Positions 1-64,000 of a stretch of DNA of 64,000 bases are shown here, one piece after another; positions within the stretch are counted from its first letter, which is position 1, and each line of letters starts with the position of its first letter. Below the pieces are notes generated by a model. That model saw only the letters and a program-made list of their open reading frames with translations, was not told where the DNA came from and searched no databases. The position numbers and the translations under genes are program-made. This stretch comes from an uncultured bacterium. Lineage in GTDB: Bacteria; DUMJ01. The stretch is taken from assembly GCA_937958695.1 (NCBI GenBank), contig CALGNK010000010.1:4266-68265 (forward strand), read 5' to 3'.

Positions 1-955
1 TGCTCTGATTAACTAAGTCTACTGAAGCCTGATCTATTGCTACTATATCTGAGCTTCCAAGTATACCAATGTCAGGAACAATATTCGCATCGTGCCATCC
101 TGCACAGTCGCAATCTGGACTTATATCCATAACAAAGTTTATAAATGCAACCTTCGGTTCTTTAGGTTTTACCATACCATATGTAAATTCAACCATCTTT
201 TCTTGTAGACCTATAGCAGACTCATTCCAAGATATCTCTATAGCTGAAGTAGGGCATACAACAGCACATTCTCCACACCCTATACATAATTCCGGAGTAA
301 GTACAGCTTTTCCATTTACAAGTCTTAAAGCTCCTTGAGGGCAGTGATTTACACACCTAGCACAACCTATACAGATTTCTGGTTTTGGATCAGGTTTAAA
401 CTGTGCATGTTGCATTTGTTTACCTGATCTTGGCGCGCCCCCCATGCCCACATTCTTTATAGCTCCTCCAAATCCTGCTGCCATATGACCCTTAAAGTGT
501 GTCAGGGCAAGGAGAAAGTCTGCATCATATATTCCTCCTGCTACTTTTACTTTTTTGAAATTCTTAAGATTTACTTCTACCTCTTTATAGTATTCTCCAC
601 TTATCCCATCTGCTATTATAAGAGGAGCCCCAACAGAGGAGTAATCAAAGCCATTATATATTGCTGCTTCTAGATGGTCTATTGCATTAGCTCTTTCTCC
701 TTTATAAAGCGTGTTTGCATCTGTAAGGAATGGTTTCCCGCCCATCTCTTTAACTACTTCTACAACTTGCCTTACAAAAATAGGTCTTATATAGGCGTGG
801 TTGCCAGGCTCTCCAAAATGAATCTTTATAGCAACAAGATCTCCTTCTTTCATCCTATTTTCTAAAAGTCTTCTGGTCAAATTTTTTAATCTTTTGAGTA
901 AAGAATGATTCTCATCATGAGCCCTTAAAGAGAGAAAATATACTTTACTTGCCAT
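1..955 (-). CDS. DUF362 domain protein with two 4Fe-4S clusters (partial)
   Basis: Reading the minus strand from the ATG at 955 gives an open frame of about 318 codons that runs off the left edge of the window, so the C-terminus is missing. AGGAGGTA sits at 963-970, a good spacing for the start. Residues 1-190 resemble DUF362, which begins MASKVYFLSLRAH and includes FKGHMAAGFGGAIKNVG. Two ferredoxin motifs follow, CIGCARC...C.P and CIGCGEC...C.P, which should each ligate a [4Fe-4S] cluster. The DUF362 fold then resumes. Family members are cytoplasmic Fe-S proteins of unknown reaction. Identification is secure at family level; function is not known. Confidence 0.9.
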   Translation of the reverse strand, partial: MASKVYFLSLRAHDENHSLLKRLKNLTRRLLENRMKEGDLVAIKIHFGEPGNHAYIRPIFVRQVVEVVKEMGGKPFLTDANTLYKGERANAIDHLEAAIYNGFDYSSVGAPLIIADGISGEYYKEVEVNLKNFKKVKVAGGIYDADFLLALTHFKGHMAAGFGGAIKNVGMGGAPRSGKQMQHAQFKPDPKPEICIGCARCVNHCPQGALRLVNGKAVLTPELCIGCGECAVVCPTSAIEISWNESAIGLQEKMVEFTYGMVKPKEPKVAFINFVMDISPDCDCAGWHDANIVPDIGILGSSDIVAIDQASVDLVNQS

Positions 956-1002
956 CTGTATTTACCTCCTTATCCATTCATCTTTAATAAGAAGTATACT
1001 TA

Positions 1003-1041
1003 TTGGAGTTAGCTCCAAGTCAATATACTATATAGTATAAT
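1003..1041 (+). promoter_or_regulatory. Palindromic operator and -10 element upstream of the GH2 gene
   Basis: The gap between the divergent DUF362 and GH2 genes holds a perfect 16-bp palindrome, TATACTATATAGTATA, at 1024-1039. An inverted repeat TTGGAG-TTAG-CTCCAA lies at 1003-1018. A TATAAT box at 1036-1041 overlaps the palindrome, as an operator would overlap a promoter. No clear -35 was found. The binding protein is unknown; the ROK regulator at 61997-63235 is only one possibility. Confidence 0.45.
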
Positions 1042-1074
1042 AGATCTAAAGTAATTAAATACTGGGGGAGAAGA

Positions 1075-3693
1075 ATGATAGACTTAAATGGATATTGGGA
1101 TTTTCAGATAACACCGATAGGAAAATTCCACACTAAAGTGATAGGCACATCTTGGGAAAAGATTCTTGTGCCAGCTTCTTGGGAGAGTCAGGGGGTAGAT
1201 GTAAATATTGAAGGGGTAGGGACCTACAGAAAGATATTTACATTACGAAAAGAGGAAGTAGAAGAGATAAATAGTAAAAGGGCTTTTATTAGGTTTAACG
1301 GAGTAAGCGCATATTGCAAAGTATGGCTTAATGGTATCCATTTGAAGGAGCATATCGGTATATGGGATCCGTTTACTATAGAAATTGAGAAACCTCTGAA
1401 GGAGGAAAATGAGCTACTAGTAAAAGTCGTAAAACCAGGGAAGTATCTCCCACTAAGAGAAAGTCTGGCAGGATTTTTACCAGATGTATATGCACCTTTT
1501 GGGGGTATATGGCAACCTGTAGAGTTTTTGATAAAAGAAGAGGTATTTATAGAAGATGTTGTTATTAGAACTGAAAAGGGCGGTAGATTAGATGTACTCG
1601 TAATGGTTAATACTAATAATAGGCATATAAAGGCAGATTTAGTCCTAGAGGTCATATATGGAGAAGAAGTTGTAGCAACTCAAGAATGCTCTACCAACTC
1701 TTTAGCTCGGTTTAATCTATCCATAAAAGATCCAAAACTCTGGTCACCAGAAGAGCCAAATCTTTATAACATTCGCTTAAGATTATACAGGGATAATATA
1801 TTAAAAGATGAGTATAAAACAACATTTGGATTTAGAGATGTAACTTATAATGGATATAAAATTCTTCTAAACAATTTCCCTATCTATCCTAGAGGTATAC
1901 TCCACTGGGGATGGTATCCAGAGAGTATAAGTCCAAATCCAGACAAAGAAACAATTGTAAAAGAGATAAGAGAGCTTAAAAGTCTTGGATTCAATCTTAT
2001 AAAGTTCTGTCTATTTGTTCCATCTAAAGATTACTTTGAGACTGCAGATAGAGAGGGAATGCTTATATGGCAAGAGCTTCCCATGTGGCTACCAAGGGTC
2101 AATTATGATTTTAAAATGAGTGTGTTAAGGCAATATAAAGCTATAGCTAGAATGCTTCACTATCATCCATCTATAGTTATATGGACGTTGGGTTGTGAGT
2201 TGAATAGAGAAGTAGACGAAGAATTTATAGAGAAGCTATTCTACACTGTAAAAGATAACATTAATGGAGGGCTTATAAAAGATAATAGCGGTTCTGGAGA
2301 ATGCTATGGAGGATTACTAAAAGAATATGGAGATTTCTATGATTATCATTTCTATACAGACCCTCAATTCTATAGAGATTTAATAGACAGATTTGGCGTT
2401 TCTTGGAGAGATAAAAAACCATGGCTCTTTGGTGAATTTTGTGACCTCGATACGGTTAGAGATATTGCTAAGCTAAGAGAGAAGTATGGGAAGGATCCTT
2501 TTTATTTGGATAAACCTAAGATTGGTATTGACTGGCAAGTAGATTATAAAAACCAGTATGAGAAGTTAAAAGGGGAGGGACTTCTAGATAGACTTAATGA
2601 GCTGGTAGAATCTTCAAAAGAGAAGGCATTCTCTTACAGAAAGATGGTCCTTGAGCTAGTAAGAAGTTATGAGAGAATATCTGGATATGTGATTACAGGT
2701 ATGAGGGATACGCCGATAACTACTAGCGGAATATTTGATGATTTTATGGAGAAAAAATTTAGTAGTGATGATTTTTTAAAGATAAATAGTGATACGATTT
2801 TATCTCTGGGGTGGGATAATAAGAGAAGCTGGATAAATGGAGGAGATAGACTTATCGAGTGGGATAGATTTAATTATTTAGGAGGTTCCTTAGTAAGGGC
2901 GCATCTTATATTGAGCCATTATGGAAATAAGAAGATAAAGAGACCAAAACTTAGATGTCTAGTAAGAGATCGTAACAATACAGTCTTATACTCTAAAGAA
3001 GAGATCATCAAGAAAACTATTCGTCCTGGGGATGCTTCAGAGATAGGTATAATAGAGTTTACAGCTCCAACTGTAAGGGCACCAAAGAGGCTTAAATTAG
3101 AGGCTTCCTTAGAATTTGATGGTAAACTAATAGAAAACTATTGGTTTATCTGGGTCTATCCTAAAGTCAATATGGATAAGCTAAAGATCTTTGATCCAAA
3201 GGGAATTATTAAGTTTAATGTAGAAGAGCCAAAAGAAGATGTATTTGTCTCTACAGAGTTAAATAAAGATATCTTAGAATCTATATATAAAGGGGCTAAG
3301 GTTTTATACATACAGCCAGAAGAAGGCGGACTAAAAGTAAACCGTAAGCCATTCTTTAGAGAATCTATCCAGGTATTATCTGATCATCCAATTATACAAC
3401 GTTTTTGTCCGTATGGACTATCGATAGAACAGTGGTACTCCCTTGCCACAGACAGTGTTTTCCCAAAAGAGGTTTTAGAGGAATATGATGCTAAGGGTAT
3501 ATTCTCAAGACTAGATACAAGAACATACATATTAGACTACTATCTTATAGAGGCGAATCTAGAAAAGGGGATATTGATGGCAACCACATTAAGATTTAAT
3601 GGAGGATTAGGAGATCAAGCAGAAGGAATTGACTATAGTCCTTCAGGGAAATATTTGCTCTGGATTATAATGAGATATCTTAGTAGAAGATAG
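1075..3693 (+). CDS. Glycoside hydrolase family 2 (beta-galactosidase/glucuronidase-like)
   Basis: An 872-residue protein with GH2 architecture: an N-terminal jelly-roll (about 1-155), an immunoglobulin-like domain (about 155-260), a TIM barrel (about 260-600) and a C-terminal beta region with an extra tail. The likely acid/base is E375 in WTLGCELNRE and the likely nucleophile is E454 in WLFGEF. The residue before the acid/base, nearly always Asn in clan GH-A, is Cys here. No signal peptide is visible, so it probably acts in the cytoplasm on imported oligosaccharides. The start follows a GGGGGAG ribosome site. It converges on the SBP1 gene of the transport operon, which suits a role in using the imported sugar. 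Exact specificity cannot be read from the sequence. Confidence 0.88.
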   Translation: MIDLNGYWDFQITPIGKFHTKVIGTSWEKILVPASWESQGVDVNIEGVGTYRKIFTLRKEEVEEINSKRAFIRFNGVSAYCKVWLNGIHLKEHIGIWDPFTIEIEKPLKEENELLVKVVKPGKYLPLRESLAGFLPDVYAPFGGIWQPVEFLIKEEVFIEDVVIRTEKGGRLDVLVMVNTNNRHIKADLVLEVIYGEEVVATQECSTNSLARFNLSIKDPKLWSPEEPNLYNIRLRLYRDNILKDEYKTTFGFRDVTYNGYKILLNNFPIYPRGILHWGWYPESISPNPDKETIVKEIRELKSLGFNLIKFCLFVPSKDYFETADREGMLIWQELPMWLPRVNYDFKMSVLRQYKAIARMLHYHPSIVIWTLGCELNREVDEEFIEKLFYTVKDNINGGLIKDNSGSGECYGGLLKEYGDFYDYHFYTDPQFYRDLIDRFGVSWRDKKPWLFGEFCDLDTVRDIAKLREKYGKDPFYLDKPKIGIDWQVDYKNQYEKLKGEGLLDRLNELVESSKEKAFSYRKMVLELVRSYERISGYVITGMRDTPITTSGIFDDFMEKKFSSDDFLKINSDTILSLGWDNKRSWINGGDRLIEWDRFNYLGGSLVRAHLILSHYGNKKIKRPKLRCLVRDRNNTVLYSKEEIIKKTIRPGDASEIGIIEFTAPTVRAPKRLKLEASLEFDGKLIENYWFIWVYPKVNMDKLKIFDPKGIIKFNVEEPKEDVFVSTELNKDILESIYKGAKVLYIQPEEGGLKVNRKPFFRESIQVLSDHPIIQRFCPYGLSIEQWYSLATDSVFPKEVLEEYDAKGIFSRLDTRTYILDYYLIEANLEKGILMATTLRFNGGLGDQAEGIDYSPSGKYLLWIIMRYLSRR

Positions 3694-3714
3694 AATCTTT
3701 TTCGCATTTTAGAA

Positions 3715-3737
3715 AGGGGATGGCATTGCCATCCCCT
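3715..3737. terminator. Bidirectional hairpin between convergent genes
   Basis: A perfect 10-bp stem AGGGGATGGC/GCCATCCCCT with a 3-nt loop lies between the convergent GH2 and SBP1 genes. The T-run is weak on both sides, but the position and stability suit a shared terminator. Confidence 0.75.
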
Positions 3738-3749
3738 ATAATAAAAAAT

Positions 3750-5729
3750 CTATCTAGACTCTTTGATAAAGAATTGTTCTAGATTTAGATAACCAGGTGA
3801 AAGAAGCGGATATGCGTATATTGCACTCTTAGGGACATTTTTGAAGTTATTTTTCACTACGCAAGGAGCAGGATATCCAGCTATAGTAGGAATAGCAAAG
3901 AGATTTTTGGCGCATAATACTAATGCATCCTCACTTAACTTAGCCCTTTGTTTTTCATCGGTGGTAACTTTTATCTTATCAAAGATAGCTATTAATTTAA
4001 GGGCATCGCCTGTGGGTTTCTCAGCGCCCTCTGCCTTACCACCAGAAGCGTACCAGAGACCCCATAATGGAGCCCAATAGGTAGAACTGGCATTTGGTAT
4101 AAAGCTACGGGAATATGTTAAGAAATACCTTCCAGTAGTATAGTCAACCTCATAGGCTGCTATTTGATATTCACTTGCACTAATCCTAGGCCACCAAAGT
4201 GCACCACTTACGGTATCTATAGCAGTCTTTATACCTATTGCGTCCCAATATTTCTGAACTAATTCTGCAACATCCGGATGAATAGGATAAGCCAAATTCA
4301 CTATTACTGTAAGATTAAGTGGTTTTCCGTCTGGCCTAATTCTATAGCCAGTCTTATCTCTTTTTAAGCCAAGTTCATCTAGGATTTGATTTGCCTTTGT
4401 TGGGTTATACTCGTATAAACTCCTTAGCTCTTTATCATCCCAGTAAGCTTCTGGTAATAATTTATATGCAGGATCTCCTAGACCTAGATAGATAAGATTA
4501 TTTATCTCATCTCTGTTTATAGCTAGAGATAGAGCAAGTCTAAATTTGTAATTTCTAAATAGCTTCTGCAATACACTATCTCCCTTTAGATTCTGATTTA
4601 TAAAGAAGGCTGTCCCTGATGCACCTGAAGTCCATCTATAAACATCGTAGCCTCCTTTAGCTCTATTCTCCATCAAAAGTGTATAGTTAGGGAATGCTAT
4701 ATTTCTACACTGCATATCGATTTCTCCAGCAACTGCTTTCATATTTATTAACTCTATATTCTGCACCATATCAAAGGCTATCCTATCTATATATGGTAAT
4801 TGATTTCCTTCTGTATCTATCTTCCAGTAGTATGGATTTCTTTCTGCTATTATCCTTGTAGCGGTAGGTTCTGATCTTAAAACCCAAGGTCTTAGTGATG
4901 GTAGTTCCTTGTTAAGATGTGCTGAAGCTTTGTTGGAGAATAACTGATACCAAAATTGGAATTTAGCTTCTTTTGTCATTTCTTCAAGCTTCTTTGGATC
5001 GGTATATTTGGGATGGAATTGTCTTAGATAATGCTTAGGAAAGTCAAATAGATTAGGACCCGGACCCTCAGGTCCTGCAAGGTAATCTAAAAATAGAGAA
5101 TGCGGTCTAACAAATCTGAACCTAACTGTATATGTATCTACTCTTTCTACTTTACCAGGAGTGCCCTCTACTACAAACCAACTTGGTATTGTAGGCGAAA
5201 TCTCTTTATTTAAAAGGACATCTTCATACCAAAACATAATATCATCTGCAGTAAAAGGCTGGCCATCGGACCACTTAACACCTTTTCTTAGGTAAAATGT
5301 ATAGACCCTTCCTCCCTCTGTTACCTTCCAAGAAGTGCAGAGATTTGGAATTAATGTCTTCCCATCTCTAGCCCACCTTACTAATGGCTCATAACCTAGA
5401 CGTTGATGTATCATAGTGTCAGCCGGAGATAGTGCTGCCCTTCTCCAGGTTCCTCCATACTGACCTATCTCTTCAGCTGGTTCTACCACCGCAGGCTCTT
5501 CAGGTAGTCTCTTTTCTACTGGTGGAAGTTTTCCCTGTTTTACCAACTCTGCTAACATTGGAGCTTCATTAAACTTGGCAATCTTTTTCCCTGTAGCCTT
5601 CTCGTACTCTTTTATCGTTGTATACTGTCCTAAAGGATTCTTTTGTTGAGAAAAGACTAAAGAGAAGCTACCTAAGAGTAAAAAAGCACACAAGGTTAAA
5701 ACTAGTAAACTTTTAAAAATTCCTCTCAT
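3750..5729 (-). CDS. ABC transporter substrate-binding protein, family 5 (SBP1)
   Basis: A 659-residue SBP_bac_5 (oligopeptide/oligosaccharide) binding protein. The ATG at 5729 is preferred over a longer frame because GGAGGTG lies just upstream and the product then opens with a clean signal peptide (residues 1-27, cleavage near VFS-QQ, no lipobox Cys). The mature N-terminus carries the EIGQYGGTWRRA motif near residue 87. It is a close paralogue of SBP3 (15513-17465); both share the run TGKKI..F.EAPML..LVKQGKLPP. It is the last gene of the leftward transport operon. In thermophiles such proteins often bind oligosaccharides rather than peptides. The ligand is not determined. Confidence 0.92.
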   Translation of the reverse strand: MRGIFKSLLVLTLCAFLLLGSFSLVFSQQKNPLGQYTTIKEYEKATGKKIAKFNEAPMLAELVKQGKLPPVEKRLPEEPAVVEPAEEIGQYGGTWRRAALSPADTMIHQRLGYEPLVRWARDGKTLIPNLCTSWKVTEGGRVYTFYLRKGVKWSDGQPFTADDIMFWYEDVLLNKEISPTIPSWFVVEGTPGKVERVDTYTVRFRFVRPHSLFLDYLAGPEGPGPNLFDFPKHYLRQFHPKYTDPKKLEEMTKEAKFQFWYQLFSNKASAHLNKELPSLRPWVLRSEPTATRIIAERNPYYWKIDTEGNQLPYIDRIAFDMVQNIELINMKAVAGEIDMQCRNIAFPNYTLLMENRAKGGYDVYRWTSGASGTAFFINQNLKGDSVLQKLFRNYKFRLALSLAINRDEINNLIYLGLGDPAYKLLPEAYWDDKELRSLYEYNPTKANQILDELGLKRDKTGYRIRPDGKPLNLTVIVNLAYPIHPDVAELVQKYWDAIGIKTAIDTVSGALWWPRISASEYQIAAYEVDYTTGRYFLTYSRSFIPNASSTYWAPLWGLWYASGGKAEGAEKPTGDALKLIAIFDKIKVTTDEKQRAKLSEDALVLCAKNLFAIPTIAGYPAPCVVKNNFKNVPKSAIYAYPLLSPGYLNLEQFFIKESR

Positions 5730-5749
5730 TTTAGAACACCTCCACCTTT

Positions 5750-6850
5750 TTAGGCACCTATACACCAATTCACATTATTTACTAACTCCATCTTTCCGCT
5801 CTTTGCAGAGCGTATCCCTGCATCTAGGATAGCCATTGCATCAAGATTTATCGGTATATCTAGAGTAGGGTGCAATGGCTCTCCTGTCTCTAGATGATGC
5901 ATCACCTCCCTCGCCAAAGTCTCTCTACCCTGAGGAAGTGTTAGATTTTCAAAGACAGTAGTAGGTTCTTTACTCTTTCTGTCTTTAAAGACCAGCACCT
6001 TTCCATAATCGACAACAATAGTCCCAGTTGTTCCATAAATTATCGGTCCACTAGGCACACCTGTATTGACTGTACTCCAAGTAGCCTCTAAGATTGCCAT
6101 GCTAGAAGGAAATCTTACCAGTATAACTGCATTATCGTCCGCATCTCCATAGTGGCTAGTGAAATTTGCCTTAATACCAAAGGCAGAAGTTGCAGGTTCG
6201 CCTAAGAACCATCTGGCTAAACATGCACCATAACAGCAGTAGTCTAAAAGTGCTCCTCCCCCTGTCTTCTCCTGATGCCACCACTCTTGACCTTTCTCCC
6301 AATCAGTTATCTTCTGTCCATATGCCAAAGGACCCATCGAAGCTCCATTTCGCCATTTAATCTGCCATACTGCACCAATCTCATCGGTATCTATAAGTTC
6401 CTTTACCTTTCTTATAGCTGGTGACCAGGTTGTAGGCCAATTAACTACCAACTCTACACCATTATAATAGGCAGAACGGACCATCCTAAGGGCTTCTGAG
6501 AGGCTACTTGCCATAGGCTTTTCTGTTATCATCATTAATACCTTTTTCTTAGCAATAGCCTCTGCCACTTCGCCATGTCTAGCGTTCTCCGGACAAAAGA
6601 GGATAATATCAAAATTTTCCCTCTCTAACATCTCTCTATAGTCTTCATATGCCTTCATCCCTGTCTTTTCTACTGCGTACTTTAAATTAGCCCTACGAGT
6701 CCCTGGTTCTAAAGATATAGATGGAACTTCCGGTATAGTATCTGCACAGGCTACCCACTCGATATTTGATAGTTCTAAGAAATAATCGATTAGTGAGGTT
6801 ATATGCATATGGGCAAAACCTATTACTCCTAATCTATAAGTTTTATTCAT
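5750..6850 (-). CDS. Gfo/Idh/MocA family oxidoreductase 1
   Basis: A 366-residue NAD(P)-dependent sugar dehydrogenase-type protein. The N-terminal Rossmann fold begins YRLGVIGFAHMHI. The family EKP motif is present in ITEKPMAS near residue 105. The C-terminal substrate domain includes TGGGALLDYCCYG. AGGAGG lies upstream of the ATG at 6850. It follows the second Gfo/Idh gene by 14 bp in the transport operon. Such pairs commonly oxidise or epimerise imported sugars, sugar acids or inositols. The substrate cannot be named. Confidence 0.9.
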   Translation of the reverse strand: MNKTYRLGVIGFAHMHITSLIDYFLELSNIEWVACADTIPEVPSISLEPGTRRANLKYAVEKTGMKAYEDYREMLERENFDIILFCPENARHGEVAEAIAKKKVLMMITEKPMASSLSEALRMVRSAYYNGVELVVNWPTTWSPAIRKVKELIDTDEIGAVWQIKWRNGASMGPLAYGQKITDWEKGQEWWHQEKTGGGALLDYCCYGACLARWFLGEPATSAFGIKANFTSHYGDADDNAVILVRFPSSMAILEATWSTVNTGVPSGPIIYGTTGTIVVDYGKVLVFKDRKSKEPTTVFENLTLPQGRETLAREVMHHLETGEPLHPTLDIPINLDAMAILDAGIRSAKSGKMELVNNVNWCIGA

Positions 6851-6864
6851 CCTATAAACCTCCT

Positions 6865-7935
6865 CTAAAAAGTGGTCTCTAAATCTATAGCTCTACCTTC
6901 CCTAGCAGACATATATGCCTTTTCCATTATCTCAATAACATGAAGTGCATGTTGAGGAGTAAGAACAGGTTCTCGATTCTCTTCTAACGCCTCTATTAAA
7001 TCTCTTACTCCACAGGACTGTTGAATCTTCTGCCAGTGGTATATAGGTTCTATCCAACCTCTAATACCTTTTTCTCTTTCATCTAAGAATAGCAACATTG
7101 GCTTTTCTGGATCCCGCATAAAGGTTATTGTCCCTTTTGAACCATAGACTTCCATATATGGAGCCTTTGTAGATTTTACACAGTATGTAGCATCTACAAA
7201 GGCAAATTCTGCTTCACCAAAGTCCAATAGCATCAGAGTATTATCATCTACTAGGGTTTCTATCTCTTTACCATCGAAAGCTCCTGTGCGGACGATACGC
7301 TTTTTCTCAGAGATACCTGAGAAACAGCTAACCCTTTTGGCCGGACCCAAAAGTCCAGTTACCTGATGTAATCCATGAACCCCTAGATCTAAAAGAGGAC
7401 CTGCATTAGGTTTATAAAACCAACTCGGATCTACATCACGAAACTGAAAATACTCCGGTCCACCGTGAGAAACAGAACATCTGATAAATGATACCTTTCC
7501 TATAATGCCTTCCTTTATAATTCTTCTAGCTTCCTGTATATCAGGACGTAACATATGTATGGGAGATGCGCTTATTTTAAGGTTTCTCTTTTTCGCCTCT
7601 TCAATAAGAGTCTTCGCCTCTTCTACAGTTGTAGTAATAGGTTTCTGGGAATATAAATGTTTTCCAGCCTGAAGAGCCTTAAGATTAATTTCAAAATGGG
7701 CATCTATGGAAGCTAGATCTAAGAGGATTTCAAACTCGCAATCTCTTAATAGTTCATCTATATGCTTATACCATTTAGGTATGCCAAAACGTTCCGCACT
7801 TCTTTCTGCCCTTTCAGGTATGATGTCACAGACTGCAACAATCTCTGCATTAGGCATATTCTTAACTTCAGGTAAATAATTAGAGTTTGCTATAAGTCCA
7901 CAACCTACAACAGCTATACGCCATTTTTTATTCAT
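6865..7935 (-). CDS. Gfo/Idh/MocA family oxidoreductase 2
   Basis: A 356-residue paralogue of the neighbouring dehydrogenase. The Rossmann motif is VVGCGLIANS at the N-terminus. The usual EKP reads SQKP, so the Glu is replaced while the catalytic Lys is kept. The C-terminal part has AGPLLDLGVHGLHQ. I place the start at the ATG at 7935 because GGGAGG is correctly spaced from it; a GTG two codons earlier lies inside the ribosome site. The gene starts 11 bp after the ATPase gene ends and is clearly in the same operon. Likely works in series with the first dehydrogenase. Confidence 0.9.
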   Translation of the reverse strand: MNKKWRIAVVGCGLIANSNYLPEVKNMPNAEIVAVCDIIPERAERSAERFGIPKWYKHIDELLRDCEFEILLDLASIDAHFEINLKALQAGKHLYSQKPITTTVEEAKTLIEEAKKRNLKISASPIHMLRPDIQEARRIIKEGIIGKVSFIRCSVSHGGPEYFQFRDVDPSWFYKPNAGPLLDLGVHGLHQVTGLLGPAKRVSCFSGISEKKRIVRTGAFDGKEIETLVDDNTLMLLDFGEAEFAFVDATYCVKSTKAPYMEVYGSKGTITFMRDPEKPMLLFLDEREKGIRGWIEPIYHWQKIQQSCGVRDLIEALEENREPVLTPQHALHVIEIMEKAYMSAREGRAIDLETTF

Positions 7936-7946
7936 AAGCACCTCCC

Positions 7947-8924
7947 TTATTCGTAAAGGAAACAGTTAACTTCTTGATTATTAATCCTCTTTACTGAAGG
8001 AAAATTCTTTTCACATATGTCCATAGCGAACTGGCATCTATTATAGAATGGACAACCACTTACTAGTTCTTTACTAGATAACTTCTGCAATTTTGCTACA
8101 TCTATCACTACCCTATCCTGCCACCTTTTATTTGGATCTGGAACCGGGATAGAGTTTATCAACATCTTAGTATATGGATGTAATGGATTCTTTATTACGT
8201 CTTCAGTAGGCCCTCTTTCTAAGATCCTTCCAGAATATATGATCATTATCCTATCCGCTATGTAATATGCGGTGTTCAGATCGTGCGTTATATAAAGGGT
8301 ACTGATACCTAAATCTTTAAAATTCCTAAGATGGTCTAGAAATATAGCCCTTAAAGATGCATCTAACATAGACACAGGTTCGTCTGCTACTAGTAACTTA
8401 GGTTTTATAAGATATATTCTAGAGAGCATAATTCTTTGTCTCTCTCCACCACTTAACTGATGGGGATATCTGCCTAGAATCTCTCTCGGTCTTAGTCCTA
8501 CTGCTTCAAGACTCTCATAAATAAGTTTACTAGCTTCATCGCCAGAAGCAATATTAAATTTTTGGATAGCCATCCATAGAACTCTGTCTACCCTATAAAA
8601 GGGATTATAGACCTCATACGGATCTTGAAAGATTATCTGTACCTCTCTTATATAATCCTTTTTATTATTCTTAAGCCACTCGGATATGCTTTTCCCTTTA
8701 TAAAGTATTTCTCCAGAGGTTGGTTCTTCTAAACCTAGTATAAGCCTACATATTGTGCTTTTCCCACTTCCACTCTCTCCTACCAATGCCAAAACCTCTG
8801 GTTCAGAGCTTAGAGAAAAGGAGACATCTTTAAGTGCTTGAACTACCGCCTTACCTAAAAAACCAAAACCTACCCTTCTAAATATCTTGGAAACATTTTG
8901 AAATGTCAGTAGATTTCCGTCCAT
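7947..8924 (-). CDS. Oligopeptide/oligosaccharide ABC transporter ATPase (OppF/DppF type)
   Basis: A 325-residue ATPase subunit. Walker A is GESGSGKST (residues 49-57), the signature LSGGE is at 157-161 and Walker B LLVADE at 177-182. The C-terminal extension typical of Opp ATPases carries CPFYNRC..... The start codon abuts the stop of the upstream ATPase gene, and its ribosome site lies within that gene's last codons. It pairs with the OppD-type subunit to power the two permeases of this operon. Confidence 0.95.
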   Translation of the reverse strand: MDGNLLTFQNVSKIFRRVGFGFLGKAVVQALKDVSFSLSSEPEVLALVGESGSGKSTICRLILGLEEPTSGEILYKGKSISEWLKNNKKDYIREVQIIFQDPYEVYNPFYRVDRVLWMAIQKFNIASGDEASKLIYESLEAVGLRPREILGRYPHQLSGGERQRIMLSRIYLIKPKLLVADEPVSMLDASLRAIFLDHLRNFKDLGISTLYITHDLNTAYYIADRIMIIYSGRILERGPTEDVIKNPLHPYTKMLINSIPVPDPNKRWQDRVVIDVAKLQKLSSKELVSGCPFYNRCQFAMDICEKNFPSVKRINNQEVNCFLYE

Positions 8925-9881
8925 CTATTTACCTCCGTAGAGAAAGCAGGCTACAGAACGACCAGGTTGAACCTCTTCCAATACTGGTTCTTCCTCTTCG
9001 CATATCTTCATTCTATATGAACATCTAGGGTGAAATCTACAACCGCTAGGCCATTCTAAAGGGCTTGGAGCAAGACCAGGGATGCCTTTTAAGTTTCGCT
9101 TCTCTAAAGAAGGCACTGCAGATAAAAGTCCCTTGGTGTAAGGATGAAGAGGATCAGAAAATATATCGACAGTAGATCCAACTTCTAAGATCTTCCCCGC
9201 ATACATAATACATATCCTATCACATATCTCAGCATGACAAGCCATATCGTGTGCTACCATAACGACTGTAATGCCATACCTATCCCTTAGGTCTCCAAGT
9301 GTCTGTAGATTTAATTTCTGCATTACAACATCTAGACCAGTTATAGGTTCATCCGCAAATACAATCTTAGGGTTTAGACATAGGCTCATAGCAATGCAGA
9401 CCCTCTGTCTCATACCGCCGCTTAACTCATGGGGATACATATCTAATACGTCAGGTGGCATCCCTACAGAATTAAGAGCAGACAGTGCCAATTCTTTCGC
9501 CTCATGATACGACATATCCGCATGAGATAAGATACCATCAACCATCTGTTCTTCTATCTTTATAACAGGATTTAGAGAATTCATAGAACCTTGCGGAACA
9601 TATGATAATTCCTTCCATCTAAGTTTTCTAAATTCCTCTTCAGGAAGACTTAATAGCTCTATCCCTTTATAGTAGACTTTACCTTCAGGAATATAACATG
9701 GAGGTTTATAGATCTTTAAAACTCCTTCTACCAGAGTAGATTTACCGCAACCAGATTCCCCAGCTATCCCTAAGATCTCGCCTTCAAATACCTTTAAAGA
9801 TACCCCATCAACCGATTTAGCGTCCCCTAGAATTGTTTTGAAGTATACCTTTAAATTTTCTACTTCAAGTATAGTATTCAT
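8925..9881 (-). CDS. Oligopeptide/oligosaccharide ABC transporter ATPase (OppD/DppD type)
   Basis: A 318-residue ATPase subunit. Walker A is GESGCGKST (41-49), the signature LSGGMRQR is at 153-160 and Walker B IVFADE at 173-178. The C-terminal Cys-rich extension (GCRFHPRCSYRM) is typical of the Opp/Dpp class. CAGGAG lies about 8 nt upstream of the ATG at 9881. The gene lies between the OppC-type permease and the OppF-type ATPase, the usual order. Confidence 0.95.
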   Translation of the reverse strand: MNTILEVENLKVYFKTILGDAKSVDGVSLKVFEGEILGIAGESGCGKSTLVEGVLKIYKPPCYIPEGKVYYKGIELLSLPEEEFRKLRWKELSYVPQGSMNSLNPVIKIEEQMVDGILSHADMSYHEAKELALSALNSVGMPPDVLDMYPHELSGGMRQRVCIAMSLCLNPKIVFADEPITGLDVVMQKLNLQTLGDLRDRYGITVVMVAHDMACHAEICDRICIMYAGKILEVGSTVDIFSDPLHPYTKGLLSAVPSLEKRNLKGIPGLAPSPLEWPSGCRFHPRCSYRMKICEEEEPVLEEVQPGRSVACFLYGGK

Positions 9882-9883
9882 CT

Positions 9884-10750
9884 TTATACTCCTGTAACCT
9901 GTCTAAGTCTAGGATTGAATACTTCATCTAGTCCAACATTTATAAGATTTAAAGAGACAAATGTAAGTATGAGAAACGTTATAGGGGAGATAACGATTAA
10001 GTAATGCCCCTGTGCTAGCGTCCCTGAGTATATGGCCCAATTTATAAACTGTCCTAAGGAAGGAATATCTCCTGGTCCTAAGCCAACTAATCTTAATGCT
10101 GTCTCAGCCATAATCGTTCCGGTTACCGCATAAGAAAAACCAACAAATATATAGGGTAAAAAGTTAGGTAGTATCTCTTTGAACATAATTTCTAAATCGC
10201 TAAAACCGGTAACCCTAGCTAAGTCTATATAAGGTCTCTCCCTTAGACTTGCTATCTGCGCCTTTATCTGTCTAGATGACCCAGCCCAACTAAAGAAGGC
10301 TATTATTGCAGAAAGTAAAAGGAGGTCAACTTTTCTAACAAAAAGAACTATTATTGCAAGTATAGGCCAAGAAGGAATAATTAATATAGCATTGGCTATA
10401 GTAGTTATGAAAGCCTCTATTCTACCCCCCTTGTAGCCGGCTATCGATGCCAAAACTACTGCAATAAACGTGGCTAAAGCCCCTGCGGTAAAACCAATAA
10501 GAAGAGAATATTTAAGTCCTGTTAAAAGTAAAGATAGCACATCTCTACCATAAGCCTCTGTTCCAAATGGATGCTCTCGACTTGGTGGAAGAAAAGTATC
10601 GAATAGCCCTATCTCAGTAGAAGACCTTCCATTAAGTCTATAGTAGTTAATAGTGGGTTCTAAAACTGCTAGTACTATTAAAGATAGTAATATAACTACA
10701 CCTACGGTAAGTTTTGGAGAATATTTGAAAATCAATAAGATTCTCTTCAT
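9884..10750 (-). CDS. ABC transporter permease (OppC/DppC type)
   Basis: A 288-residue inner-membrane permease. It has an N-terminal membrane segment at about residues 14-33, then the HPFGTEAYGRDVLS motif typical of OppC proteins, then five further hydrophobic segments. The EAA-type loop includes ARVTGFSDLEIMFKEILPN. A GGAGAGG site precedes the ATG. It works with the adjacent OppB-type permease. Confidence 0.94.
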   Translation of the reverse strand: MKRILLIFKYSPKLTVGVVILLSLIVLAVLEPTINYYRLNGRSSTEIGLFDTFLPPSREHPFGTEAYGRDVLSLLLTGLKYSLLIGFTAGALATFIAVVLASIAGYKGGRIEAFITTIANAILIIPSWPILAIIVLFVRKVDLLLLSAIIAFFSWAGSSRQIKAQIASLRERPYIDLARVTGFSDLEIMFKEILPNFLPYIFVGFSYAVTGTIMAETALRLVGLGPGDIPSLGQFINWAIYSGTLAQGHYLIVISPITFLILTFVSLNLINVGLDEVFNPRLRQVTGV

Positions 10751-10751
10751 C

Positions 10752-11762
10752 TTATCCTCTCCTTATTCTTGGATCAATTAATGGGTATAAGAATTCTATA
10801 ATGAGATTTGCGGTAAGAACACAAAACATAGTAGTTATCGTAATACCCATCAAGACATTATAATCCATCTCTCTTATTGCCATCATAAAGAGTCTTCCAA
10901 TACCAGGATAGTTAAATATCCATTCTATTAGGAAGAATCCGTTTACAATAAAGCCTAAACTTAGAGCAAGGCCAGTAGTTTGAGGTAATAATGTATTCCT
11001 TAATATGTATCTATTTACTAGACGAAAACTTTTTAGTCCTTTAGCCTCTGCTAATTTTATATAGTCTTCTCCTAAGACGCTTATCACTAATGCCCTTTGA
11101 GAGATCATTGTGCCAAAGACATAGACAAAAACTAGAGAAAGAGAGGGTAAGAATGCATGTTTAATAAGACTAATTATAAAGCGCAAACTAAAACTACGCT
11201 GTAACATAGCGGAGTAAGCTCCACCCATAGGGAATAGATTCAACCAGAAGGTAAAGACCATAACTAAAATTATAGCCAATAGATAAGTTGGTATCTGAGA
11301 TATCACCAAACCAGTAGTAAAAATTGTAGAACTTATTTTTGATTCTCTGGTCCACCCTATTATAGTTCCTAATATCACCCCCAGAACCCAAGCTATAATT
11401 ACAGATGTCCCTAAAAGTCCTACTGACCAAGGTAATGACTCCAATATAAGTTCTATAGCAGGCTTGGGGAATGCTACAAATGAAGGACCAAAATCTTGGT
11501 AAAAGAGAAGTCTCTTTATATAGGAGATATATCTCTCAAATAAGCCCTTATCAAGTCCAAAGACTTCTTTATATTTTTGTATTACTATTTCAGATGCAGG
11601 GGTTGATAGACCGTACCTTTGCTCTAACATTTGGATATATCTAGTAACTGGATCTCCTGGCACAAGATTAATAAAGAAGAAGAATGCGCTTAGAGAGATG
11701 ACGAAAATTAATGCGTAGAGAAGAATTCTATTTATAAAATAACTAAAAATCGACTTTTTCAT
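10752..11762 (-). CDS. ABC transporter permease (OppB/DppB type)
   Basis: A 336-residue permease with an N-terminal membrane helix (about 9-31), the OppB-like FINLVPGDPV motif, and further helices. The EAA loop is LAEAKGLKSFRLVNRYILRN. The C-terminal part (EWIFNYPGIGRLFMMAIREMDYNVLMG) is characteristic of the family. It is separated from the upstream SBP2 gene by an 82-bp gap with a strong hairpin, which may lower permease expression relative to the binding protein. Confidence 0.94.
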   Translation of the reverse strand: MKKSIFSYFINRILLYALIFVISLSAFFFFINLVPGDPVTRYIQMLEQRYGLSTPASEIVIQKYKEVFGLDKGLFERYISYIKRLLFYQDFGPSFVAFPKPAIELILESLPWSVGLLGTSVIIAWVLGVILGTIIGWTRESKISSTIFTTGLVISQIPTYLLAIILVMVFTFWLNLFPMGGAYSAMLQRSFSLRFIISLIKHAFLPSLSLVFVYVFGTMISQRALVISVLGEDYIKLAEAKGLKSFRLVNRYILRNTLLPQTTGLALSLGFIVNGFFLIEWIFNYPGIGRLFMMAIREMDYNVLMGITITTMFCVLTANLIIEFLYPLIDPRIRRG

Positions 11763-11796
11763 CTCTTATCCTTCTCCTAACCTGATAGATTTTAAT

Positions 11797-11837
11797 AGAG
11801 CCACCCAGCTTAACCTATAGCTAAACTGGGTGGCTCT
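11797..11837 (-). terminator. Intercistronic hairpin between SBP2 and the permease genes
   Basis: A perfect 12-bp stem AGAGCCACCCAG/CTGGGTGGCTCT closes a 17-nt loop just after the SBP2 stop. On the minus strand the following bases are ATTAAAATC, a poor U-run. It may therefore act as a partial terminator or an mRNA 3'-end stabiliser, giving more binding protein than permease, as known for malE-malF. Confidence 0.65.
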
Positions 11838-11844
11838 TAATAGA

Positions 11845-13566
11845 CTAACTAGCTGGTTTTAGTTTAAAGAGGATAAAGATAAAGCTGGGCCACCATTGAT
11901 AGGGAACATGATACATGTTACCCTCGGTAGGCCAACCTTTCCAATATTTATCAGAAAAGACTTGGACAAACATCTTTTCTACAAGAGGAACAGAAGGTAG
12001 CTCTCTAAACCACAGATCCAATCCTCTTCTAGCATATAGAGAATATTTTGAACTATCTGGATCCATAGTAGCAAGAGTCTCTGTAATCTTATCTAATTCT
12101 TTAGATTTTAACCTGGACTTCATTCTATCCCCAGTGGTCTGATACTCTCCAAGTGGCTTTGCATGTCTACTATGATACGTATCTAGGAAAGGATATATGT
12201 CATTTGGAAAAGATACTGCTACATCTAGGACGTCAAAGGCAATATCATAATTTCCTGTATTGACCAGCTCTCCAAACATTCCGGGATCGACTACCTTTAT
12301 TATGCCTTCTATTCCTATCTTTGCCAATTCATCAGAAAGATGTTTTGCATGGACATAACCTAAGTCTGGAGCAGGTCTTGTGAGTAGAACTAAGCTTAGA
12401 GGTTCACCTTTAGGGGTCCTTCTCTTGCCATCAGGCCCTTTCTTGAATCCTAGTCTATCTAAGATTGCTTCAGCCCTCTTTGGATCATACTTCAGCATTT
12501 CTCCATACTTAGTTTTAATCTCAGGAAATTCCCACTTATCAAGTGCTTTCCAGTCTGGCCAGGGCCACATTGTAGGATAGGACTTCTCAGCCATGGGATA
12601 CGTCTTTGCAAGGAGTTCTCTATTAGCAAGATATTGTATTGCCCATCTGAAGTCTCTCAAACTTGTTGGATATTTAGCGCAGTTGTAAGTGAATCCTTGA
12701 GATACTGCATCCATATAAGGAGCAAGGACCACATTTTCAGTTCTCTTCTGGGCTGCCTTAATCATCTCCCAAGTAAAGATATGGGGTAAAGGTGCATCTA
12801 CTCCTCCTCTTATAAAGTCTGCAAGATCAATATCGGGAGGCGGAGCCATTCTACAGATTACATACTTTGGACCTGGAGAAACTCCAAATACTTTCTTTGC
12901 CCAATAATTCTCATCTCTTTCCCAGATAAACAGGTTTAGGTCTTTGTTATAGCTGTGGAACTTATACGGACCTGTTTCAACCGGAGGCCAGTTAGCATAA
13001 TCTCTTGGATCTTTTCCTTCCCACTTATGTTTTGCTACTACTGTAATCCCTCCCCACATCCTCAACTTATGGTGGAATCTGTATTCAGGATTCTTAAACT
13101 TTATACTGACAGTATAGTCGTCAACTGCAGTTACAGATTTTACATTGGCTACATGCACTGTTCCAAGTAAGTCTGGATTCTTCATAAGGGTTTCTATAGT
13201 AAACACAATATCATGTGCAGTATAAGGAGTTCCATCATTCCATGTTACCCCTTTTCTTACAAACCATCTCAGCTCAAGGCGATCTCTTGAATACTTCCAA
13301 CCGGTTATTCTCCAGTAGATATTCTCTCCTGTAGCATAATTTATATACCAGTCCCACTCATTTGCAACCTGATGCCAGCCAGAACCCCATTGAGTTCCTC
13401 TGGGAACAAAAACATTAGCTTTATCAAACACTGTATACTTGGTATCTGTCTCATAGACATAAGCCTGATTTCTAGGTACAGGATACTCTTGAGCCATTAT
13501 TGGCAGAGATATAGTAAGTAATGAAAGAATCAAGCTAAAGATTAAAAATATTCTCAAAATTTTCAT
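11845..13566 (-). CDS. ABC transporter substrate-binding protein, family 5 (SBP2)
   Basis: A 573-residue SBP_bac_5 protein with a signal peptide at residues 1-25 (cleavage near IMA-QE). The conserved regions RKGVTWNDGTPYTAHDIVF and FRWAIQYLANRE are recognisable. It is the first gene of the leftward operon, directly ahead of the permeases, so it is the likeliest native partner. It is only distantly similar to SBP1 and SBP3. CGGAGGTG lies about 12 nt upstream of the ATG. The ligand is not known. Confidence 0.92.
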   Translation of the reverse strand: MKILRIFLIFSLILSLLTISLPIMAQEYPVPRNQAYVYETDTKYTVFDKANVFVPRGTQWGSGWHQVANEWDWYINYATGENIYWRITGWKYSRDRLELRWFVRKGVTWNDGTPYTAHDIVFTIETLMKNPDLLGTVHVANVKSVTAVDDYTVSIKFKNPEYRFHHKLRMWGGITVVAKHKWEGKDPRDYANWPPVETGPYKFHSYNKDLNLFIWERDENYWAKKVFGVSPGPKYVICRMAPPPDIDLADFIRGGVDAPLPHIFTWEMIKAAQKRTENVVLAPYMDAVSQGFTYNCAKYPTSLRDFRWAIQYLANRELLAKTYPMAEKSYPTMWPWPDWKALDKWEFPEIKTKYGEMLKYDPKRAEAILDRLGFKKGPDGKRRTPKGEPLSLVLLTRPAPDLGYVHAKHLSDELAKIGIEGIIKVVDPGMFGELVNTGNYDIAFDVLDVAVSFPNDIYPFLDTYHSRHAKPLGEYQTTGDRMKSRLKSKELDKITETLATMDPDSSKYSLYARRGLDLWFRELPSVPLVEKMFVQVFSDKYWKGWPTEGNMYHVPYQWWPSFIFILFKLKPAS

Positions 13567-13664
13567 ATACTTTTACACCTCCGTTACTAAGTTTTTGACA
13601 TAAATCATTAAATATAAATACCTTTACAGGTTAACTGGACTAGTCTATTTCTTTTATTTTATAA

Positions 13665-13679
13665 TTATTCTTCTCTCAT
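13665..13679 (-). CDS. Possible 4-codon leader ORF (MREE)
   Basis: In the leader between the SBP2 promoter and the SBP2 start, a perfect ribosome site AAAGGTGGTG (13684-13693) precedes ATG AGA GAA GAA TAA. Such a minimal ORF could be a decoy or regulatory site rather than a gene. It could also arise by chance in this AT-rich DNA. Confidence 0.25.
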   Translation of the reverse strand: MREE

Positions 13680-13720
13680 ATATCACCACCTTTCTATAAT
13701 GGTCTTACCATCTTACCAAG

Positions 13721-13749
13721 ATTATACCATAATATAGCAATAAGAGCAA
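13721..13749 (-). promoter_or_regulatory. Sigma-70-type promoter for the SBP2 transport operon
   Basis: On the minus strand, TTGCTC (13749-13744), a 17-bp spacer and a perfect TATAAT (13726-13721) form a good vegetative promoter. It lies 155 bp upstream of the SBP2 start, leaving a leader of about 145 nt. That leader holds the 4-codon ORF and small palindromes (ACTAGT, GTTAAC). No gene was found elsewhere in the 13567-13761 gap. Confidence 0.65.
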
Positions 13750-13761
13750 CACCTGAGGATT

Positions 13762-14034
13762 TCACTTTTTTCTTCTTTTTATTCTCTCCCAAATGGGTTT
13801 CCAGTCTTCCTCTTCGACTAGCCCAATATCCTGAAGTATATGAAGAGTGGCTTCTAGTTTTCCTCTTTCTCCGAGAAAGGATTCAGCTGCTCTTATAAGA
13901 TCCATATTATGACCTGTGAAACCATGACCTAAGCCTTTTACTTGAGAACTGGCATCTATAAGACTATGCAAGGCTGGTGTAGACCAGCCTAAAAGAGACT
14001 TTGATGCCCTTATATGGTCTATATTTTTAGGCAT
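13762..14034 (-). CDS. Hypothetical 90-residue protein with an internal duplication
   Basis: A small basic-tailed protein that I do not recognise. It has no signal peptide or membrane segment. Two halves look alike: IDHIRASKSLLG (residues about 5-16) and MDLIRAAESFLG (about 44-55), each followed by a helical stretch. This suggests a tandem duplication of a short alpha-helical unit. It begins 5 bp after the stop of the 102-residue gene and has no ribosome site of its own, so translation may be coupled to that gene. It sits between the transport operon and the kinase operon. Confidence 0.65.
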   Translation of the reverse strand: MPKNIDHIRASKSLLGWSTPALHSLIDASSQVKGLGHGFTGHNMDLIRAAESFLGERGKLEATLHILQDIGLVEEEDWKPIWERIKRRKK

Positions 14035-14039
14035 TTATA

Positions 14040-14348
14040 TTATTTCTTCTCTTCACCTTTAGCAAAAAGTTTTATAACATCATCTAACATAAGACCAGGA
14101 ACTTGATTTGCCTTTTCTAAAACATCCGCCACTGTTCCAATCCATCTTTGCCAAAGCGCTTGCATCTGGGCATCACTTATAGGTGGAGTAACCGCTCCCT
14201 TTCCTTTTGTTCCTGTCTCTTCCTCTCCAGTTCCTGCGACAAATAGATTTGAAGGTTTAGTGTCTCTTATATACCTAACAACTGCATCTAAGGTCTGCAT
14301 AGCAGCAATTCTTCTTTCTTCCATCTCCCTTATCGTCTCTCTGTCCAT
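14040..14348 (-). CDS. Hypothetical 102-residue protein
   Basis: A small, mostly charged protein with no recognised family. The N-terminal helix (MDRETIREMEERRIAAMQTLDAVV) is followed by a Gly/Thr-rich linker at about residues 42-55 (GTGEEETGTKGKG) and a C-terminal helical part. There is no signal peptide. GGAGAG precedes the ATG at 14348. It is transcribed with the 90-residue gene and divergently from the sugar kinase, so a link to sugar metabolism is possible but unproven. Confidence 0.65.
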   Translation of the reverse strand: MDRETIREMEERRIAAMQTLDAVVRYIRDTKPSNLFVAGTGEEETGTKGKGAVTPPISDAQMQALWQRWIGTVADVLEKANQVPGLMLDDVIKLFAKGEEKK

Positions 14349-14408
14349 CTAACTCTCTCCTTTCATAATGAGTTTTTTATATTATAGCATAACTTATAGT
14401 CATTCTGC

Positions 14409-14460
14409 TTGACAGTACAGATAAAAATGATTTATAATTTAAACAGTTCTTACTAACTGT
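14409..14460 (+). promoter_or_regulatory. Promoter and candidate operator of the kinase-SBP3-lyase operon
   Basis: A consensus -35 TTGACA (14409-14414), an 18-bp spacer and a consensus -10 TATAAT (14433-14438) lie 53 bp upstream of the kinase start. Just downstream, an inverted repeat ACAGTT-N6-AACTGT (14443-14460) covers the likely start point, where a repressor would block initiation. Confidence 0.75.
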
Positions 14461-14490
14461 GTTTTGCTAAATAAAACTATAGGAGGTAGT

Positions 14491-15438
14491 ATGCCTGAGG
14501 TCTTAGGATTAGGAGAAATAATGGTAGTAATGGATCCATTAAGAAATGGTCCTTTAAGTAGTGTAGAGTTATTTAGAAAGACTATGGGTGGAGCAGAGGG
14601 AAATGTCTGTGTAGGTGTTTCAAGATTAGGTCATTCTGCTGGTTGGATAGGGAGATTAGGTAATGATGAATTTGGAAGGTTTGTACTTTCTTCCTTAAGA
14701 GCAGAAAATATTGACGTCTCTTGTGTGAAGATTGTAGAAGGATTTACTGGGGTTTACTTTAAAGAGAGAAGAGGCTTAGGAGATACTAAGGCATTCTACT
14801 ATAGAAAAGGCTCTGCTGGAAGTACCCTATCGCCCGAGGATATATCAGAAGAGTATCTGGCAAGTGCTAAATTTTTCCATACTACAGGTATTACTCTTGC
14901 GTTAAGCGAAACTGCTCGAAATACTGTAGTATATGGCATAGAGTTAGCTAAGAACCTAAATGTTCAAGTGTCTTTTGATGTTAATCTTAGGCTTAAACTC
15001 TGGTCTAAAGAAGAGGCTAAAGAAGAGATAAATAGGATTATTCCGAAAACAGATATATTCTTTCTTACCCTAGATGAAGGTAAGATTCTTTGGAATTTAG
15101 ATTCTCCAGAAAAGATTATAGATTATACTCTTTCGCATGGTCCTCATACTGTATGTGTAAAACTTGGCAGGGAAGGTTCAGTGATTGGAAATATTAAAGA
15201 ATTATACTCCGTTCCTGCATTTAACAATTTCTCTTCGGTAGATACTGTAGGAGCAGGGGATGGCTTTGTTGCTGGGTTCTTGGTAGGGCAATTAAAGGGA
15301 TGGTCTTTAAAAGATTCTGCCTTACTTGGCAATATAGTTGGTGCCTATGCCACAACTACTACTGGTGATAACGATGGATATCCAACATGGAACGAAATAG
15401 AGGAGTTTTTAGGAAAGAGGGAGGTAGTAAGGAGGTGA
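14491..15438 (+). CDS. kdgK: PfkB-family sugar kinase, probably 2-keto-3-deoxygluconate kinase
   Basis: A 315-residue ribokinase-like kinase. The ATG at 14491 is chosen over a TTG at 14464 because AGGAGG lies directly upstream of the ATG. The N-terminus (VLGLGEIMVVMDP) and the substrate loop GGAEGNVCVGVSRLG fit KDG kinases. The catalytic base is D257 in DTVGAGDGF, next to the anion hole. It should phosphorylate a sugar acid such as 2-keto-3-deoxygluconate in the cytoplasm. The neighbouring lyase-like and isomerase-like genes support a uronate pathway. Other PfkB substrates such as fructose are possible. Confidence 0.8.
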   Translation: MPEVLGLGEIMVVMDPLRNGPLSSVELFRKTMGGAEGNVCVGVSRLGHSAGWIGRLGNDEFGRFVLSSLRAENIDVSCVKIVEGFTGVYFKERRGLGDTKAFYYRKGSAGSTLSPEDISEEYLASAKFFHTTGITLALSETARNTVVYGIELAKNLNVQVSFDVNLRLKLWSKEEAKEEINRIIPKTDIFFLTLDEGKILWNLDSPEKIIDYTLSHGPHTVCVKLGREGSVIGNIKELYSVPAFNNFSSVDTVGAGDGFVAGFLVGQLKGWSLKDSALLGNIVGAYATTTTGDNDGYPTWNEIEEFLGKREVVRR

Positions 15439-15441
15439 GAA

Positions 15442-15501
15442 ATGAGGAGTATTAGTGAAGGTGTACGGGGCTATAAAGGGTTAAAAAATATTAAAATCTA
15501 G
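15442..15501 (+). CDS. Possible 19-residue ORF
   Basis: Between the kinase and SBP3 a near-perfect ribosome site AAGGAGGTGA (15429-15438, overlapping the kinase stop) precedes an ATG at 15442. The frame has 19 codons and reads MRSISEGVRGYKGLKNIKI. It is basic and resembles nothing I know. The stop codon overlaps the SBP3 ribosome site, which would allow translational coupling. It may be a real small protein, a leader peptide, or a relic. Confidence 0.4.
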   Translation: MRSISEGVRGYKGLKNIKI

Positions 15502-15512
15502 GGGGTGTTTTT

Positions 15513-17465
15513 ATGAAAATTTTTAGAAGTTTTATAGTAACTATCTTATGCCTAGGTCTACTAACTAGTCTATTCTCAATGAGTCTAGCTGCAGAAAGGG
15601 TTGTAAAGGGAGAACAGTATAATTTATCAGATTATGAGAAACTTACTGGCAAGAAGATTACCAAGTTTAGTGAAGCTCCAATGCTAGTTGATTTAGTAAA
15701 ACAGGGTAAGCTTCCTCCTATAGAAAAGAGACTTCCTGAAGAACCAGTAGTGATAGAGCCATGGGAAGAGATTGGTCAATATGGAGGAACTTGGAGAAGA
15801 GCATGGCTAGGTCTTGCAGATGGTGCAGGTCCATTTAAGATTGCTTATGAACATCTTGTTCGTTGGAATGCAGATGGATCAGATGTGGTACCCAATATAG
15901 TAAAGAAATTTGAGGTCTCGAAAGATGGAAGAACATTTACGTTCTATCTAAGAGAAGGCTTAAAGTGGTCTGATGGAACACCGTTTACAACAGAAGATAT
16001 AAGATTCTGGTTTGAAGATATTATACTTAATAAGGATCTTACACCTACATTCCCTAGTTGGTTGACTATTGAGGGTAAACCTTGCTCATTTAGAGTAAGG
16101 GATAAGTATACCTTTACTGTTAGCTTTAGTAAGCCCAATGCTGTGTTCCCAATGCAATTGGCATACTTTGGTGGTTTTGTTGCACCATCTCACTATCTAA
16201 AGCAATTCCATCCTAAATATACTGATCCAAAGAAGTTAGAAGAGATGGCAAAAGAGGCTAAATTCCAATTCTGGTATCAACTATTTGGCTTCAAGAATCA
16301 TTGGCTCCAGAACCCAGAATTACCATCTCTTTGGGCTTGGAAATTGGCAAGTTCTCCTACTGCTACCTTAATGGTCCTTGAGAGGAATCCTTACTATTGG
16401 AAGATAGATCCCGCTGGTAATCAGTTACCTTATATAGATAGGATTACCCATGAGCTTGTTCAGGATGCAGAGATTATTAATATGAAAGCTGTAGCTGGCG
16501 AAATAGATATGCAGATGAGGCATATAAGACTTCAAAACTATACATTACTTATGGAGAATAGAGAGAAAGGTAATTATAGGGTTATAAGATGGACAACTGC
16601 GAGTGGGGCAGACTTTATGCTTATGCCAAATCAAAATGTAAAGGATCCTGTATTGAAGAAACTATTCCAAGATAGAAGATTTAGATTTGCCCTTTCTCTT
16701 GCTATCAATCGTCAAGAAATTAATCAGCTAGTATTTATGGGCTTGGGTAAACCTCGTCAGGCATCTCTTATAAGCGCTTCTCCTTATTATGACCCGCTTT
16801 GGGAGAAGGCTTATGCTGAATATAATCCGAAGAGATCTAATCAATTATTAGATGAAATAGGCCTTACTAAGAGAGATAAGGATGGTTATAGACTTAGACC
16901 TGATGGTAAAACACTCGCTTTAACTATCGAGTTTGCTATCAGTCCAGTAGCGTCAGATGCCTCTGAGTTAGTAAAGAAATACTGGGAGGCTATAGGTATA
17001 AAGGTAGATATAAAACAGCATGAAAGAGCTTTAATGTATACAAAGACACTCGCTGGAGAATTTGAGGTTACTACTTGGGGAATGGATAGGGCTTTCCAAC
17101 CTTTAGCTGACCCTCTATATCTAGTACCCTACAGGCAAGAGATTGGAACATGGCATCCACTATATGCGCTCTGGTATATGACTGGTGGAAAATCTGGTGA
17201 AGAGCCTCCAGGTATTATAAGACAGTTACAGAAGGTATGGGATGTAATTAAGGTAACTCCAAGTGCTGAGGAAAGAAAGAGATTAGTATCTCAGATAACG
17301 AAGATTCATAGAGAGAATATCTGGATGATAGGTACTGTAGGTGAAAGTCCTGCCTTAGTTGTTGTAAAGAATAACTTTAGAAATGTTCCAGAGAAACTTG
17401 TAAGTGATGATATTCTAAGAAGTCCGGGTAATGCTTACCCACAGGTATTCTTCTTTAAGAAGTAG
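15513..17465 (+). CDS. ABC transporter substrate-binding protein, family 5 (SBP3)
   Basis: A 650-residue SBP_bac_5 protein with a signal peptide at residues 1-27 (cleavage near SLA-AE). It is a close paralogue of SBP1; both carry EIGQYGGTWRRA (here residues 86-97) and FHPKYTDPKKLEEM. A GGGGGTG ribosome site precedes the ATG. No permease is in its operon, so it presumably shares the permeases at 9884-11762. A strong terminator-like hairpin follows, so it may be made in excess over the downstream enzymes. Confidence 0.92.
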   Translation: MKIFRSFIVTILCLGLLTSLFSMSLAAERVVKGEQYNLSDYEKLTGKKITKFSEAPMLVDLVKQGKLPPIEKRLPEEPVVIEPWEEIGQYGGTWRRAWLGLADGAGPFKIAYEHLVRWNADGSDVVPNIVKKFEVSKDGRTFTFYLREGLKWSDGTPFTTEDIRFWFEDIILNKDLTPTFPSWLTIEGKPCSFRVRDKYTFTVSFSKPNAVFPMQLAYFGGFVAPSHYLKQFHPKYTDPKKLEEMAKEAKFQFWYQLFGFKNHWLQNPELPSLWAWKLASSPTATLMVLERNPYYWKIDPAGNQLPYIDRITHELVQDAEIINMKAVAGEIDMQMRHIRLQNYTLLMENREKGNYRVIRWTTASGADFMLMPNQNVKDPVLKKLFQDRRFRFALSLAINRQEINQLVFMGLGKPRQASLISASPYYDPLWEKAYAEYNPKRSNQLLDEIGLTKRDKDGYRLRPDGKTLALTIEFAISPVASDASELVKKYWEAIGIKVDIKQHERALMYTKTLAGEFEVTTWGMDRAFQPLADPLYLVPYRQEIGTWHPLYALWYMTGGKSGEEPPGIIRQLQKVWDVIKVTPSAEERKRLVSQITKIHRENIWMIGTVGESPALVVVKNNFRNVPEKLVSDDILRSPGNAYPQVFFFKK

Positions 17466-17482
17466 AAAAGTATATTAAATAC

Positions 17483-17513
17483 AGGGGAGGCGTTATAATC
17501 TCCCCTATTTTTT
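17483..17513 (+). terminator. Rho-independent terminator or attenuator after SBP3
   Basis: Stem AGGGGAG/CTCCCCT (7 bp, 10-nt loop) followed by ATTTTTT. It lies only 16 bp upstream of the next start, so it would allow partial read-through and lower expression of the lyase and isomerase relative to SBP3. Confidence 0.85.
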
Positions 17514-17528
17514 AGAAGGAGGAAATTT

Positions 17529-19340
17529 ATGTTACAGATGACTGATAAGGAATACTCAAGGTTTATGAAGGCTCTTGATAGGTGGAATGAGAGGTATGAT
17601 CCTGAGGTTTGTATGATCAAAGAACCATTTCATTCTCCTGGATATCATACTACTCTTAAGGGTGGTTGGGTACATCCGACAAGGAGCTCTTTGACTTATG
17701 CGGTAGCACTTTTAGATAGCGGTATAGAGGAGTATAGACTGAGGGCTATGGATATCCTTAGAAAAGTAATTTCTTTACAGGACCAAAATCCTGACAGCCC
17801 AACTTATGGTATATGGTCTTGGTTTTATGAGGAGCCTTTAGAGAAGATGTCTCCTCCTGATTGGAATTGGGCAAATTTTTGCGGAAAGGAGCTCCTACAG
17901 GTAGCTCTAGATCATTTTGATAGAATCCCTGAAGAGCTAAGAGAAAAAGTTAAAGAGGCTATTTATCATGCATGTAGGTCTATCATAAGACGTAATGTAG
18001 GTCCATCTTATACTAACATTGCAATTATGGGAGCCTATGTAACTCTTCTTGCGGGAGAGTTATTTGAATGGAAGGATGTCTTTAGCTATGGGAAAGACCT
18101 TCTTGAAAGAATCCATAAATATACAAGATATCATGGTGCTTTTACTGAGTATAATAGTCCAACATATACTATGGTTGCTATAGAGGATATTTCAAGGATA
18201 CTTTCTCATATAAAGGACAGGGAATGTTTAGAGATTGCGGAATATCTAAATGACGTTGCCTGGAAGTGTGTAGCCTTACATTTCCATCCTCCTACTGGTC
18301 AATGGGCTGGACCGCATAGTAGGTGTTATAACAATATCCAAGGGATTAACCTTTGGTCTAGGATACAATTAGCAACTAGCGGAAAGGTAAAATTCCTAGA
18401 GGAGGATGAATTGTATACTGATATAAATTGGCATAGGATAAAGATAGGATGTCCTGATAATTATATAGATTACTTTATTACCTTAGATAAACCAAGAGGG
18501 ATTAGAGAGGTCTTTTATAAAGGAGAGGAATCATTAAGTCCAGAGCTTAGGTCAATAGTAGGTGTTCCGTTTTATCCTGCACTTACAGCAACAACATATC
18601 TTACCCATTTTTACTGTTTAGGGACATTTTCTAAATCGGACTTTTGGAACCAGAGGAGAGGTTTTATAGGATACCTGGGAGATAAGAATAATCCTATCTA
18701 TTTCCAACTAAGATTTTTACATGATGGCTATGATTATTCTTCTGCTCTATTACATACTGTGCAATTAGAAAATAGAGTCTTGGGTGCAATAAATTTTGCC
18801 ACAGACTATGGTGATGCACATATAAGTCTTGATAGAGTAAAGGATGCTACTATAGTTGCAAAGGATTTAAGACTTAGACTAGAGTTTGGGGGATATATAG
18901 CTACTATTAGATTGCCAAACTCATCTAAGCTGGATAATATCCTAATTACCAATATTGATAGTGTGAATCTTGGAATAATGTTTCCAAAAATCTCTTTTGG
19001 AGATTATAAGATAAGTTTAGAAGTTGGTGAGAATGATAAAAATAAGTGGATAGACATTATTTTTTATAGCGGAAAAGAGAAGGCTATATGCTTTAAAGAC
19101 CTAGAGAAGGCTTTTACTGTTTTTGCTTTTTATATTACTGAAGATAATACCGATCTATTAGATAAATTTTCAAATATAAGGATTGATGAACAAGAGGAAA
19201 AGATTTTTTCAAAATGGACTGTAGATGGTAATATTCTAGAGTTGGAGGCTGATCTAAAACCTGGTTCTATAGCGGAGCTTCTTAAGGGTAGTAAGGGTTT
19301 CATAAATGGAATACCCATAGAGAAGGAGGGATTACTTTGA
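17529..19340 (+). CDS. Alpha/alpha-barrel carbohydrate-active protein (polysaccharide lyase/heparinase-like)
   Basis: A 603-residue protein with no signal peptide. Residues 1-300 are rich in repeating helices with conserved aromatic and Asn residues (GPSYTNIAIMGAYV, YHGAFTEYNSPTY, RCYNNIQGINLW), typical of an (alpha/alpha) toroid. Residues about 330-600 are beta-rich. That layout resembles heparinase II/III-type lyases and some glycoside hydrolases. With the KDG-type kinase upstream, an intracellular lyase giving unsaturated uronates is attractive, but the family is not certain. AAGGAGG lies 7 nt upstream of the ATG. Confidence 0.6.
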   Translation: MLQMTDKEYSRFMKALDRWNERYDPEVCMIKEPFHSPGYHTTLKGGWVHPTRSSLTYAVALLDSGIEEYRLRAMDILRKVISLQDQNPDSPTYGIWSWFYEEPLEKMSPPDWNWANFCGKELLQVALDHFDRIPEELREKVKEAIYHACRSIIRRNVGPSYTNIAIMGAYVTLLAGELFEWKDVFSYGKDLLERIHKYTRYHGAFTEYNSPTYTMVAIEDISRILSHIKDRECLEIAEYLNDVAWKCVALHFHPPTGQWAGPHSRCYNNIQGINLWSRIQLATSGKVKFLEEDELYTDINWHRIKIGCPDNYIDYFITLDKPRGIREVFYKGEESLSPELRSIVGVPFYPALTATTYLTHFYCLGTFSKSDFWNQRRGFIGYLGDKNNPIYFQLRFLHDGYDYSSALLHTVQLENRVLGAINFATDYGDAHISLDRVKDATIVAKDLRLRLEFGGYIATIRLPNSSKLDNILITNIDSVNLGIMFPKISFGDYKISLEVGENDKNKWIDIIFYSGKEKAICFKDLEKAFTVFAFYITEDNTDLLDKFSNIRIDEQEEKIFSKWTVDGNILELEADLKPGSIAELLKGSKGFINGIPIEKEGLL

Positions 19341-20110
19341 AGGCTGGATTCTGCACGAATGTATTTAAATTTGATGAAATGGAATATGCTATAAAGAGAT
19401 TAGCTGAACTTGAATACGATGGCTTAGAGTTCTGGCAGCAGTACTTGGATAATATTGATATAAAATGGTTAAAGAATTTTATGGATGAGCTAGGACTTGA
19501 GACTGCTCAGGTTTGTCCTTACTTTAACTTTACAGGGACAGAAGAAGAATGGAAAGAAAGTGTTGATCTTGCTAAGAGATACATAGATATAGCTCTTTCC
19601 TTAAACTGTAAAAGGATTAGGATATTTACCGGGTATATATCTGGTAGTTCTGCTACAGATATTCAGTGGGATATGGGGATAAAAGGGGTTAGAGAGATAT
19701 GTGATCTTGGATTTGAATATAATCTAGATTTTATACTGGAGATGCACTATGATTCTCTTATGGATACATCAGATAATGCCTTAAGGCTTATTGAAGGGGT
19801 AAATAGACCAAATCTAAAGGTAAACTTACAGGTTCCTATAGATAACGAGGACGTTTTCTACAGTGCCAGAAAGCTTGGAAGATATACTGCACATCTACAT
19901 GCCCACAACTGGGTTACTAGAGATGGAAGGATAAATTATACATTCTTGGATTCTGGAGAGATAGATTTTGAAGAATTCATAAAAATACTTCAAAAAGAAG
20001 GCTTTGATGGATATATATCTATAGAACACGCCTTACACCATCCTGTCTGGGAAACAGCAGAACATGAGATAAAATACCTGAAGGATCTTATAAGTAGATT
20101 GAGTAAATAG
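19337..20110 (+). CDS. Sugar phosphate isomerase/epimerase-like TIM barrel
   Basis: A 257-residue protein of the xylose-isomerase-like TIM barrel / AP endonuclease 2 superfamily. The metal-site pattern is visible: E in ILEMHYDS, the HLHAHNW region, and the terminal SIEHAL. The start is TTG at 19337, overlapping the previous stop as TTGA, with AGAAGGAGG upstream. Family members isomerise or epimerise sugars and keto-sugars with a divalent metal. In this operon it may interconvert the product of the upstream lyase-like enzyme before phosphorylation. The substrate is inferred only from context. Confidence 0.82.
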   Translation: MKAGFCTNVFKFDEMEYAIKRLAELEYDGLEFWQQYLDNIDIKWLKNFMDELGLETAQVCPYFNFTGTEEEWKESVDLAKRYIDIALSLNCKRIRIFTGYISGSSATDIQWDMGIKGVREICDLGFEYNLDFILEMHYDSLMDTSDNALRLIEGVNRPNLKVNLQVPIDNEDVFYSARKLGRYTAHLHAHNWVTRDGRINYTFLDSGEIDFEEFIKILQKEGFDGYISIEHALHHPVWETAEHEIKYLKDLISRLSK

Positions 20111-20131
20111 TTCCGTACAGAATCTTTCCTA

Positions 20132-20160
20132 TTGTCTATATACTTATTCTGGGCTATACT
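20132..20160 (+). promoter_or_regulatory. Sigma-70-type promoter of the Yip1/DUF5696 operon
   Basis: TTGTCT (20132-20137), a 17-bp spacer and TATACT (20155-20160) lie 36 bp upstream of the proposed first start codon. It is the only promoter I find for the long overlapping operon that follows. Confidence 0.6.
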
Positions 20161-20196
20161 TATTTTAAGAAATAATATTGAAAGGGGTTGGAGAGA

Positions 20197-20883
20197 TTGA
20201 ACGATAAGAAATTCTATAGGGTTATATCTAGGATGGATGGTTTCCCATATGGGGGAAGATATTTTGATGATATAGAGATAGTATGGTTTTATTCTGAGAG
20301 AAGAGAGTTTCCTCTAGTGAAATATGAAGAGGTGATACAAGACTACAACGAGAAGAAAAAGAGAAATTCTACTGAGAAATTGGAGAGTTATATAGACGAG
20401 TTCTTTGCCCTTCATGAGGCAACAAGATTAAAGAAATTTTTAGATCAGCACTTTAAGGATATCTTTACAGAGATTAGAGAAGTCGATTCTATCCCTACCG
20501 ATCCTGATATTACACCATTAAAGGAGATTCCAGTTGGAGGAGGGGTTGATTTTTATCTTTTATGGAAGGAGGACAAATACCCCCTCTCTTTCAGGGTAGA
20601 GGGAATATTTGATATAAGGCCAGTATGGAGAAGAACCACTCAAAAAAGATGGAAGATAGAGCTTGCTCTTAATGAATTAGACCTATACGAGATTCCTTCT
20701 CTTACCGTAGCAGACAGGGGTATATGTATTATTGATGCTGGAAAGCTTGGTGGGGATTTTTTGGTGGTTTCTCGTGATGAGGAGTTTGAGAGAGTCTTAA
20801 GGGAGAAAGGGTTTGAGCTAGAAGAGATTCCTGGGAAGCTCTACAAGCTTTCCTTTAGGGGTAATGATAAGAAAGAAGCTTAA
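20197..20883 (+). CDS. Hypothetical protein, first gene of the Yip1/DUF5696 operon
   Basis: About 228 residues, no signal peptide and no membrane segment. I do not recognise a family. The N-terminus (KFYRVISRMDGFPYGGRYFDD) is followed by a charged helical stretch (about 45-90) and a C-terminal alpha/beta region. The TTG at 20197 is preferred over the TTG at 20188, which directly abuts the ribosome site; both are possible. Its 3' end overlaps the next gene by 20 bp, so it belongs to this operon, perhaps as a cytoplasmic partner. Confidence 0.7.
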   Translation: MNDKKFYRVISRMDGFPYGGRYFDDIEIVWFYSERREFPLVKYEEVIQDYNEKKKRNSTEKLESYIDEFFALHEATRLKKFLDQHFKDIFTEIREVDSIPTDPDITPLKEIPVGGGVDFYLLWKEDKYPLSFRVEGIFDIRPVWRRTTQKRWKIELALNELDLYEIPSLTVADRGICIIDAGKLGGDFLVVSRDEEFERVLREKGFELEEIPGKLYKLSFRGNDKKEA

Positions 20884-22690
20884 TATACTTCTACTTACAC
20901 TGTTATTAATCCTACTACCTGAGTTTGCTAAGGCGGATTATTTTCTTACTGGAAATTTTTTCTCTTCCGAGACTGATATAAAGAAACTTCCTCTAGAGGT
21001 ATCCTCTATAGTCTTTGGGATTAATGATAGGCTATATCTTTTAGATAGGAGGGAGGGGAAGATACAGATATATTCGCCAGAAGGAGTTCTTGAAAGAGAA
21101 ATTTACTCTAAAGCTGAGGTTATCACTTTAGACCCATGGGGCTATATCTATGCGATCTCTAAGGGAAGATTTGTAGACATACTTGATCCTTTAGGAAATC
21201 TAGTCAAGAGTATTACTCTTGAATCTCGAGATCCTATTTATGATTTTATCTCTTATTTTGGGTTTGTCTCTGTAGATGAGAGGGGTTACATATATATTGT
21301 TAATACTAGTTCTGGTAAAGTTTCTATATACTCTCCTTCTGGAGTTTATGTTGGAGACCTTATAAAGAGTGGATATGGATCTTCAGACCTTACTATGGTG
21401 AATGCAGTAGCTATAGACTCTAGAGGGAACATCTATGTAGCTGGAAGCCTGCCTAGATCAGCTGCTAGTAGGTTTGAGCCAAACTATATTGTAGCAAAGA
21501 GAATGAACTACCAGGGGTATACAAATATGACCTTTGGACCAATTATAAATGCATTTATAGGTGGAATAGTTGTGGACCAACTTGGCAATCTATATATTTT
21601 GGATACGTCTTCTTCTTATATCTATAAGTTCGATAAGAGAGGAGCTCTTGTTACTAGATTTTTTGTCGGTAGAGGCGCTACTTGTATTGCTATACGTAGC
21701 GATGGCTATATAGCCATAGGATACGGTGGAGAAGTAAAACTTTTTCATCCTTCTAGGTTGATGAAGATTATAGATAAGGCTAATGAAGCATTGCTAGATG
21801 GTAATTATGACCTTTCTGTAAAGTATTGGAACGAGGCATTAAGATTGAATAATTATATGAAATTTATCCATTCAGGTCTTGGAGAGACCTATTTATATAT
21901 GAAAGATTATAGAAATGCTCTTAGGGAGTTTAAATTGGCAGAGGATAAGTTTAGATATTCTGGAACTGTTATCCTTTATAGGAGAGAACTCTTCTATAGA
22001 TATATAATCCTTTGGGGAATATTATTTCTAGTCATAGCAAATATCGTTATTCTTTGGGGTAAAAGGTTCTCATTTATATTTAATAATATAATAGGTCGTA
22101 TGATTTATGCCCCTGTAAAGACCCTAGTAGAGGTTAGAGAGAAGCCTATATACTGGGGCTTTATCCTACTAATTGCTCTTGCCCTTATAGATGCACTGAA
22201 CAGAAGATATACCAATTATATCTTTCAGCCTAATTTAGAGGCTATAGATTATCTGTTCTTTCGTAGATTACTTATGTTTTCAGGTCTGTGGTTTGTAAGT
22301 GGGACTGTTTTTTATAGCGTTGGGGAGATATTTGATGGAATGGGAACTTGGAAGCAGTGTATGCTTACTGCGATCTTCTGTATAGTGCCGTATATACTAT
22401 TCTCATTTCCACTTTCTCTTATTAGTAACCTTCTTACATTTCAAGAGAAGATTTACTACGACTATGCTAGACAGGGTTTAATACTTTGGTGCGGAATCCT
22501 CTTTTTCGTAAATGTCTATACCACACAACAGTTATCTTCGACTAAGAATCTTTTAATATTTTTATTAACTGGGGTGGGATTGGCTTTTGCTATTTCTATA
22601 ATTTTATTCCTACAAGGTGTTAATAGAGAATTATGGTCCTTTATAAAAGATATCTATCTTGAGGCATGGTATAGGTTGGTAGGATACTGA
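20864..22690 (+). CDS. Beta-propeller (NHL-type) / TPR / Yip1 membrane protein
   Basis: A 608-residue protein with a signal peptide (1-24). Residues about 30-300 hold NHL-like propeller blades with recurring patterns (DERGYIYIVNT, DSRGNIYVAGS, DQLGNLYILDT). Residues about 300-355 look like two TPR units (ALLDGNYDLSVKYWNEALRL, YMKDYRNALREFKLAED). A membrane helix at about 372-393 and a Yip1-type multi-helix domain (about 410-600) follow. The outer propeller may bind glycan or protein while Yip1 helices sit in the membrane. Such fusions occur beside DUF5696 genes in other bacteria. Function is unknown. Confidence 0.82.
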   Translation: MIRKKLNILLLTLLLILLPEFAKADYFLTGNFFSSETDIKKLPLEVSSIVFGINDRLYLLDRREGKIQIYSPEGVLEREIYSKAEVITLDPWGYIYAISKGRFVDILDPLGNLVKSITLESRDPIYDFISYFGFVSVDERGYIYIVNTSSGKVSIYSPSGVYVGDLIKSGYGSSDLTMVNAVAIDSRGNIYVAGSLPRSAASRFEPNYIVAKRMNYQGYTNMTFGPIINAFIGGIVVDQLGNLYILDTSSSYIYKFDKRGALVTRFFVGRGATCIAIRSDGYIAIGYGGEVKLFHPSRLMKIIDKANEALLDGNYDLSVKYWNEALRLNNYMKFIHSGLGETYLYMKDYRNALREFKLAEDKFRYSGTVILYRRELFYRYIILWGILFLVIANIVILWGKRFSFIFNNIIGRMIYAPVKTLVEVREKPIYWGFILLIALALIDALNRRYTNYIFQPNLEAIDYLFFRRLLMFSGLWFVSGTVFYSVGEIFDGMGTWKQCMLTAIFCIVPYILFSFPLSLISNLLTFQEKIYYDYARQGLILWCGILFFVNVYTTQQLSSTKNLLIFLLTGVGLAFAISIILFLQGVNRELWSFIKDIYLEAWYRLVGY

Positions 22691-24690
22691 TGCGAAAGAG
22701 TATCTTATTTGTGTTTATTCTTCTATTAATAGCCTCTAAAGTTTATGCCAAGCTAGATATTACCTATGAAGTGAGTAAAGACCTTCTTATTGTTAGGAAT
22801 GATAGTTATACTATGACCAGTTCTCCTCTAGACTGGAGGTCTGTAAATGATTATTGGGATTCTAAGATAAGGTCAATGTTTATTGTTGAATATTGGGATA
22901 AGGAATTGGGTAATTCTAGACTTTTATTCTCTTACGATGCAAAAAGGACTTCTGTTTCTAATAAAGAATCAATAGATATAAATTACAAGTTTTCATCTAT
23001 AAACCTTAGTTTTACCGCTAAGTTATATAACAAAGGAGAATATATTGAGGTTACGATACCTTATAAGACTTTTAAGGAGGACCTTTCTTTTCCAGTAATT
23101 AGTGTTACCTTTTTACCATACCTAAACTCTGGTAGGGTTGGAGAAAGTGGATACCTAGTTATACCTGATGGTTGTGGGACTATCGTCAAATTTACAAAAT
23201 TCTTTGGGGTAACCACACTTGAAAAACAGGTCTACGGTGATTTAACCCCATCTAGTTATGATATAAACCAGATACCTATCACTCTACCTGTATTTGGTTG
23301 TATAAAGGGTAATTTAGGTTTTGCTGGTATAATAACAGAAGGGGATGCCTTTAGCAGTTTAGTAATGGATATGGCACCTGGTAATGGATATTATTCTATA
23401 GGAGCTAAGTTTTATTTTAGAAGAATATTTGAAGATATATACCGTAAGAAGAGGATAACTCCTAGAAGAGATAATAGGGATAGGACTATTCGCTTCTATG
23501 TACTCAAAGATGAATCTGCCAACTATGTTGGAGTTGGTAAGAGCTACAGGGAATTCCTCTTAAAAGAAAGAGGTGCCAAGACTCTAAAAGAAAAAATACC
23601 TACCTATAGTTATCTAGATCCAAATATTATCGATATAGGGATATTTATGGGTGTTAAGAAAGGCTTTCAACTTTTTGATCCGGTGATTAGTTTAACATCC
23701 TTTAGAGAGATAAGTTTGATACTTGATAGATTAAGGGACCTTGGTATAAGGGCAAACATCATACTCGCTGGTTGGGAGAAATCTGGATTTGAGGGTGAGA
23801 ATCCTACCACCTTTCCTCCGTTTGATGGTTCTAGAGGCCTTAAGTTGATATTAGAAAGGGCCAAGAATTTGGGACACTTTATAAGTCTTTCGGTTAATTT
23901 TTTTGATATCTATCAGAATTCTAGAGATTTTTATAGAAGGTTAACATTGAAGAGTCCTGTAAAATTACCATTAGAGCAGAATACGTATAGGAGAGGATAT
24001 ATTATATGTCCACAAGTAGCATTGACTAAATTTCAGAGGTTCTACAGTGAGGCAAAAAAGATCGGAGTAGCTGGGATTGAACTTAGACGTTTAGGTAGAG
24101 GTCTTATAGAATGTTTTGATGATGACCATCCCGTAGATAGATTTGATTGTGCAGGAATCTATACAAAAATGATAAGTTCAGCTGGTATAGTTGAGGGAGG
24201 CTGTGGTTATGGTGTATATTCGGTAAATAATTTTGTCTCTGTACCATCTAAGAGCTCAGGTTTTTTTGGTGGAGATTCTGTCCCTTTGTGGCAGATAGTG
24301 TTACATGGTATAGTAAGATACTCCTTTGAACCAATAAATCTTAGGAGGGACTTTGATTACGAATTCCTCAAGACTCTAGAGTACGGGGCATTACCAACCG
24401 CTATACTGACTTATAGATCTCCGATATTGATAAGGGATACCTTTTACAAAGACCTCTTTAGCTCTAGATTCTTGGATTGGCAGAACGATCTAAAGCGTGA
24501 GTATGAACTTCTTAATAGAATACTTGGATATCTCCAGTATCATTTTATTACCGACCACAGAGAATTATCTAGGTATGTATATCAAACGACTTATAGTGAT
24601 GGCACTAGGGTTATAGTGAATTATTCAAACAAAGAATTTAATGGTATAAAGCCGCTTGGGTATAGAATAATTAAAGGAGATAATCAATAG
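22690..24690 (+). CDS. DUF5696 glycosidase-like exported protein
   Basis: A 666-residue protein with an N-terminal signal peptide (about 1-20). An N-terminal beta-sandwich-like region is followed by a TIM-barrel-like core with IRANIILAGWEKSGF, YIICPQVALTKFQRF and GIELRRLGRGL, matching my recollection of DUF5696, a glycosidase-like family often linked to Yip1 and sugar ABC permease genes. The catalytic residues are not certain. The start overlaps the previous stop (TGATG). It probably acts outside the cell membrane on a glycan. Confidence 0.75.
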   Translation: MRKSILFVFILLLIASKVYAKLDITYEVSKDLLIVRNDSYTMTSSPLDWRSVNDYWDSKIRSMFIVEYWDKELGNSRLLFSYDAKRTSVSNKESIDINYKFSSINLSFTAKLYNKGEYIEVTIPYKTFKEDLSFPVISVTFLPYLNSGRVGESGYLVIPDGCGTIVKFTKFFGVTTLEKQVYGDLTPSSYDINQIPITLPVFGCIKGNLGFAGIITEGDAFSSLVMDMAPGNGYYSIGAKFYFRRIFEDIYRKKRITPRRDNRDRTIRFYVLKDESANYVGVGKSYREFLLKERGAKTLKEKIPTYSYLDPNIIDIGIFMGVKKGFQLFDPVISLTSFREISLILDRLRDLGIRANIILAGWEKSGFEGENPTTFPPFDGSRGLKLILERAKNLGHFISLSVNFFDIYQNSRDFYRRLTLKSPVKLPLEQNTYRRGYIICPQVALTKFQRFYSEAKKIGVAGIELRRLGRGLIECFDDDHPVDRFDCAGIYTKMISSAGIVEGGCGYGVYSVNNFVSVPSKSSGFFGGDSVPLWQIVLHGIVRYSFEPINLRRDFDYEFLKTLEYGALPTAILTYRSPILIRDTFYKDLFSSRFLDWQNDLKREYELLNRILGYLQYHFITDHRELSRYVYQTTYSDGTRVIVNYSNKEFNGIKPLGYRIIKGDNQ

Positions 24691-25391
24691 TGAGGTGGCT
24701 TATTTTACTTGTCTCTCCATCTGAAGCTTGGGAATATGTTAAGAATACCAACTGGCTCATTATTCCCATTTTGGTGGGAATCTTATCAGCACTCTGTAGT
24801 TTTTACATTACTATAGATCCCAATGTTATGTATCTTAAGGCTGAGACGATTGTAAGATTATCTCGTAATAGCTTTTTCTCACTACCAGAAGGGGAAGGGA
24901 TTATAAAACTATCTATCACTCTAGGGTTTATTATGCTACCATTATGGTATATCTTTAGAACTATAGTTTCTAGTATGATTGCAAAAAGGATACTTAAGTA
25001 TATAGAGTATAAGAAACTTTTAATTATCTTTTCTTTATCTCTTTTACCAATTATTCCTTTAAGATTCATTATTCTGTACTTTATTAAGGTTAAAGGCTTA
25101 AAAGACCTAGTTGACCTTAGAGACCTTTATATAACACTGAGCCCTGTTCTATTCTATGCATTAAATAGAGATATACTTAAGAACGATATGCTCTATATGT
25201 TTCTTAGAGAGATAAGCTTGCAGAATATCTGGACTATGGTTATATTTGCAGGTCTTTCTTCTAAAGAAGGTATAGATACTAGAAGAGGTATATTGGCTTT
25301 TCTTATCGTTCTAGCAGTTATGAGAATTATAGAGATACTTTGGGAGAATTATAGCTATAATATAATCTGGTTTCTTCTTGTTGGAGGTTGA
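24690..25391 (+). CDS. Yip1 domain membrane protein
   Basis: A 233-residue protein with about five hydrophobic segments and the Yip1-type opening LVSPSEAWEYVKNTNWLI, where a membrane-proximal helix precedes the first span. It starts with GTG at 24690, overlapping the previous stop (TAGTG), with AAAGGAGA upstream. It is a stand-alone version of the domain fused to the propeller protein at 20864, so both may act in one membrane complex. The molecular role of bacterial Yip1 proteins is unknown. Confidence 0.8.
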   Translation: MRWLILLVSPSEAWEYVKNTNWLIIPILVGILSALCSFYITIDPNVMYLKAETIVRLSRNSFFSLPEGEGIIKLSITLGFIMLPLWYIFRTIVSSMIAKRILKYIEYKKLLIIFSLSLLPIIPLRFIILYFIKVKGLKDLVDLRDLYITLSPVLFYALNRDILKNDMLYMFLREISLQNIWTMVIFAGLSSKEGIDTRRGILAFLIVLAVMRIIEILWENYSYNIIWFLLVGG

Positions 25392-25393
25392 GT

Positions 25394-26758
25394 ATGAGAA
25401 AGAAGTTAGGTATTACTGCGCTTATTGTAAGTATTTTATGGGTTATGTATCTTGGTTTTATATATAATAGAACTTATTTCGAACATTACCCTAAGGTTAC
25501 TGTTACCGTTGCCGAGAGAAAACCTTTTATTCAGGATATATCTACAATTGGTTATATAGAGCCTGCTGTTAGGTCTACTATAAGGAGTACTGTATCAGGA
25601 AAGGTCTTAGAAATAATGGTTAATGTTGGAGACTATGTAAGGAAAGGGGATCCTCTATTTCGTATAGAATCCCCAGATTTAGAACTTCAGATAGAGCAGG
25701 CTAAGTTAAATATAGAAAAGCTCAAGATAGAAGAAGAAAAGCTAAAAAGTGAAGTTTATGATATATCTCAGCATGAGGTAAATCTAAAAAGAGAGGAGGA
25801 AAATCTTAATAGAGCTCAAAAGGAGTTAGAAAAGGCAGAGTTTCTCTTTAAGAATGGGATTATTACCCTCTCAGAATACAGTAACTATAAAAATCTATAT
25901 ACCCAGGCAAAGCTTACCTATGAACTGGCAGAGAAGAATTATAGAATTAGTAAAAGACAGTATGAAATACAAGAAAAACTTAAGACCGATAACCTTTTGG
26001 TTTTGCACAAGAGTATAAAAAATGCCAAGGCACAATTAAAAAATTTGGAAGATCAGAGGTTGGTTAAAGCTAGTATAGAAGGTAGGATAGTTTCTATCTT
26101 TGTAAAGAAGGGAGAATATGTTACAGTTGGAACCCCTATTGTCTATATGGCTGACGAGAGAAAATTAATGGTATCCTCTGTAGTAGATCCAAAATATATA
26201 GATAGGGTCAAAATTGGTCAGGAGATAAGATTTAAGGTTGACCCACTCTCTACCAAGGAGTATAAGGGAGAAGTAGATTCTATATCAGAGGGAACAGAGG
26301 AATTGATGGGTAAGACTGGTATAAAGGTTACTGGAAGAATAAAGGATAAGATACCGGGTATCAAGGTTAATATGCCTGTGTATTCAAGGATTTTAGTACG
26401 GAGTAAGGAACTTAGTGTAGTTGTTCCTGTAGCAAGTATATATCAGGAGACCCCTAAAGGTGAGGAAAATCCCCTGTATTATTTGAGTCCACCCAGCCCA
26501 AAAGATGTTGAATATTACGTTTTTGTGCTTGAAAGAACACCTATAACTACTGATGACAGAGAACTTAGAAGATTGATAAGAGATAACGTTCAAGTTGTGA
26601 GAAAGAGAAAAGTTGAGGTAGGCGGGGTTAGTGAAGGCGAAGCGGAGATTATTAGCGGTTTGAATCAATTTGAAAAAGTAGTTACATATAGTAGCAGATC
26701 GCTTAACGATTATGATAGGGTTATAGTTATAGAGAGAGAAAAATGGGCAAAGGATTAG
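25394..26758 (+). CDS. HlyD/MacA-type periplasmic adaptor
   Basis: A 454-residue membrane fusion protein. It has an N-terminal membrane helix (about 4-25), a split lipoyl domain (VSGKVLEIMVNVGDYVRKGDPLF and EGRIVSIFVKKGEYVTVGTP), a long coiled-coil hairpin between them (about 95-215), then beta-barrel and membrane-proximal domains. The ATG at 25394 is preferred to the TTG at 25388 because GGAGG is then correctly spaced. It is followed by a MacB-like permease, the classical MacAB order. No outer-membrane channel gene is nearby. Confidence 0.9.
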   Translation: MRKKLGITALIVSILWVMYLGFIYNRTYFEHYPKVTVTVAERKPFIQDISTIGYIEPAVRSTIRSTVSGKVLEIMVNVGDYVRKGDPLFRIESPDLELQIEQAKLNIEKLKIEEEKLKSEVYDISQHEVNLKREEENLNRAQKELEKAEFLFKNGIITLSEYSNYKNLYTQAKLTYELAEKNYRISKRQYEIQEKLKTDNLLVLHKSIKNAKAQLKNLEDQRLVKASIEGRIVSIFVKKGEYVTVGTPIVYMADERKLMVSSVVDPKYIDRVKIGQEIRFKVDPLSTKEYKGEVDSISEGTEELMGKTGIKVTGRIKDKIPGIKVNMPVYSRILVRSKELSVVVPVASIYQETPKGEENPLYYLSPPSPKDVEYYVFVLERTPITTDDRELRRLIRDNVQVVRKRKVEVGGVSEGEAEIISGLNQFEKVVTYSSRSLNDYDRVIVIEREKWAKD

Positions 26759-27801
26759 AGGGAGTAAAGATAGGGATAGCTGTTATGCTTGTTTCTCTTG
26801 TATTAGGTTCACTAGAGTCTATTAGATTTGGCTTAGGGTATAATATCTTTACCTATGGGATGGATATATTTGCAGTTTCTCCATATCTAACAGAGGAGAT
26901 GAAATTAGAACCTCTTACCTGGGAAGATGCTAAGGCTATAGCAGACATACCTGGTGTGAAGTCAGTAGATAGTGTAAAAAAGGGTACCGCTAAGGTTTTA
27001 TTAAGAGCCGAAGAGACAAATATGAATATCACCCTAATTACTCCAAATTTTGTAGACATTATTGGGAGAAGGCTAATAGATGGAAGAAATTTCACAAGTA
27101 CTGATTTTTCTAGGTCTTATAAGGTTGTTCTTCTTCCAGAGAACACTAAGGACATACTCTTTAGTAAAGATGTAAATCCTCTTGGGAGCGAGATATATAT
27201 AAACAGGGAGAGATTTATTGTAGTTGGTATCCTGGGTCAGGCATTTATGGAGAAGATAATAAATAGGTTTAAGATACTGAGGGATTATCTGCCTATGATA
27301 TCACAATTGGCAGAACTTATATATCCAAAAAGAGAGCTTTTAATACCTTTATACTACGATCCTTATGATAGATTAGATGCTTTAATAATAACTGTTTATC
27401 CAAAGTATTCTTGGGGAACCTTTAAGGCAGTCTTAAAGGATGAGATAGTAAGGACATTAAGATTTAGACATATAGGGGAAAGTGATTATGAGGTATTCAA
27501 TCTACACGAAAGGCTTTTAGCATTTAAGGTTTATCTATTGATCTTTCTCTCAGTAATGTTTGTTATATCTGTAATACTTATAGCATCTGCTTTTCTAAGA
27601 ACTAGAGGTATTCTTTTCAGAGATAAGATACTTCTATTTTTAATTTGGATAACTGTAGGAGAACTTTCAGGATTATTGTTATCTAGAGTTGTTACAATTA
27701 GGTTAGATATACCTCCATCACCGGTTTGGTGTTTCTTAGTAGGATTTTTCATACCATTCTTTATTTGGTGTAGATATGAGATTAAGAAGATTAAACTATA
27801 G
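26743..27801 (+). CDS. MacB/FtsX-type permease without ATPase domain
   Basis: A 352-residue protein with one N-terminal membrane helix (about 8-28), a large external domain (about 30-250) including TWEDAKAIADIPGVKSV, and three C-terminal helices. That is the layout of the MacB periplasmic core plus FtsX domains. Full MacB proteins carry an N-terminal ATPase; it is absent here, and no ATPase gene is in the operon. The gene overlaps the adaptor by 16 bp. It may recruit an ATPase encoded elsewhere or act as a mechanical linker. Confidence 0.82.
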   Translation: MGKGLEGVKIGIAVMLVSLVLGSLESIRFGLGYNIFTYGMDIFAVSPYLTEEMKLEPLTWEDAKAIADIPGVKSVDSVKKGTAKVLLRAEETNMNITLITPNFVDIIGRRLIDGRNFTSTDFSRSYKVVLLPENTKDILFSKDVNPLGSEIYINRERFIVVGILGQAFMEKIINRFKILRDYLPMISQLAELIYPKRELLIPLYYDPYDRLDALIITVYPKYSWGTFKAVLKDEIVRTLRFRHIGESDYEVFNLHERLLAFKVYLLIFLSVMFVISVILIASAFLRTRGILFRDKILLFLIWITVGELSGLLLSRVVTIRLDIPPSPVWCFLVGFFIPFFIWCRYEIKKIKL

Positions 27802-28660
27802 ACAAAAGAATATACTGATGAGTTATATAGCCATATCTCCATGGCTTATAGGGTTTGCTGTCTTTTTTGTATTCCCTCTATTATTCTCCATCGTCTTAAG
27901 TTTTCTAAAATGGAGCTTTAATGGAAGCACATTTGTATGGCTTGATAACTATAAGGAAGCACTTTTTAACGATAGGGATTTCTGGTATAGCCTAGGTGTA
28001 ACATTAGGTTATGGTGTTATAAGTATTCCATTTACAATACTATTCTCGCTTATACTTGCCCTTCTCATAAATCAAAAGGTAAAAGGGATAGGTTTTTTTA
28101 GAATGGTGTATTTCTTACCAGTAGTAGCTGCTTCAGATGTTGTCGTAGCCAAGATAGGTCCTGAAATATTTAGTAAAATGGTCAGTGTAAATGTAACATT
28201 GGAGACATTTGGCATTCAGGTCAATCCAGATGTCCAAAACTTTATAGGGCTCTTTTCTACCCTAATTACTCTAGGACTATGGCGTGTAGGTATTCAGATG
28301 CTTATATTTTTAGCTGGTCTTCAGAGTATAGACCCTCAGATATATGAGGCGGTAGAATTAGATGGTGCCAGCTGGTGGAAGAGCCTCTGGGCAATAACTA
28401 TTCCTCTTTTAGGTCCCTTTATAGTTATTAATGTCGTCTTTACTGTAATTGAGTCTTTTACTAATGTCTTTACAATAGCAAGGGTACTAGCAGGGGGAAG
28501 AAGTGTAACTCCTTTCTTTATGGACTATGTATATAGACTCAGTTTTGAACAGTATAGGCTTGGATATGGATCTGCGGTAAGCTGGATATTTCTTATTATT
28601 GTTATCTCATTAGTGCTATTAGCTTACTATTACTCTCAGAAGTATCTAGTTGAGAGGTAA
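27776..28660 (+). CDS. Carbohydrate ABC transporter permease (MalF/UgpA type)
   Basis: A 294-residue permease with six predicted helices. The EAA loop is YEAVELDGASWWKSLWAITI near residue 190. The ATG at 27776 overlaps the MacB-like gene by 26 bp; a later ATG at 27818 is possible. It pairs with the next gene as a MalF/MalG-type heterodimer. Neither a binding protein nor an ATPase (MalK/UgpC) is encoded in this operon, which is unusual. Confidence 0.92.
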   Translation: MRLRRLNYRQKNILMSYIAISPWLIGFAVFFVFPLLFSIVLSFLKWSFNGSTFVWLDNYKEALFNDRDFWYSLGVTLGYGVISIPFTILFSLILALLINQKVKGIGFFRMVYFLPVVAASDVVVAKIGPEIFSKMVSVNVTLETFGIQVNPDVQNFIGLFSTLITLGLWRVGIQMLIFLAGLQSIDPQIYEAVELDGASWWKSLWAITIPLLGPFIVINVVFTVIESFTNVFTIARVLAGGRSVTPFFMDYVYRLSFEQYRLGYGSAVSWIFLIIVISLVLLAYYYSQKYLVER

Positions 28661-28666
28661 GAGAAG

Positions 28667-29569
28667 ATGAAGTACAAGACTAACATCCTCTATAAGATTA
28701 AAAGGATAATACCAAAGCTTATAATCTACTTTTTACTTATTGATGGGGCTTTTATATTCCTCTATCCCATTGGGAGGACGGTAGTCATATCCCTTATGAC
28801 TATAGAGGACTATATGGATCCTTCGGTGAATTGGATCCCAAATAGGTTAAACTTTAGAAATTATATAGATGTATTAAAACCTATGGAATTCTTTACCGCC
28901 TTTTCTAATACTGTAAAACTGACAGTGTTCTGCATCTTAGGACAGGTCTTATCCTCTGCTCTTGTTGGATATGGCCTTGCTAGAGGTAAGATTCCTGGAA
29001 AAGAGGTTATTATGATGATAATACTTGCTACCCTTGTTGTTCCTCCTCAGACTCTCCTCATACCTTACTACATCCTATATCACAGATTAAACCTCTTAGA
29101 TTCACTTAATGTATTTATTATTCCTTCTTTCTTTGGCTTTGGAATATATGCACCTCTATGCATATTTGTCTTCAGACAAGTATTTAATACACTTCCGACT
29201 GAACTAGAAGATGCAGCCATAATAGATGGTGCAGATTTCTTTAGGTGTTTCTGGTATGTCTATCTTCCACTATCTAGGTCTGCCTTTGTAACGGTAGGAC
29301 TCTTCACCTTTGTCTGGTATTGGAACGAGTATGCCAGGAGCATCATCTTCTTTAATAATATAAGGACTATTCCTATAGCTCTATCTCTACTATTCTCTGC
29401 CGATCCTGCATATGTAGGTACAGGCTTTGGTGGTATGAATATTAGTGTTGTGACCTATCCTATGATGATGTCTGCGGTTATGCTGACTATACTTCCCTGT
29501 CTAATTTTATACCTCTTTACACAGAAATACTATTTAACTGCTATAGAACAAGTTGGGATAAAGGGATAA
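28667..29569 (+). CDS. Carbohydrate ABC transporter permease (MalG/UgpE type)
   Basis: A 300-residue permease with six predicted helices. The EAA loop DAAIIDGADFFRCFWYVYLP is clear near residue 190. It starts 6 bp after the MalF-type gene and closes the operon. Its presence beside DUF5696 and Yip1 genes suggests uptake of a glycan fragment released outside the cell. Confidence 0.93.
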   Translation: MKYKTNILYKIKRIIPKLIIYFLLIDGAFIFLYPIGRTVVISLMTIEDYMDPSVNWIPNRLNFRNYIDVLKPMEFFTAFSNTVKLTVFCILGQVLSSALVGYGLARGKIPGKEVIMMIILATLVVPPQTLLIPYYILYHRLNLLDSLNVFIIPSFFGFGIYAPLCIFVFRQVFNTLPTELEDAAIIDGADFFRCFWYVYLPLSRSAFVTVGLFTFVWYWNEYARSIIFFNNIRTIPIALSLLFSADPAYVGTGFGGMNISVVTYPMMMSAVMLTILPCLILYLFTQKYYLTAIEQVGIKG

Positions 29570-29584
29570 AACTATGCTTATCCT

Positions 29585-29614
29585 ATTGACATTTAGGTCA
29601 ATTTGACCCATAAT
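29585..29614 (+). promoter_or_regulatory. Promoter with embedded palindromic operator upstream of speD
   Basis: Consensus TTGACA (29586-29591), a 17-bp spacer and CATAAT (29609-29614) form the promoter. The spacer contains a perfect palindrome GGTCAATTTGACC (29596-29608). A second inverted repeat, ATTGAC-N6-GTCAAT (29585-29602), shares its right arm with the first. Three half-sites across a promoter strongly suggest a repressor site. The regulator is not known. Confidence 0.75.
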
Positions 29615-29660
29615 AATGTAGCTAATAATCAGGAAAGAAAGGGAGTGTGAATAGGAAGAA

Positions 29661-30044
29661 GTGTATGGGCCACATTTAATGTTAGATTGTTATGGCAGTC
29701 CGAAGAGTATATTGGCAGATGTGAGTTTTCTATATGAGGTTTTAGATGAACTGCCAAGTATAATTGGTATGCATAAGATTATGCCACCATATGTCTTTAA
29801 GTATGATAGCAAAGATATTCCAGAAGACTGGGGACTCTCAGGGATAGTTTTGATAGCTGAGAGCCATATAGCTATACATACGTATCCAGAGAAGGAATAC
29901 TTTACAGTGGATATCTTCTCCTGTAAAGAGTTTGATCTAGAGATTGCTAAGAGGTACTTAACGGAGAAGTTTAAGGTTAAAAGATATGAGTTTCATCATA
30001 TAGATAGGGGATTAGAATTCCCAAGGAGCACTCCTAAGGTGTGA
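29661..30044 (+). CDS. speD: S-adenosylmethionine decarboxylase proenzyme
   Basis: A 127-residue SpeD of the short prokaryotic class. The self-processing site is E67-S68 in IAESHIAIHTYPE, where the Ser becomes the pyruvoyl cofactor. It supplies decarboxylated SAM, the aminopropyl donor for spermidine and longer polyamines. The start is GTG at 29661 with AGGAAG just upstream. It overlaps the agmatinase gene by 1 bp (TGATG). No aminopropyltransferase (speE) is in the window. Confidence 0.95.
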   Translation: MYGPHLMLDCYGSPKSILADVSFLYEVLDELPSIIGMHKIMPPYVFKYDSKDIPEDWGLSGIVLIAESHIAIHTYPEKEYFTVDIFSCKEFDLEIAKRYLTEKFKVKRYEFHHIDRGLEFPRSTPKV

Positions 30045-30925
30045 TGTCTTTTTATACTCATTACATCACCTTTGGTGACTTTCCAGAAGAATATAAGGAT
30101 ATAGAGAAGGCTAAAGCGATTATAGTTCCTGTCCCCCTAGAGGAAACAGGAACGTATCTCTCTGGTACTCGTTTTGCTCCCGATGAAATAATATTAGCTT
30201 CTAGGGCACTTGAATGGTTTGATGAGTCTTTAGATTTTGAACCTTTTAGGAAGGGTATAGCTACTATAGCCTCTCCACTCTGGGAAAGGGGGAATGTGAT
30301 GTCCTGCTTATCTCAGGTTGAAGAGGTTGTGAAAGAAATAGTCAACCAAGGTAAGTTCCCTATAATAATTGGAGGAGAACATACGGTTACTATAGCTGAT
30401 ATAAAGGGTGTCCTACAAAATTATGATAACCTTTCATGTCTTATATTTGATGCACATGCTGACCTTAGAAATATCTATGATAGATCTTCTTTTAGCCATG
30501 CCTGTGTAACAAGAAGGATTGCAGAACTTGATGTTGAGAGTATTGTAGAGGTTGGGATAAGAAGTCTTTCCTTAGAAGAGAATGAATATATAAACTCAGT
30601 TGATAATATTAGAGGGATAAAAGCTAGAGATTTTCTAAGGGATCCAAAATTCTTTATAGACCATATATCTAGCATGCTAAGTGATAATGTGTTTATCTCT
30701 ATAGATATGGATGTATTTGATCCTTCCCTTGTTCCTGCCGTTGGGACCCCTGAGCCTGGAGGACTTCTATGGTATAATGTAATTGATATCTTAGAGGAGG
30801 TTTTTGCCCATAAAAATGTAGTAGGATGTGATGTTGTAGAGCTTTTAGGGATTAATAAGACGTCCTGTTTTATAACTGCTAAACTTATCTATAAACTTAT
30901 TGCGTACAAGTTTTTCTATGAGTAG
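30044..30925 (+). CDS. speB: Agmatinase / aminopropylagmatine ureohydrolase family
   Basis: A 293-residue ureohydrolase. Mn-binding motifs are visible: GGEHTVT (H113), DAHAD (136-140) and [10 protein letters not shown] with the following GTPEPGG. It should release urea from agmatine to give putrescine, or from aminopropylagmatine to give spermidine as in Thermus. The adjacent speD fits either route. I place the start at the ATG at 30044; a GTG at 30041 is an alternative. Confidence 0.92.
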
Positions 30926-31319
30926 AAGAAAGCTTCGCAGAAAGATATTTCAGTGGCTATTTGAACTTGAATTTAGGCCTGAAGCTATAGAAGAGATAGA
31001 GAAAAAATTGGATTTTGAATTCTTAGTTGGAGAGGATAGGGAATTTGCCCTTGATATTATTAAGGGGGTTTGGACTAAAAGAGAGGAGATAGATGAGATA
31101 ATTAAGTCCCACCTGAAAGGATGGGACTTTGAAAGGATATCTCCTGTGGACAAGAGTATACTGCGTATAGGTATATATGAACTCTGTTTCTATAAAAATA
31201 CTCCTCCCAAAGTAGCTATAAACGAAGCTGTAGAGTTATCTAAGTTATTTGGGAAAGATAGCTCTCCAGAGTTTATAAATGGCTTATTAGGGAAAGTTTT
31301 TAGAGGGAATGGAGTATAA
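30918..31319 (+). CDS. nusB: Transcription antitermination factor NusB
   Basis: About 133 residues, all-helical NusB fold, with the characteristic C-terminal stretch [20 protein letters not shown] and FINGLLGKV. It binds boxA RNA with S10 during rRNA transcription. The ATG at 30918 overlaps the agmatinase stop; a TTG at 30900 would add six residues. It opens a run of housekeeping genes that overlap one another. Confidence 0.93.
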
Positions 31320-31584
31320 AAGGATGGTAGTAACCCTTGGGGGAAGAGTCCAAGGGGTAGGATTTAGAAGCTTTGCTAGATATAAGGCATTTATGCTTGG
31401 AATAAAAGGATATGCAAGGAATACTTTTGACGGTAAGGTTGAGGTTGTTGCGGAGGGACCTTTAGAAAAACTTGATGAATTTTTGAAAGAGCTTAAAAGA
31501 GGTCCTACATCTGCTAGGGTAAGGGAAGTTGATGTCAGGTTTGAACCTCCAACATATGAATTCTACGACTTCTCAATCTACTAA
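31309..31584 (+). CDS. acyP: Acylphosphatase
   Basis: A 91-residue acylphosphatase with the active-site signature GRVQGVGFR (R20) and the catalytic N38 in [11 protein letters not shown]. It hydrolyses carboxyl-phosphate bonds such as those of acetyl phosphate or carbamoyl phosphate. It overlaps nusB by 11 bp and tlyA by 29 bp, so translation is tightly coupled. Confidence 0.95.
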
Positions 31585-32392
31585 AGAGAGACTTGATGCC
31601 CTTTTATTAAATTTAGGGCTTGTTTCTACTAGAAGTCAAGCTCAAGCACTTATTATGGCTGGAGAGGTCTTGGTAGATGGTAAGGTTGTTACTAAAAGTG
31701 GAACCTTGGTTAGAAAAGATGCAGAGATAGAAATAAAGAGACCTCCTGAGTATGTAAGTAGAGGAGGTTTTAAGTTAGAGAAGGCTATAAGAGAGTTTTC
31801 TATTGATGTAAAGGATAGGGTATGTGTAGATATAGGTGCTTCTACAGGTGGATTTACTCACTGTCTATTAAAGTTTGGAGCAAGACTTGTTTATGCTATA
31901 GATGTTGGTAAGGGGCTTTTGCATTCTATCCTTGCTAATGATCCTAGAGTTAGGGTTATTGAGGGTTATAATGCAAGATATCTAGAACAAAGTCTATTCC
32001 CAATAAGACCTACTCTTTCAACTATAGATGTATCTTTTATCTCCGTTAGAAAGATTCTTCCTGCACTCGTTGATTGCCTTGAAGGGGAAAAGGAAATAAT
32101 AATACTTGTCAAGCCTCAATTTGAGGCTGAGTATAAGAGGGTAAGTAGAGGAGGAGTTGTTGTAAAGCCTGAGTTTCACATAGAGGTGATCAAAAAGGTT
32201 ATGGAGTTTTCCGAAAGACTTTATCTATACCCTCATAATCTTACCTTTTCTCCTATAAAAGGGAAAGCTGGGAATATAGAATATTTACTGTATCTCTCTA
32301 GTGTAATGTCTACAAGAGAGATTGATATAGCAAAAATCGTAGAGGAGGCTTTTAGATATTTTGAAAATAATAGTATTACCACATCCACATAG
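31556..32392 (+). CDS. tlyA: TlyA-family rRNA 2'-O-methyltransferase
   Basis: About 278 residues. An N-terminal S4 RNA-binding domain (RLDALLLNLGLVSTRSQAQA, then AGEVLVDGKVV) precedes a Rossmann methyltransferase domain with VCVDIGASTGGFTHCLL as the SAM loop and ILVKPQFE as the catalytic Lys region. Homologues methylate cytidines in 16S and 23S rRNA. The ATG at 31556 is chosen as the first Met near the S4 domain. The order tlyA-nadK-recN is common in bacteria. Confidence 0.93.
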   Translation: MNSTTSQSTKERLDALLLNLGLVSTRSQAQALIMAGEVLVDGKVVTKSGTLVRKDAEIEIKRPPEYVSRGGFKLEKAIREFSIDVKDRVCVDIGASTGGFTHCLLKFGARLVYAIDVGKGLLHSILANDPRVRVIEGYNARYLEQSLFPIRPTLSTIDVSFISVRKILPALVDCLEGEKEIIILVKPQFEAEYKRVSRGGVVVKPEFHIEVIKKVMEFSERLYLYPHNLTFSPIKGKAGNIEYLLYLSSVMSTREIDIAKIVEEAFRYFENNSITTST

Positions 32393-33209
32393 AAGAGAGG
32401 CTCGTGATGTAGGGAAAAGAATATTAGAGTATGCTTTCACTAAAGGGATCGAAGGAAGACTTTGTGAAGATTGGCCAGAAGATATTACTGAAAATTTCGA
32501 TGTGGGGATTGTGATAGGTGGAGATGGGACCCTACTTAGTGCATCAAGGCTATTAAGCCCACTTGGAATTCCTATTCTTGGAGTAAAAGTAGGAGGTTTA
32601 GGTTTTCTTTTAGATGTAGAACCTGAAGACTATAAGCTTGCTATGGATAAACTAATGAATGGAGAATATTTTGTTGAGAAGAGGGGAACCTTAGAAGTGA
32701 TCGTAGAGAGTGAAAATGTAATCAAAGGCAAATTCTTAGCTATCAATGATGCAGTTGTAAGCAAAGGGACATTCGCTAGGATGCTAGAGATAACTCTTTT
32801 TGTGAACAATAACTTAGTTGCTAGATATCCGGCAGATGGGATTATCGTTTCTACTCCAACAGGTTCTACTGCCTATTCTCTTTCTGCTGGTGGACCTATA
32901 GTTTCTCCAAACTTAGATTGTATACTAGTGACACCTATATGTCCTCATTCTCTATTCTTAAGACCGTTACTCTTAAATCCAAAGGATACAATTGAAATAG
33001 TAGTGGGAGAAAAGCATGAAGAGGTTATGCTTACTATAGATGGACAGCTAGGTTTACATCTTGATACAAAAGATAAGATTAGAGTGAATTTTAGTAATGT
33101 TCACTGTAAACTTATTAGACTTAGTGAGAATTCCAATTTCTTTGCTGCCCTTAGAGAAAAGTTGCATTGGGGAGAGGGTATTGGAGATGCTCAGAGAGAT
33201 CTCCGTTAA
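32361..33209 (+). CDS. nadK: NAD kinase
   Basis: A 282-residue NAD kinase with GGDGTLL (53-59) and PTGSTAYSLSAGGPIV. It phosphorylates NAD to NADP with ATP or polyphosphate. It starts with TTG at 32361, with AGAGGAGG about 12 nt upstream, and overlaps tlyA by 32 bp and recN by 23 bp. Confidence 0.95.
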   Translation: MKIIVLPHPHRREARDVGKRILEYAFTKGIEGRLCEDWPEDITENFDVGIVIGGDGTLLSASRLLSPLGIPILGVKVGGLGFLLDVEPEDYKLAMDKLMNGEYFVEKRGTLEVIVESENVIKGKFLAINDAVVSKGTFARMLEITLFVNNNLVARYPADGIIVSTPTGSTAYSLSAGGPIVSPNLDCILVTPICPHSLFLRPLLLNPKDTIEIVVGEKHEEVMLTIDGQLGLHLDTKDKIRVNFSNVHCKLIRLSENSNFFAALREKLHWGEGIGDAQRDLR

Positions 33210-34884
33210 AGGCTTTGATATTATAGATAGTATAAGTGTAACCTTTTCTCCTGGGCTTAATATTATTACTGGAGAAACTGGAGCAGGTAAGTCTCTTATA
33301 GTTGAGGCTATTCAACAGTTACTCGGAGCTAGATCAAGCTCTTCTATGGTAAAGTCTGGATATTCTAAAGCTCAGATAGTAGGGGTTTTTAGCCTGCCAG
33401 AAAAGGAAGAATTGATAAGACTTTTAGAAGATAATGGTGTAGAGGTAGGGGATGAGATTATAATCCTTAAGGAGATATCTAACACTGGTAAGAGCAGTTT
33501 GAGAATAAATGGCACTATAGTTCCTGCCTCTGTGGTGAGGGATATAGGAAGATATCTTGTTAATGTCTTTTCCCAACTAGAGAACAGTGAGATACTCTCC
33601 CCTGAATATCAGTTAGATATTATAGATTCTTTTGGCAGATTATATGATCTTAGGAAGATATTTAATGACATATTTTTAGAGTGGAAGTCCTTAAAAGAGA
33701 AGAAAGCGGAGATAGAATCTAGGATTCAAAATAGATTTCAGGAACTAGACTTTTTAAACTATCAGATAGATGAATTAAAGAGAGCTAGACTTACAGAAAA
33801 TGAGGATGAGATCTTAAAAGAAGAGGAGGGTAGATTACTGAATCTAGAAAGATTGAAAAGAGATGTAGAAGAATCGTATATGCTCCTTTACGAGGATGAA
33901 GACTCTGCTGTCTCTAGACTATCTAAGGCATCTCAGTTGTTAATAAGTTTAGAGGGTATAGACAGTCAATTGGGTAGTCTTGGAAGAGAGCTTGAAAATC
34001 AAGAGATTTTAATCAGTGAGTTATCTAGAACTTTGAGAAGTTATATAAGTAAGTTACGAGAGATAGATAGCTCCGCTTTAGAAGACCTAGAGGCAAGGTT
34101 ACACTTCTTAAATGATTTAAAGAGGAAGTATAGAGTAAAATCGGTAAATGATTTGATAGAGGCACTAAAAGCCTTAGAGGCTAGAAGAGAAGAGCTAGAA
34201 AAGATTGAGGAAGAGAGTGGGAATCTAGATACTCTTATAGAAGATGCTTATAGTAGACTAAAAGAGGTAGGGAAAGAACTATCTGAGAAGAGAATAGATA
34301 CTGCAGAAAGACTATCACGTTATCTAGAAGAAGAGCTAAGGGAGCTTGGAATGCCAAATGTTAGAATAAAGTTAAAAGTTTCTCAGATAGAAGAGCCTAT
34401 GTTTAATGGCTTTGATAGTGTTACGTTTCTTATAGCTACAGTACCAGATGAACCACTCAAAAAGATTGAAGATGTGGTTTCTGGCGGTGAGTTGTCTAGG
34501 ATATCACTAGCTGTAAAAAGTTTACTGAGAGACGTAGAGTTATTTCCCACACTTATTTTTGATGAGATAGATATAGGTTTAGGAGGTAAGACCGCCATAG
34601 CTGTGGGAGAAAAGATATATGAACTCTCTAAGAAGACCCAAGTAATAAATATAACACACCTACCTCAGGTTGCATCCTTTGCCGATGTCCATATGTGTGT
34701 TCAGAAGTCTGTAGATGAGAATGGAAAAGTAGATGTAGCTATTAAGATCCTTGGTGGGGAAGAAAGGGTTATGGAGATATCTAGGATGTTGACTGGCCAG
34801 ATAATGGAATCTACGGTGATAAATGCGAAAGAACTGATTAATTATGTTGAGAGATTAAAGGAAGGGATTAATAGTGAGATATAA
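33187..34884 (+). CDS. recN: DNA repair protein RecN
   Basis: A 565-residue SMC-like ATPase, normal length for RecN. Walker A is GETGAGKS (29-36). A long coiled-coil (about 150-400) is followed by the signature VSGGELSRISLAVK and Walker B LIFDEIDIGLGG. It acts in double-strand break repair. The ATG at 33187 is preferred over an upstream Met at 33097 because MLREISVKGFDIID is the usual RecN start. Confidence 0.96.
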   Translation: MLREISVKGFDIIDSISVTFSPGLNIITGETGAGKSLIVEAIQQLLGARSSSSMVKSGYSKAQIVGVFSLPEKEELIRLLEDNGVEVGDEIIILKEISNTGKSSLRINGTIVPASVVRDIGRYLVNVFSQLENSEILSPEYQLDIIDSFGRLYDLRKIFNDIFLEWKSLKEKKAEIESRIQNRFQELDFLNYQIDELKRARLTENEDEILKEEEGRLLNLERLKRDVEESYMLLYEDEDSAVSRLSKASQLLISLEGIDSQLGSLGRELENQEILISELSRTLRSYISKLREIDSSALEDLEARLHFLNDLKRKYRVKSVNDLIEALKALEARREELEKIEEESGNLDTLIEDAYSRLKEVGKELSEKRIDTAERLSRYLEEELRELGMPNVRIKLKVSQIEEPMFNGFDSVTFLIATVPDEPLKKIEDVVSGGELSRISLAVKSLLRDVELFPTLIFDEIDIGLGGKTAIAVGEKIYELSKKTQVINITHLPQVASFADVHMCVQKSVDENGKVDVAIKILGGEERVMEISRMLTGQIMESTVINAKELINYVERLKEGINSEI

Positions 34885-35113
34885 ATATACTATTATTATA
34901 GATAAAGAAAGATGTAAAGGTTGTGGAATATGCATCTCTTTCTGTCCTAGGAATGTCTTAGAATTTGAAGATTACCTCAATGAGGGAGGGCATCATCCTG
35001 TTAGGCTTACTGGGAATGAGTGTGTAGGATGTAGAGCCTGTGTTATTATGTGCCCTGATATTGCATTAGAACTCATTAGGGAGGAGATCGATGAAAGTAC
35101 TTATGCGAGGTAA
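34874..35113 (+). CDS. korD: 2-oxoacid:ferredoxin oxidoreductase delta (ferredoxin) subunit
   Basis: A 79-residue 2x[4Fe-4S] ferredoxin-like subunit, with CKGCGICISFCPRNVL and CVGCRACVIMCPD. It starts with GTG at 34874, overlapping recN by 11 bp, and its end overlaps the alpha gene by 23 bp. It carries electrons from the TPP/2-oxoacid centre to external ferredoxin. Confidence 0.92.
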   Translation: MRYKYTIIIDKERCKGCGICISFCPRNVLEFEDYLNEGGHHPVRLTGNECVGCRACVIMCPDIALELIREEIDESTYAR

Positions 35114-36146
35114 TGAGGCTATAGCCGAGGGAGCTATATATTCAGGTTGTAAATACTTCTTCAGTTATCCTATAACTCCTCAGAGCGAAATACTCCACTA
35201 TATGGCTAAACGTCTGCCAGAGGTTGGAGGTGTATTTTTACAGGCAGATAGTGAGACGTCCGCTATAAATATGGTCTTTGGCGCTTCTGCCTGTGGGGTT
35301 AGGGTAATGACCGCTTCTTCTGGTCCTGGTTTGAGCTTGAAGCAGGAAGGTATATCATATCTATCTGCTGGTGAACTACCTTGTGTGATAGTAAATGTTA
35401 TGAGGGGGGGACCAGGATTAGGTGGTGTACAACCAGCTCAGAGTGATTATTTCCAAGCGACAAGGGGTGGCGGGCATGGAGATTATAGGAATATAGTACT
35501 AGCCCCCTCCACTGTCCAAGAGTGTTTTGATTTTACTAGATTAGCCTTTGACCTTGCGGATAAATATAGAATACCTGTAATGATACTTATAGATGGTGCG
35601 CTAGGCCAAATGATGGAAGATATCGAGATACCAGAGTATAAAGAATCTATGCTTCCAGAAAAACCTTGGGCTTTAGGTAAGGGAAAATTTGGTAATCCTA
35701 ATCATATAACGACTATGCACCTTGATCCTGATGAGCTAGAATCGCATAATCTTCACCTTTTAATGGTATATGAAGGTATATCTTTCAACGAGCAGAGATG
35801 GAGAAGTCTCTTCTTAGATGATGCTGAGATAGTTCTTGTTGGCTATGGAACTGTAGGCAGGATATTAGAAGGTGTAACATTTATTGCTAGGGATAAGGGG
35901 ATTAAGGTGGGATGTATTAGACCTATAACCTTATGGCCATTTCCATCATACGCATTTGTTACATTACCGAAATCGGTTAAGTCTATCCTTGTAGTAGAGA
36001 TGAGCCTTGGACAGATGTTAGAGGACGTTAAGTTGATCGCTAATGGTAAATATCATGTATACTTCTATGGTAGAGTGGGGATTATCCCTACAGCGGAAGA
36101 GATATTAGATCAGTTAGAATTAATTCTTCAAGAGGTGAAAGTATGA
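35091..36146 (+). CDS. korA: 2-oxoacid:ferredoxin oxidoreductase alpha subunit (KorA-like)
   Basis: A 351-residue alpha subunit. The N-terminal domain starts RGNEAIAEGAIYSGCKYFFS and continues with the conserved SYPITPQSEI and TASSGPGLSLKQEG. It forms the pyrimidine-side domain of the TPP enzyme. Similarity favours the 2-oxoglutarate or branched-chain 2-oxoacid type over pyruvate, but substrate cannot be fixed. No gamma subunit is adjacent. Confidence 0.9.
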   Translation: MKVLMRGNEAIAEGAIYSGCKYFFSYPITPQSEILHYMAKRLPEVGGVFLQADSETSAINMVFGASACGVRVMTASSGPGLSLKQEGISYLSAGELPCVIVNVMRGGPGLGGVQPAQSDYFQATRGGGHGDYRNIVLAPSTVQECFDFTRLAFDLADKYRIPVMILIDGALGQMMEDIEIPEYKESMLPEKPWALGKGKFGNPNHITTMHLDPDELESHNLHLLMVYEGISFNEQRWRSLFLDDAEIVLVGYGTVGRILEGVTFIARDKGIKVGCIRPITLWPFPSYAFVTLPKSVKSILVVEMSLGQMLEDVKLIANGKYHVYFYGRVGIIPTAEEILDQLELILQEVKV

Positions 36147-36871
36147 ATGTCTTTAGCTATCCAAAGGCATTAAACGAGTTGAAGTTTCATTACTGTCCAG
36201 GATGTACGCATGGAATAGCACATAGAATTCTAGCAGAAGTCTTAGAAGAGATGGATTTACTGGATAGGACTATAGGTGTAGGTTCTGTTGGTTGTTCTGC
36301 CTATATATATGAACATTACAACTTTGATTTTATACAGGCAGCGCATGGAAGAGCTTCTTCTGTGGCTACAGGTATAAAGAGGGTCTATCCTGATAGGGTA
36401 GTCTTTGCCTATCAGGGAGATGGAGATATGGCAGGTTTAGGATTAGGCGAGGCTATTCACACTGCTGGAAGAGGAGAACGAATAACGGTGATATTTATAA
36501 ACAATGCTGTATATGGGATGACTGGAGGACAAATGGCACCTACCACATTAATCTCCCAGAAAACCTCAACGACTCCCACTGGTAGGGATCCGGATTCTGC
36601 TGGTTATCCTCTAAAGCTTTTAGATATGATGGCTGTTTTGGACGGTTGTGTATTTGCTGCTAGGGCTTCTCTTACATCCCCTAAAAATGTCTTAAAGGCT
36701 AAAGAGTATTTGAAACAGGCATTTCAGTATCAGTTGGAGAATAAGGGATATTCTATAGTAGAGCTCCTATCAGCCTGTCCTACTAACTGGGGTTTAGAAC
36801 CCGTTAAGGCTTTAAAGTATATAGATGAGGTGATGAGTAAGTATTATCCTCCTGGTATTATAAAGCAGTGA
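36143..36871 (+). CDS. korB: 2-oxoacid:ferredoxin oxidoreductase beta subunit (KorB-like)
   Basis: A 242-residue TPP-binding subunit. CPGC (C18, C21) and the downstream GVGSVGCSAY supply Fe-S Cys ligands. The TPP motif is GDGDMAG...NNAVYGMTGGQ. It starts at an ATGA overlap with the alpha gene. It should oxidatively decarboxylate a 2-oxoacid to the acyl-CoA. The set here is delta-alpha-beta, and secE follows where a gamma gene is often found. Confidence 0.92.
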   Translation: MNVFSYPKALNELKFHYCPGCTHGIAHRILAEVLEEMDLLDRTIGVGSVGCSAYIYEHYNFDFIQAAHGRASSVATGIKRVYPDRVVFAYQGDGDMAGLGLGEAIHTAGRGERITVIFINNAVYGMTGGQMAPTTLISQKTSTTPTGRDPDSAGYPLKLLDMMAVLDGCVFAARASLTSPKNVLKAKEYLKQAFQYQLENKGYSIVELLSACPTNWGLEPVKALKYIDEVMSKYYPPGIIKQ

Positions 36872-36953
36872 GTCCTTTACAAAGGTTATTGGTTTTGATA
36901 TTATATTATTGTTTGATAAGAATCTGCTATTCTTAAAATAATTAGGAGGAATA

Positions 36954-37163
36954 ATGCAGTTAACTTTATTGAATAAGATATGGCAGAGAATAAGACAGTT
37001 TTTTAGAGAGATTAGGGCAGAAGTAAGAAAGGTCACTTGGCCTACTAAGGAAGAGGTCAAGGTTTTGACCTTAGTGGTAGTTTTGTTTGTATTTATATTT
37101 ACTGCGTTTATAGGGATAGTAGACCTTATACTGGCTAGAGTATTTGCTTTTATAGCTAAATAG
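36954..37163 (+). CDS. secE: Preprotein translocase subunit SecE
   Basis: A 69-residue protein with the family motif EVRKVTWPTKEEV and one C-terminal membrane helix (about 43-66). It is part of the SecYEG channel. TAGGAGGA lies upstream of the ATG. rpmG, which often precedes secE, is absent here. Confidence 0.95.
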   Translation: MQLTLLNKIWQRIRQFFREIRAEVRKVTWPTKEEVKVLTLVVVLFVFIFTAFIGIVDLILARVFAFIAK

Positions 37164-37170
37164 GTGAATT

Positions 37171-37719
37171 ATGTCTGAAAATAAGGTAGATACAAAGAAG
37201 GGTAAATGGTATGTAATACATACCTTTACTGGATATGAAGAAAAGGTAAAGGCTAACCTGGAGATGAAGATCCGTTCTCTGGGGGCAGAGGATAAGATTT
37301 TTCAAATCCTTGTCCCTATAGAGAATGAAATAAAGCTTGATGATCTCCAAAAAAAGGTTGTAAAGAGGAAGATCTTTCCAGGTTATCTTCTTATTAATAT
37401 GGAGATGGATGATGACACCTGGATGATAGTAAGAAGTACTCCAGGTGTTACCGGATTTGTTGGTATAGGTGGGAAACCTACCCCTATACCAGAGGATGAA
37501 CTGGAGACTATACTAAGAAGAATTAAATGGGAAGATACGCAATATAAGTCTTCTCTTCAGGTTGGGGATGTGGTTAGGATAAAGTACGGACCCTTTGAGG
37601 ATTTTGCAGGGACTGTTGAAGAGATAATTCCTGAAAGAAAGAAGGTAAAGGTGACAGTCTCTATCTTTGGTAGAGAGACGCCTTTAGAATTGAGAATGGA
37701 TCAAGTAGAGAAGGTATAA
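37171..37719 (+). CDS. nusG: Transcription termination/antitermination protein NusG
   Basis: A 182-residue NusG. The N-terminal NGN domain begins GKWYVIHTFTGYEEKV and contains FPGYLLINMEMDDDTW. The C-terminal KOW domain is VGDVVRIKYGPFEDFAGTV. It couples RNA polymerase to the ribosome or Rho. Secure. Confidence 0.97.
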   Translation: MSENKVDTKKGKWYVIHTFTGYEEKVKANLEMKIRSLGAEDKIFQILVPIENEIKLDDLQKKVVKRKIFPGYLLINMEMDDDTWMIVRSTPGVTGFVGIGGKPTPIPEDELETILRRIKWEDTQYKSSLQVGDVVRIKYGPFEDFAGTVEEIIPERKKVKVTVSIFGRETPLELRMDQVEKV

Positions 37720-37734
37720 GGAGGTAGTATTTAG

Positions 37735-38160
37735 ATGCCTAAAAAGGTAATAGGTATAGTAAAACTTCAGCTTCCAGCAGGTAAAGCAACCCCAGCTCCA
37801 CCAGTAGGTCCTGCATTAGGACAGTATGGGGTTAATATAATGGAGTTTTGTAAGTCTTATAATGCTCAGACGTCTGGTCAGGCCGGAGAGGTAATACCGG
37901 TTGAGATAACTATATATGAAGATAGAAGCTTTACCTTTGTCCTTAAGACCCCTCCAGCATCTGAGCTTATAAAGAAGGCTCTTGGATTAGAGAAAGGTTC
38001 TGGAGAGCCAAATAAGAATAAGGTGGGTAAACTTACAACAGCCCAGCTTAGAGAGATTGCGCAGAAGAAATTACCAGACCTTAATACTGATAACTTAGAA
38101 GCAGCTATGAGGATCATAGCTGGAACAGCCAGAAGTATGGGAGTAACTATAGAGGATTAA
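37735..38160 (+). CDS. rplK: Ribosomal protein L11
   Basis: A 141-residue L11 with [20 protein letters not shown] at the N-terminus and the C-terminal rRNA-binding domain ending [13 protein letters not shown]. It is part of the GTPase-associated centre. TAAGGAGGTAG lies upstream of the ATG. Confidence 0.98.
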
Positions 38161-38173
38161 AGGGGAGATAAAG

Positions 38174-38881
38174 ATGCCAAAACACGGTAAAAAATATTTA
38201 GAAGTACTTAAACTTATAGATAGACGTAAGAGATATGATATAGATGAGGCTATTGCTCTTGTGAAGAAGATAGGTTATGCAAATTTTGATGAATCTGTTG
38301 AGGTTTCTATAAGATTGGGGGTAGATCCGAGACATGCCGAGCAGAACGTAAGAGGAACTGTTGTTCTGCCCCATGGAATTGGTAAGGAGAGAAGAGTATT
38401 AGTCTTTGCTAGAGGAGATAAAGCACAAGAGGCTATAGATGCTGGAGCAGATTATGTAGGAGCAGAAGACCTAGTAGCAAAGATTAGTGAAGGATGGACG
38501 GATTTTGACGTGGCGATAGCTACTCCAGATATGATGGGTTTAGTTGGACGTCTTGGTAAGATTCTAGGACCTAGGGGACTTATGCCAAACCCTAAGGTTG
38601 GAACTGTTACTAATGATATAGCCAATACAGTAAAGGAACTAAAGCAGGGTAGGGTAGAATTTAGAGTTGACAGGTTTGGTATAATTCATACTGTTATAGG
38701 TAAAAAATCCTTTGATGAAACTAGATTAAAGGAAAACTTCAATGCCTTGATGAATGCTGTCCTTAGAGCAAAACCCTCAGGGGTTAAGGGACAGTATGTT
38801 AGAAGCGTAGCTCTTGCTACCTCTATGAGTCCTGGTATAAAGGTTGATCCACTTAAGGCAACAAGGGTAAGTGCACTTTAG
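38174..38881 (+). CDS. rplA: Ribosomal protein L1
   Basis: A 235-residue L1 with the signature [20 protein letters not shown] and [12 protein letters not shown]. It builds the L1 stalk, and in many bacteria represses its own operon. AGGGGAG precedes the ATG. Confidence 0.98.
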
Positions 38882-38916
38882 TTTTATAACAGTTGAATAT
38901 AGAATTTTAAATAGAG

Positions 38917-38964
38917 CTTCCTAAGAAGGTAGGTGCCGAAAGGCTTAATATCCTACTGAGGAAG
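38917..38964 (+). promoter_or_regulatory. L10 (rplJ) leader RNA, L10-L12 binding structure
   Basis: The leader folds into a P1 stem CTTCCT (38917-38922) with AGGAAG (38959-38964). A second stem GTAGG (38929-38933) with CCTAC (38952-38956) encloses the short stem GCC-GAAA-GGC (38935-38944). This matches the known L10(L12)4 binding structure in rplJ leaders. It sits 50 bp upstream of rplJ. Confidence 0.88.
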
Positions 38965-38967
38965 GAT

Positions 38968-39001
38968 AACCCTTCCAAAGGATTAGGAAGGGTTATTTTA
39001 T
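38968..39001 (+). terminator. Attenuator terminator upstream of rplJ
   Basis: A perfect 9-bp stem AACCCTTCC (38968-38976) with GGAAGGGTT (38986-38994), followed by ATTTTAT. The 3' strand of the L10-leader P1 stem (AGGAAGG, 38959-38965) can instead pair with CCTTCC in the terminator's left arm. The two folds therefore exclude each other, as needed for L10-controlled attenuation. Confidence 0.82.
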
Positions 39002-39014
39002 AGAAGGAGGAATT

Positions 39015-39539
39015 ATGGCGCTGAGGCAAGAAAAAGTAGCAGTAATAGAAAGCACTTTAGAAAGGCTTAATAAAGCTAAAGGTTTTATAATAGCTGAAAA
39101 CAGAGGGCTTATTATAAAAGACTTTGAGAGTTTGAGGAAGAATGTAAAACAGAAGGGTGGGGAAGCTAAGGTCATAAAGAATACTCTATTTAACATAGCC
39201 CTCAAACAGAAAGGTGTTAAGTTTGATGGAAGCAAGTCTCTCCTTGAAGGACCTAATATATTCATCTTTTCCTACGGGGATGAGATAGAGCTTTTAAAAG
39301 AAATAATAAACTTCTCTAAGGGTAACGATAAGTTTGTCCCAAAAGGGATCTTTTTAGAGGGCCGTGTATACGAAGGTCCTCAACTTGAAGCATTGAGCAA
39401 ACTTCCGCCTAAAGAGGTCCTTATAGCGAGAGTCGTAGGTGGAATAGCTGGTCCTCTTGTGAGCCTAGTTAATGTCTTACAGGCGCCGATAAGGGACCTT
39501 TTATATGTCCTAAAGAATATAAAGGAGAAGAAATCTTAA
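39015..39539 (+). CDS. rplJ: Ribosomal protein L10
   Basis: A 174-residue L10. It starts MALRQEKVAVIE and contains GEAKVIKNTLFNIAL and the C-terminal helix that holds L12 dimers. GAAGGAGG precedes the ATG. Expression is probably set by the attenuator directly upstream. Confidence 0.97.
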   Translation: MALRQEKVAVIESTLERLNKAKGFIIAENRGLIIKDFESLRKNVKQKGGEAKVIKNTLFNIALKQKGVKFDGSKSLLEGPNIFIFSYGDEIELLKEIINFSKGNDKFVPKGIFLEGRVYEGPQLEALSKLPPKEVLIARVVGGIAGPLVSLVNVLQAPIRDLLYVLKNIKEKKS

Positions 39540-39556
39540 GAAGGAGGTAAAATAAG

Positions 39557-39931
39557 GTGACAAAGGAAGAAATTATTGAAGCCATTTCTCAGATGAGCGT
39601 ATTAGAACTATCAGAGCTTGTTAAGGCTCTAGAGGAGAAATTTGGGGTTCAGGCTGCTCCTGCTATGGCAATGGCACCTATAGCTACCGCTCCAGTTGCA
39701 GAGGAGAAACCAAAGGAGCAGACAGAATTTGATGTAATACTCACCTCTGCTGGAGACAAGAAGATACAGGTTATAAAGGTAGTAAGAGAGCTTACAGGAT
39801 TAGGACTTAAAGAGGCAAAGGATCTTGTAGACGCTGCCCCGAAGCCTATTAAAGAAAAGGTCTCTAGAGAAGAAGCTGAGCAGATTAAAGCCAAGCTTGA
39901 AGAGGCTGGGGCTATCGTAGAGATAAAGTAG
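39557..39931 (+). CDS. rplL: Ribosomal protein L7/L12
   Basis: A 124-residue L12 with the N-terminal dimerisation helices, an Ala/Met/Pro hinge (about 34-55) and the C-terminal domain EKTEFDVIL-type fold with [20 protein letters not shown]. It starts with GTG at 39557 behind AAGGAGG. It is followed by rpsF rather than rpoB. Confidence 0.97.
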
Positions 39932-39948
39932 GGGAAACCCTACTTTAT
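39923..39948 (+). terminator. Hairpin overlapping the rplL stop codon
   Basis: A perfect 11-bp stem ATAAAGTAGGG/CCCTACTTTAT with a GAAA loop covers the rplL stop. The downstream T-run is weak (CCTTAATATT), so partial termination or RNA processing is likelier than full termination. It could lower rpsF expression below rplL, like the E. coli rplL-rpoB attenuator. Confidence 0.6.
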
Positions 39949-39977
39949 CCTTAATATTATAGGAGGAGCAACCGAAG

Positions 39978-40262
39978 TTGAGAGAGTACGAGTTAATGTG
40001 TATTTTAAATCCTGATTTAGAAGAATCTAAGATAGAGGAGATTCTTAATAGGTTTCAGGATATTGTTAAGAATAATGGAGGAGAGATACAAGGGGTAGAT
40101 AAGTGGGGTAAGAGAAGATTGGCTTATCCTATAAGGAAGTTTTATGATGGATACTATGTAGTTATGAATTTCAAGGGTAATAATGAGCTTCTTAAAGAGC
40201 TGGATAGGGTAGCAAAGATTACAGAAGAGAATCTGAGACATATGATAGTCAGGAGAGACTAA
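39978..40262 (+). CDS. rpsF: Ribosomal protein S6
   Basis: A 94-residue S6 beginning REYELMCILNPDLEE and containing VDKWGKRRLAYPI. It starts with TTG at 39978 behind AGGAGG. S6 pairs with S18 on the 30S platform, and rpsR lies two genes downstream. Confidence 0.97.
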   Translation: MREYELMCILNPDLEESKIEEILNRFQDIVKNNGGEIQGVDKWGKRRLAYPIRKFYDGYYVVMNFKGNNELLKELDRVAKITEENLRHMIVRRD

Positions 40263-40264
40263 TT

Positions 40265-40687
40265 ATGAATTATATAATATTAACGGGTAGGTTGACAGCA
40301 GATCCTATACTGAGATATACCCCTACCGGGGTTCCTGTGTTAGGTTTTACTCTAGCAGTAGATAGGAGATCTAAGACTCCAGAGGGAGAAAGAGAAGCTG
40401 ATTTTATAGATATAGTTGTATGGAGAAAACAGGCGGAGATATGCGCTAACTATCTTAAGAAAGGTAGATTGGTTGGTGTAGAGGGTAGATTAGAGATAAG
40501 CAAGTTTCAGGGCTCAGACGGACAAGTTCATAGAAAACCAAGAGTAATAGCCTATAGAGTCGAATTTTTGGATAGTAAGCCTAGAGAAGGGGAAGAGGTT
40601 CCAGAAGAGGTTCCTACCTTTGATGAGGATGCCTTTATTGAGGATATTTCGCAGAAGATTGACATAGATTTAGGAGGAGATGTTTAA
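40265..40687 (+). CDS. ssb: Single-stranded DNA-binding protein
   Basis: A 140-residue SSB with an OB-fold (NYIILTGRLTADPILRYTP, then DFIDIVVWRKQAE). The acidic C-terminal tail ends DIDLGGDV and lacks the usual DDIPF tip that recruits partner proteins. It lies in the conserved rpsF-ssb-rpsR order. Confidence 0.95.
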   Translation: MNYIILTGRLTADPILRYTPTGVPVLGFTLAVDRRSKTPEGEREADFIDIVVWRKQAEICANYLKKGRLVGVEGRLEISKFQGSDGQVHRKPRVIAYRVEFLDSKPREGEEVPEEVPTFDEDAFIEDISQKIDIDLGGDV

Positions 40688-40691
40688 CTAT

Positions 40692-40754
40692 CGCCTAGGG
40701 TGAAGGCGAATATTAAGTTTTCACCCACCCTTTGGAAGGGTTCCAAGGAGAGAT
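40692..40754 (+). promoter_or_regulatory. Structured intergenic leader of rpsR
   Basis: The 67-bp gap before rpsR can form several competing hairpins. CGCCT (40692-40696) pairs with AGGCG (40704-40708). GGGTGAA (40698-40704) pairs with TTCACCC (40720-40726). ACCCTT (40727-40732) pairs with AAGGGT (40736-40741). A further pairing between CCTTTGGAA and TTCCAAGG would hide the ribosome site. This suggests translational feedback, perhaps by S6:S18. Confidence 0.5.
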
Positions 40755-41003
40755 ATGGCTCAGGATAAAAGAAGAGAGGGAGTAAGACGTTTTAGGAGTC
40801 AGAGGAAAAAGGTTTGCGCATTTTGTACTGAAAAGATTGCTATAGACTATAAAGATATAGATAGATTGAGACATTTTATATCAGATAGGGGAAAAATTCT
40901 TCCTAGAAGAACTACTGGTACTTGTGCTAGACATCAGAGAAAATTATCGAAAGCTATTAAGATGGCTAGAATAATGGCACTCTTGCCATTTACAAGTGAT
41001 TAA
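40755..41003 (+). CDS. rpsR: Ribosomal protein S18
   Basis: An 82-residue S18 with [21 protein letters not shown] and the C-terminal [20 protein letters not shown]. The CxxC plus CxRH residues suggest a Zn-binding form. AAGGAGAG precedes the ATG. Confidence 0.97.
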
Positions 41004-41005
41004 TT

Positions 41006-41452
41006 ATGGAAGTAATCCTTCTCAAGGATGTTCCAGGTTTAGGTAGGTCTGGAGATATAAAAGAGGTCCCAGAGGGTTATGCTAGGAATTATCTAATACC
41101 TAAAGGTCTTGCCGTAAAGTCTACCAAGGGGAGAGTAAAGGACATAGAACTACGTAAGAGTGCTTTAGAGACAAAAGAGGCAAGAGAAAAAGAGTCTGCT
41201 ATGAAGCTAGCAGAGAGGTTAAAAGGGGTTTCATTGAGCTTTAAGGTGAAGGTCGGAGAAGAGAACAAACTCTTTGGTTCTATCACGTCTATTGATATAG
41301 CGGAAGGATTAAAGAAAAAGGGTTTTAATATAGATAAACATCAGATAGTTCTAAAGGAACCGATAAAATATTTAGGGACCTATGAGGTTACAGTAAAGCT
41401 TGGGTTTGGGATAAGTGCACCCATAAATATTTTGGTAGAAAAAGAAGAATAA
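41006..41452 (+). CDS. rplI: Ribosomal protein L9
   Basis: A 148-residue L9. It starts MEVILLKDVPGLGRSGDIKE, with GYARNYLIPKGLA, then the connecting helix and C-terminal domain (LFGSITSIDIAEGL). It starts 3 bp after rpsR ends. Confidence 0.97.
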   Translation: MEVILLKDVPGLGRSGDIKEVPEGYARNYLIPKGLAVKSTKGRVKDIELRKSALETKEAREKESAMKLAERLKGVSLSFKVKVGEENKLFGSITSIDIAEGLKKKGFNIDKHQIVLKEPIKYLGTYEVTVKLGFGISAPINILVEKEE

Positions 41453-41454
41453 TT

Positions 41455-42801
41455 ATGGGTATTGAAGAGGTTGTAAAGGCAAATGTTCCTCCTCATAATC
41501 TAGAGGCTGAAGAATCTGTGCTAGGAGCAATGCTCCTATCTAGGGATGCTATTGCCCAAGTAATAGAGATACTAGACTCAAGAAGCTTTTATAGGAAGGC
41601 GCATAGAGATATATATGAAGCAATTATAGAGCTCTTTGAAAGTGGAGAGCCGGTTGATATTATAAGTGTTTCTGATCATCTTTCTAAGAAGGGATTATTA
41701 GAATCTGTAGGAGGGTATACATATCTTTCTAGTCTTCTGAATAAGATTCCTACCCCTTCTAATGCTGCCTACCATGCAAAGATAGTTCAAGAGAAGGCTA
41801 TATTGAGAGAACTTATCGAAGCAGGGATAAAGATAAAAGAAATTGCAGAGGAAGAGAGCGATGAAGTCCCTGTTATTATGGATAAGGCGGAACAGCTTAT
41901 CTTTGCAGTAACTCAGCGTAAGGTCTTTCAGTATTTTATTCCTCTAAAAGAAGAACTATTTAATGTATTTGAGTTAATAGAGGTCAGGTCTAGAAGACAT
42001 AGTTATTTAAGTGGTATACCTACAGGATTTGAGGAGTTTGATAAGCTGACAGGGGGACTCCAGTACTCCGACTTCATAGTGATAGCTGGACGTCCGTCTA
42101 TGGGAAAGACTGCATTCTGTCTAAATATAGCCCATCATGTAGGTGTCAATCTTAAGTTACCAGTAGCTGTTTTTAGTCTAGAGATGTCATCAGAGCAGGT
42201 AGCTATGAGAATGCTCTCTGCAGAGGCTGGGATCCCGTACTATAAGCTTAGGGTTGGTGACCTTTCAGAACCAGAATGGAGAAAGATAACTACAAGTATA
42301 AATGCCCTGGCGGAGGCTCCTATATACATAGATGATTCTCCTAACATTAGTGTATTGGAGATGAGAGCCAAGGCTAGAAGGCTCAAATCAGAAGTTGGGT
42401 TATCTATGATCATAATAGATTATCTACAACTTATGAGTTCTGGGGCAAGGATGGAGAATAGAGTCCAAGAGATTTCAAAGATATCAAGGGACCTGAAAGC
42501 TATGGCTAGAGAATTAAATGTCCCTGTAGTTACCCTTTCCCAGCTCTCTAGGGCGGTAGAGCAGAGACAGGATAAAAGACCTCAACTATCTGACCTGCGT
42601 GAGAGCGGTGCAATAGAACAAGAAGCTGACCTTGTCTTATTCTTATACAGAGAAGAGTATTATAATAAAGAAACTCCACAGAAGGGTACCTGCGAGGTTA
42701 TAGTTGCAAAACATAGGAATGGTCCTACAGGCACAATAAAACTTGGATTTAATAAGGAGATTATGAAGTTTGAAGACCTAAGAGGAGGGTTGGTTCAGTA
42801 A
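41455..42801 (+). CDS. dnaB: Replicative DNA helicase DnaB
   Basis: A 448-residue helicase with an N-terminal DnaG-interacting domain (PPHNLEAEESVLGAML) and a RecA-like motor with Walker A GRPSMGKT (212-219), Walker B MIIIDYLQLM and VTLSQLSR. No intein is present. It follows rplI by 3 bp, a common order in bacteria. Confidence 0.97.
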   Translation: MGIEEVVKANVPPHNLEAEESVLGAMLLSRDAIAQVIEILDSRSFYRKAHRDIYEAIIELFESGEPVDIISVSDHLSKKGLLESVGGYTYLSSLLNKIPTPSNAAYHAKIVQEKAILRELIEAGIKIKEIAEEESDEVPVIMDKAEQLIFAVTQRKVFQYFIPLKEELFNVFELIEVRSRRHSYLSGIPTGFEEFDKLTGGLQYSDFIVIAGRPSMGKTAFCLNIAHHVGVNLKLPVAVFSLEMSSEQVAMRMLSAEAGIPYYKLRVGDLSEPEWRKITTSINALAEAPIYIDDSPNISVLEMRAKARRLKSEVGLSMIIIDYLQLMSSGARMENRVQEISKISRDLKAMARELNVPVVTLSQLSRAVEQRQDKRPQLSDLRESGAIEQEADLVLFLYREEYYNKETPQKGTCEVIVAKHRNGPTGTIKLGFNKEIMKFEDLRGGLVQ

Positions 42802-42802
42802 G

Positions 42803-43321
42803 ATGGCTTCTGCATTACTTATTATAGATATGTTAAATGACTTTGTCCATCCTAATGGTGTTTTATACTCACCTCTTTCTGCTAGAACGATTCCTTACAT
42901 AAAGGAAAGGTTAGAGTCTGCAAGAAAAGACCGCTTAGATATCTTTTTTATATGCGATTCTCATCTAAGAAACGATAAAGAATTTGATAGATTTCCCCCT
43001 CACTGTGTAGAAGGGACTTGGGGTGCGCAGATTATAGATGAATTGGCACCTAGAGATGGCGAGAGGATAATAAAAAAGAGAAGATATAGTGGATTTTTGG
43101 GGACAGACTTGAATTTATCTCTTAAAGAGCTTGGCGTCGATGAGCTTATTATAACTGGAGTTGTAACCAATATCTGTATTTTATACACCTCTTATGATGC
43201 TAGGATGCTTGGATATAGAGTAATCATCCCTAGAAATTGTGTGGCATCATTCTCTGAAGAGCTACATAAGTTTGCTCTAAATGAGCTAGAGAATACACTA
43301 GGTGTAGAGATAATAGATTGA
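42803..43321 (+). CDS. Isochorismatase-family hydrolase (nicotinamidase-like)
   Basis: A 172-residue cysteine hydrolase. The catalytic triad fits D9, K91/K92 and C125 (GVVTNICI). D52, H54 and H67 match a nicotinamidase-type metal site. It may convert nicotinamide to nicotinate in NAD salvage, but related amidases share these residues. It starts 1 bp after dnaB. Confidence 0.82.
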   Translation: MASALLIIDMLNDFVHPNGVLYSPLSARTIPYIKERLESARKDRLDIFFICDSHLRNDKEFDRFPPHCVEGTWGAQIIDELAPRDGERIIKKRRYSGFLGTDLNLSLKELGVDELIITGVVTNICILYTSYDARMLGYRVIIPRNCVASFSEELHKFALNELENTLGVEIID

Positions 43322-44085
43322 CAGCAGAATATGATAGTTTTGCCTGGCTCTACGATATAGAATACAGAAATATTGTTGAAGATATTCCTTTCTACGTAGA
43401 ATCGTTTAAAGATATCTCATCTCCTATACTTGAACTTGGTTGCGGTACAGGGAGATTATTATTTCCTCTAGCTTCTAACGGCCACAGCGTTGTAGGGTTA
43501 GACATATCTAGTGAGATGCTAAAGATAGCTAGGAGAAAGCTAAGAAAAGATTTCCCTGATTTAAAAGGGATGGTTAAATTAGTTAAAGGGGATATGAGAG
43601 ATTTTTCTCTTAAGATGTCATTTGGCGGAGTATTAATAGCCTTTAATACCTTTATGCACCTTATCTCTATAAAGGAGCAGGACAATTGTCTTTCCTGTAT
43701 CTATAAACATCTAGAGCCTAATGGTAGACTCATAGTCAGTGTTACCAATATAACCCCAGAGTTGATATTTTCTAGAGATTTCTACCATCATAATGCGCTA
43801 TTCTCTATAGATGAGATTGGGGGGTATCTACAAAAATATGAAACAAGGCTCTTTGATACCGTTCATCAGCTTATAAAGCTTAACATATTCTACGATATAG
43901 TAGATAATAAGGGCACTGTTACTAGGTATGTTAGGGAAATGCTGCTTAGATACTTTCATAGATATGAGATGGAAAGACTATTTCTCTCTTATAACTTTAA
44001 AGTTTCTGCCCTTTACGGAGATTATGACTTTTCTTCATTTAAAGAGGATAGTCCATATATGATTTGGTTATTGGAGAAGAGATGA
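43318..44085 (+). CDS. SAM-dependent methyltransferase (class I)
   Basis: A 255-residue Rossmann methyltransferase. The SAM motif is ILELGCGTGRLLFPLA and the following acidic residue lies in VVGLDIS. The target is unknown. It starts with TTG at 43318, overlapping the previous stop as TTGA. Confidence 0.88.
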   Translation: MTAEYDSFAWLYDIEYRNIVEDIPFYVESFKDISSPILELGCGTGRLLFPLASNGHSVVGLDISSEMLKIARRKLRKDFPDLKGMVKLVKGDMRDFSLKMSFGGVLIAFNTFMHLISIKEQDNCLSCIYKHLEPNGRLIVSVTNITPELIFSRDFYHHNALFSIDEIGGYLQKYETRLFDTVHQLIKLNIFYDIVDNKGTVTRYVREMLLRYFHRYEMERLFLSYNFKVSALYGDYDFSSFKEDSPYMIWLLEKR

Positions 44086-44924
44086 TGGAGATTATTCTAG
44101 CAAAAGAGTTAGGATTTTGTTTTGGTGTAAGAAGGGCTATAGGCTTGGCAGAAGAGGCTTTAAGGCTTAAAAAGCTTGTAGCATCTCTAGGCCCAATAAT
44201 ACATAATCCATTAGAGGTTTCTAGATTGGAGACTATGGGACTTAGGGTAATAGATAATATTAATGAATTAAAAGATGGAGAATCGATACTAATAAGGTCC
44301 CACGGCGCTCCGTTTGATGTCATTCAAGAATTAAAAAATAAAGGTATAGATATCATCGATGCTACCTGCCCTTTAGTGGCTAGAGCTCAGCGAATGGTAG
44401 AATTTCTATCTTCAGAAGGGTATAAAGTGATAATAGTTGGAGAACAGGGACATCCAGAGGTAAGGGGACTAGTCAGTTATGGAAAGGGTGATACCTTTGT
44501 TGTCTCTTCCTTAGAGGAGGTTCCAGAACTATCTAAAGAAAAGATAGGGATAGTAGGACAGACTACCTTTTCTTTAGAAAGGTTTAAGGAGATTGTAAGT
44601 GAAATAGTCAGTAGGTCATGGGAGATAAGGATATTTAATACCCTCTGCGATGCCTCTAGAAAGAGACAAAGAGCAGTTGAAGAACTGGTAGATAAAGCAG
44701 ATGTTATAATAGTTATTGGTGGTAAAAATAGTGCTAATACTAGGAGATTAGTTGATATTGCAAAATCCAAAGGATCAATTGTATACCATATAGAATCTTG
44801 GGATGAGGTCTTGCCTGAGTGGTTTGTAGGTAAAGATAAAATTGGGATTACTGCAGGTGCTTCTACTCCTGATTGGGTTATAGATAAAGTCTTAGAAAAG
44901 ATTAAAGAACTATGTTACCAGTAG
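44082..44924 (+). CDS. ispH: 4-hydroxy-3-methylbut-2-enyl diphosphate reductase
   Basis: A 280-residue IspH (LytB) for the last step of the MEP isoprenoid pathway. Cluster ligands are C13, C96 and C189. H41, H74, H124 and E126 match the known active-site residues. I choose the ATG at 44082, which follows GGAG at 44072-44075; ATG at 44085 is equally in frame. It overlaps the methyltransferase and der genes. Confidence 0.95.
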   Translation: MMEIILAKELGFCFGVRRAIGLAEEALRLKKLVASLGPIIHNPLEVSRLETMGLRVIDNINELKDGESILIRSHGAPFDVIQELKNKGIDIIDATCPLVARAQRMVEFLSSEGYKVIIVGEQGHPEVRGLVSYGKGDTFVVSSLEEVPELSKEKIGIVGQTTFSLERFKEIVSEIVSRSWEIRIFNTLCDASRKRQRAVEELVDKADVIIVIGGKNSANTRRLVDIAKSKGSIVYHIESWDEVLPEWFVGKDKIGITAGASTPDWVIDKVLEKIKELCYQ

Positions 44925-46186
44925 TGGCTATTATAGGCAAACCCAATGTTGGGAAATCAACACTATTTAATAGAATACTTGGCAAAAGAAAAGCTGTAAC
45001 CAGTCCTATACCCCATACTACTAGGGATAGGTTGTATGAGGTGGGAGACTGGAATGGTATCCCTTTTGTCCTTGTTGATACGGGAGGATTCACTACAAAG
45101 AACGAAGATCCTTTTCAAGAGGATATAAATCTTGAGCTTAAAAAGACATTAGAAGAAGCGGATAAGATTATCTTTGTTGTAGATGCCAAGACCTCTATAA
45201 CTAGTGATGACTTAGAGCTTGCCCAATTGATAAGAGATTATGGTAAAAAGGTAATACTTGTAGTAAACAAGATAGATAACTTTTCTCAGAAAGACCTGAT
45301 TTTATCAGAATTTTTTTCACTAGGTTTTCCTGACATAGTCCCCATCTCTGCCTATCATGGGATAAATATAGATGAACTTTTAGATAAGATTGTAGAATCA
45401 TTTAGTCCGTCAGAAGAGTTAAAAGATGAGACTAGTTATTTGAAAGTAATCCTAGTTGGCAATGTAAACGTTGGTAAATCTTCGCTCTTTAATAGACTTA
45501 TTGGTAAGGAAAGGTCTATAGTAAAAGAAATAGCAGGGACCACTAGGGATACTATAGAGGAAGAGTTAGCCCTAGATGGAGAAAAGATTCTACTTATAGA
45601 TTCAGCTGGTATAAGGAGGAGATGGCGGGAAGGTTCTATAGTAGAGAAGGTTGCTGTATCAAATACACTGAGGGCTGTGAATAGGGCAGATGTAGCTATC
45701 TTGGTGTTGGATATAGGGGAAGGTCTTACCAATTTTGATAAGAGAATTACTCAGAGTATAGTGGAGATGGAAAAGCCAATCATTGTTGTTTGGAATAAGG
45801 TAGACCTTTTGAAGAATATTGCAAATCCTCCTTCAGTTTTTCCCTTAGTTCCATATGCTCCTGTATGTTATACATCTTGCCTTACGGGAAAAGGTATAAA
45901 AAGACTGAAGAGCACAATACTTTCGGTTATAAATTCAGGCAGGAAAGAACTAAAAAAGCGTGAGTTGGACAGTGCTATTGCAGGTTTGGCATTCCCTGGA
46001 GAGGAGGGTAAGATGGTAAAGGTCTACTATGGAAAGCAGGTAGAGACTTTACCTCCTAAATTCTTAGTTTTTGTTAATAGTATTGAAGGGGTAAATGAAA
46101 GGACATATCAAGAGGTAGTAAAAAAGATAAGGAGTGTTTATCCATTTTTGGGAAATCCTATAAAAATAGAATGGAGGGAAAGTTGA
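44912..46186 (+). CDS. der: Ribosome-assembly GTPase Der (EngA)
   Basis: A 424-residue protein with two tandem GTPase domains (G1 GKPNVGKS at 9-16 and GNVNVGKS near 183) and a C-terminal KH-like domain. It acts in 50S subunit maturation. It overlaps ispH by 13 bp. Confidence 0.97.
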   Translation: MLPVVAIIGKPNVGKSTLFNRILGKRKAVTSPIPHTTRDRLYEVGDWNGIPFVLVDTGGFTTKNEDPFQEDINLELKKTLEEADKIIFVVDAKTSITSDDLELAQLIRDYGKKVILVVNKIDNFSQKDLILSEFFSLGFPDIVPISAYHGINIDELLDKIVESFSPSEELKDETSYLKVILVGNVNVGKSSLFNRLIGKERSIVKEIAGTTRDTIEEELALDGEKILLIDSAGIRRRWREGSIVEKVAVSNTLRAVNRADVAILVLDIGEGLTNFDKRITQSIVEMEKPIIVVWNKVDLLKNIANPPSVFPLVPYAPVCYTSCLTGKGIKRLKSTILSVINSGRKELKKRELDSAIAGLAFPGEEGKMVKVYYGKQVETLPPKFLVFVNSIEGVNERTYQEVVKKIRSVYPFLGNPIKIEWRES

Positions 46187-46776
46187 GAGTAATACTTCTC
46201 TATATCTTTAGTTTTTTACTTGGTGGTGTGCCTTTTGGGTATCTTATAGGAAAGCATATCTATAATGTGGATATAAGGAGTAAGGGTAGTGGTAACATAG
46301 GGGCTACCAATGTCTTTAGGACTCTTGGAACCGTTCCAGGTTTAATTGTCTTTGCTACCGATCTCCTAAAAGGGGCAGTGCCTGTCTTTATAGGTAGAGC
46401 GATAGGGCTACCCAGAGAACTCTTCTTGCTTGCTGGAGCACTATCCGTATTGGGTCACTGCTTTTCTCCCTTTTTGGGCTTTAAAGGAGGAAAGGGGGTA
46501 AGCTCTACCTATGGGATGATGTTAGCATTTGACCCTGTTGTAGCAATCCTTTCTTTTTTAGTTGAGGGAGGATTCATAGTTATCTGGGGCTATGTATCTT
46601 TAGGCTCCATAGCTAGCGTTATATGCATGGTACTGTTTCTTATAATAAGGGGACATAACTTTTTCTCCATACTTATAATGGCTCTTACCTCTTTACTGAT
46701 CATCATTCGTCATAAAGATAATATAAAGAGACTCCTAGAGGGAAAAGAGAATAAGTTCGTGCTAAGGACTCGTTAA
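46183..46776 (+). CDS. plsY: Glycerol-3-phosphate acyltransferase PlsY
   Basis: About 197 residues, multi-pass membrane protein. Signature motifs are SKGSGNIGATNVFR, GHCFSPFLGFKGGKGVSS. It acylates glycerol-3-phosphate with acyl phosphate. The start is placed at TTG 46183 because GGAGG (46173-46177) is correctly spaced and the codon overlaps the der stop as TTGA; an ATG at 46171 precedes the ribosome site and is unlikely. Confidence 0.92.
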   Translation: MRVILLYIFSFLLGGVPFGYLIGKHIYNVDIRSKGSGNIGATNVFRTLGTVPGLIVFATDLLKGAVPVFIGRAIGLPRELFLLAGALSVLGHCFSPFLGFKGGKGVSSTYGMMLAFDPVVAILSFLVEGGFIVIWGYVSLGSIASVICMVLFLIIRGHNFFSILIMALTSLLIIIRHKDNIKRLLEGKENKFVLRTR

Positions 46777-47543
46777 TGGCAATACCTAAAGCGCTGAAAT
46801 CTAGAATAAATGCCTTAAAACTTAGTATAGGAGATGCCCAAGAGAGATATTTCCTCGCTGAGGGATGGAATGTAGTTAGAGAGGGGCTAAATTCTGGTTG
46901 GCTTCCTAAATGGCTTATAATAAGTGAAGAGAATGTAGAAAGGTATACTTCAACTATATCCCAAGTTAGTAATGAAGTAGAGATATACATAGTAGATAGG
47001 AAGGAAATGAGAGATCTTTCTACGTTAGAAACCCCTCCCGGAATAATTGGGATATTCCCTAGAAGAGAGTTATCTCTTCCTGATAGTAATATCTTAGTGA
47101 TTGTAGATGGACTTCAAGATCCAGGTAATCTAGGGACTATTATAAGGACAGCTGATGCTGTTGGGTCTGGTGGGGTAGCGGTTTTAAAAGGAAGTATAGA
47201 CCCGTATAATCATAAGGTAGTCCGTGGTAGTATGGGATCTATCTTTCATATCCCTGTTATCAAGATAGAAGATGTGGAGAATTTTTTGAATAGAATAAAG
47301 GATAGGTATCTTATAGTTGGAACAAGTTCTTATGGAGAAGAACTCTATTATAATTTCCCTTGGAGTTTTCCGGTAGCTCTAATATTTGGAAGTGAGGCTA
47401 GGGGACTATCGAAAGAAGTCGAACGATTCTGCAATGTCATAGTAAAAATTCCAATATTCGGAAGATCTGAGTCTCTAAATGTAGCAGTAGCTTGTGGGAT
47501 TATTCTGTACGAAGTGGTAAGAAAGTTATCCATTAATAAATAG
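46776..47543 (+). CDS. TrmH/SpoU-family RNA 2'-O-methyltransferase
   Basis: A 255-residue SPOUT methyltransferase. The N-terminal substrate-binding part is followed by motif 1 DGLQDPGNLGTIIRTADAVG, motif 2 LIFGSEARGLS and motif 3 IPIFGRSESLNVAVACGI. It probably methylates a ribose in 23S rRNA. It starts at a TAATG overlap with plsY. Confidence 0.93.
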   Translation: MAIPKALKSRINALKLSIGDAQERYFLAEGWNVVREGLNSGWLPKWLIISEENVERYTSTISQVSNEVEIYIVDRKEMRDLSTLETPPGIIGIFPRRELSLPDSNILVIVDGLQDPGNLGTIIRTADAVGSGGVAVLKGSIDPYNHKVVRGSMGSIFHIPVIKIEDVENFLNRIKDRYLIVGTSSYGEELYYNFPWSFPVALIFGSEARGLSKEVERFCNVIVKIPIFGRSESLNVAVACGIILYEVVRKLSINK

Positions 47544-47611
47544 CCAATTAAGAATGAGAGTATGATAAAATATTAACTGTCCTATTATTTTTTATTAAGG
47601 AGGGATATATT

Positions 47612-47839
47612 ATGGCTACTAAGATTCGTTATGTTAGTAGGGGGGCTAAAGATCTACCAGAGTTATATTCGGTAATACCGAGTAATTATCAATATGTATT
47701 TGATAGTCCTTCTCAGGCTAGGCAAAAGGCTAAGTCTTTGACGTTAGAAACAGGTGAAAGCCATATAGTGGTAAAACATCTAGGATATATGGAGGTTGTC
47801 CCTGAGACAAAGAAAAGAGGAAGAAGGAGTACAAAGTAG
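47612..47839 (+). CDS. Hypothetical 75-residue protein
   Basis: A small soluble protein with a strong ribosome site (AAGGAGGG). A central helix (SPSQARQKAKSLTLETGES) lies between two short beta stretches, ending in a basic tail. The layout recalls DUF2188-type small proteins, but I cannot assign a family. It has its own upstream gap of 68 bp with AT-rich promoter-like sequence. Confidence 0.75.
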   Translation: MATKIRYVSRGAKDLPELYSVIPSNYQYVFDSPSQARQKAKSLTLETGESHIVVKHLGYMEVVPETKKRGRRSTK

Positions 47840-48236
47840 TAGATTCCCATACTGTTTTGCCTGTGGAGAGTTAAATCCGATAGGGCTTCATCTAAGATTT
47901 ATTAAGAACGATACTTATATAGAAACAGAGTTTTCTCCTAGCGAATTCCATCAGGGATATCCAAATATTGTTCATGGGGGAATTGTGACTACACTGCTAG
48001 ATGAGGCTATGGCTTATGCGCTAGAGCTTAATAGTTATAGAGGTCTTACTGTTAAACTCTATGTGAGATTCTTAAAGCCTCTTAAGCCCCAAGATAACTA
48101 TAAGATAAGGGGTTATATAGATAAGATTAGAGGTAGATTGGCTAGAGTTCATTCCGAGATTATAGATCAGAATGATAATATTATGGCTAAGGCTTATGGG
48201 CTATTCTTTATAGATAATAAGATAGGAGGCGAGTGA
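47796..48236 (+). CDS. Hotdog-fold thioesterase (PaaI-like)
   Basis: About 146 residues. The N-terminal CFACGELNPIGLHLRF motif and VHGGIVTTLLDEAMA are typical of PaaI/4HBT acyl-CoA thioesterases. The only in-frame start I see is TTG at 47796, overlapping the previous gene by 44 bp; the exact start is uncertain. It shares tight spacing with the UroD-like gene. Confidence 0.85.
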   Translation: MSLRQRKEEEGVQSSRFPYCFACGELNPIGLHLRFIKNDTYIETEFSPSEFHQGYPNIVHGGIVTTLLDEAMAYALELNSYRGLTVKLYVRFLKPLKPQDNYKIRGYIDKIRGRLARVHSEIIDQNDNIMAKAYGLFFIDNKIGGE

Positions 48237-48238
48237 TT

Positions 48239-49168
48239 TTGACTAAGAGAGAAAGGGTTTTATCTGCAGTAAAGGGAGAGCTTGTTGATAGGATACCATT
48301 TAGTTTTTGGTATCATTTTAGATGGTTAGAATTCCCTTCAGGAGAACCTTTAGCTAGAGAAGAACTTAATTTTTATAAGATGTACGATCCAGATTTCCTA
48401 AAGGTTATGCATGATATACCATATGAACTACCAGGTGGGATTTCTGTTATAGATAATCCTGAGGACTGGTATAAACTAGATATACTTAGCCCAGATACGA
48501 AGAACTTTATAGCCCAGCGTAAAGCATTAGAAATAATAATTAAAAATCTACCTGACGATGGATTTGTTATAGATACCATATTTAGCACGTTTGCCTATGC
48601 AGAAAAATTAACCAATAAAAAGACTTTGGAGCATCTAAAGGCTAACCCCAAAGCACTACATTATGGCTTAGAAACTATAGCCAGGTCTTTAGCTAATTTT
48701 ATAAAATCCTGCAAAGATATAAAACTCTCAGGCATATATATGGCTCTCCAGGGTGCTAATAGAGACATAATGGACTCTTCAACCTATAGAGAACACTTTA
48801 TGCCATACGATATGATTATATGGGAATCTGCAAGAGGCTTAGATTTTAATATCCTACATCTGCATGGCTATGAGTTAATGTTTGATGTTATCAGGGTTTT
48901 TAACCCTGAGGTTATTACTTGGAGTAACAGACTCACACCTCCATCTCTAGAGACAGCTAGAAGCCTATATGATGGTTGTATAGCGGCTGGATTGAACGAA
49001 GAGGCTATTATAAATTACTCACTTAATGAGGTTAGAAAAGAGGTACTTAAGAGCATAGTTGAAGCTGGAGCCAAGAAGCTTATAATAGCACCAGGTTGTG
49101 CTGTCCCTACCGAGACACCTAAAGAGAAACTCTTGGCTATTAGAGAGACGCTAGAGGAACTAAGATGA
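48239..49168 (+). CDS. Uroporphyrinogen decarboxylase-family (corrinoid methyltransferase-like) protein
   Basis: About 309 residues, UroD/MtaA-like TIM barrel. It begins TKRERVLSAVKGELVDRIPF and ends with LIIAPGCAVPTETPKE, where HxCxnC-type Zn ligands are only partly kept: HLHG near the middle and Cys in PGCA. True HemE is unlikely because no heme genes are nearby. The TTG at 48239 is spaced 9 nt from AGGAGG; a GTG at 48233 is an alternative. It pairs with DUF1638. Confidence 0.82.
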   Translation: MTKRERVLSAVKGELVDRIPFSFWYHFRWLEFPSGEPLAREELNFYKMYDPDFLKVMHDIPYELPGGISVIDNPEDWYKLDILSPDTKNFIAQRKALEIIIKNLPDDGFVIDTIFSTFAYAEKLTNKKTLEHLKANPKALHYGLETIARSLANFIKSCKDIKLSGIYMALQGANRDIMDSSTYREHFMPYDMIIWESARGLDFNILHLHGYELMFDVIRVFNPEVITWSNRLTPPSLETARSLYDGCIAAGLNEEAIINYSLNEVRKEVLKSIVEAGAKKLIIAPGCAVPTETPKEKLLAIRETLEELR

Positions 49169-49962
49169 TGCAACAGGAAACGCTATCAGAATTAACTAGG
49201 CTTGTAGAGGCAAGAACAAAAAAGATTGCTGTTATTGCCTGTGAAGTATTGTGTAGAGAGGTCTGTTATGCAATTCTAAATAGTAAAAATATTATCCACC
49301 CTGTATTCAAGATTAAAGGACTCCATGATAATCCTGAGAAGATGAAGATAGAATTGCAGAAGGAGATAGATAGGATATCTTACTCTTCTTATGTAGACTA
49401 TCAGGCTATTGTCTTGATATATGGTCTTTGTAGTAATGGGACTATGGGGATTACTGCTAGAAATATTCCAATTATAATTCCAAAGGCTCATGACTGTATA
49501 ACGCTCTTTTTAGGCTCTAAAGAGAGATATAACAGAGAGTTCTCTAGAAATCCTGGAACTTATTATTTTACCACTGGCTGGGTTGAAAGAGGTGGGGAGA
49601 CTATAGACAGGTCTCCTGCAAGTGGATATGGTTTGGGAAGGACTTACGAAGAGTATGTAGAAAAGTATGGGGAGGAAAATGCCAAATATCTTTTTGAGTT
49701 AGAGAGGTCTTGGCTTTCTAGATATAACCGGGCGGTCTATATAGATATGAGGCTTCCTATTCCTTTTTCCTATGAGGAGGATGTAAAGAGAGAGGCTGAG
49801 AGTAGAAATTGGAGCTATAGTAAGATAGATGGTGATATGAGATTAATTATTAGTGCTGTTGATGGTTCTTGGAATCCAAACGATTTTCTTATAGTCCCTC
49901 CTGGATACTCTATACAGCCAAGTTATGATAGAGAGGTTTTAAAGATAGAACCTGAAGGATGA
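49165..49962 (+). CDS. DUF1638 domain protein
   Basis: A 265-residue protein with KIAVIACEVLCREVCYAI, LIYGLCSNGTMGI and IIIPKAHDCITLFLGS, the conserved Cys and His set of DUF1638. Members are often encoded beside corrinoid and UroD-like methyltransferases, as here, and may handle C1 or cobalamin chemistry. It overlaps the UroD-like gene as ATGATG. Confidence 0.85.
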   Translation: MMQQETLSELTRLVEARTKKIAVIACEVLCREVCYAILNSKNIIHPVFKIKGLHDNPEKMKIELQKEIDRISYSSYVDYQAIVLIYGLCSNGTMGITARNIPIIIPKAHDCITLFLGSKERYNREFSRNPGTYYFTTGWVERGGETIDRSPASGYGLGRTYEEYVEKYGEENAKYLFELERSWLSRYNRAVYIDMRLPIPFSYEEDVKREAESRNWSYSKIDGDMRLIISAVDGSWNPNDFLIVPPGYSIQPSYDREVLKIEPEG

Positions 49963-51209
49963 ATGACACAATAGGACTTTCACCTAAACAATACAGGAGG
50001 AACTTTATACTTGGGGCGACCCAGTCAGGTCTATGGGGATTAGCATTGACCTTTGCATCTACAGCAACTGTAATCCCTATGTTCTTAAAGAAGCTTGGGG
50101 CTTCTGATGTAGAGATAGGTCTTATTCCAACATTAGTTAATCTTGGTTTTACCTTTCCAAGCATCTTTTCTGCTCCTATTGTAGAGAGAGTAAAATCTGT
50201 TAAGAGTTTTATTATAACTGTTACCTGGATTGAGAGGAGTCCATATCCTTTCCTTTCTCTTTTAGCCTTTACTCTAGCAAAGACAAATCCTGCCTTGACT
50301 ATTTACTTATCACTTATGTTTTTGGCCATAGGATACTTTGGTGTAGGTTTTATAATGCCAGGTTGGATGGATTTTGTTGCTAGGATTATTCCTGTAACCA
50401 GCAGGGGTAAGTTTATCGCTTTGGGTAACGGACTTGGAGGTGTTCTAGGGATAGGCGGTTCTATACTAGTAGGTAAGATCTTGAGTACTTATCCCTTTCC
50501 CAAAAACTTTGGTATCTGTTTTGTTATTACAATGGCTATTCTTCTTATAGCCTATGTTATTCTTCTATTTATAAAAGAGCCGGAGATAGAGAAAAAAGAG
50601 AATAACGAAAAGACAAGTTATATTAAAGAAATACCCAATATCTTGAAGATTAATAAGCACTTTAGAAATTATGTATTGGCAAGATTCCTTGTTAGTTTTG
50701 GTGTGATGGGATTAGCTTTCTATACTGTGCATGCGGTTAGTAAGTTTTCTCTTCCTGATAGATATATAGGGACATTTACTATGTTTTTTGTTGGCGCTCA
50801 GCCTCTGGCTAATCTGCTCTGGGGTCCCTTAGCAGATAGGACAGGTCATAAGAATGTCCTGCTTGGTGGTGTTACCTGTAATCTTATAGGGAATCTTATA
50901 GCCCTTGTTACCCCTATAGTCAGTCCATACTATATTGCCTTTGCCCTCTCTGGTGCTATGAATAGCGCGTTTATGATCTCTAGTCTTCCAATAATACTTG
51001 AGTTTGCTCCTCCTGAGAGAAGACCAACCTATATAGGAATAAACAACATCTTAATATCTCCAGCATTAGCTCTTAGCCCGCTGATTGGTGGATTTATAGC
51101 AAAGAACTTTGGTTATCCAACAGTATTTTTTGTCTCTTTAATAGCAAATGTTATAGGTTTAATTATTCTCTACTTTGGAGTAGTAGATCCAAGAAAGAAT
51201 GAGTTATAG
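49959..51209 (+). CDS. Major facilitator superfamily transporter
   Basis: A 416-residue protein with about 12 membrane helices. A DRTGHKN motif-A-like loop occurs near residue 290. It starts at an ATGA overlap with DUF1638, so may export or import a metabolite for this small operon. The substrate is unknown. Confidence 0.88.
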   Translation: MNDTIGLSPKQYRRNFILGATQSGLWGLALTFASTATVIPMFLKKLGASDVEIGLIPTLVNLGFTFPSIFSAPIVERVKSVKSFIITVTWIERSPYPFLSLLAFTLAKTNPALTIYLSLMFLAIGYFGVGFIMPGWMDFVARIIPVTSRGKFIALGNGLGGVLGIGGSILVGKILSTYPFPKNFGICFVITMAILLIAYVILLFIKEPEIEKKENNEKTSYIKEIPNILKINKHFRNYVLARFLVSFGVMGLAFYTVHAVSKFSLPDRYIGTFTMFFVGAQPLANLLWGPLADRTGHKNVLLGGVTCNLIGNLIALVTPIVSPYYIAFALSGAMNSAFMISSLPIILEFAPPERRPTYIGINNILISPALALSPLIGGFIAKNFGYPTVFFVSLIANVIGLIILYFGVVDPRKNEL

Positions 51210-51364
51210 GTATTTTCATTACAAATATTCAATATAAATATCAGCTAATGACTAATTTTAAAGTGGGTTGAAGGTTATTTAAAGCTTGACAATTGTTTTA
51301 TAGTATAAATAGCATAATTAGAACAATTTATTAATTAACAATATTTTAAATGGAAGTACATATT

Positions 51365-51570
51365 ATGGATATAAATTGAATCAGAAATTTTGAGACAGGA
51401 ATTCAGAATATAGATTATCAACACAGATCTTTTATGGATAAGCTTAATCAATTCTTTGAATCTTGTATCCAGAAGAGTTGTAAAGATGAGCTAAGGATAA
51501 GTTTGAGAATGAAAATGCAACTTTGGAGTTTTTAAATGACACTGAAAAGTTTTTGACAAATTGCTTTTAA
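51365..51570 (+). pseudogene. Decayed bacteriohemerythrin
   Basis: From the ATG at 51365 the frame is MDIN, stop, IRNFETGIQNIDYQHRSF, then KLNQFFESCIQKSCKDEL. This matches the opening of the intact hemerythrin at 52867 (VW..SLLTGINIIDNQHKELF). A TGA at 51377-51379 stands where Trp is expected, and a +1-type shift near 51495 is needed to reach FENENATLEFLNDTEKFL. The C-terminal half is missing. The remaining 51210-51597 gap holds only AT-rich sequence with a TTGACA at 51286-51291. Confidence 0.8.
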
Positions 51571-51597
51571 AATATAAAGAAGGTTAGGTGAATTAAA

Positions 51598-52863
51598 GTG
51601 ATAGAAAAAATGTCTATAGACCTAATAAAGATAGTTAAAGGGATTTCTGAATGTGTGGATTTGGTAAATTCTATCTTTTCTAAGCACCATAGTATGGTAG
51701 CTTGTATTGCTCTAAATATAGCTGAAGAAATGAATTTATCTTTGGGGGAGAAAAGAGATATTTTAATAGCTAGCCTTCTGCATGATGTAAGTGCGATGTC
51801 TATCAAGGAAAGACTCAAATATTTAAAGTTTGAAGCTGATTTTGAAGTTGTAGATACGTATGGACATGCAGAAATTGGGTATCGCCTTTTTAGAGATTTT
51901 GAGCCATTTCTAAATCCAGCCCTATTTATAAAATATCATCATACATATTATAAAGATATAGAAAAAGATAAGATTCCTATTGGAGCCCATATCCTTCATC
52001 TAGCTGATAGAGTAGCTATATCTGTAAGAAGAGATGACAACATATTATCTCAAAGTCAGGATATAAGGAAGAAAGTATATGCGCAAAAAAATATAATGTT
52101 TAATCCAGATGTTGTAGAAGCTTTTTTAGATGCATCTAAAAAAGATAGTTTCTGGTTTGATACGGTATATATGCCATTAGATGCACTTATAGAGGAGAAT
52201 AGTTTAGATAAAGGAATAGATATGAATTTGGAAAAGTTATATTCGTTAGCCCTTATATTCCATATAATTATAGACTTTAGAAGTAGATTTACCGCCTTCC
52301 ACTCTTGTGGAGTAGCTGGGGTTGCGGTAGAACTTGCAAAAGACCTCGGTTTTTTAGAAGAAAAGATAAAACTTATTGAAATATCAGGATATCTCCATGA
52401 CCTTGGTAAGATAGCTATACCAGTAGAGATCTTAGAAAAACCCGACAAATTGACAGAGGAAGAATTTAATTTAGTTAAGAGTCATGCGTATTATACTTAT
52501 AGGGTCTTAGAAAATATAAAAGGATTAGAGACGATAAAAATTTGGGCTTCTTTTCACCATGAGAAACTTGATGGAAGTGGGTACCCCTTTGGCTTAAAAG
52601 AGGAAGATCTCTCTCTAGGATCCAGAATTATGGCAATATCAGATATATTTACTGCATTAACTGAAGATAGACCGTATAGGAGAGGGTTAAGCATATATGA
52701 TGCTCTTGAGTACATCAAAACTCTTGTAGGAGATAAAAAACTAGATAAAGATGTCTTCTCCTCCTTGGAGAGGAATATAGATCTAATAGTAGAGAAGTTA
52801 TATTATATAAAGAAAAGTGGAATAGAAAGATTTAATAACTTTTATTCTGATACGGAGGTGTAA
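51598..52863 (+). CDS. HD / HD-GYP tandem protein, putative cyclic-di-GMP phosphodiesterase
   Basis: A 421-residue protein with two HD domains. The N-terminal one has H62-D63 (LLHDVSAM) and KYHHTYY but no GYP motif. The C-terminal HD-GYP domain has H267-D268 (HDLGKIAIP) and HHEKLDGSGYPFGL (G328-Y329-P330). It should hydrolyse c-di-GMP, perhaps under control of the other HD half. It starts with GTG at 51598 and is followed by a bacteriohemerythrin 3 bp later, suggesting O2 or redox control. Confidence 0.85.
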   Translation: MIEKMSIDLIKIVKGISECVDLVNSIFSKHHSMVACIALNIAEEMNLSLGEKRDILIASLLHDVSAMSIKERLKYLKFEADFEVVDTYGHAEIGYRLFRDFEPFLNPALFIKYHHTYYKDIEKDKIPIGAHILHLADRVAISVRRDDNILSQSQDIRKKVYAQKNIMFNPDVVEAFLDASKKDSFWFDTVYMPLDALIEENSLDKGIDMNLEKLYSLALIFHIIIDFRSRFTAFHSCGVAGVAVELAKDLGFLEEKIKLIEISGYLHDLGKIAIPVEILEKPDKLTEEEFNLVKSHAYYTYRVLENIKGLETIKIWASFHHEKLDGSGYPFGLKEEDLSLGSRIMAISDIFTALTEDRPYRRGLSIYDALEYIKTLVGDKKLDKDVFSSLERNIDLIVEKLYYIKKSGIERFNNFYSDTEV

Positions 52864-52866
52864 TTT

Positions 52867-53265
52867 ATGCCATTAGTATGGAACGATTCATTATTAACAG
52901 GGATAAATATTATTGATAATCAGCATAAGGAACTTTTCAAAAGGATAAATGAGCTTTTAGATTCTGCAGGGCAAAGTAAAGAAAGGGTAAAAGAACTTAC
53001 TGGTTTTTTGCAGAATTATATAATTAATCATTTTGGGACAGAAGAAAGGCTTATGGCAAAAACCAACTATCCTGAATATTTAGCCCATAAAGATTCTCAT
53101 GATAAATATTCTCAAGAATTTAAAGGATTAAAGGACAGCATAGATAGAGAAGGTGTAAATATTAGTCTTACTGTTAAGATGAACAATTTATTGATAGACT
53201 GGTGGATAAATCATATAAATAAAGTGGATAAAAAGATGGCTGAGTTTATAAGAGATAAAATATAA
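52867..53265 (+). CDS. Bacteriohemerythrin
   Basis: A 132-residue four-helix O2-binding protein. All di-iron ligands are present: H20, H55, E59, H74, H78, H116 and D121. It may scavenge or sense O2 in an anaerobe and may modulate the neighbouring HD-GYP enzyme. CGGAGGTG precedes the ATG. Confidence 0.95.
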   Translation: MPLVWNDSLLTGINIIDNQHKELFKRINELLDSAGQSKERVKELTGFLQNYIINHFGTEERLMAKTNYPEYLAHKDSHDKYSQEFKGLKDSIDREGVNISLTVKMNNLLIDWWINHINKVDKKMAEFIRDKI

Positions 53266-53339
53266 AGCGAGAGTAAGTTTGATAGGTAAAGTCAAAAATT
53301 ATTCATTTACGTTAAGAATAGTTTAGGGCTATACTTTTA

Positions 53340-53400
53340 ATTAGGAGATAGTAGAAAATTTGCATGAATCTCCTAATGTAACTTGCGTCTACTCCTTAGG
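53340..53400 (+). ncRNA. Candidate structured RNA (possible small RNA or 3' UTR)
   Basis: A perfect 10-bp stem ATTAGGAGAT (53340-53349) with ATCTCCTAAT (53368-53377) encloses an 18-nt loop. Alternative pairings exist: AGTAGA (53350-53355) with TCTACT (53388-53393), and CCTAA (53372-53376) with TTAGG (53396-53400). A terminator follows. No + strand gene lies downstream, so it is not an ordinary leader. It may be a small RNA or the 3' UTR of the hemerythrin transcript. Confidence 0.4.
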
Positions 53401-53415
53401 CCTGAAAATTAAGAT

Positions 53416-53440
53416 AACCCGCTAGCCATGCGGGTTTTTA
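53416..53440 (+). terminator. Rho-independent terminator
   Basis: Stem AACCCGC/GCGGGTT with a 7-nt loop, followed by TTTAAATTTT. It ends the hemerythrin transcript and faces the convergent flagellar operon. Confidence 0.88.
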
Positions 53441-53475
53441 AATTTTAGGGTGTCAAACTTGCGTTAAGAGCCTTT

Positions 53476-53790
53476 CTATATCTCTTCGTTCACCAAGTTA
53501 TCCTTTAATTTATGAGAAGACATATAATAGCTAGAGTATATGTTAGAATAAGCCTTTATATCACCCAGTCTTCTCTTAAGGTCTAGCTCTATCTTTCTAA
53601 GATGGAGCATAATCTTATCGTTGTTTTCTCTTATCTCATAGGCTTCTTCAAGTCCTAGTTTTACCTCTGGGATTAAACCTAACAATTCCTCTCTCTCTAG
53701 GATAAGTCTTGATATCTCCAGAGGATCAAGAAGGGATAGGATCCTTGTATCAAGATCTATTATCTTATCCATTAATTCTTTCTTGTTCAT
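53476..53790 (-). CDS. FliT-like flagellar chaperone candidate
   Basis: A 104-residue, mostly helical protein with a charged coiled-coil pattern. It overlaps fliS by 26 bp at the end of the flagellar cap operon, where fliT usually lies. Sequence alone is too divergent to prove FliT. AAGGGAGT precedes the ATG. Confidence 0.65.
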   Translation of the reverse strand: MNKKELMDKIIDLDTRILSLLDPLEISRLILEREELLGLIPEVKLGLEEAYEIRENNDKIMLHLRKIELDLKRRLGDIKAYSNIYSSYYMSSHKLKDNLVNEEI

Positions 53791-54157
53791 ACTCCCTTAT
53801 TGCCTCCCATGCTTCTAATAGTCCTGCCAATATGTGTCTTACCCTAATTAATCCGTCTTTATCTTTACCTGTGTTACTTCTTGTTAATGTGTATAGAGAA
53901 AAGTCATATATATCTGCTAGGTTTTTTGCTATATCACCGCCATTTTCCATATCCAGAACACTTAGTAGATATTCAATTATCTTACAGGATTTCTTTATAT
54001 CTTCACTAAATTCAACGAAATTTTCAGAATCGAACTCTTTTATCGCTTTATCTATTAGCTCTATACTCTTTTTGTAGAGTAGTATTACCCTCTCTAGAGG
54101 GCTACAGGTTAATATGCTTGCAGTTCTATACTGTTCGTAAGGGCTTGCTATAGCCAT
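53765..54157 (-). CDS. fliS: Flagellar export chaperone FliS
   Basis: A 130-residue helical FliS, with the N-terminal YEQYRTASILTCSPLERVILLYKKSIE pattern split across helices 1 and 2. It binds the flagellin C-terminus before export. It starts at a TAATG overlap with fliD, with AAGGAGGG upstream. Confidence 0.95.
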   Translation of the reverse strand: MAIASPYEQYRTASILTCSPLERVILLYKKSIELIDKAIKEFDSENFVEFSEDIKKSCKIIEYLLSVLDMENGGDIAKNLADIYDFSLYTLTRSNTGKDKDGLIRVRHILAGLLEAWEAIREYEQERING

Positions 54158-56211
54158 TATTTCCCTCCTTGTTTTTGTAATCCTGTTATATAAGTGGATA
54201 AATAACTACTCTGAGACTGTAGACTTGCAATAGCACTCTCAAGGGCAGTAAATTTTCTTATAAGGCTCTCCTCGTAAAGAGATAACCTTGCATTTGTATC
54301 ACTTATGAGTTCACTAAGTGCTTTATACTCACTGGTAAGGTTATTTATCGTATATGGAATAACTCCAGTAACCTCTTCAGTGTACCTTTTCAATACGTTA
54401 TTCAGCCTTACCGCTATCCCAGCCATACTATCTGTTGTTGATCTATATCCGTAAGACACCCTTAGACTAGTAGTTGGAGCTTGTCCTAGTATAAGTGTCC
54501 CAGTATTATAATCTATCTTGAACTGCCCAGCCCCGGGGTTTGTATTACCAAAAACTTGCGTAAGTAAAACCCCATCTGCATAGACCATAGGTCTTACATC
54601 GTAAGATATTGGAGCATACTTCAGCTTGAATGTGGTATTTGATCCATCTATGCTTCCATCTGGGGTCTCATCTTGAATAAATGTATATGACTTAGAGAAT
54701 ATTTCTGCCACTAATTCCGGAGATTCAGTTAATGCCTCATTTAGAGCTTCATAGTCTATAGTAAGCTTACCAGCTATTATATCTTCTATAGAAACATAAC
54801 CCACTCTTCCAGTAGAGATACCTATATCTGCTAGAGATCTTATAGTTGAAGATATTGGTGTATTTTGAGCTTTGTGAACTACTCCTGAAACTATGCTTCT
54901 AAGCTGTTCCTCTATCTCCCTTAATGTAGAATCATTCCTTAACAGTCCTACCTTCAACTTTTCATTGTGCTGTTGAATCTCAAAATACGTCATATTTGCT
55001 TTCTCATTTTCAGTTAAGAAGTCTATCCCTTCTTCTCTCTCTTCTGTTAGCTTGGTTCTTATATATGTTATCGTCTCGTTGTAAACATTAACAAACCTTT
55101 CTATATTTGATACCGCCTTAGAGGTATCATAATTTATTGTAACTATAGATGTACCAGTAGAGTTGATATTTAGAGTAACCCCATCAAAGAGATCTGTAAC
55201 CTTATTTGATTGCCTTACAACTGTTCCTGATATGCCAGATATAGAAAATTTAAGGTCGGTAGCGAGCTGAGTCTTTACTCCAGTACCGTTTGGGTATTTT
55301 ACAGTACTATCTTCATTTAAAACACCTAGTGTAATTAATGCATCGTTATTTCCAGAGAAGTCTATGGTATCTATACTTCCTATTAGAGATGTTATGGCAA
55401 GCCTATAACCTGAACCTGTATCTACTATACTTGCCTTTACCTTAGAACTTATATCGATATCACTATTTATTGCATCTACTATGTCTTCTAAGGATGCTGA
55501 TGTCCCTATATTTATCGTCTTTCCATTTATTGTTATATTGCCAGTAGTAAACGTTATAGGATCAGTTGTTGATATAAATGTATCACTCTGGGCTTGGCCA
55601 ACTATTCCAAGAGAGATTAATATATCATTATTCTCAGCACTAAATGTAATGGAGTTAGTCGTCCCCGTCTGCTTGGCTGTCAATACAAGTTTATATTCAT
55701 TTGAGGATAGACTTATAACACTTGCTGAAACATACTGCCCTATATCTGCATCCTGATTTATAGCCTGAGCTATATCTAATAGAGAAGCTTGATTTCCTAC
55801 CGATATGGTCTTCCCACTTATTGTTATATATCCTTGGGAGAATGTGAGTTTTTCAGACCTACTTGCATAGCTATTACCTGTAACTGTATGGGCTCTGGCT
55901 ATATCTAAGACTTCGAATATATAAGTCCCTAAGGGAGCTGAACCAGTAGTAGATATTGAAAGGACAGATTCATTTGAAGAGACACCCTTCTTAGTAACAA
56001 TCCCTTCTTTATCTGTAAGAATAGATATGGCATCTTGAAGGGTCTTGAGCTTCTCCTTTACTGTGTTCAAAGCTTCCTGTTTCCACTTTATCTCTAGCTG
56101 TTGATTCTCATATCTAGTAACAGGTGCCTTAGCTGATAACATCAAAGCCTTTATAACGTTACCTGTATCTACACCTGAGGCAAGTCCCCAGATATTAAAT
56201 ATACTAGCCAT
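54157..56211 (-). CDS. fliD: Flagellar hook-associated protein 2 (FliD, filament cap)
   Basis: A 684-residue FliD, longer than most (about 450-550). The N-terminal domain has GLASGVDTGNVIKALM. Two Flagellin_IN-like repeats follow (GYITISGKTISVGNQASLLD and GNITINGKTINIGTSASLED). The C-terminal domain is interrupted by an about 80-residue beta-rich insert (about residues 513-592; 54435-54675) resembling phage tail-fibre or surface-protein repeats (FKLKYAP, MVYADGVLLTQ, FKIDYNTGTLILG). The ATG at 56211 is preferred; a GTG at 56220 abuts the flaG stop. Confidence 0.93.
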   Translation of the reverse strand: MASIFNIWGLASGVDTGNVIKALMLSAKAPVTRYENQQLEIKWKQEALNTVKEKLKTLQDAISILTDKEGIVTKKGVSSNESVLSISTTGSAPLGTYIFEVLDIARAHTVTGNSYASRSEKLTFSQGYITISGKTISVGNQASLLDIAQAINQDADIGQYVSASVISLSSNEYKLVLTAKQTGTTNSITFSAENNDILISLGIVGQAQSDTFISTTDPITFTTGNITINGKTINIGTSASLEDIVDAINSDIDISSKVKASIVDTGSGYRLAITSLIGSIDTIDFSGNNDALITLGVLNEDSTVKYPNGTGVKTQLATDLKFSISGISGTVVRQSNKVTDLFDGVTLNINSTGTSIVTINYDTSKAVSNIERFVNVYNETITYIRTKLTEEREEGIDFLTENEKANMTYFEIQQHNEKLKVGLLRNDSTLREIEEQLRSIVSGVVHKAQNTPISSTIRSLADIGISTGRVGYVSIEDIIAGKLTIDYEALNEALTESPELVAEIFSKSYTFIQDETPDGSIDGSNTTFKLKYAPISYDVRPMVYADGVLLTQVFGNTNPGAGQFKIDYNTGTLILGQAPTTSLRVSYGYRSTTDSMAGIAVRLNNVLKRYTEEVTGVIPYTINNLTSEYKALSELISDTNARLSLYEESLIRKFTALESAIASLQSQSSYLSTYITGLQKQGGK

Positions 56212-56220
56212 ATATATCAC

Positions 56221-56517
56221 CTACACCCTTTCATCTATAATAAGACCGGACATCTTGAGGAACTCCGAGATCATATTTAAGATCTTCTCTGGGGGAAACT
56301 CCCTTATGACTTCGCCTGTCTGTGAATTTATAATCTGGACAACTATCTCATTGGTGGGTTTATGGATCTTAAACCTAAAGTGCATATCTATAAGCTCAAA
56401 GTCTTTCTTCTCTTCATTCTTTTCTGTATTTATCTCCAAAGGCTTTACCTTTGGTTTTGGATTTATAACTAATGCCTTTAAATTTTCTTTTACGCTCTCT
56501 ATAGGCTTACTCTCCAT
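56221..56517 (-). CDS. flaG: FlaG family protein
   Basis: A 98-residue protein with a disordered Lys/Glu/Pro-rich N-terminal half and the FlaG core FRIHK-type fold (FRFKIHKPTNEIVVQIINS) ending REFPPEKILNM. FlaG affects filament length in several bacteria. It opens the flaG-fliD-fliS operon behind a sigma-28-type promoter. Confidence 0.92.
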   Translation of the reverse strand: MESKPIESVKENLKALVINPKPKVKPLEINTEKNEEKKDFELIDMHFRFKIHKPTNEIVVQIINSQTGEVIREFPPEKILNMISEFLKMSGLIIDERV

Positions 56518-56549
56518 TCCTAACCTCCAAAATACTTCTCTAATTTTTT

Positions 56550-56576
56550 ATATCGGTAGTAGATACTAGAACTTTA
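56550..56576 (-). promoter_or_regulatory. Sigma-28 (FliA/SigD-type) promoter of the flaG-fliD-fliS operon
   Basis: On the minus strand, TAAA (56576-56573), 15 bp, then ACCGATAT (56557-56550). This closely follows the flagellar sigma-28 consensus TAAA-N15-GCCGATAA. It lies 33 bp upstream of flaG, implying late-class flagellar control. Confidence 0.8.
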
Positions 56577-56608
56577 TATTTATAATTTAAGAAGAGTTAT
56601 AATTAAAT

Positions 56609-57505
56609 ATGATGATAGAGATTGGAGTCCTAAGAGAGAGAAGAAATATAGCTTATTCTTATCTAGATTCCTGTAGGCTATGTCCTAGGGAATGTGGGGT
56701 AAATAGACTCAAAGGGGAGAAAGGATTCTGTGGTGTAGATGCAAGGCTTTGGGTCTCTAGTTATGGTCCACATTATGGAGAGGAGCCTCCATTAAGTGGA
56801 AATAACGGTTCTGGAACTATATTTTTTACCTATTGTAACCTCAAGTGTGTATACTGTCAGAATTATACTATAAGTCAGCTTGGTGATGGTGATACAGTTT
56901 CCGAAGAAGATCTCGCTAATATGATGCTATATCTACAGAGATTGGGCTGTCATAATATAAATCTAGTTACTCCAACACACTTTCTTCCCCAGATACTATC
57001 AGCCCTCACTATAGCATTAGAAAGAGGATTTAATCTTCCAGTAGTTTATAACACCAGTGGCTATGAGAGGGTTGAGATTCTTAAACTTCTCGATGGTATT
57101 GTAGATATATACCTTCCCGATATGAGATACAGCTCAGACGAGTATGCTGTAAGGTATTCTAGTGCCCCAAGATATCCTGAAGTTAATAGGCTTGCGGTAA
57201 AGGAGATGTATAGACAGGTTGGAAATCTGATCTTAGATGAAAGAGGCATAGCAAAGAGGGGCATCATTATAAGACATCTAGTAATGCCAGAAGATATTAG
57301 TGGTACAGAAGATGTCCTTAAATTTATAGCTGAAGAGATATCAAAAGATACCTATATAAGCCTTATGGCACAGTATAGACCTGAGTATAAGGCAAGAAAT
57401 ATCTATCCATTAAATAGGAGAATAACTAGAGAAGAGTATAAGAGGGCTTTAGAGATAGCCAAAAATCTGGGACTTAGAAATGTATGGACTCAGATGGTTC
57501 TGTAA
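56609..57505 (+). CDS. PflA-like radical SAM protein (COG1313 type)
   Basis: A 298-residue radical SAM enzyme. The cluster motif is CNLKCVYC in TYCNLKCVYCQNY. Extra N-terminal Cys (CRLCPRECGVNR and GFCG) are typical of the PflX/COG1313 group, homologous to glycyl-radical enzyme activases. No glycyl-radical enzyme is near. It is divergent from flaG. Its 3' end overlaps the convergent GGDEF gene by 32 bp. Confidence 0.88.
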   Translation: MMIEIGVLRERRNIAYSYLDSCRLCPRECGVNRLKGEKGFCGVDARLWVSSYGPHYGEEPPLSGNNGSGTIFFTYCNLKCVYCQNYTISQLGDGDTVSEEDLANMMLYLQRLGCHNINLVTPTHFLPQILSALTIALERGFNLPVVYNTSGYERVEILKLLDGIVDIYLPDMRYSSDEYAVRYSSAPRYPEVNRLAVKEMYRQVGNLILDERGIAKRGIIIRHLVMPEDISGTEDVLKFIAEEISKDTYISLMAQYRPEYKARNIYPLNRRITREEYKRALEIAKNLGLRNVWTQMVL

Positions 57506-59522
57506 AGATAACTACACGATTTCTTCCCGAAGATTTTGCCTGATAAAGTGCCTGGTCAGCTTTTCTTAACAGATCTATTGCTTCTTCTCCGTCGGTAGGA
57601 AAACATGAGATCCCAAAGCTTATAGTGATCCTTTCTAGAACACCTATCTCTTTAAAAGAAGTTTCTTCTACTTCTATTCTTATCCTTTCAGCAATCTTAT
57701 ATGCGTCATACTTACTTACATTATGTAGGAGTATAACAAACTCCTCGCCACCATACCTAGCAACAACGTCTTCTTCCCTTACATTAGCCTTGAGTATAAT
57801 TCCTAACATCTTAAGAACCTCATCTCCTACCTTATGTCCATAGGTGTCATTAATTCTTTTAAAGTGGTCTATATCAGCCATAACAATCGATAGGTAATTT
57901 TTAAATGCCTTAACTCTTATCAACTCATTTGCCAATTTTTCCTCTAAGAATCTTCTGTTGAATAGACCTGTTAGTGAGTCTGTTATCGCTAATTTCTCTG
58001 CCTCTTCTTTAGCCCTTTCTGTTTCAAACAATTTCATATCTAAACTTGCTAAGGCAATCTCTAACTGTTGACTTCTCCTATTAAGTTCTTCGTTTAAAGT
58101 TTTTATCTCTTCTAAAGCATCTTCTAGCTCCTTTTCCTTCTTTTCTATCTCTGTAAGGTCAGAAAATACTATCAGGTATTCTAATGCCTCTTCATTTACC
58201 CTTAATACCTTTATAGAAGAAAGGGTAGGTATCAATCTTTTGTCTTTGGCAATTATACTTATTCTCCCTTTACACTCCTCATTCTTTATACATTCTTCTA
58301 GTTTATTTTTTATTGATTCTCTTTCATTAGGATCAAAAATTTCTAATAGTTCTATTCCTCTAATCTCTTTTTCAGAGTATCCTGTCATCTCTAAGAATCT
58401 TTTATTTGCAAATTTGACCCTCTTACTATTATCTAACACAATAACCCCCTCGCCCATCTCTAGAAGAAGTGTCTCTAGATATGTCTGTTCTTCTTTTAGC
58501 CTTTTTTCTCGCTCTTTTATAGTATTACGCATCTCTTGAAATGCATTAAGTATGTCGCCTATTTCTTTATAATTAGATATAGAAAGATTCTTAGGAGGGT
58601 CTCCTAAGACATATTCCATTGCTGTTTTTCTTAGTAAGTTAATAGAAGTTGTTAATCTCCTTAGAGGGATGATTATCACCAAGAATAATGTTAATAAAAG
58701 AATAGCAGAAAGAATCGTTATGTTTCTCAGGCTTCTATAAGAGTGATAAAGTATATCTTCCTTTTCTACAGTAGCTAAAATCCTCCAATTTGTTCCAGGA
58801 ATTATACTTGTTCCTACTACATAATCTTTACCATTAATCTTCTCAATACGAATACTCCTGTAACTGTAATCTATCGGGAATTTATTCCATATCTTCCCTA
58901 TCTCGGTAGGATCTTCACTAAAAAGTATTATCCCTTTACCATCTAATATCTTTATAACTCCACTGCGATGGAATCTAATAGAAGAAAGAAGATAATTAAC
59001 CCTTTTTTCTCCAATTAGTATCCCTCCTAATACTAGTCCATTGAAAGAGTTATTCTTTACTATAGGCACTGTTAGTGCAACCCCATAATTACCAACTATA
59101 TTTTTAAAGCTATCACTTATATAAGGTCTTAGGGTTTCTTTTGTCCTAATGAAGTATTCCCTGTAACTTATGTTTGTTTGCTTTATCTTTTCAGATTTTG
59201 ACCAGTATTTAATTATATTACCCTCTTTATCAGCATAAAGTATGGCGTCAAAATCTTCGAGTAGACTATTAATCAGAGCTGTATGCACACCTTTTTGAAG
59301 TAACTCTTCTTTTAATATTGCTAATAGCTTTAATTTTTCATCTAGCGTATTTTCTATTCCTTGAGAAATTAGATCAATAATAGTTTCCATATGTTCATAA
59401 GACTGAAGCAACGCATGTTTCTTGCTTTGAGAAAATGATAAGTAAACAACTAGAGATCCAATGATAGAAATACCAACAACTATTATAACTATGGTAAGTC
59501 TTATAAGAGAGACCTTTTTCAC
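57474..59522 (-). CDS. Cache-HAMP-PAS-GGDEF diguanylate cyclase
   Basis: A 682-residue membrane sensor. Two membrane helices (about 7-28 and 270-290) flank an extracellular double-Cache sensor. HAMP-like and PAS domains follow ([21 protein letters not shown] split across PAS), then a coiled coil and a GGDEF domain with active motif ARYGGEEF. It should synthesise c-di-GMP in response to an external ligand. With the HD-GYP enzyme at 51598 it would form the two sides of c-di-GMP control near flagellar genes. Confidence 0.92.
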
Positions 59523-59950
59523 GCCTTTGGAGTTAGCCTCCTATACGTGTCATTCATAAATGGTGAAGAGATGAGAAAATCTGCCGATGCAAGGTTAGTT
59601 GCTATTGGTATATTCCAAACCGTTGCTATCCTAAGGAGAGCCTTTATATCTGGATCATGTGGAAGTGGTTCTAACGGATCCCAGAAGAATACAAGGACAT
59701 CTATCTTTCCTTCTGCAATCATCGCTCCAATCTGTTGGTCTCCGCCTAATGGACCACTTTTGACTTTAGTTATCTGAAAACCTAAGCCTTCTAAGAGCCT
59801 TCCCGTAGTAGCAGTAGCATAGAGTTCATGATGTATAAGTAAATCCCTATTATTCTTAGCCCAGTTTAATAGCTCATCCTTTTTATTATCGTGCGCTATT
59901 AAGGCTATTCTCTTTCTCTTACTCATTTCAATGGCTGTATATTCCATCAT
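59519..59950 (-). CDS. mgsA: Methylglyoxal synthase
   Basis: A 143-residue MgsA. It has [17 protein letters not shown], the catalytic Asp in [10 protein letters not shown] and the [15 protein letters not shown] motif. It converts dihydroxyacetone phosphate to methylglyoxal, bypassing lower glycolysis when phosphate is short. GAGAGG precedes the ATG at 59950; an internal ATG at 59926 is possible. Confidence 0.95.
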
Positions 59951-60501
59951 TCTTTCCTCTCAAGATGTCCTTTAAATAATTCTGGTATCTCCCTCCCTAT
60001 ACCTATAAGGTGCAGCTCAGTAAATGAGGTCTTATTGTTTCTTATAAAGTCTAGTATAGTTTCTATTATAACACCTGTGCCAAGTTCTGGAGGATAGCCA
60101 AATATTCCACAGCTTACAGCTGGTATACTTATACTTCTTATACCTTTTTCAGTTGCTAATTCTAAAACACTTATAATAGCAGATCTAAGTTTTCTCTCTT
60201 CGTCACCCTCTCCCCATCTGGGTCCAACTGTGTGTATAACATATTTAGCTTTTAATGAGCCTGCAGAGGTTATCGTGGCTTTACCTACAGGAAGAGGACC
60301 ACAAGTTTTTATATATTCATCGCTTTCTTCCTGAATGATTCTTCCTCCCTTTCTTACAATAGCACCCGCTACTCCTCCTCCATGTTGTAGATAACTATTT
60401 GCAGGATTTACAATACACTCGGTATCTTCTTCTGTTATATCCCCTTCGATGACTTTAATATTTATGCCATTTATTTCCCTTTCAAAGATTACTCTACTCA
60501 T
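59947..60501 (-). CDS. Macro domain (ADP-ribose-binding) protein
   Basis: A 184-residue stand-alone macro domain. The motifs [33 protein letters not shown] and [12 protein letters not shown] are clear, with GIFGYPP in the second loop. Members bind or hydrolyse ADP-ribose or O-acetyl-ADP-ribose. It overlaps mgsA by 4 bp. Confidence 0.95.
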
Positions 60502-60512
60502 CTTCTCCTCCC

Positions 60513-61580
60513 CTAGAAGAATAGAGATAGTCTCCTTAATGCACTAAGTTCTTCTTTTTGCCCTAGCTTAGCCCTCTTTATAGCCTTTTCTAATATTTCA
60601 ATAGATGTATCGTAAAGTCTTCTATCAACAGGATAGGGATGTCCATCCTTGCCACCATGGGCAAAACTGAACCTTGCCGGATCTTTAAAGCTTGGCATTT
60701 GTCCATATACAAGCTCACTTATGAGAGATAGAGCCCTCAACGTCTTTGCTCCTACCCCTTGATATAGTATTAGACTTTGAAAGTCTTGAGGCGGATTCTG
60801 ATATGTCTCTAGAAGGATACTCTTTAGATTCTGAGGCTTTATCTCGTTAGCACTTACTGGATGATGTTCTGGTAGATGAAGGATTACCTTCTCCCAATCT
60901 TTTACAACCTTATCTGGGGGCTCTTTGCTAAGCTCAGTTATGACCTGCCTTGCCCCTTCGCTCTCTTTAGCTACAAGGTTTAATACTAGACTTTCAAATC
61001 TTTCGCTACATATAGCCTTATGAGGTTCGTTTACAAAGCTCTTTACTTCTTCTCCAAGCCAGTGATATCTCCTAGCATATCTATTATTAGCATTCATCCC
61101 TTGTTGAATTACACACCAGTTACCATCTCTTGTAAAGACTAAAAGATGATAGTAGAGTTGATAGCCATCCTGGATTGCATTATTATCCACTCTTGCTACA
61201 AGTCTACTTAAGTTTATCCATCTCTCAGCATCAAATCCAAAACTATCGGCAAGTCTTCTGATTTCATCTGGGGTATGAATAGCAGTTTTACCCTTTCCAC
61301 CAACAATAAACAGTCCAGTCTCCTTTGATAGTTCTTTTAAACCCTCTTTAATAGCTCCACCTGTAGTGGTTGTAAGACCGCTAGAGTGCCAGTCAAACCC
61401 AAGTACACAACCAAGGGCTTGAAACCAGTAAGGGTCAGAGAGATTTCTTATAAGTTCATCGATCCTTCCCTCTATAATAAAAAGCATTACTATCTCCTTA
61501 GCTAACTGTTTCATCCTCTGAAAGAGCCAGCTAGGAGCTTTTCCACTATGTAGGGGTAACTCTGCTAGCCTCCTCTGCAT
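60513..61580 (-). CDS. DUF763 domain protein
   Basis: A 355-residue protein of DUF763, found in archaea and thermophilic bacteria. It begins [21 protein letters not shown] and contains [19 protein letters not shown] and [20 protein letters not shown], the latter resembling a helix-hairpin-helix DNA-binding motif. Function is not established; a role in nucleic-acid metabolism is plausible. Confidence 0.9.
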
Positions 61581-61876
61581 AGAGATCTCCTATCATCTAC
61601 AAGATGCTATTATTTTAACATATTATTTACTAGAATTATGTGGTTTTTTGAAAAGCTAAGAAGCTTAAAGTTTCGAGAGCCTTAAAATGCTATATTTTCT
61701 ATAGACTTTCTGAATGTTGAGGATTAGTAATCTCTAGATTATCTCAGTTAACCCATCTAGAATAATATAATTCTGAAAAGTATATTATTGGGAAAAGATC
61801 ATATATTTGATTTTATATTATTCGTAATGAGAATTTTACTTCCAGAGAAAACCTTTTAGCTTCCTGTTGAGTTATA

Positions 61877-61963
61877 GTGCCTTACTCCTATACGTCAGAT
61901 CTTACTGAAGAGGTAGAGAAAATAGTTCATAAAGGCTATGGGTATAACAAATATAAACTCTGA
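61877..61963 (+). pseudogene. Short decayed coding fragment in a gene-poor stretch
   Basis: The 416-bp gap 61581-61996 holds no intact gene. Within it a 28-codon frame (61877-61963) looks coding, giving VPYSYTSDLTEEVEKIVHKG. An in-frame stop (TGA at 61868-61870) separates it from a plausible upstream stretch. The pattern loosely resembles the enolase/mandelate racemase family, but the match is too short to be sure. Confidence 0.35.
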
Positions 61964-61996
61964 ATAGACTAGAAGGATAGTGTTGCATGTAGGAAG

Positions 61997-63235
61997 CTAC
62001 GCTTGTCCTATTTCTGCTATTTGTTTGAGATGTTCTCTTATAATTAGAGCTATCGCCCCTCTTGCTGCAACATCCTCTTCAAGCGAGGAGAATTTAATCT
62101 CTGTACCTCTATATACCTGAGGAACGGAATGTAAGGCTATCTCTCTCTTTATTGTATCAAGAAGCATGTCTCCGGCAGAGTTTAGAGACCCTGCAAGGAC
62201 AACTAGTGGAGGTGCCAATAAATTTACAACGTAACTAAAACCTAGACCCAAGTATCTTCCAGCCTCCTCTATAAGATTTATAGATAGTTTATCTCCATCT
62301 AATGCGGAATCTGCTATATCTTTAAATAATATTGTCCCCTTTTCCTTATATATCGCCGTTAGAGAAGTATTTATTCCTTCATTTACAGCTTCTATTGCCT
62401 TTTTCTCTATTGCTAAAGGTGAGGCAAGTGTAACAAGACAACCTCTACTTCCACAGAAACACCTTGGGCCTTTGGGGTCTAAGACAAGATGTCCAAATTG
62501 TCCAGCAAAGCCATCCTTTCCCCTCACTATCTCTCCATTAAACACAATACCTATATTGAATCCGCTACCTGGTCCAGAATTGAAGTATACAAAATCAGAA
62601 TTGTATTTTCCTTCTCCATATATAAGTTCTGCTAAGGTTGCAACATACAATCTAGCATCTAACTTTACCGGGACTTTAAATCTATCTTCTATAATAGATT
62701 TTAGCGGAACATTCTCCCAATCTTCACTTGATGGGAATGTTAGAGATATGCCATTATCATGGTCGACTAGACCATGCATTCCAACACCTATCCCCTTAAC
62801 CCTTTCCCAACTGATACTGTTTTCTTCGATTAAGGATTCTATACTTTTTATAATGGTATCAATGAGATATTCTTTGTTATAACTTTCAAAAGTGATTCTT
62901 TTTACCGCCTTTATATTTCCGTTAAAATCTGCCAGTGCACTTTTGACTCTGATATCAGTTACCTCTAATCCTATGATATATCCATAGTCCTCATTTAGCT
63001 GTAAAAAAGAAGCCCTTCTTCCTCTTGGCTTAATATCATGGCCATTGCCTACTTCTTTAACTACTCCAAGCTCTATAAATTCATTTACAATATGGGTAAC
63101 AGCGGTAAAGCTTAAACTAAAAAGGTCTGCCAACTTTGTCCTAGAGATAGGAGCATGTTGGCTTATTGCAGAAAGTATATCTGCCTTATTTGAACCTAGT
63201 TTTAATATGCTGTGTGTTCTCTTCAGATCTTCCAT
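61997..63235 (-). CDS. ROK-family transcriptional repressor
   Basis: A 412-residue ROK regulator. The winged HTH is at about residues 18-62 (PISRTKLADLFSLSFTAVTHI). The ROK sugar-kinase-like domain has the Zn motif CFCGSRGC after GHLVLDPKGP. It should sense a sugar or sugar phosphate and repress sugar genes, perhaps those at the left of the window. The ATG follows the -10 box by only six bases, so the mRNA is probably leaderless. Confidence 0.93.
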   Translation of the reverse strand: MEDLKRTHSILKLGSNKADILSAISQHAPISRTKLADLFSLSFTAVTHIVNEFIELGVVKEVGNGHDIKPRGRRASFLQLNEDYGYIIGLEVTDIRVKSALADFNGNIKAVKRITFESYNKEYLIDTIIKSIESLIEENSISWERVKGIGVGMHGLVDHDNGISLTFPSSEDWENVPLKSIIEDRFKVPVKLDARLYVATLAELIYGEGKYNSDFVYFNSGPGSGFNIGIVFNGEIVRGKDGFAGQFGHLVLDPKGPRCFCGSRGCLVTLASPLAIEKKAIEAVNEGINTSLTAIYKEKGTILFKDIADSALDGDKLSINLIEEAGRYLGLGFSYVVNLLAPPLVVLAGSLNSAGDMLLDTIKREIALHSVPQVYRGTEIKFSSLEEDVAARGAIALIIREHLKQIAEIGQA

Positions 63236-63241
63236 AAGAAG

Positions 63242-63270
63242 ATTATACTTTTATGGACCAGTAAAGTCAA
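63242..63270 (-). promoter_or_regulatory. Promoter of the ROK repressor, apparently leaderless
   Basis: On the minus strand, TTGACT (63270-63265), a 17-bp spacer and a perfect TATAAT (63247-63242). The start codon is at 63235-63233, six bases after the -10, so transcription should begin at or next to the A of ATG. No ribosome site lies between. Confidence 0.75.
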
Positions 63271-63296
63271 GAAGAATTAGGTATTACAAAAGTTTT

Positions 63297-63725
63297 TTAA
63301 AATATAGGTTGAAACTCATAAGAATAATAGACTCTTATATTTTTACTTCTAGCGTATTCTTCTGTCTCTATATCAGTCATATATGTAACTAATATTGGAA
63401 AGATTTCTTCTTTAAATGTTTCCTTTAAATCTTTAAGTTTATCTACGAAATCTACTATATGTCTAATAGAGAGATTAGCTTTGGCTTCTCCTATTATGTA
63501 TATCTCTTTACCATTCTTTTCTGCCTTTCCTATAATATTTATCTCCATAAGGTCACCTTTAATGGTCCTTATCATTTTCCTTATAAGTTTTTCTTTCATT
63601 TTTATACCAAATTCTTCTTCTAAGAGTTTAGGAAGAGAGAAATATGCCCTGTCCTCTAACTGAAAGCCGACAGCATGGGCTAAACCACCGAGTTGCCTTT
63701 TTATATCTACTATTTCTTTTTGCAT
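63297..63725 (-). CDS. PD-(D/E)XK nuclease-like protein (DUF3782-like)
   Basis: A 142-residue C-terminal part of a DUF3782-like protein. E in DLMEINIIG and the EAK of IIGEAKANLS fit a PD-(D/E)XK active site. The frame stays open upstream of the ATG at 63725 through 14-residue coiled-coil repeats, until a TAG at 63942-63944. No other start is seen in that stretch, so either the protein starts at 63725 or a longer coiled-coil protein has been cut by a nonsense mutation. Confidence 0.7.
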   Translation of the reverse strand: MQKEIVDIKRQLGGLAHAVGFQLEDRAYFSLPKLLEEEFGIKMKEKLIRKMIRTIKGDLMEINIIGKAEKNGKEIYIIGEAKANLSIRHIVDFVDKLKDLKETFKEEIFPILVTYMTDIETEEYARSKNIRVYYSYEFQPIF

Positions 63726-63750
63726 CCCTTCAACTACCGCTATAAGTTTT

Positions 63751-64000
63751 TCTAGTCTAGCCTCGGTTCTAGCCTGAGCTTGGGCCAGCTCTTCCAGTCT
63801 AGCTTCGGTCTTAGCCTGAGCTTGGGCCAGCTCTTCCAGTCTAGCTTCGGTTCTAGCCTGAGCTTGAGCCAGCTCTTCTAGTCTAGCTTCGGTTCTAGCC
63901 TGAGCTTGAGCCAGCTCTTCTAGTCTAGCTTCGGTTCTAGCCTAAGCTTGAGCCAGCTCTTCTAGTCTAGCTTCGGTCTTAGCCTGAGCTTGAGCCAGCT
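63751..64000 (-). repeat. Tandem 42-bp repeats encoding a 14-residue coiled-coil unit
   Basis: Five exact-length 42-bp units (63791-63832, 63833-63874, 63875-63916, 63917-63958 and 63959-64000) plus one degenerate copy (63751-63790), in frame with the DUF3782-like gene. The unit reads AQAQAKTEARLEEL (K/R variable), two heptads with Leu spacing typical of a coiled coil. The fourth full unit carries TAG instead of CAG. The array continues past the window. Confidence 0.92.

Follow-up and report, generated by a model that had tools for sequence, protein, structure and literature searches.

The eight genes A-H on the forward strand of the window (the whole analysed stretch of 64,000 nucleotides from an uncultured bacterium) combine two gene sets: B, C, G, and H, which, judged by sequence comparison, form the core of a cassette, as yet uncharacterised, of Bacillota and of a Dictyoglomus-like phylum, and D-E-F, which, with D as a probable Yip1 protein, corresponds in components and order to YknW-YknX-YknZ minus YknY, a correspondence missed by an earlier interpretation made from the letters alone (the sequence-only reading). 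B-C-G-H alone is widespread, whereas D-E-F inserted in the cassette is specific to this lineage. D-E-F resembles a toxin-export pump in reduced form, without its ATP motor and without the parts gripping the motor, which suggests that the pump is now a passive part of an envelope machine. F would then provide an example from nature of a MacB-type protein that is uncoupled from ATP yet under selection, and would show that the periplasmic MacA/MacB scaffold is useful without mechanotransmission. Furthermore, two settings in which Yip1 occurs with an ABC transporter, YknWXYZ and the widespread sugar-importer cassette, are hereby connected, such that an explanation of Yip1 in either of them could explain it in both.

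Organization and conservation of the operon

The sequence-only reading gave seven genes in its title and eight in its text; the latter number is correct, as 20188-29569 (+) contains eight co-directional ORFs, which overlap at every joint except G/H, where a gap of 6 bases is situated (Table 1). Its family names for B, C, E, F, and G/H agree with the family searches, whereas D, which it called a free Yip1 protein, matches that family only weakly. The promoter-like site before speH marks where the A-H unit probably ends; that speH possesses such a site of its own is consistent with a transcription unit stopping at H.

Table 1. Genes and promoter-like sites of the A-H operon (positions in the window)
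Feature	Position	Strand	Description
Promoter-like site before A	20132..20160	+	9/12; such sites in the region do not exceed the chance number
A	20188..20883	+	soluble protein of 231 aa, no TM segment
B	20864..22690	+	signal peptide, beta-propeller, TPR, C-terminal Yip1 membrane domain
C	22690..24690	+	exported DUF5696 protein (353.6 bits); Asp of the barrel replaced by Arg
D	24690..25391	+	small membrane protein, probably Yip1/YknW-like; 4 predicted TM segments
E	25388..26758	+	membrane-fusion adaptor of the MacA/YknX type; N-terminal TM anchor, alpha-hairpin
F	26743..27801	+	MacB/YknZ-like permease core; ATPase and coupling helices lacking
G	27776..28660	+	MalF-type permease; EAA-like loop EAVELDGAS
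H	28667..29569	+	MalG-type permease; EAA-like loop EDAAIIDGAD
Promoter-like site after H, before speH	29586..29614	+	11/12

The source assembly comprises 2.09 Mb in 57 contigs, and the comparison within the lineage covers two further species of the same genus. The order A-H is identical in all three genomes, and in both sister species an IolE-like gene precedes A and speH-speB-nusB follows H. The sister species differ upstream of A, in the second of them in the stretch upstream of the IolE-like gene, which marks A-H as the conserved unit. All eight genes are under purifying selection (dN/dS 0.03-0.16 among the three species), which, together with the identical gene order, argues against both chance and decay as the origin of the arrangement. 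In one sister genome (L013:5612-7745), two reverse-strand genes encoding a BamB-like PQQ propeller protein and a DUF6036 nucleotidyltransferase-like protein are situated directly upstream of A and downstream of the IolE-like gene.

Concerning A, searches of the Pfam/NCBIfam type yielded no family match; the orthologues within the lineage, to which the gene is confined, are 87-89% identical. Structure prediction from the three close sequences reached a pLDDT of 35 for A and of 36 for C.

Between an SBP_bac_5 gene and the IolE-like gene of the window, a 603-aa protein without match in Pfam or NCBIfam is encoded (17529-19340); it is conserved in one sister species, whereas the other has PfkB beside IolE instead. 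The Opp-type ABC operon at 3750-13566, with two family-5 binding proteins and two Gfo/Idh/MocA oxidoreductases, may be directed at sugars rather than peptides.

The cassette core and its sugar permeases

A domain-wide set of 386 genomes contains 17 with DUF5696 above the cut-off; the corresponding counts are 38 of 398 for the phylum to which genome G053 belongs and 5 of 7 for the small Dictyoglomus-like phylum, presumably the Dictyoglomota. A comparison of the neighbourhoods of DUF5696 homologues, as proposed with the sequence-only reading, revealed the B-C-G-H cassette at 31 loci outside the lineage, each inspected in detail. The propeller protein is present in 30 of them, MalF2 in all 31, and MalG2 in 30, and Yip1 was detected in 28, whereas D-E-F as a set is found at none of the 31, nor are HlyD, MacB, or homologues of A and D. 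The claim that related neighbourhoods exist in other bacteria thus holds for B-C-G-H, whereas the whole A-H set is lineage-specific. In the other cassettes, the DUF5696 gene and MalF2 adjoin, whereas in the window D-E-F parts C from G; the propeller(-Yip1) protein, DUF5696, MalF2, and MalG2 are all found there in cassette order.

The cassettes on plasmids of Paenibacillus cellulosilyticus (NZ_CP054609) and Butyrivibrio fibrisolvens (NZ_CP146964) are annotated piecewise and possess homologues of B, C, G, and H in the same order. Despite this similarity, the window operon differs from such dual-MalFG cassettes in that it lacks the large binding protein (about 960-1000 aa) and the first MalFG pair, which are common but not universal (26 of 31 cassettes), and in that it possesses D-E-F between DUF5696 and MalF as well as the extra gene A. 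In canonical cassettes (L153:15801-18698, L071:15958-18921), an unusually large protein of about 970-990 aa is encoded, with a C-terminal SBP_bac_1 domain and around 580 N-terminal residues mostly without assigned family. The literature search found neither a paper on the propeller/Yip1-DUF5696-MalFG cassette nor one that mentions DUF5696, and none on Yip1 with the sugar permeases of this cassette.

B matches Pfam Yip1 with 33.3 bits (E 5.6e-8) and SBBP with 26.4 bits, and the SBBP/NHL propeller and TPR families were matched as well. The sequence-only reading described C as glycosidase-like. Three relatives of the DUF5696 type that lie outside the dual-permease cassette, one of which also matches GH101 and DUF6259, share the motif YYLDAM and, further on, a Glu; the Asp of the motif and this Glu are putative catalytic residues. 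In the sequence alignment, however, the Asp column is Arg throughout in the three lineage copies of C, and the Glu column reads E, D, and D; both columns also vary across the 31 cassette members. Since C lacks the Asp of its free-standing relatives, it is probably a pseudo-glycosidase, a binder rather than an active enzyme. A second DUF5696 match in the genome (contig 11) turned out to be a DUF6259 protein instead.

The family search assigned G and H to the UgpA/UgpE/MalF/MalG-type permeases. In trees that also contained 14-15 paralogues encoded in the same genome as the window, G (MalF tree, SH-aLRT 100) and H (MalG tree, SH-aLRT 99) group with the second pair of the cassettes, and on this phylogenetic placement they are orthologues of the second MalF and MalG. 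Their EAA-like loops were read by eye, as the regular expression for EAA loops missed both, and their dN/dS (0.03-0.045) is the lowest in the operon.

The earlier view of this pair as a transporter missing its motor does not fit the genome. About a dozen sugar SBP-MalFG sets have no local ATPase (searches with PF00005, PF01547, and PF00528 combined with neighbourhoods), and the genome encodes an orphan UgpC/MalK that has both the OB_MalK and the TOBE domain (476 bits, cut-off 432); the absence of an ATPase beside G/H is ordinary here, and no unusual motor loss need be assumed. The proposed search for a distant ATPase of the MalK/UgpC or LolD type thus recovered both types. A second UgpC-like ATPase of 385 aa (contig 13, L083:8711-9868) exhibits a UgpC match over the NBD (306 bits), an N-terminal extension, and no OB_MalK/TOBE match; no permease occurs in the stretch inspected. 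No binding protein is encoded within A-H, and SBP_bac_1 has fifteen matches above the cut-off in the genome.

This organization is similar to that of the sugar importers sharing the orphan ATPase MsmX (PMC7658222): as in these MsmX/UgpC-powered type I importers, G/H are permeases of the MalFG type whose ATPase would be shared and encoded apart from them by an orphan gene, whereas the window operon lacks a local binding protein and possesses propeller/Yip1 and DUF5696 proteins. On the P. cellulosilyticus plasmid NZ_CP054609, ugpC is situated directly upstream of the cassette. GH5 or GH26 genes are found near 8 of the 31 cassettes and binding proteins beside many; mannan/glucan enzymes were seen only next to the cassettes of other genomes (the same 8/31). 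The sequence-only reading is borne out in that Yip1, DUF5696, and MalFG are linked in a conserved set of envelope genes, with sugar as its likely theme.

The D-E-F module and the motor interface of F

In Bacillus, YknWXYZ consists of the Yip1-family protein YknW, the adaptor YknX, the ATPase YknY, and the MacB-like permease YknZ (PMC4887032, PMC4338810, PMC5985334). YknW is reported to affect how the complex of adaptor and permease assembles (PMC4887032, PMC4338810), and the role of Yip1 in this system has been called enigmatic (PMC5985334). D-E-F, with D as the probable Yip1 component, has the order and component types of YknW-YknX-YknZ, but differs from this system, which protects against the SDP toxin, in that YknY and the coupling helix are lacking, in its position inside a sugar-importer operon, and in the weak Yip1 match of D; no YknY-type ATPase is present in the operon.

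The window copy of D has no Pfam match, whereas its orthologue in another species of the lineage matches Yip1 with E 1.2e-4 (22.5 bits, below the cut-off of 28.6). A profile comparison of D with the Yip1 proteins of the cassettes (hhalign) and a search of D against plasmids yielded no match, such that D is, on this weak similarity, a probable Yip1/YknW-like protein. E belongs to the HlyD/RND_mfp family (RND_mfp 125 bits, above the cut-off) and matches MacA structures and related adaptors. In an alignment of the hairpin, its tip resembles that of RND-type adaptors. Two tandem TolC-like genes occur in the genome (contig 14, 96352-98620), without an adaptor adjoining them in the stretch inspected, and make an outer-membrane partner for E possible.

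F matches MacB_PCD with 59.8 bits, the extracellular domain of YknZ (5f9q, E 9e-7), and MacB structures, and exhibits four predicted TM segments; an ATPase domain is absent. The sequence-only description as a MacB core lacking its ATPase is therefore right, but F also lacks the coupling elements, such that it could not simply borrow an ATPase. In MacB, three elements contact the NBD: the major coupling helix in the stretch from TM2 to TM3, a minor C-terminal coupling helix, and an amphipathic helix ahead of TM1 (PMC5985334). On contig 14, the genome encodes another MacB, together with a MacA and a LolD-type ATPase that belong to it; this protein reads TERIREIGIRKAIGAK at the major coupling helix, whereas F reads FLRTRGILFRDK at this place and, compared with the contig 14 protein, has neither the N- nor the C-terminal segment. 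F of all three species lacks the major coupling helix as well as the remaining NBD contacts, whereas all of these are intact in the contig 14 MacB. On this basis, F apparently is no longer able to engage an ATPase.

The same division is seen in the columns invariant across the three species. In the normal MacB, these amount to 27/27 in the coupling region, 18/18 in the C-terminal segment, and 16/20 in the N-terminal cytoplasmic segment, whereas in F they amount to 3/13 in the former coupling loop and 4/10 at the C terminus. The periplasmic part of F is conserved in 199 of 231 columns, and its TM regions in about 60-67%, so that selection holds the outer part and not the cytoplasmic face. The module is similar to MacAB-TolC, a type VII ABC transporter, in that E resembles MacA and F possesses the periplasmic core of MacB and four predicted TM segments. 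It differs in that F has neither an NBD nor any of the three elements contacting it, so that MacB mechanotransmission as described cannot work. Among 386 genomes, no orthologue of F was found outside the lineage; the best matches elsewhere cover only about residues 7-166.

Functional interpretation

We tentatively prefer, at somewhat less than even odds, to regard the operon as an oligosaccharide importer driven by MalK, to which a passive, motorless scaffold derived from YknWXZ is joined. Outside the inner membrane, an oligosaccharide would be recognised or held by B and C; powered by the orphan UgpC/MalK, G and H would pass it through the membrane, and E with F and D would form a passive trans-envelope scaffold or conduit, possibly up to a TolC-like channel, which this lineage would have built into the importer cassette. 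The physical assembly, the substrate class, and the passive role of the scaffold are what we infer from the gene set, and the eight proteins may form one physical complex. Counted against this reading, the adjacency of D-E-F and B-C-G-H could be explained by co-transcription alone, the Yip1 match of D stays below the cut-off, the operon has no gene for a binding protein, and mannan/glucan enzymes occur beside the cassettes of other genomes only.

Co-transcription is all that is assumed if B, C, G, and H with the shared MalK and one of the many binding proteins of the genome are an ordinary importer of an oligosaccharide, and D-E-F is a passenger with a separate job. The fifteen SBP_bac_1 matches, the shared ATPase, and the occurrence of the core without D-E-F at 31 of 31 other loci fit this; however, D-E-F is inserted between otherwise adjacent genes, with overlapping frames at the joints, and is kept in three species, and we consider a mere passenger rather doubtful.

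It is unlikely that the operon is a sensor, in which the propeller, DUF5696, and periplasmic F domains perceive a glycan or stress as one complex, and G/H transduce a signal instead of transporting. The probable loss of catalysis in C, the lack of a binding protein in the operon, and the strong conservation of the periplasmic part of F would suit such a function, whereas G/H keep EAA-like loops and the strongest constraint, as expected of a driven transporter, and the family search recognised no kinase, sigma factor, or regulator in the operon.

A bolder reading, in which F, a MacB-fold protein whose ATPase interface is lost for good, is moved or positioned by the motor of another ABC transporter, such that the MalFG-MalK importer drives the MacA/MacB-like trans-envelope conduit via the Yip1 proteins as an inward-running sugar uptake machine spanning the outer membrane, appears quite improbable. 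Slightly less credit still is given to D-E-F as a working exporter of the YknWXYZ/MacAB type served by a LolD-type ATPase from elsewhere in the genome: family resemblance, gene order, and the presence of LolD-type ATPases speak for it, but the three NBD-contact elements of MacB are all missing or degraded in F, and the LolD-type ATPases examined adjoin partners of their own (MacA/MacB on contig 14, an FtsX-like gene beside FtsE on contig 24); that of contig 26 adjoins small permease-like ORFs. The notion of D-E-F as a decaying transporter remnant, to which the missing ATPase and coupling helix might point, is hardly credible and was dropped in view of the dN/dS of 0.10-0.16 for D, E, and F (dS about 0.7-1.0) and their full-length frames in three species.
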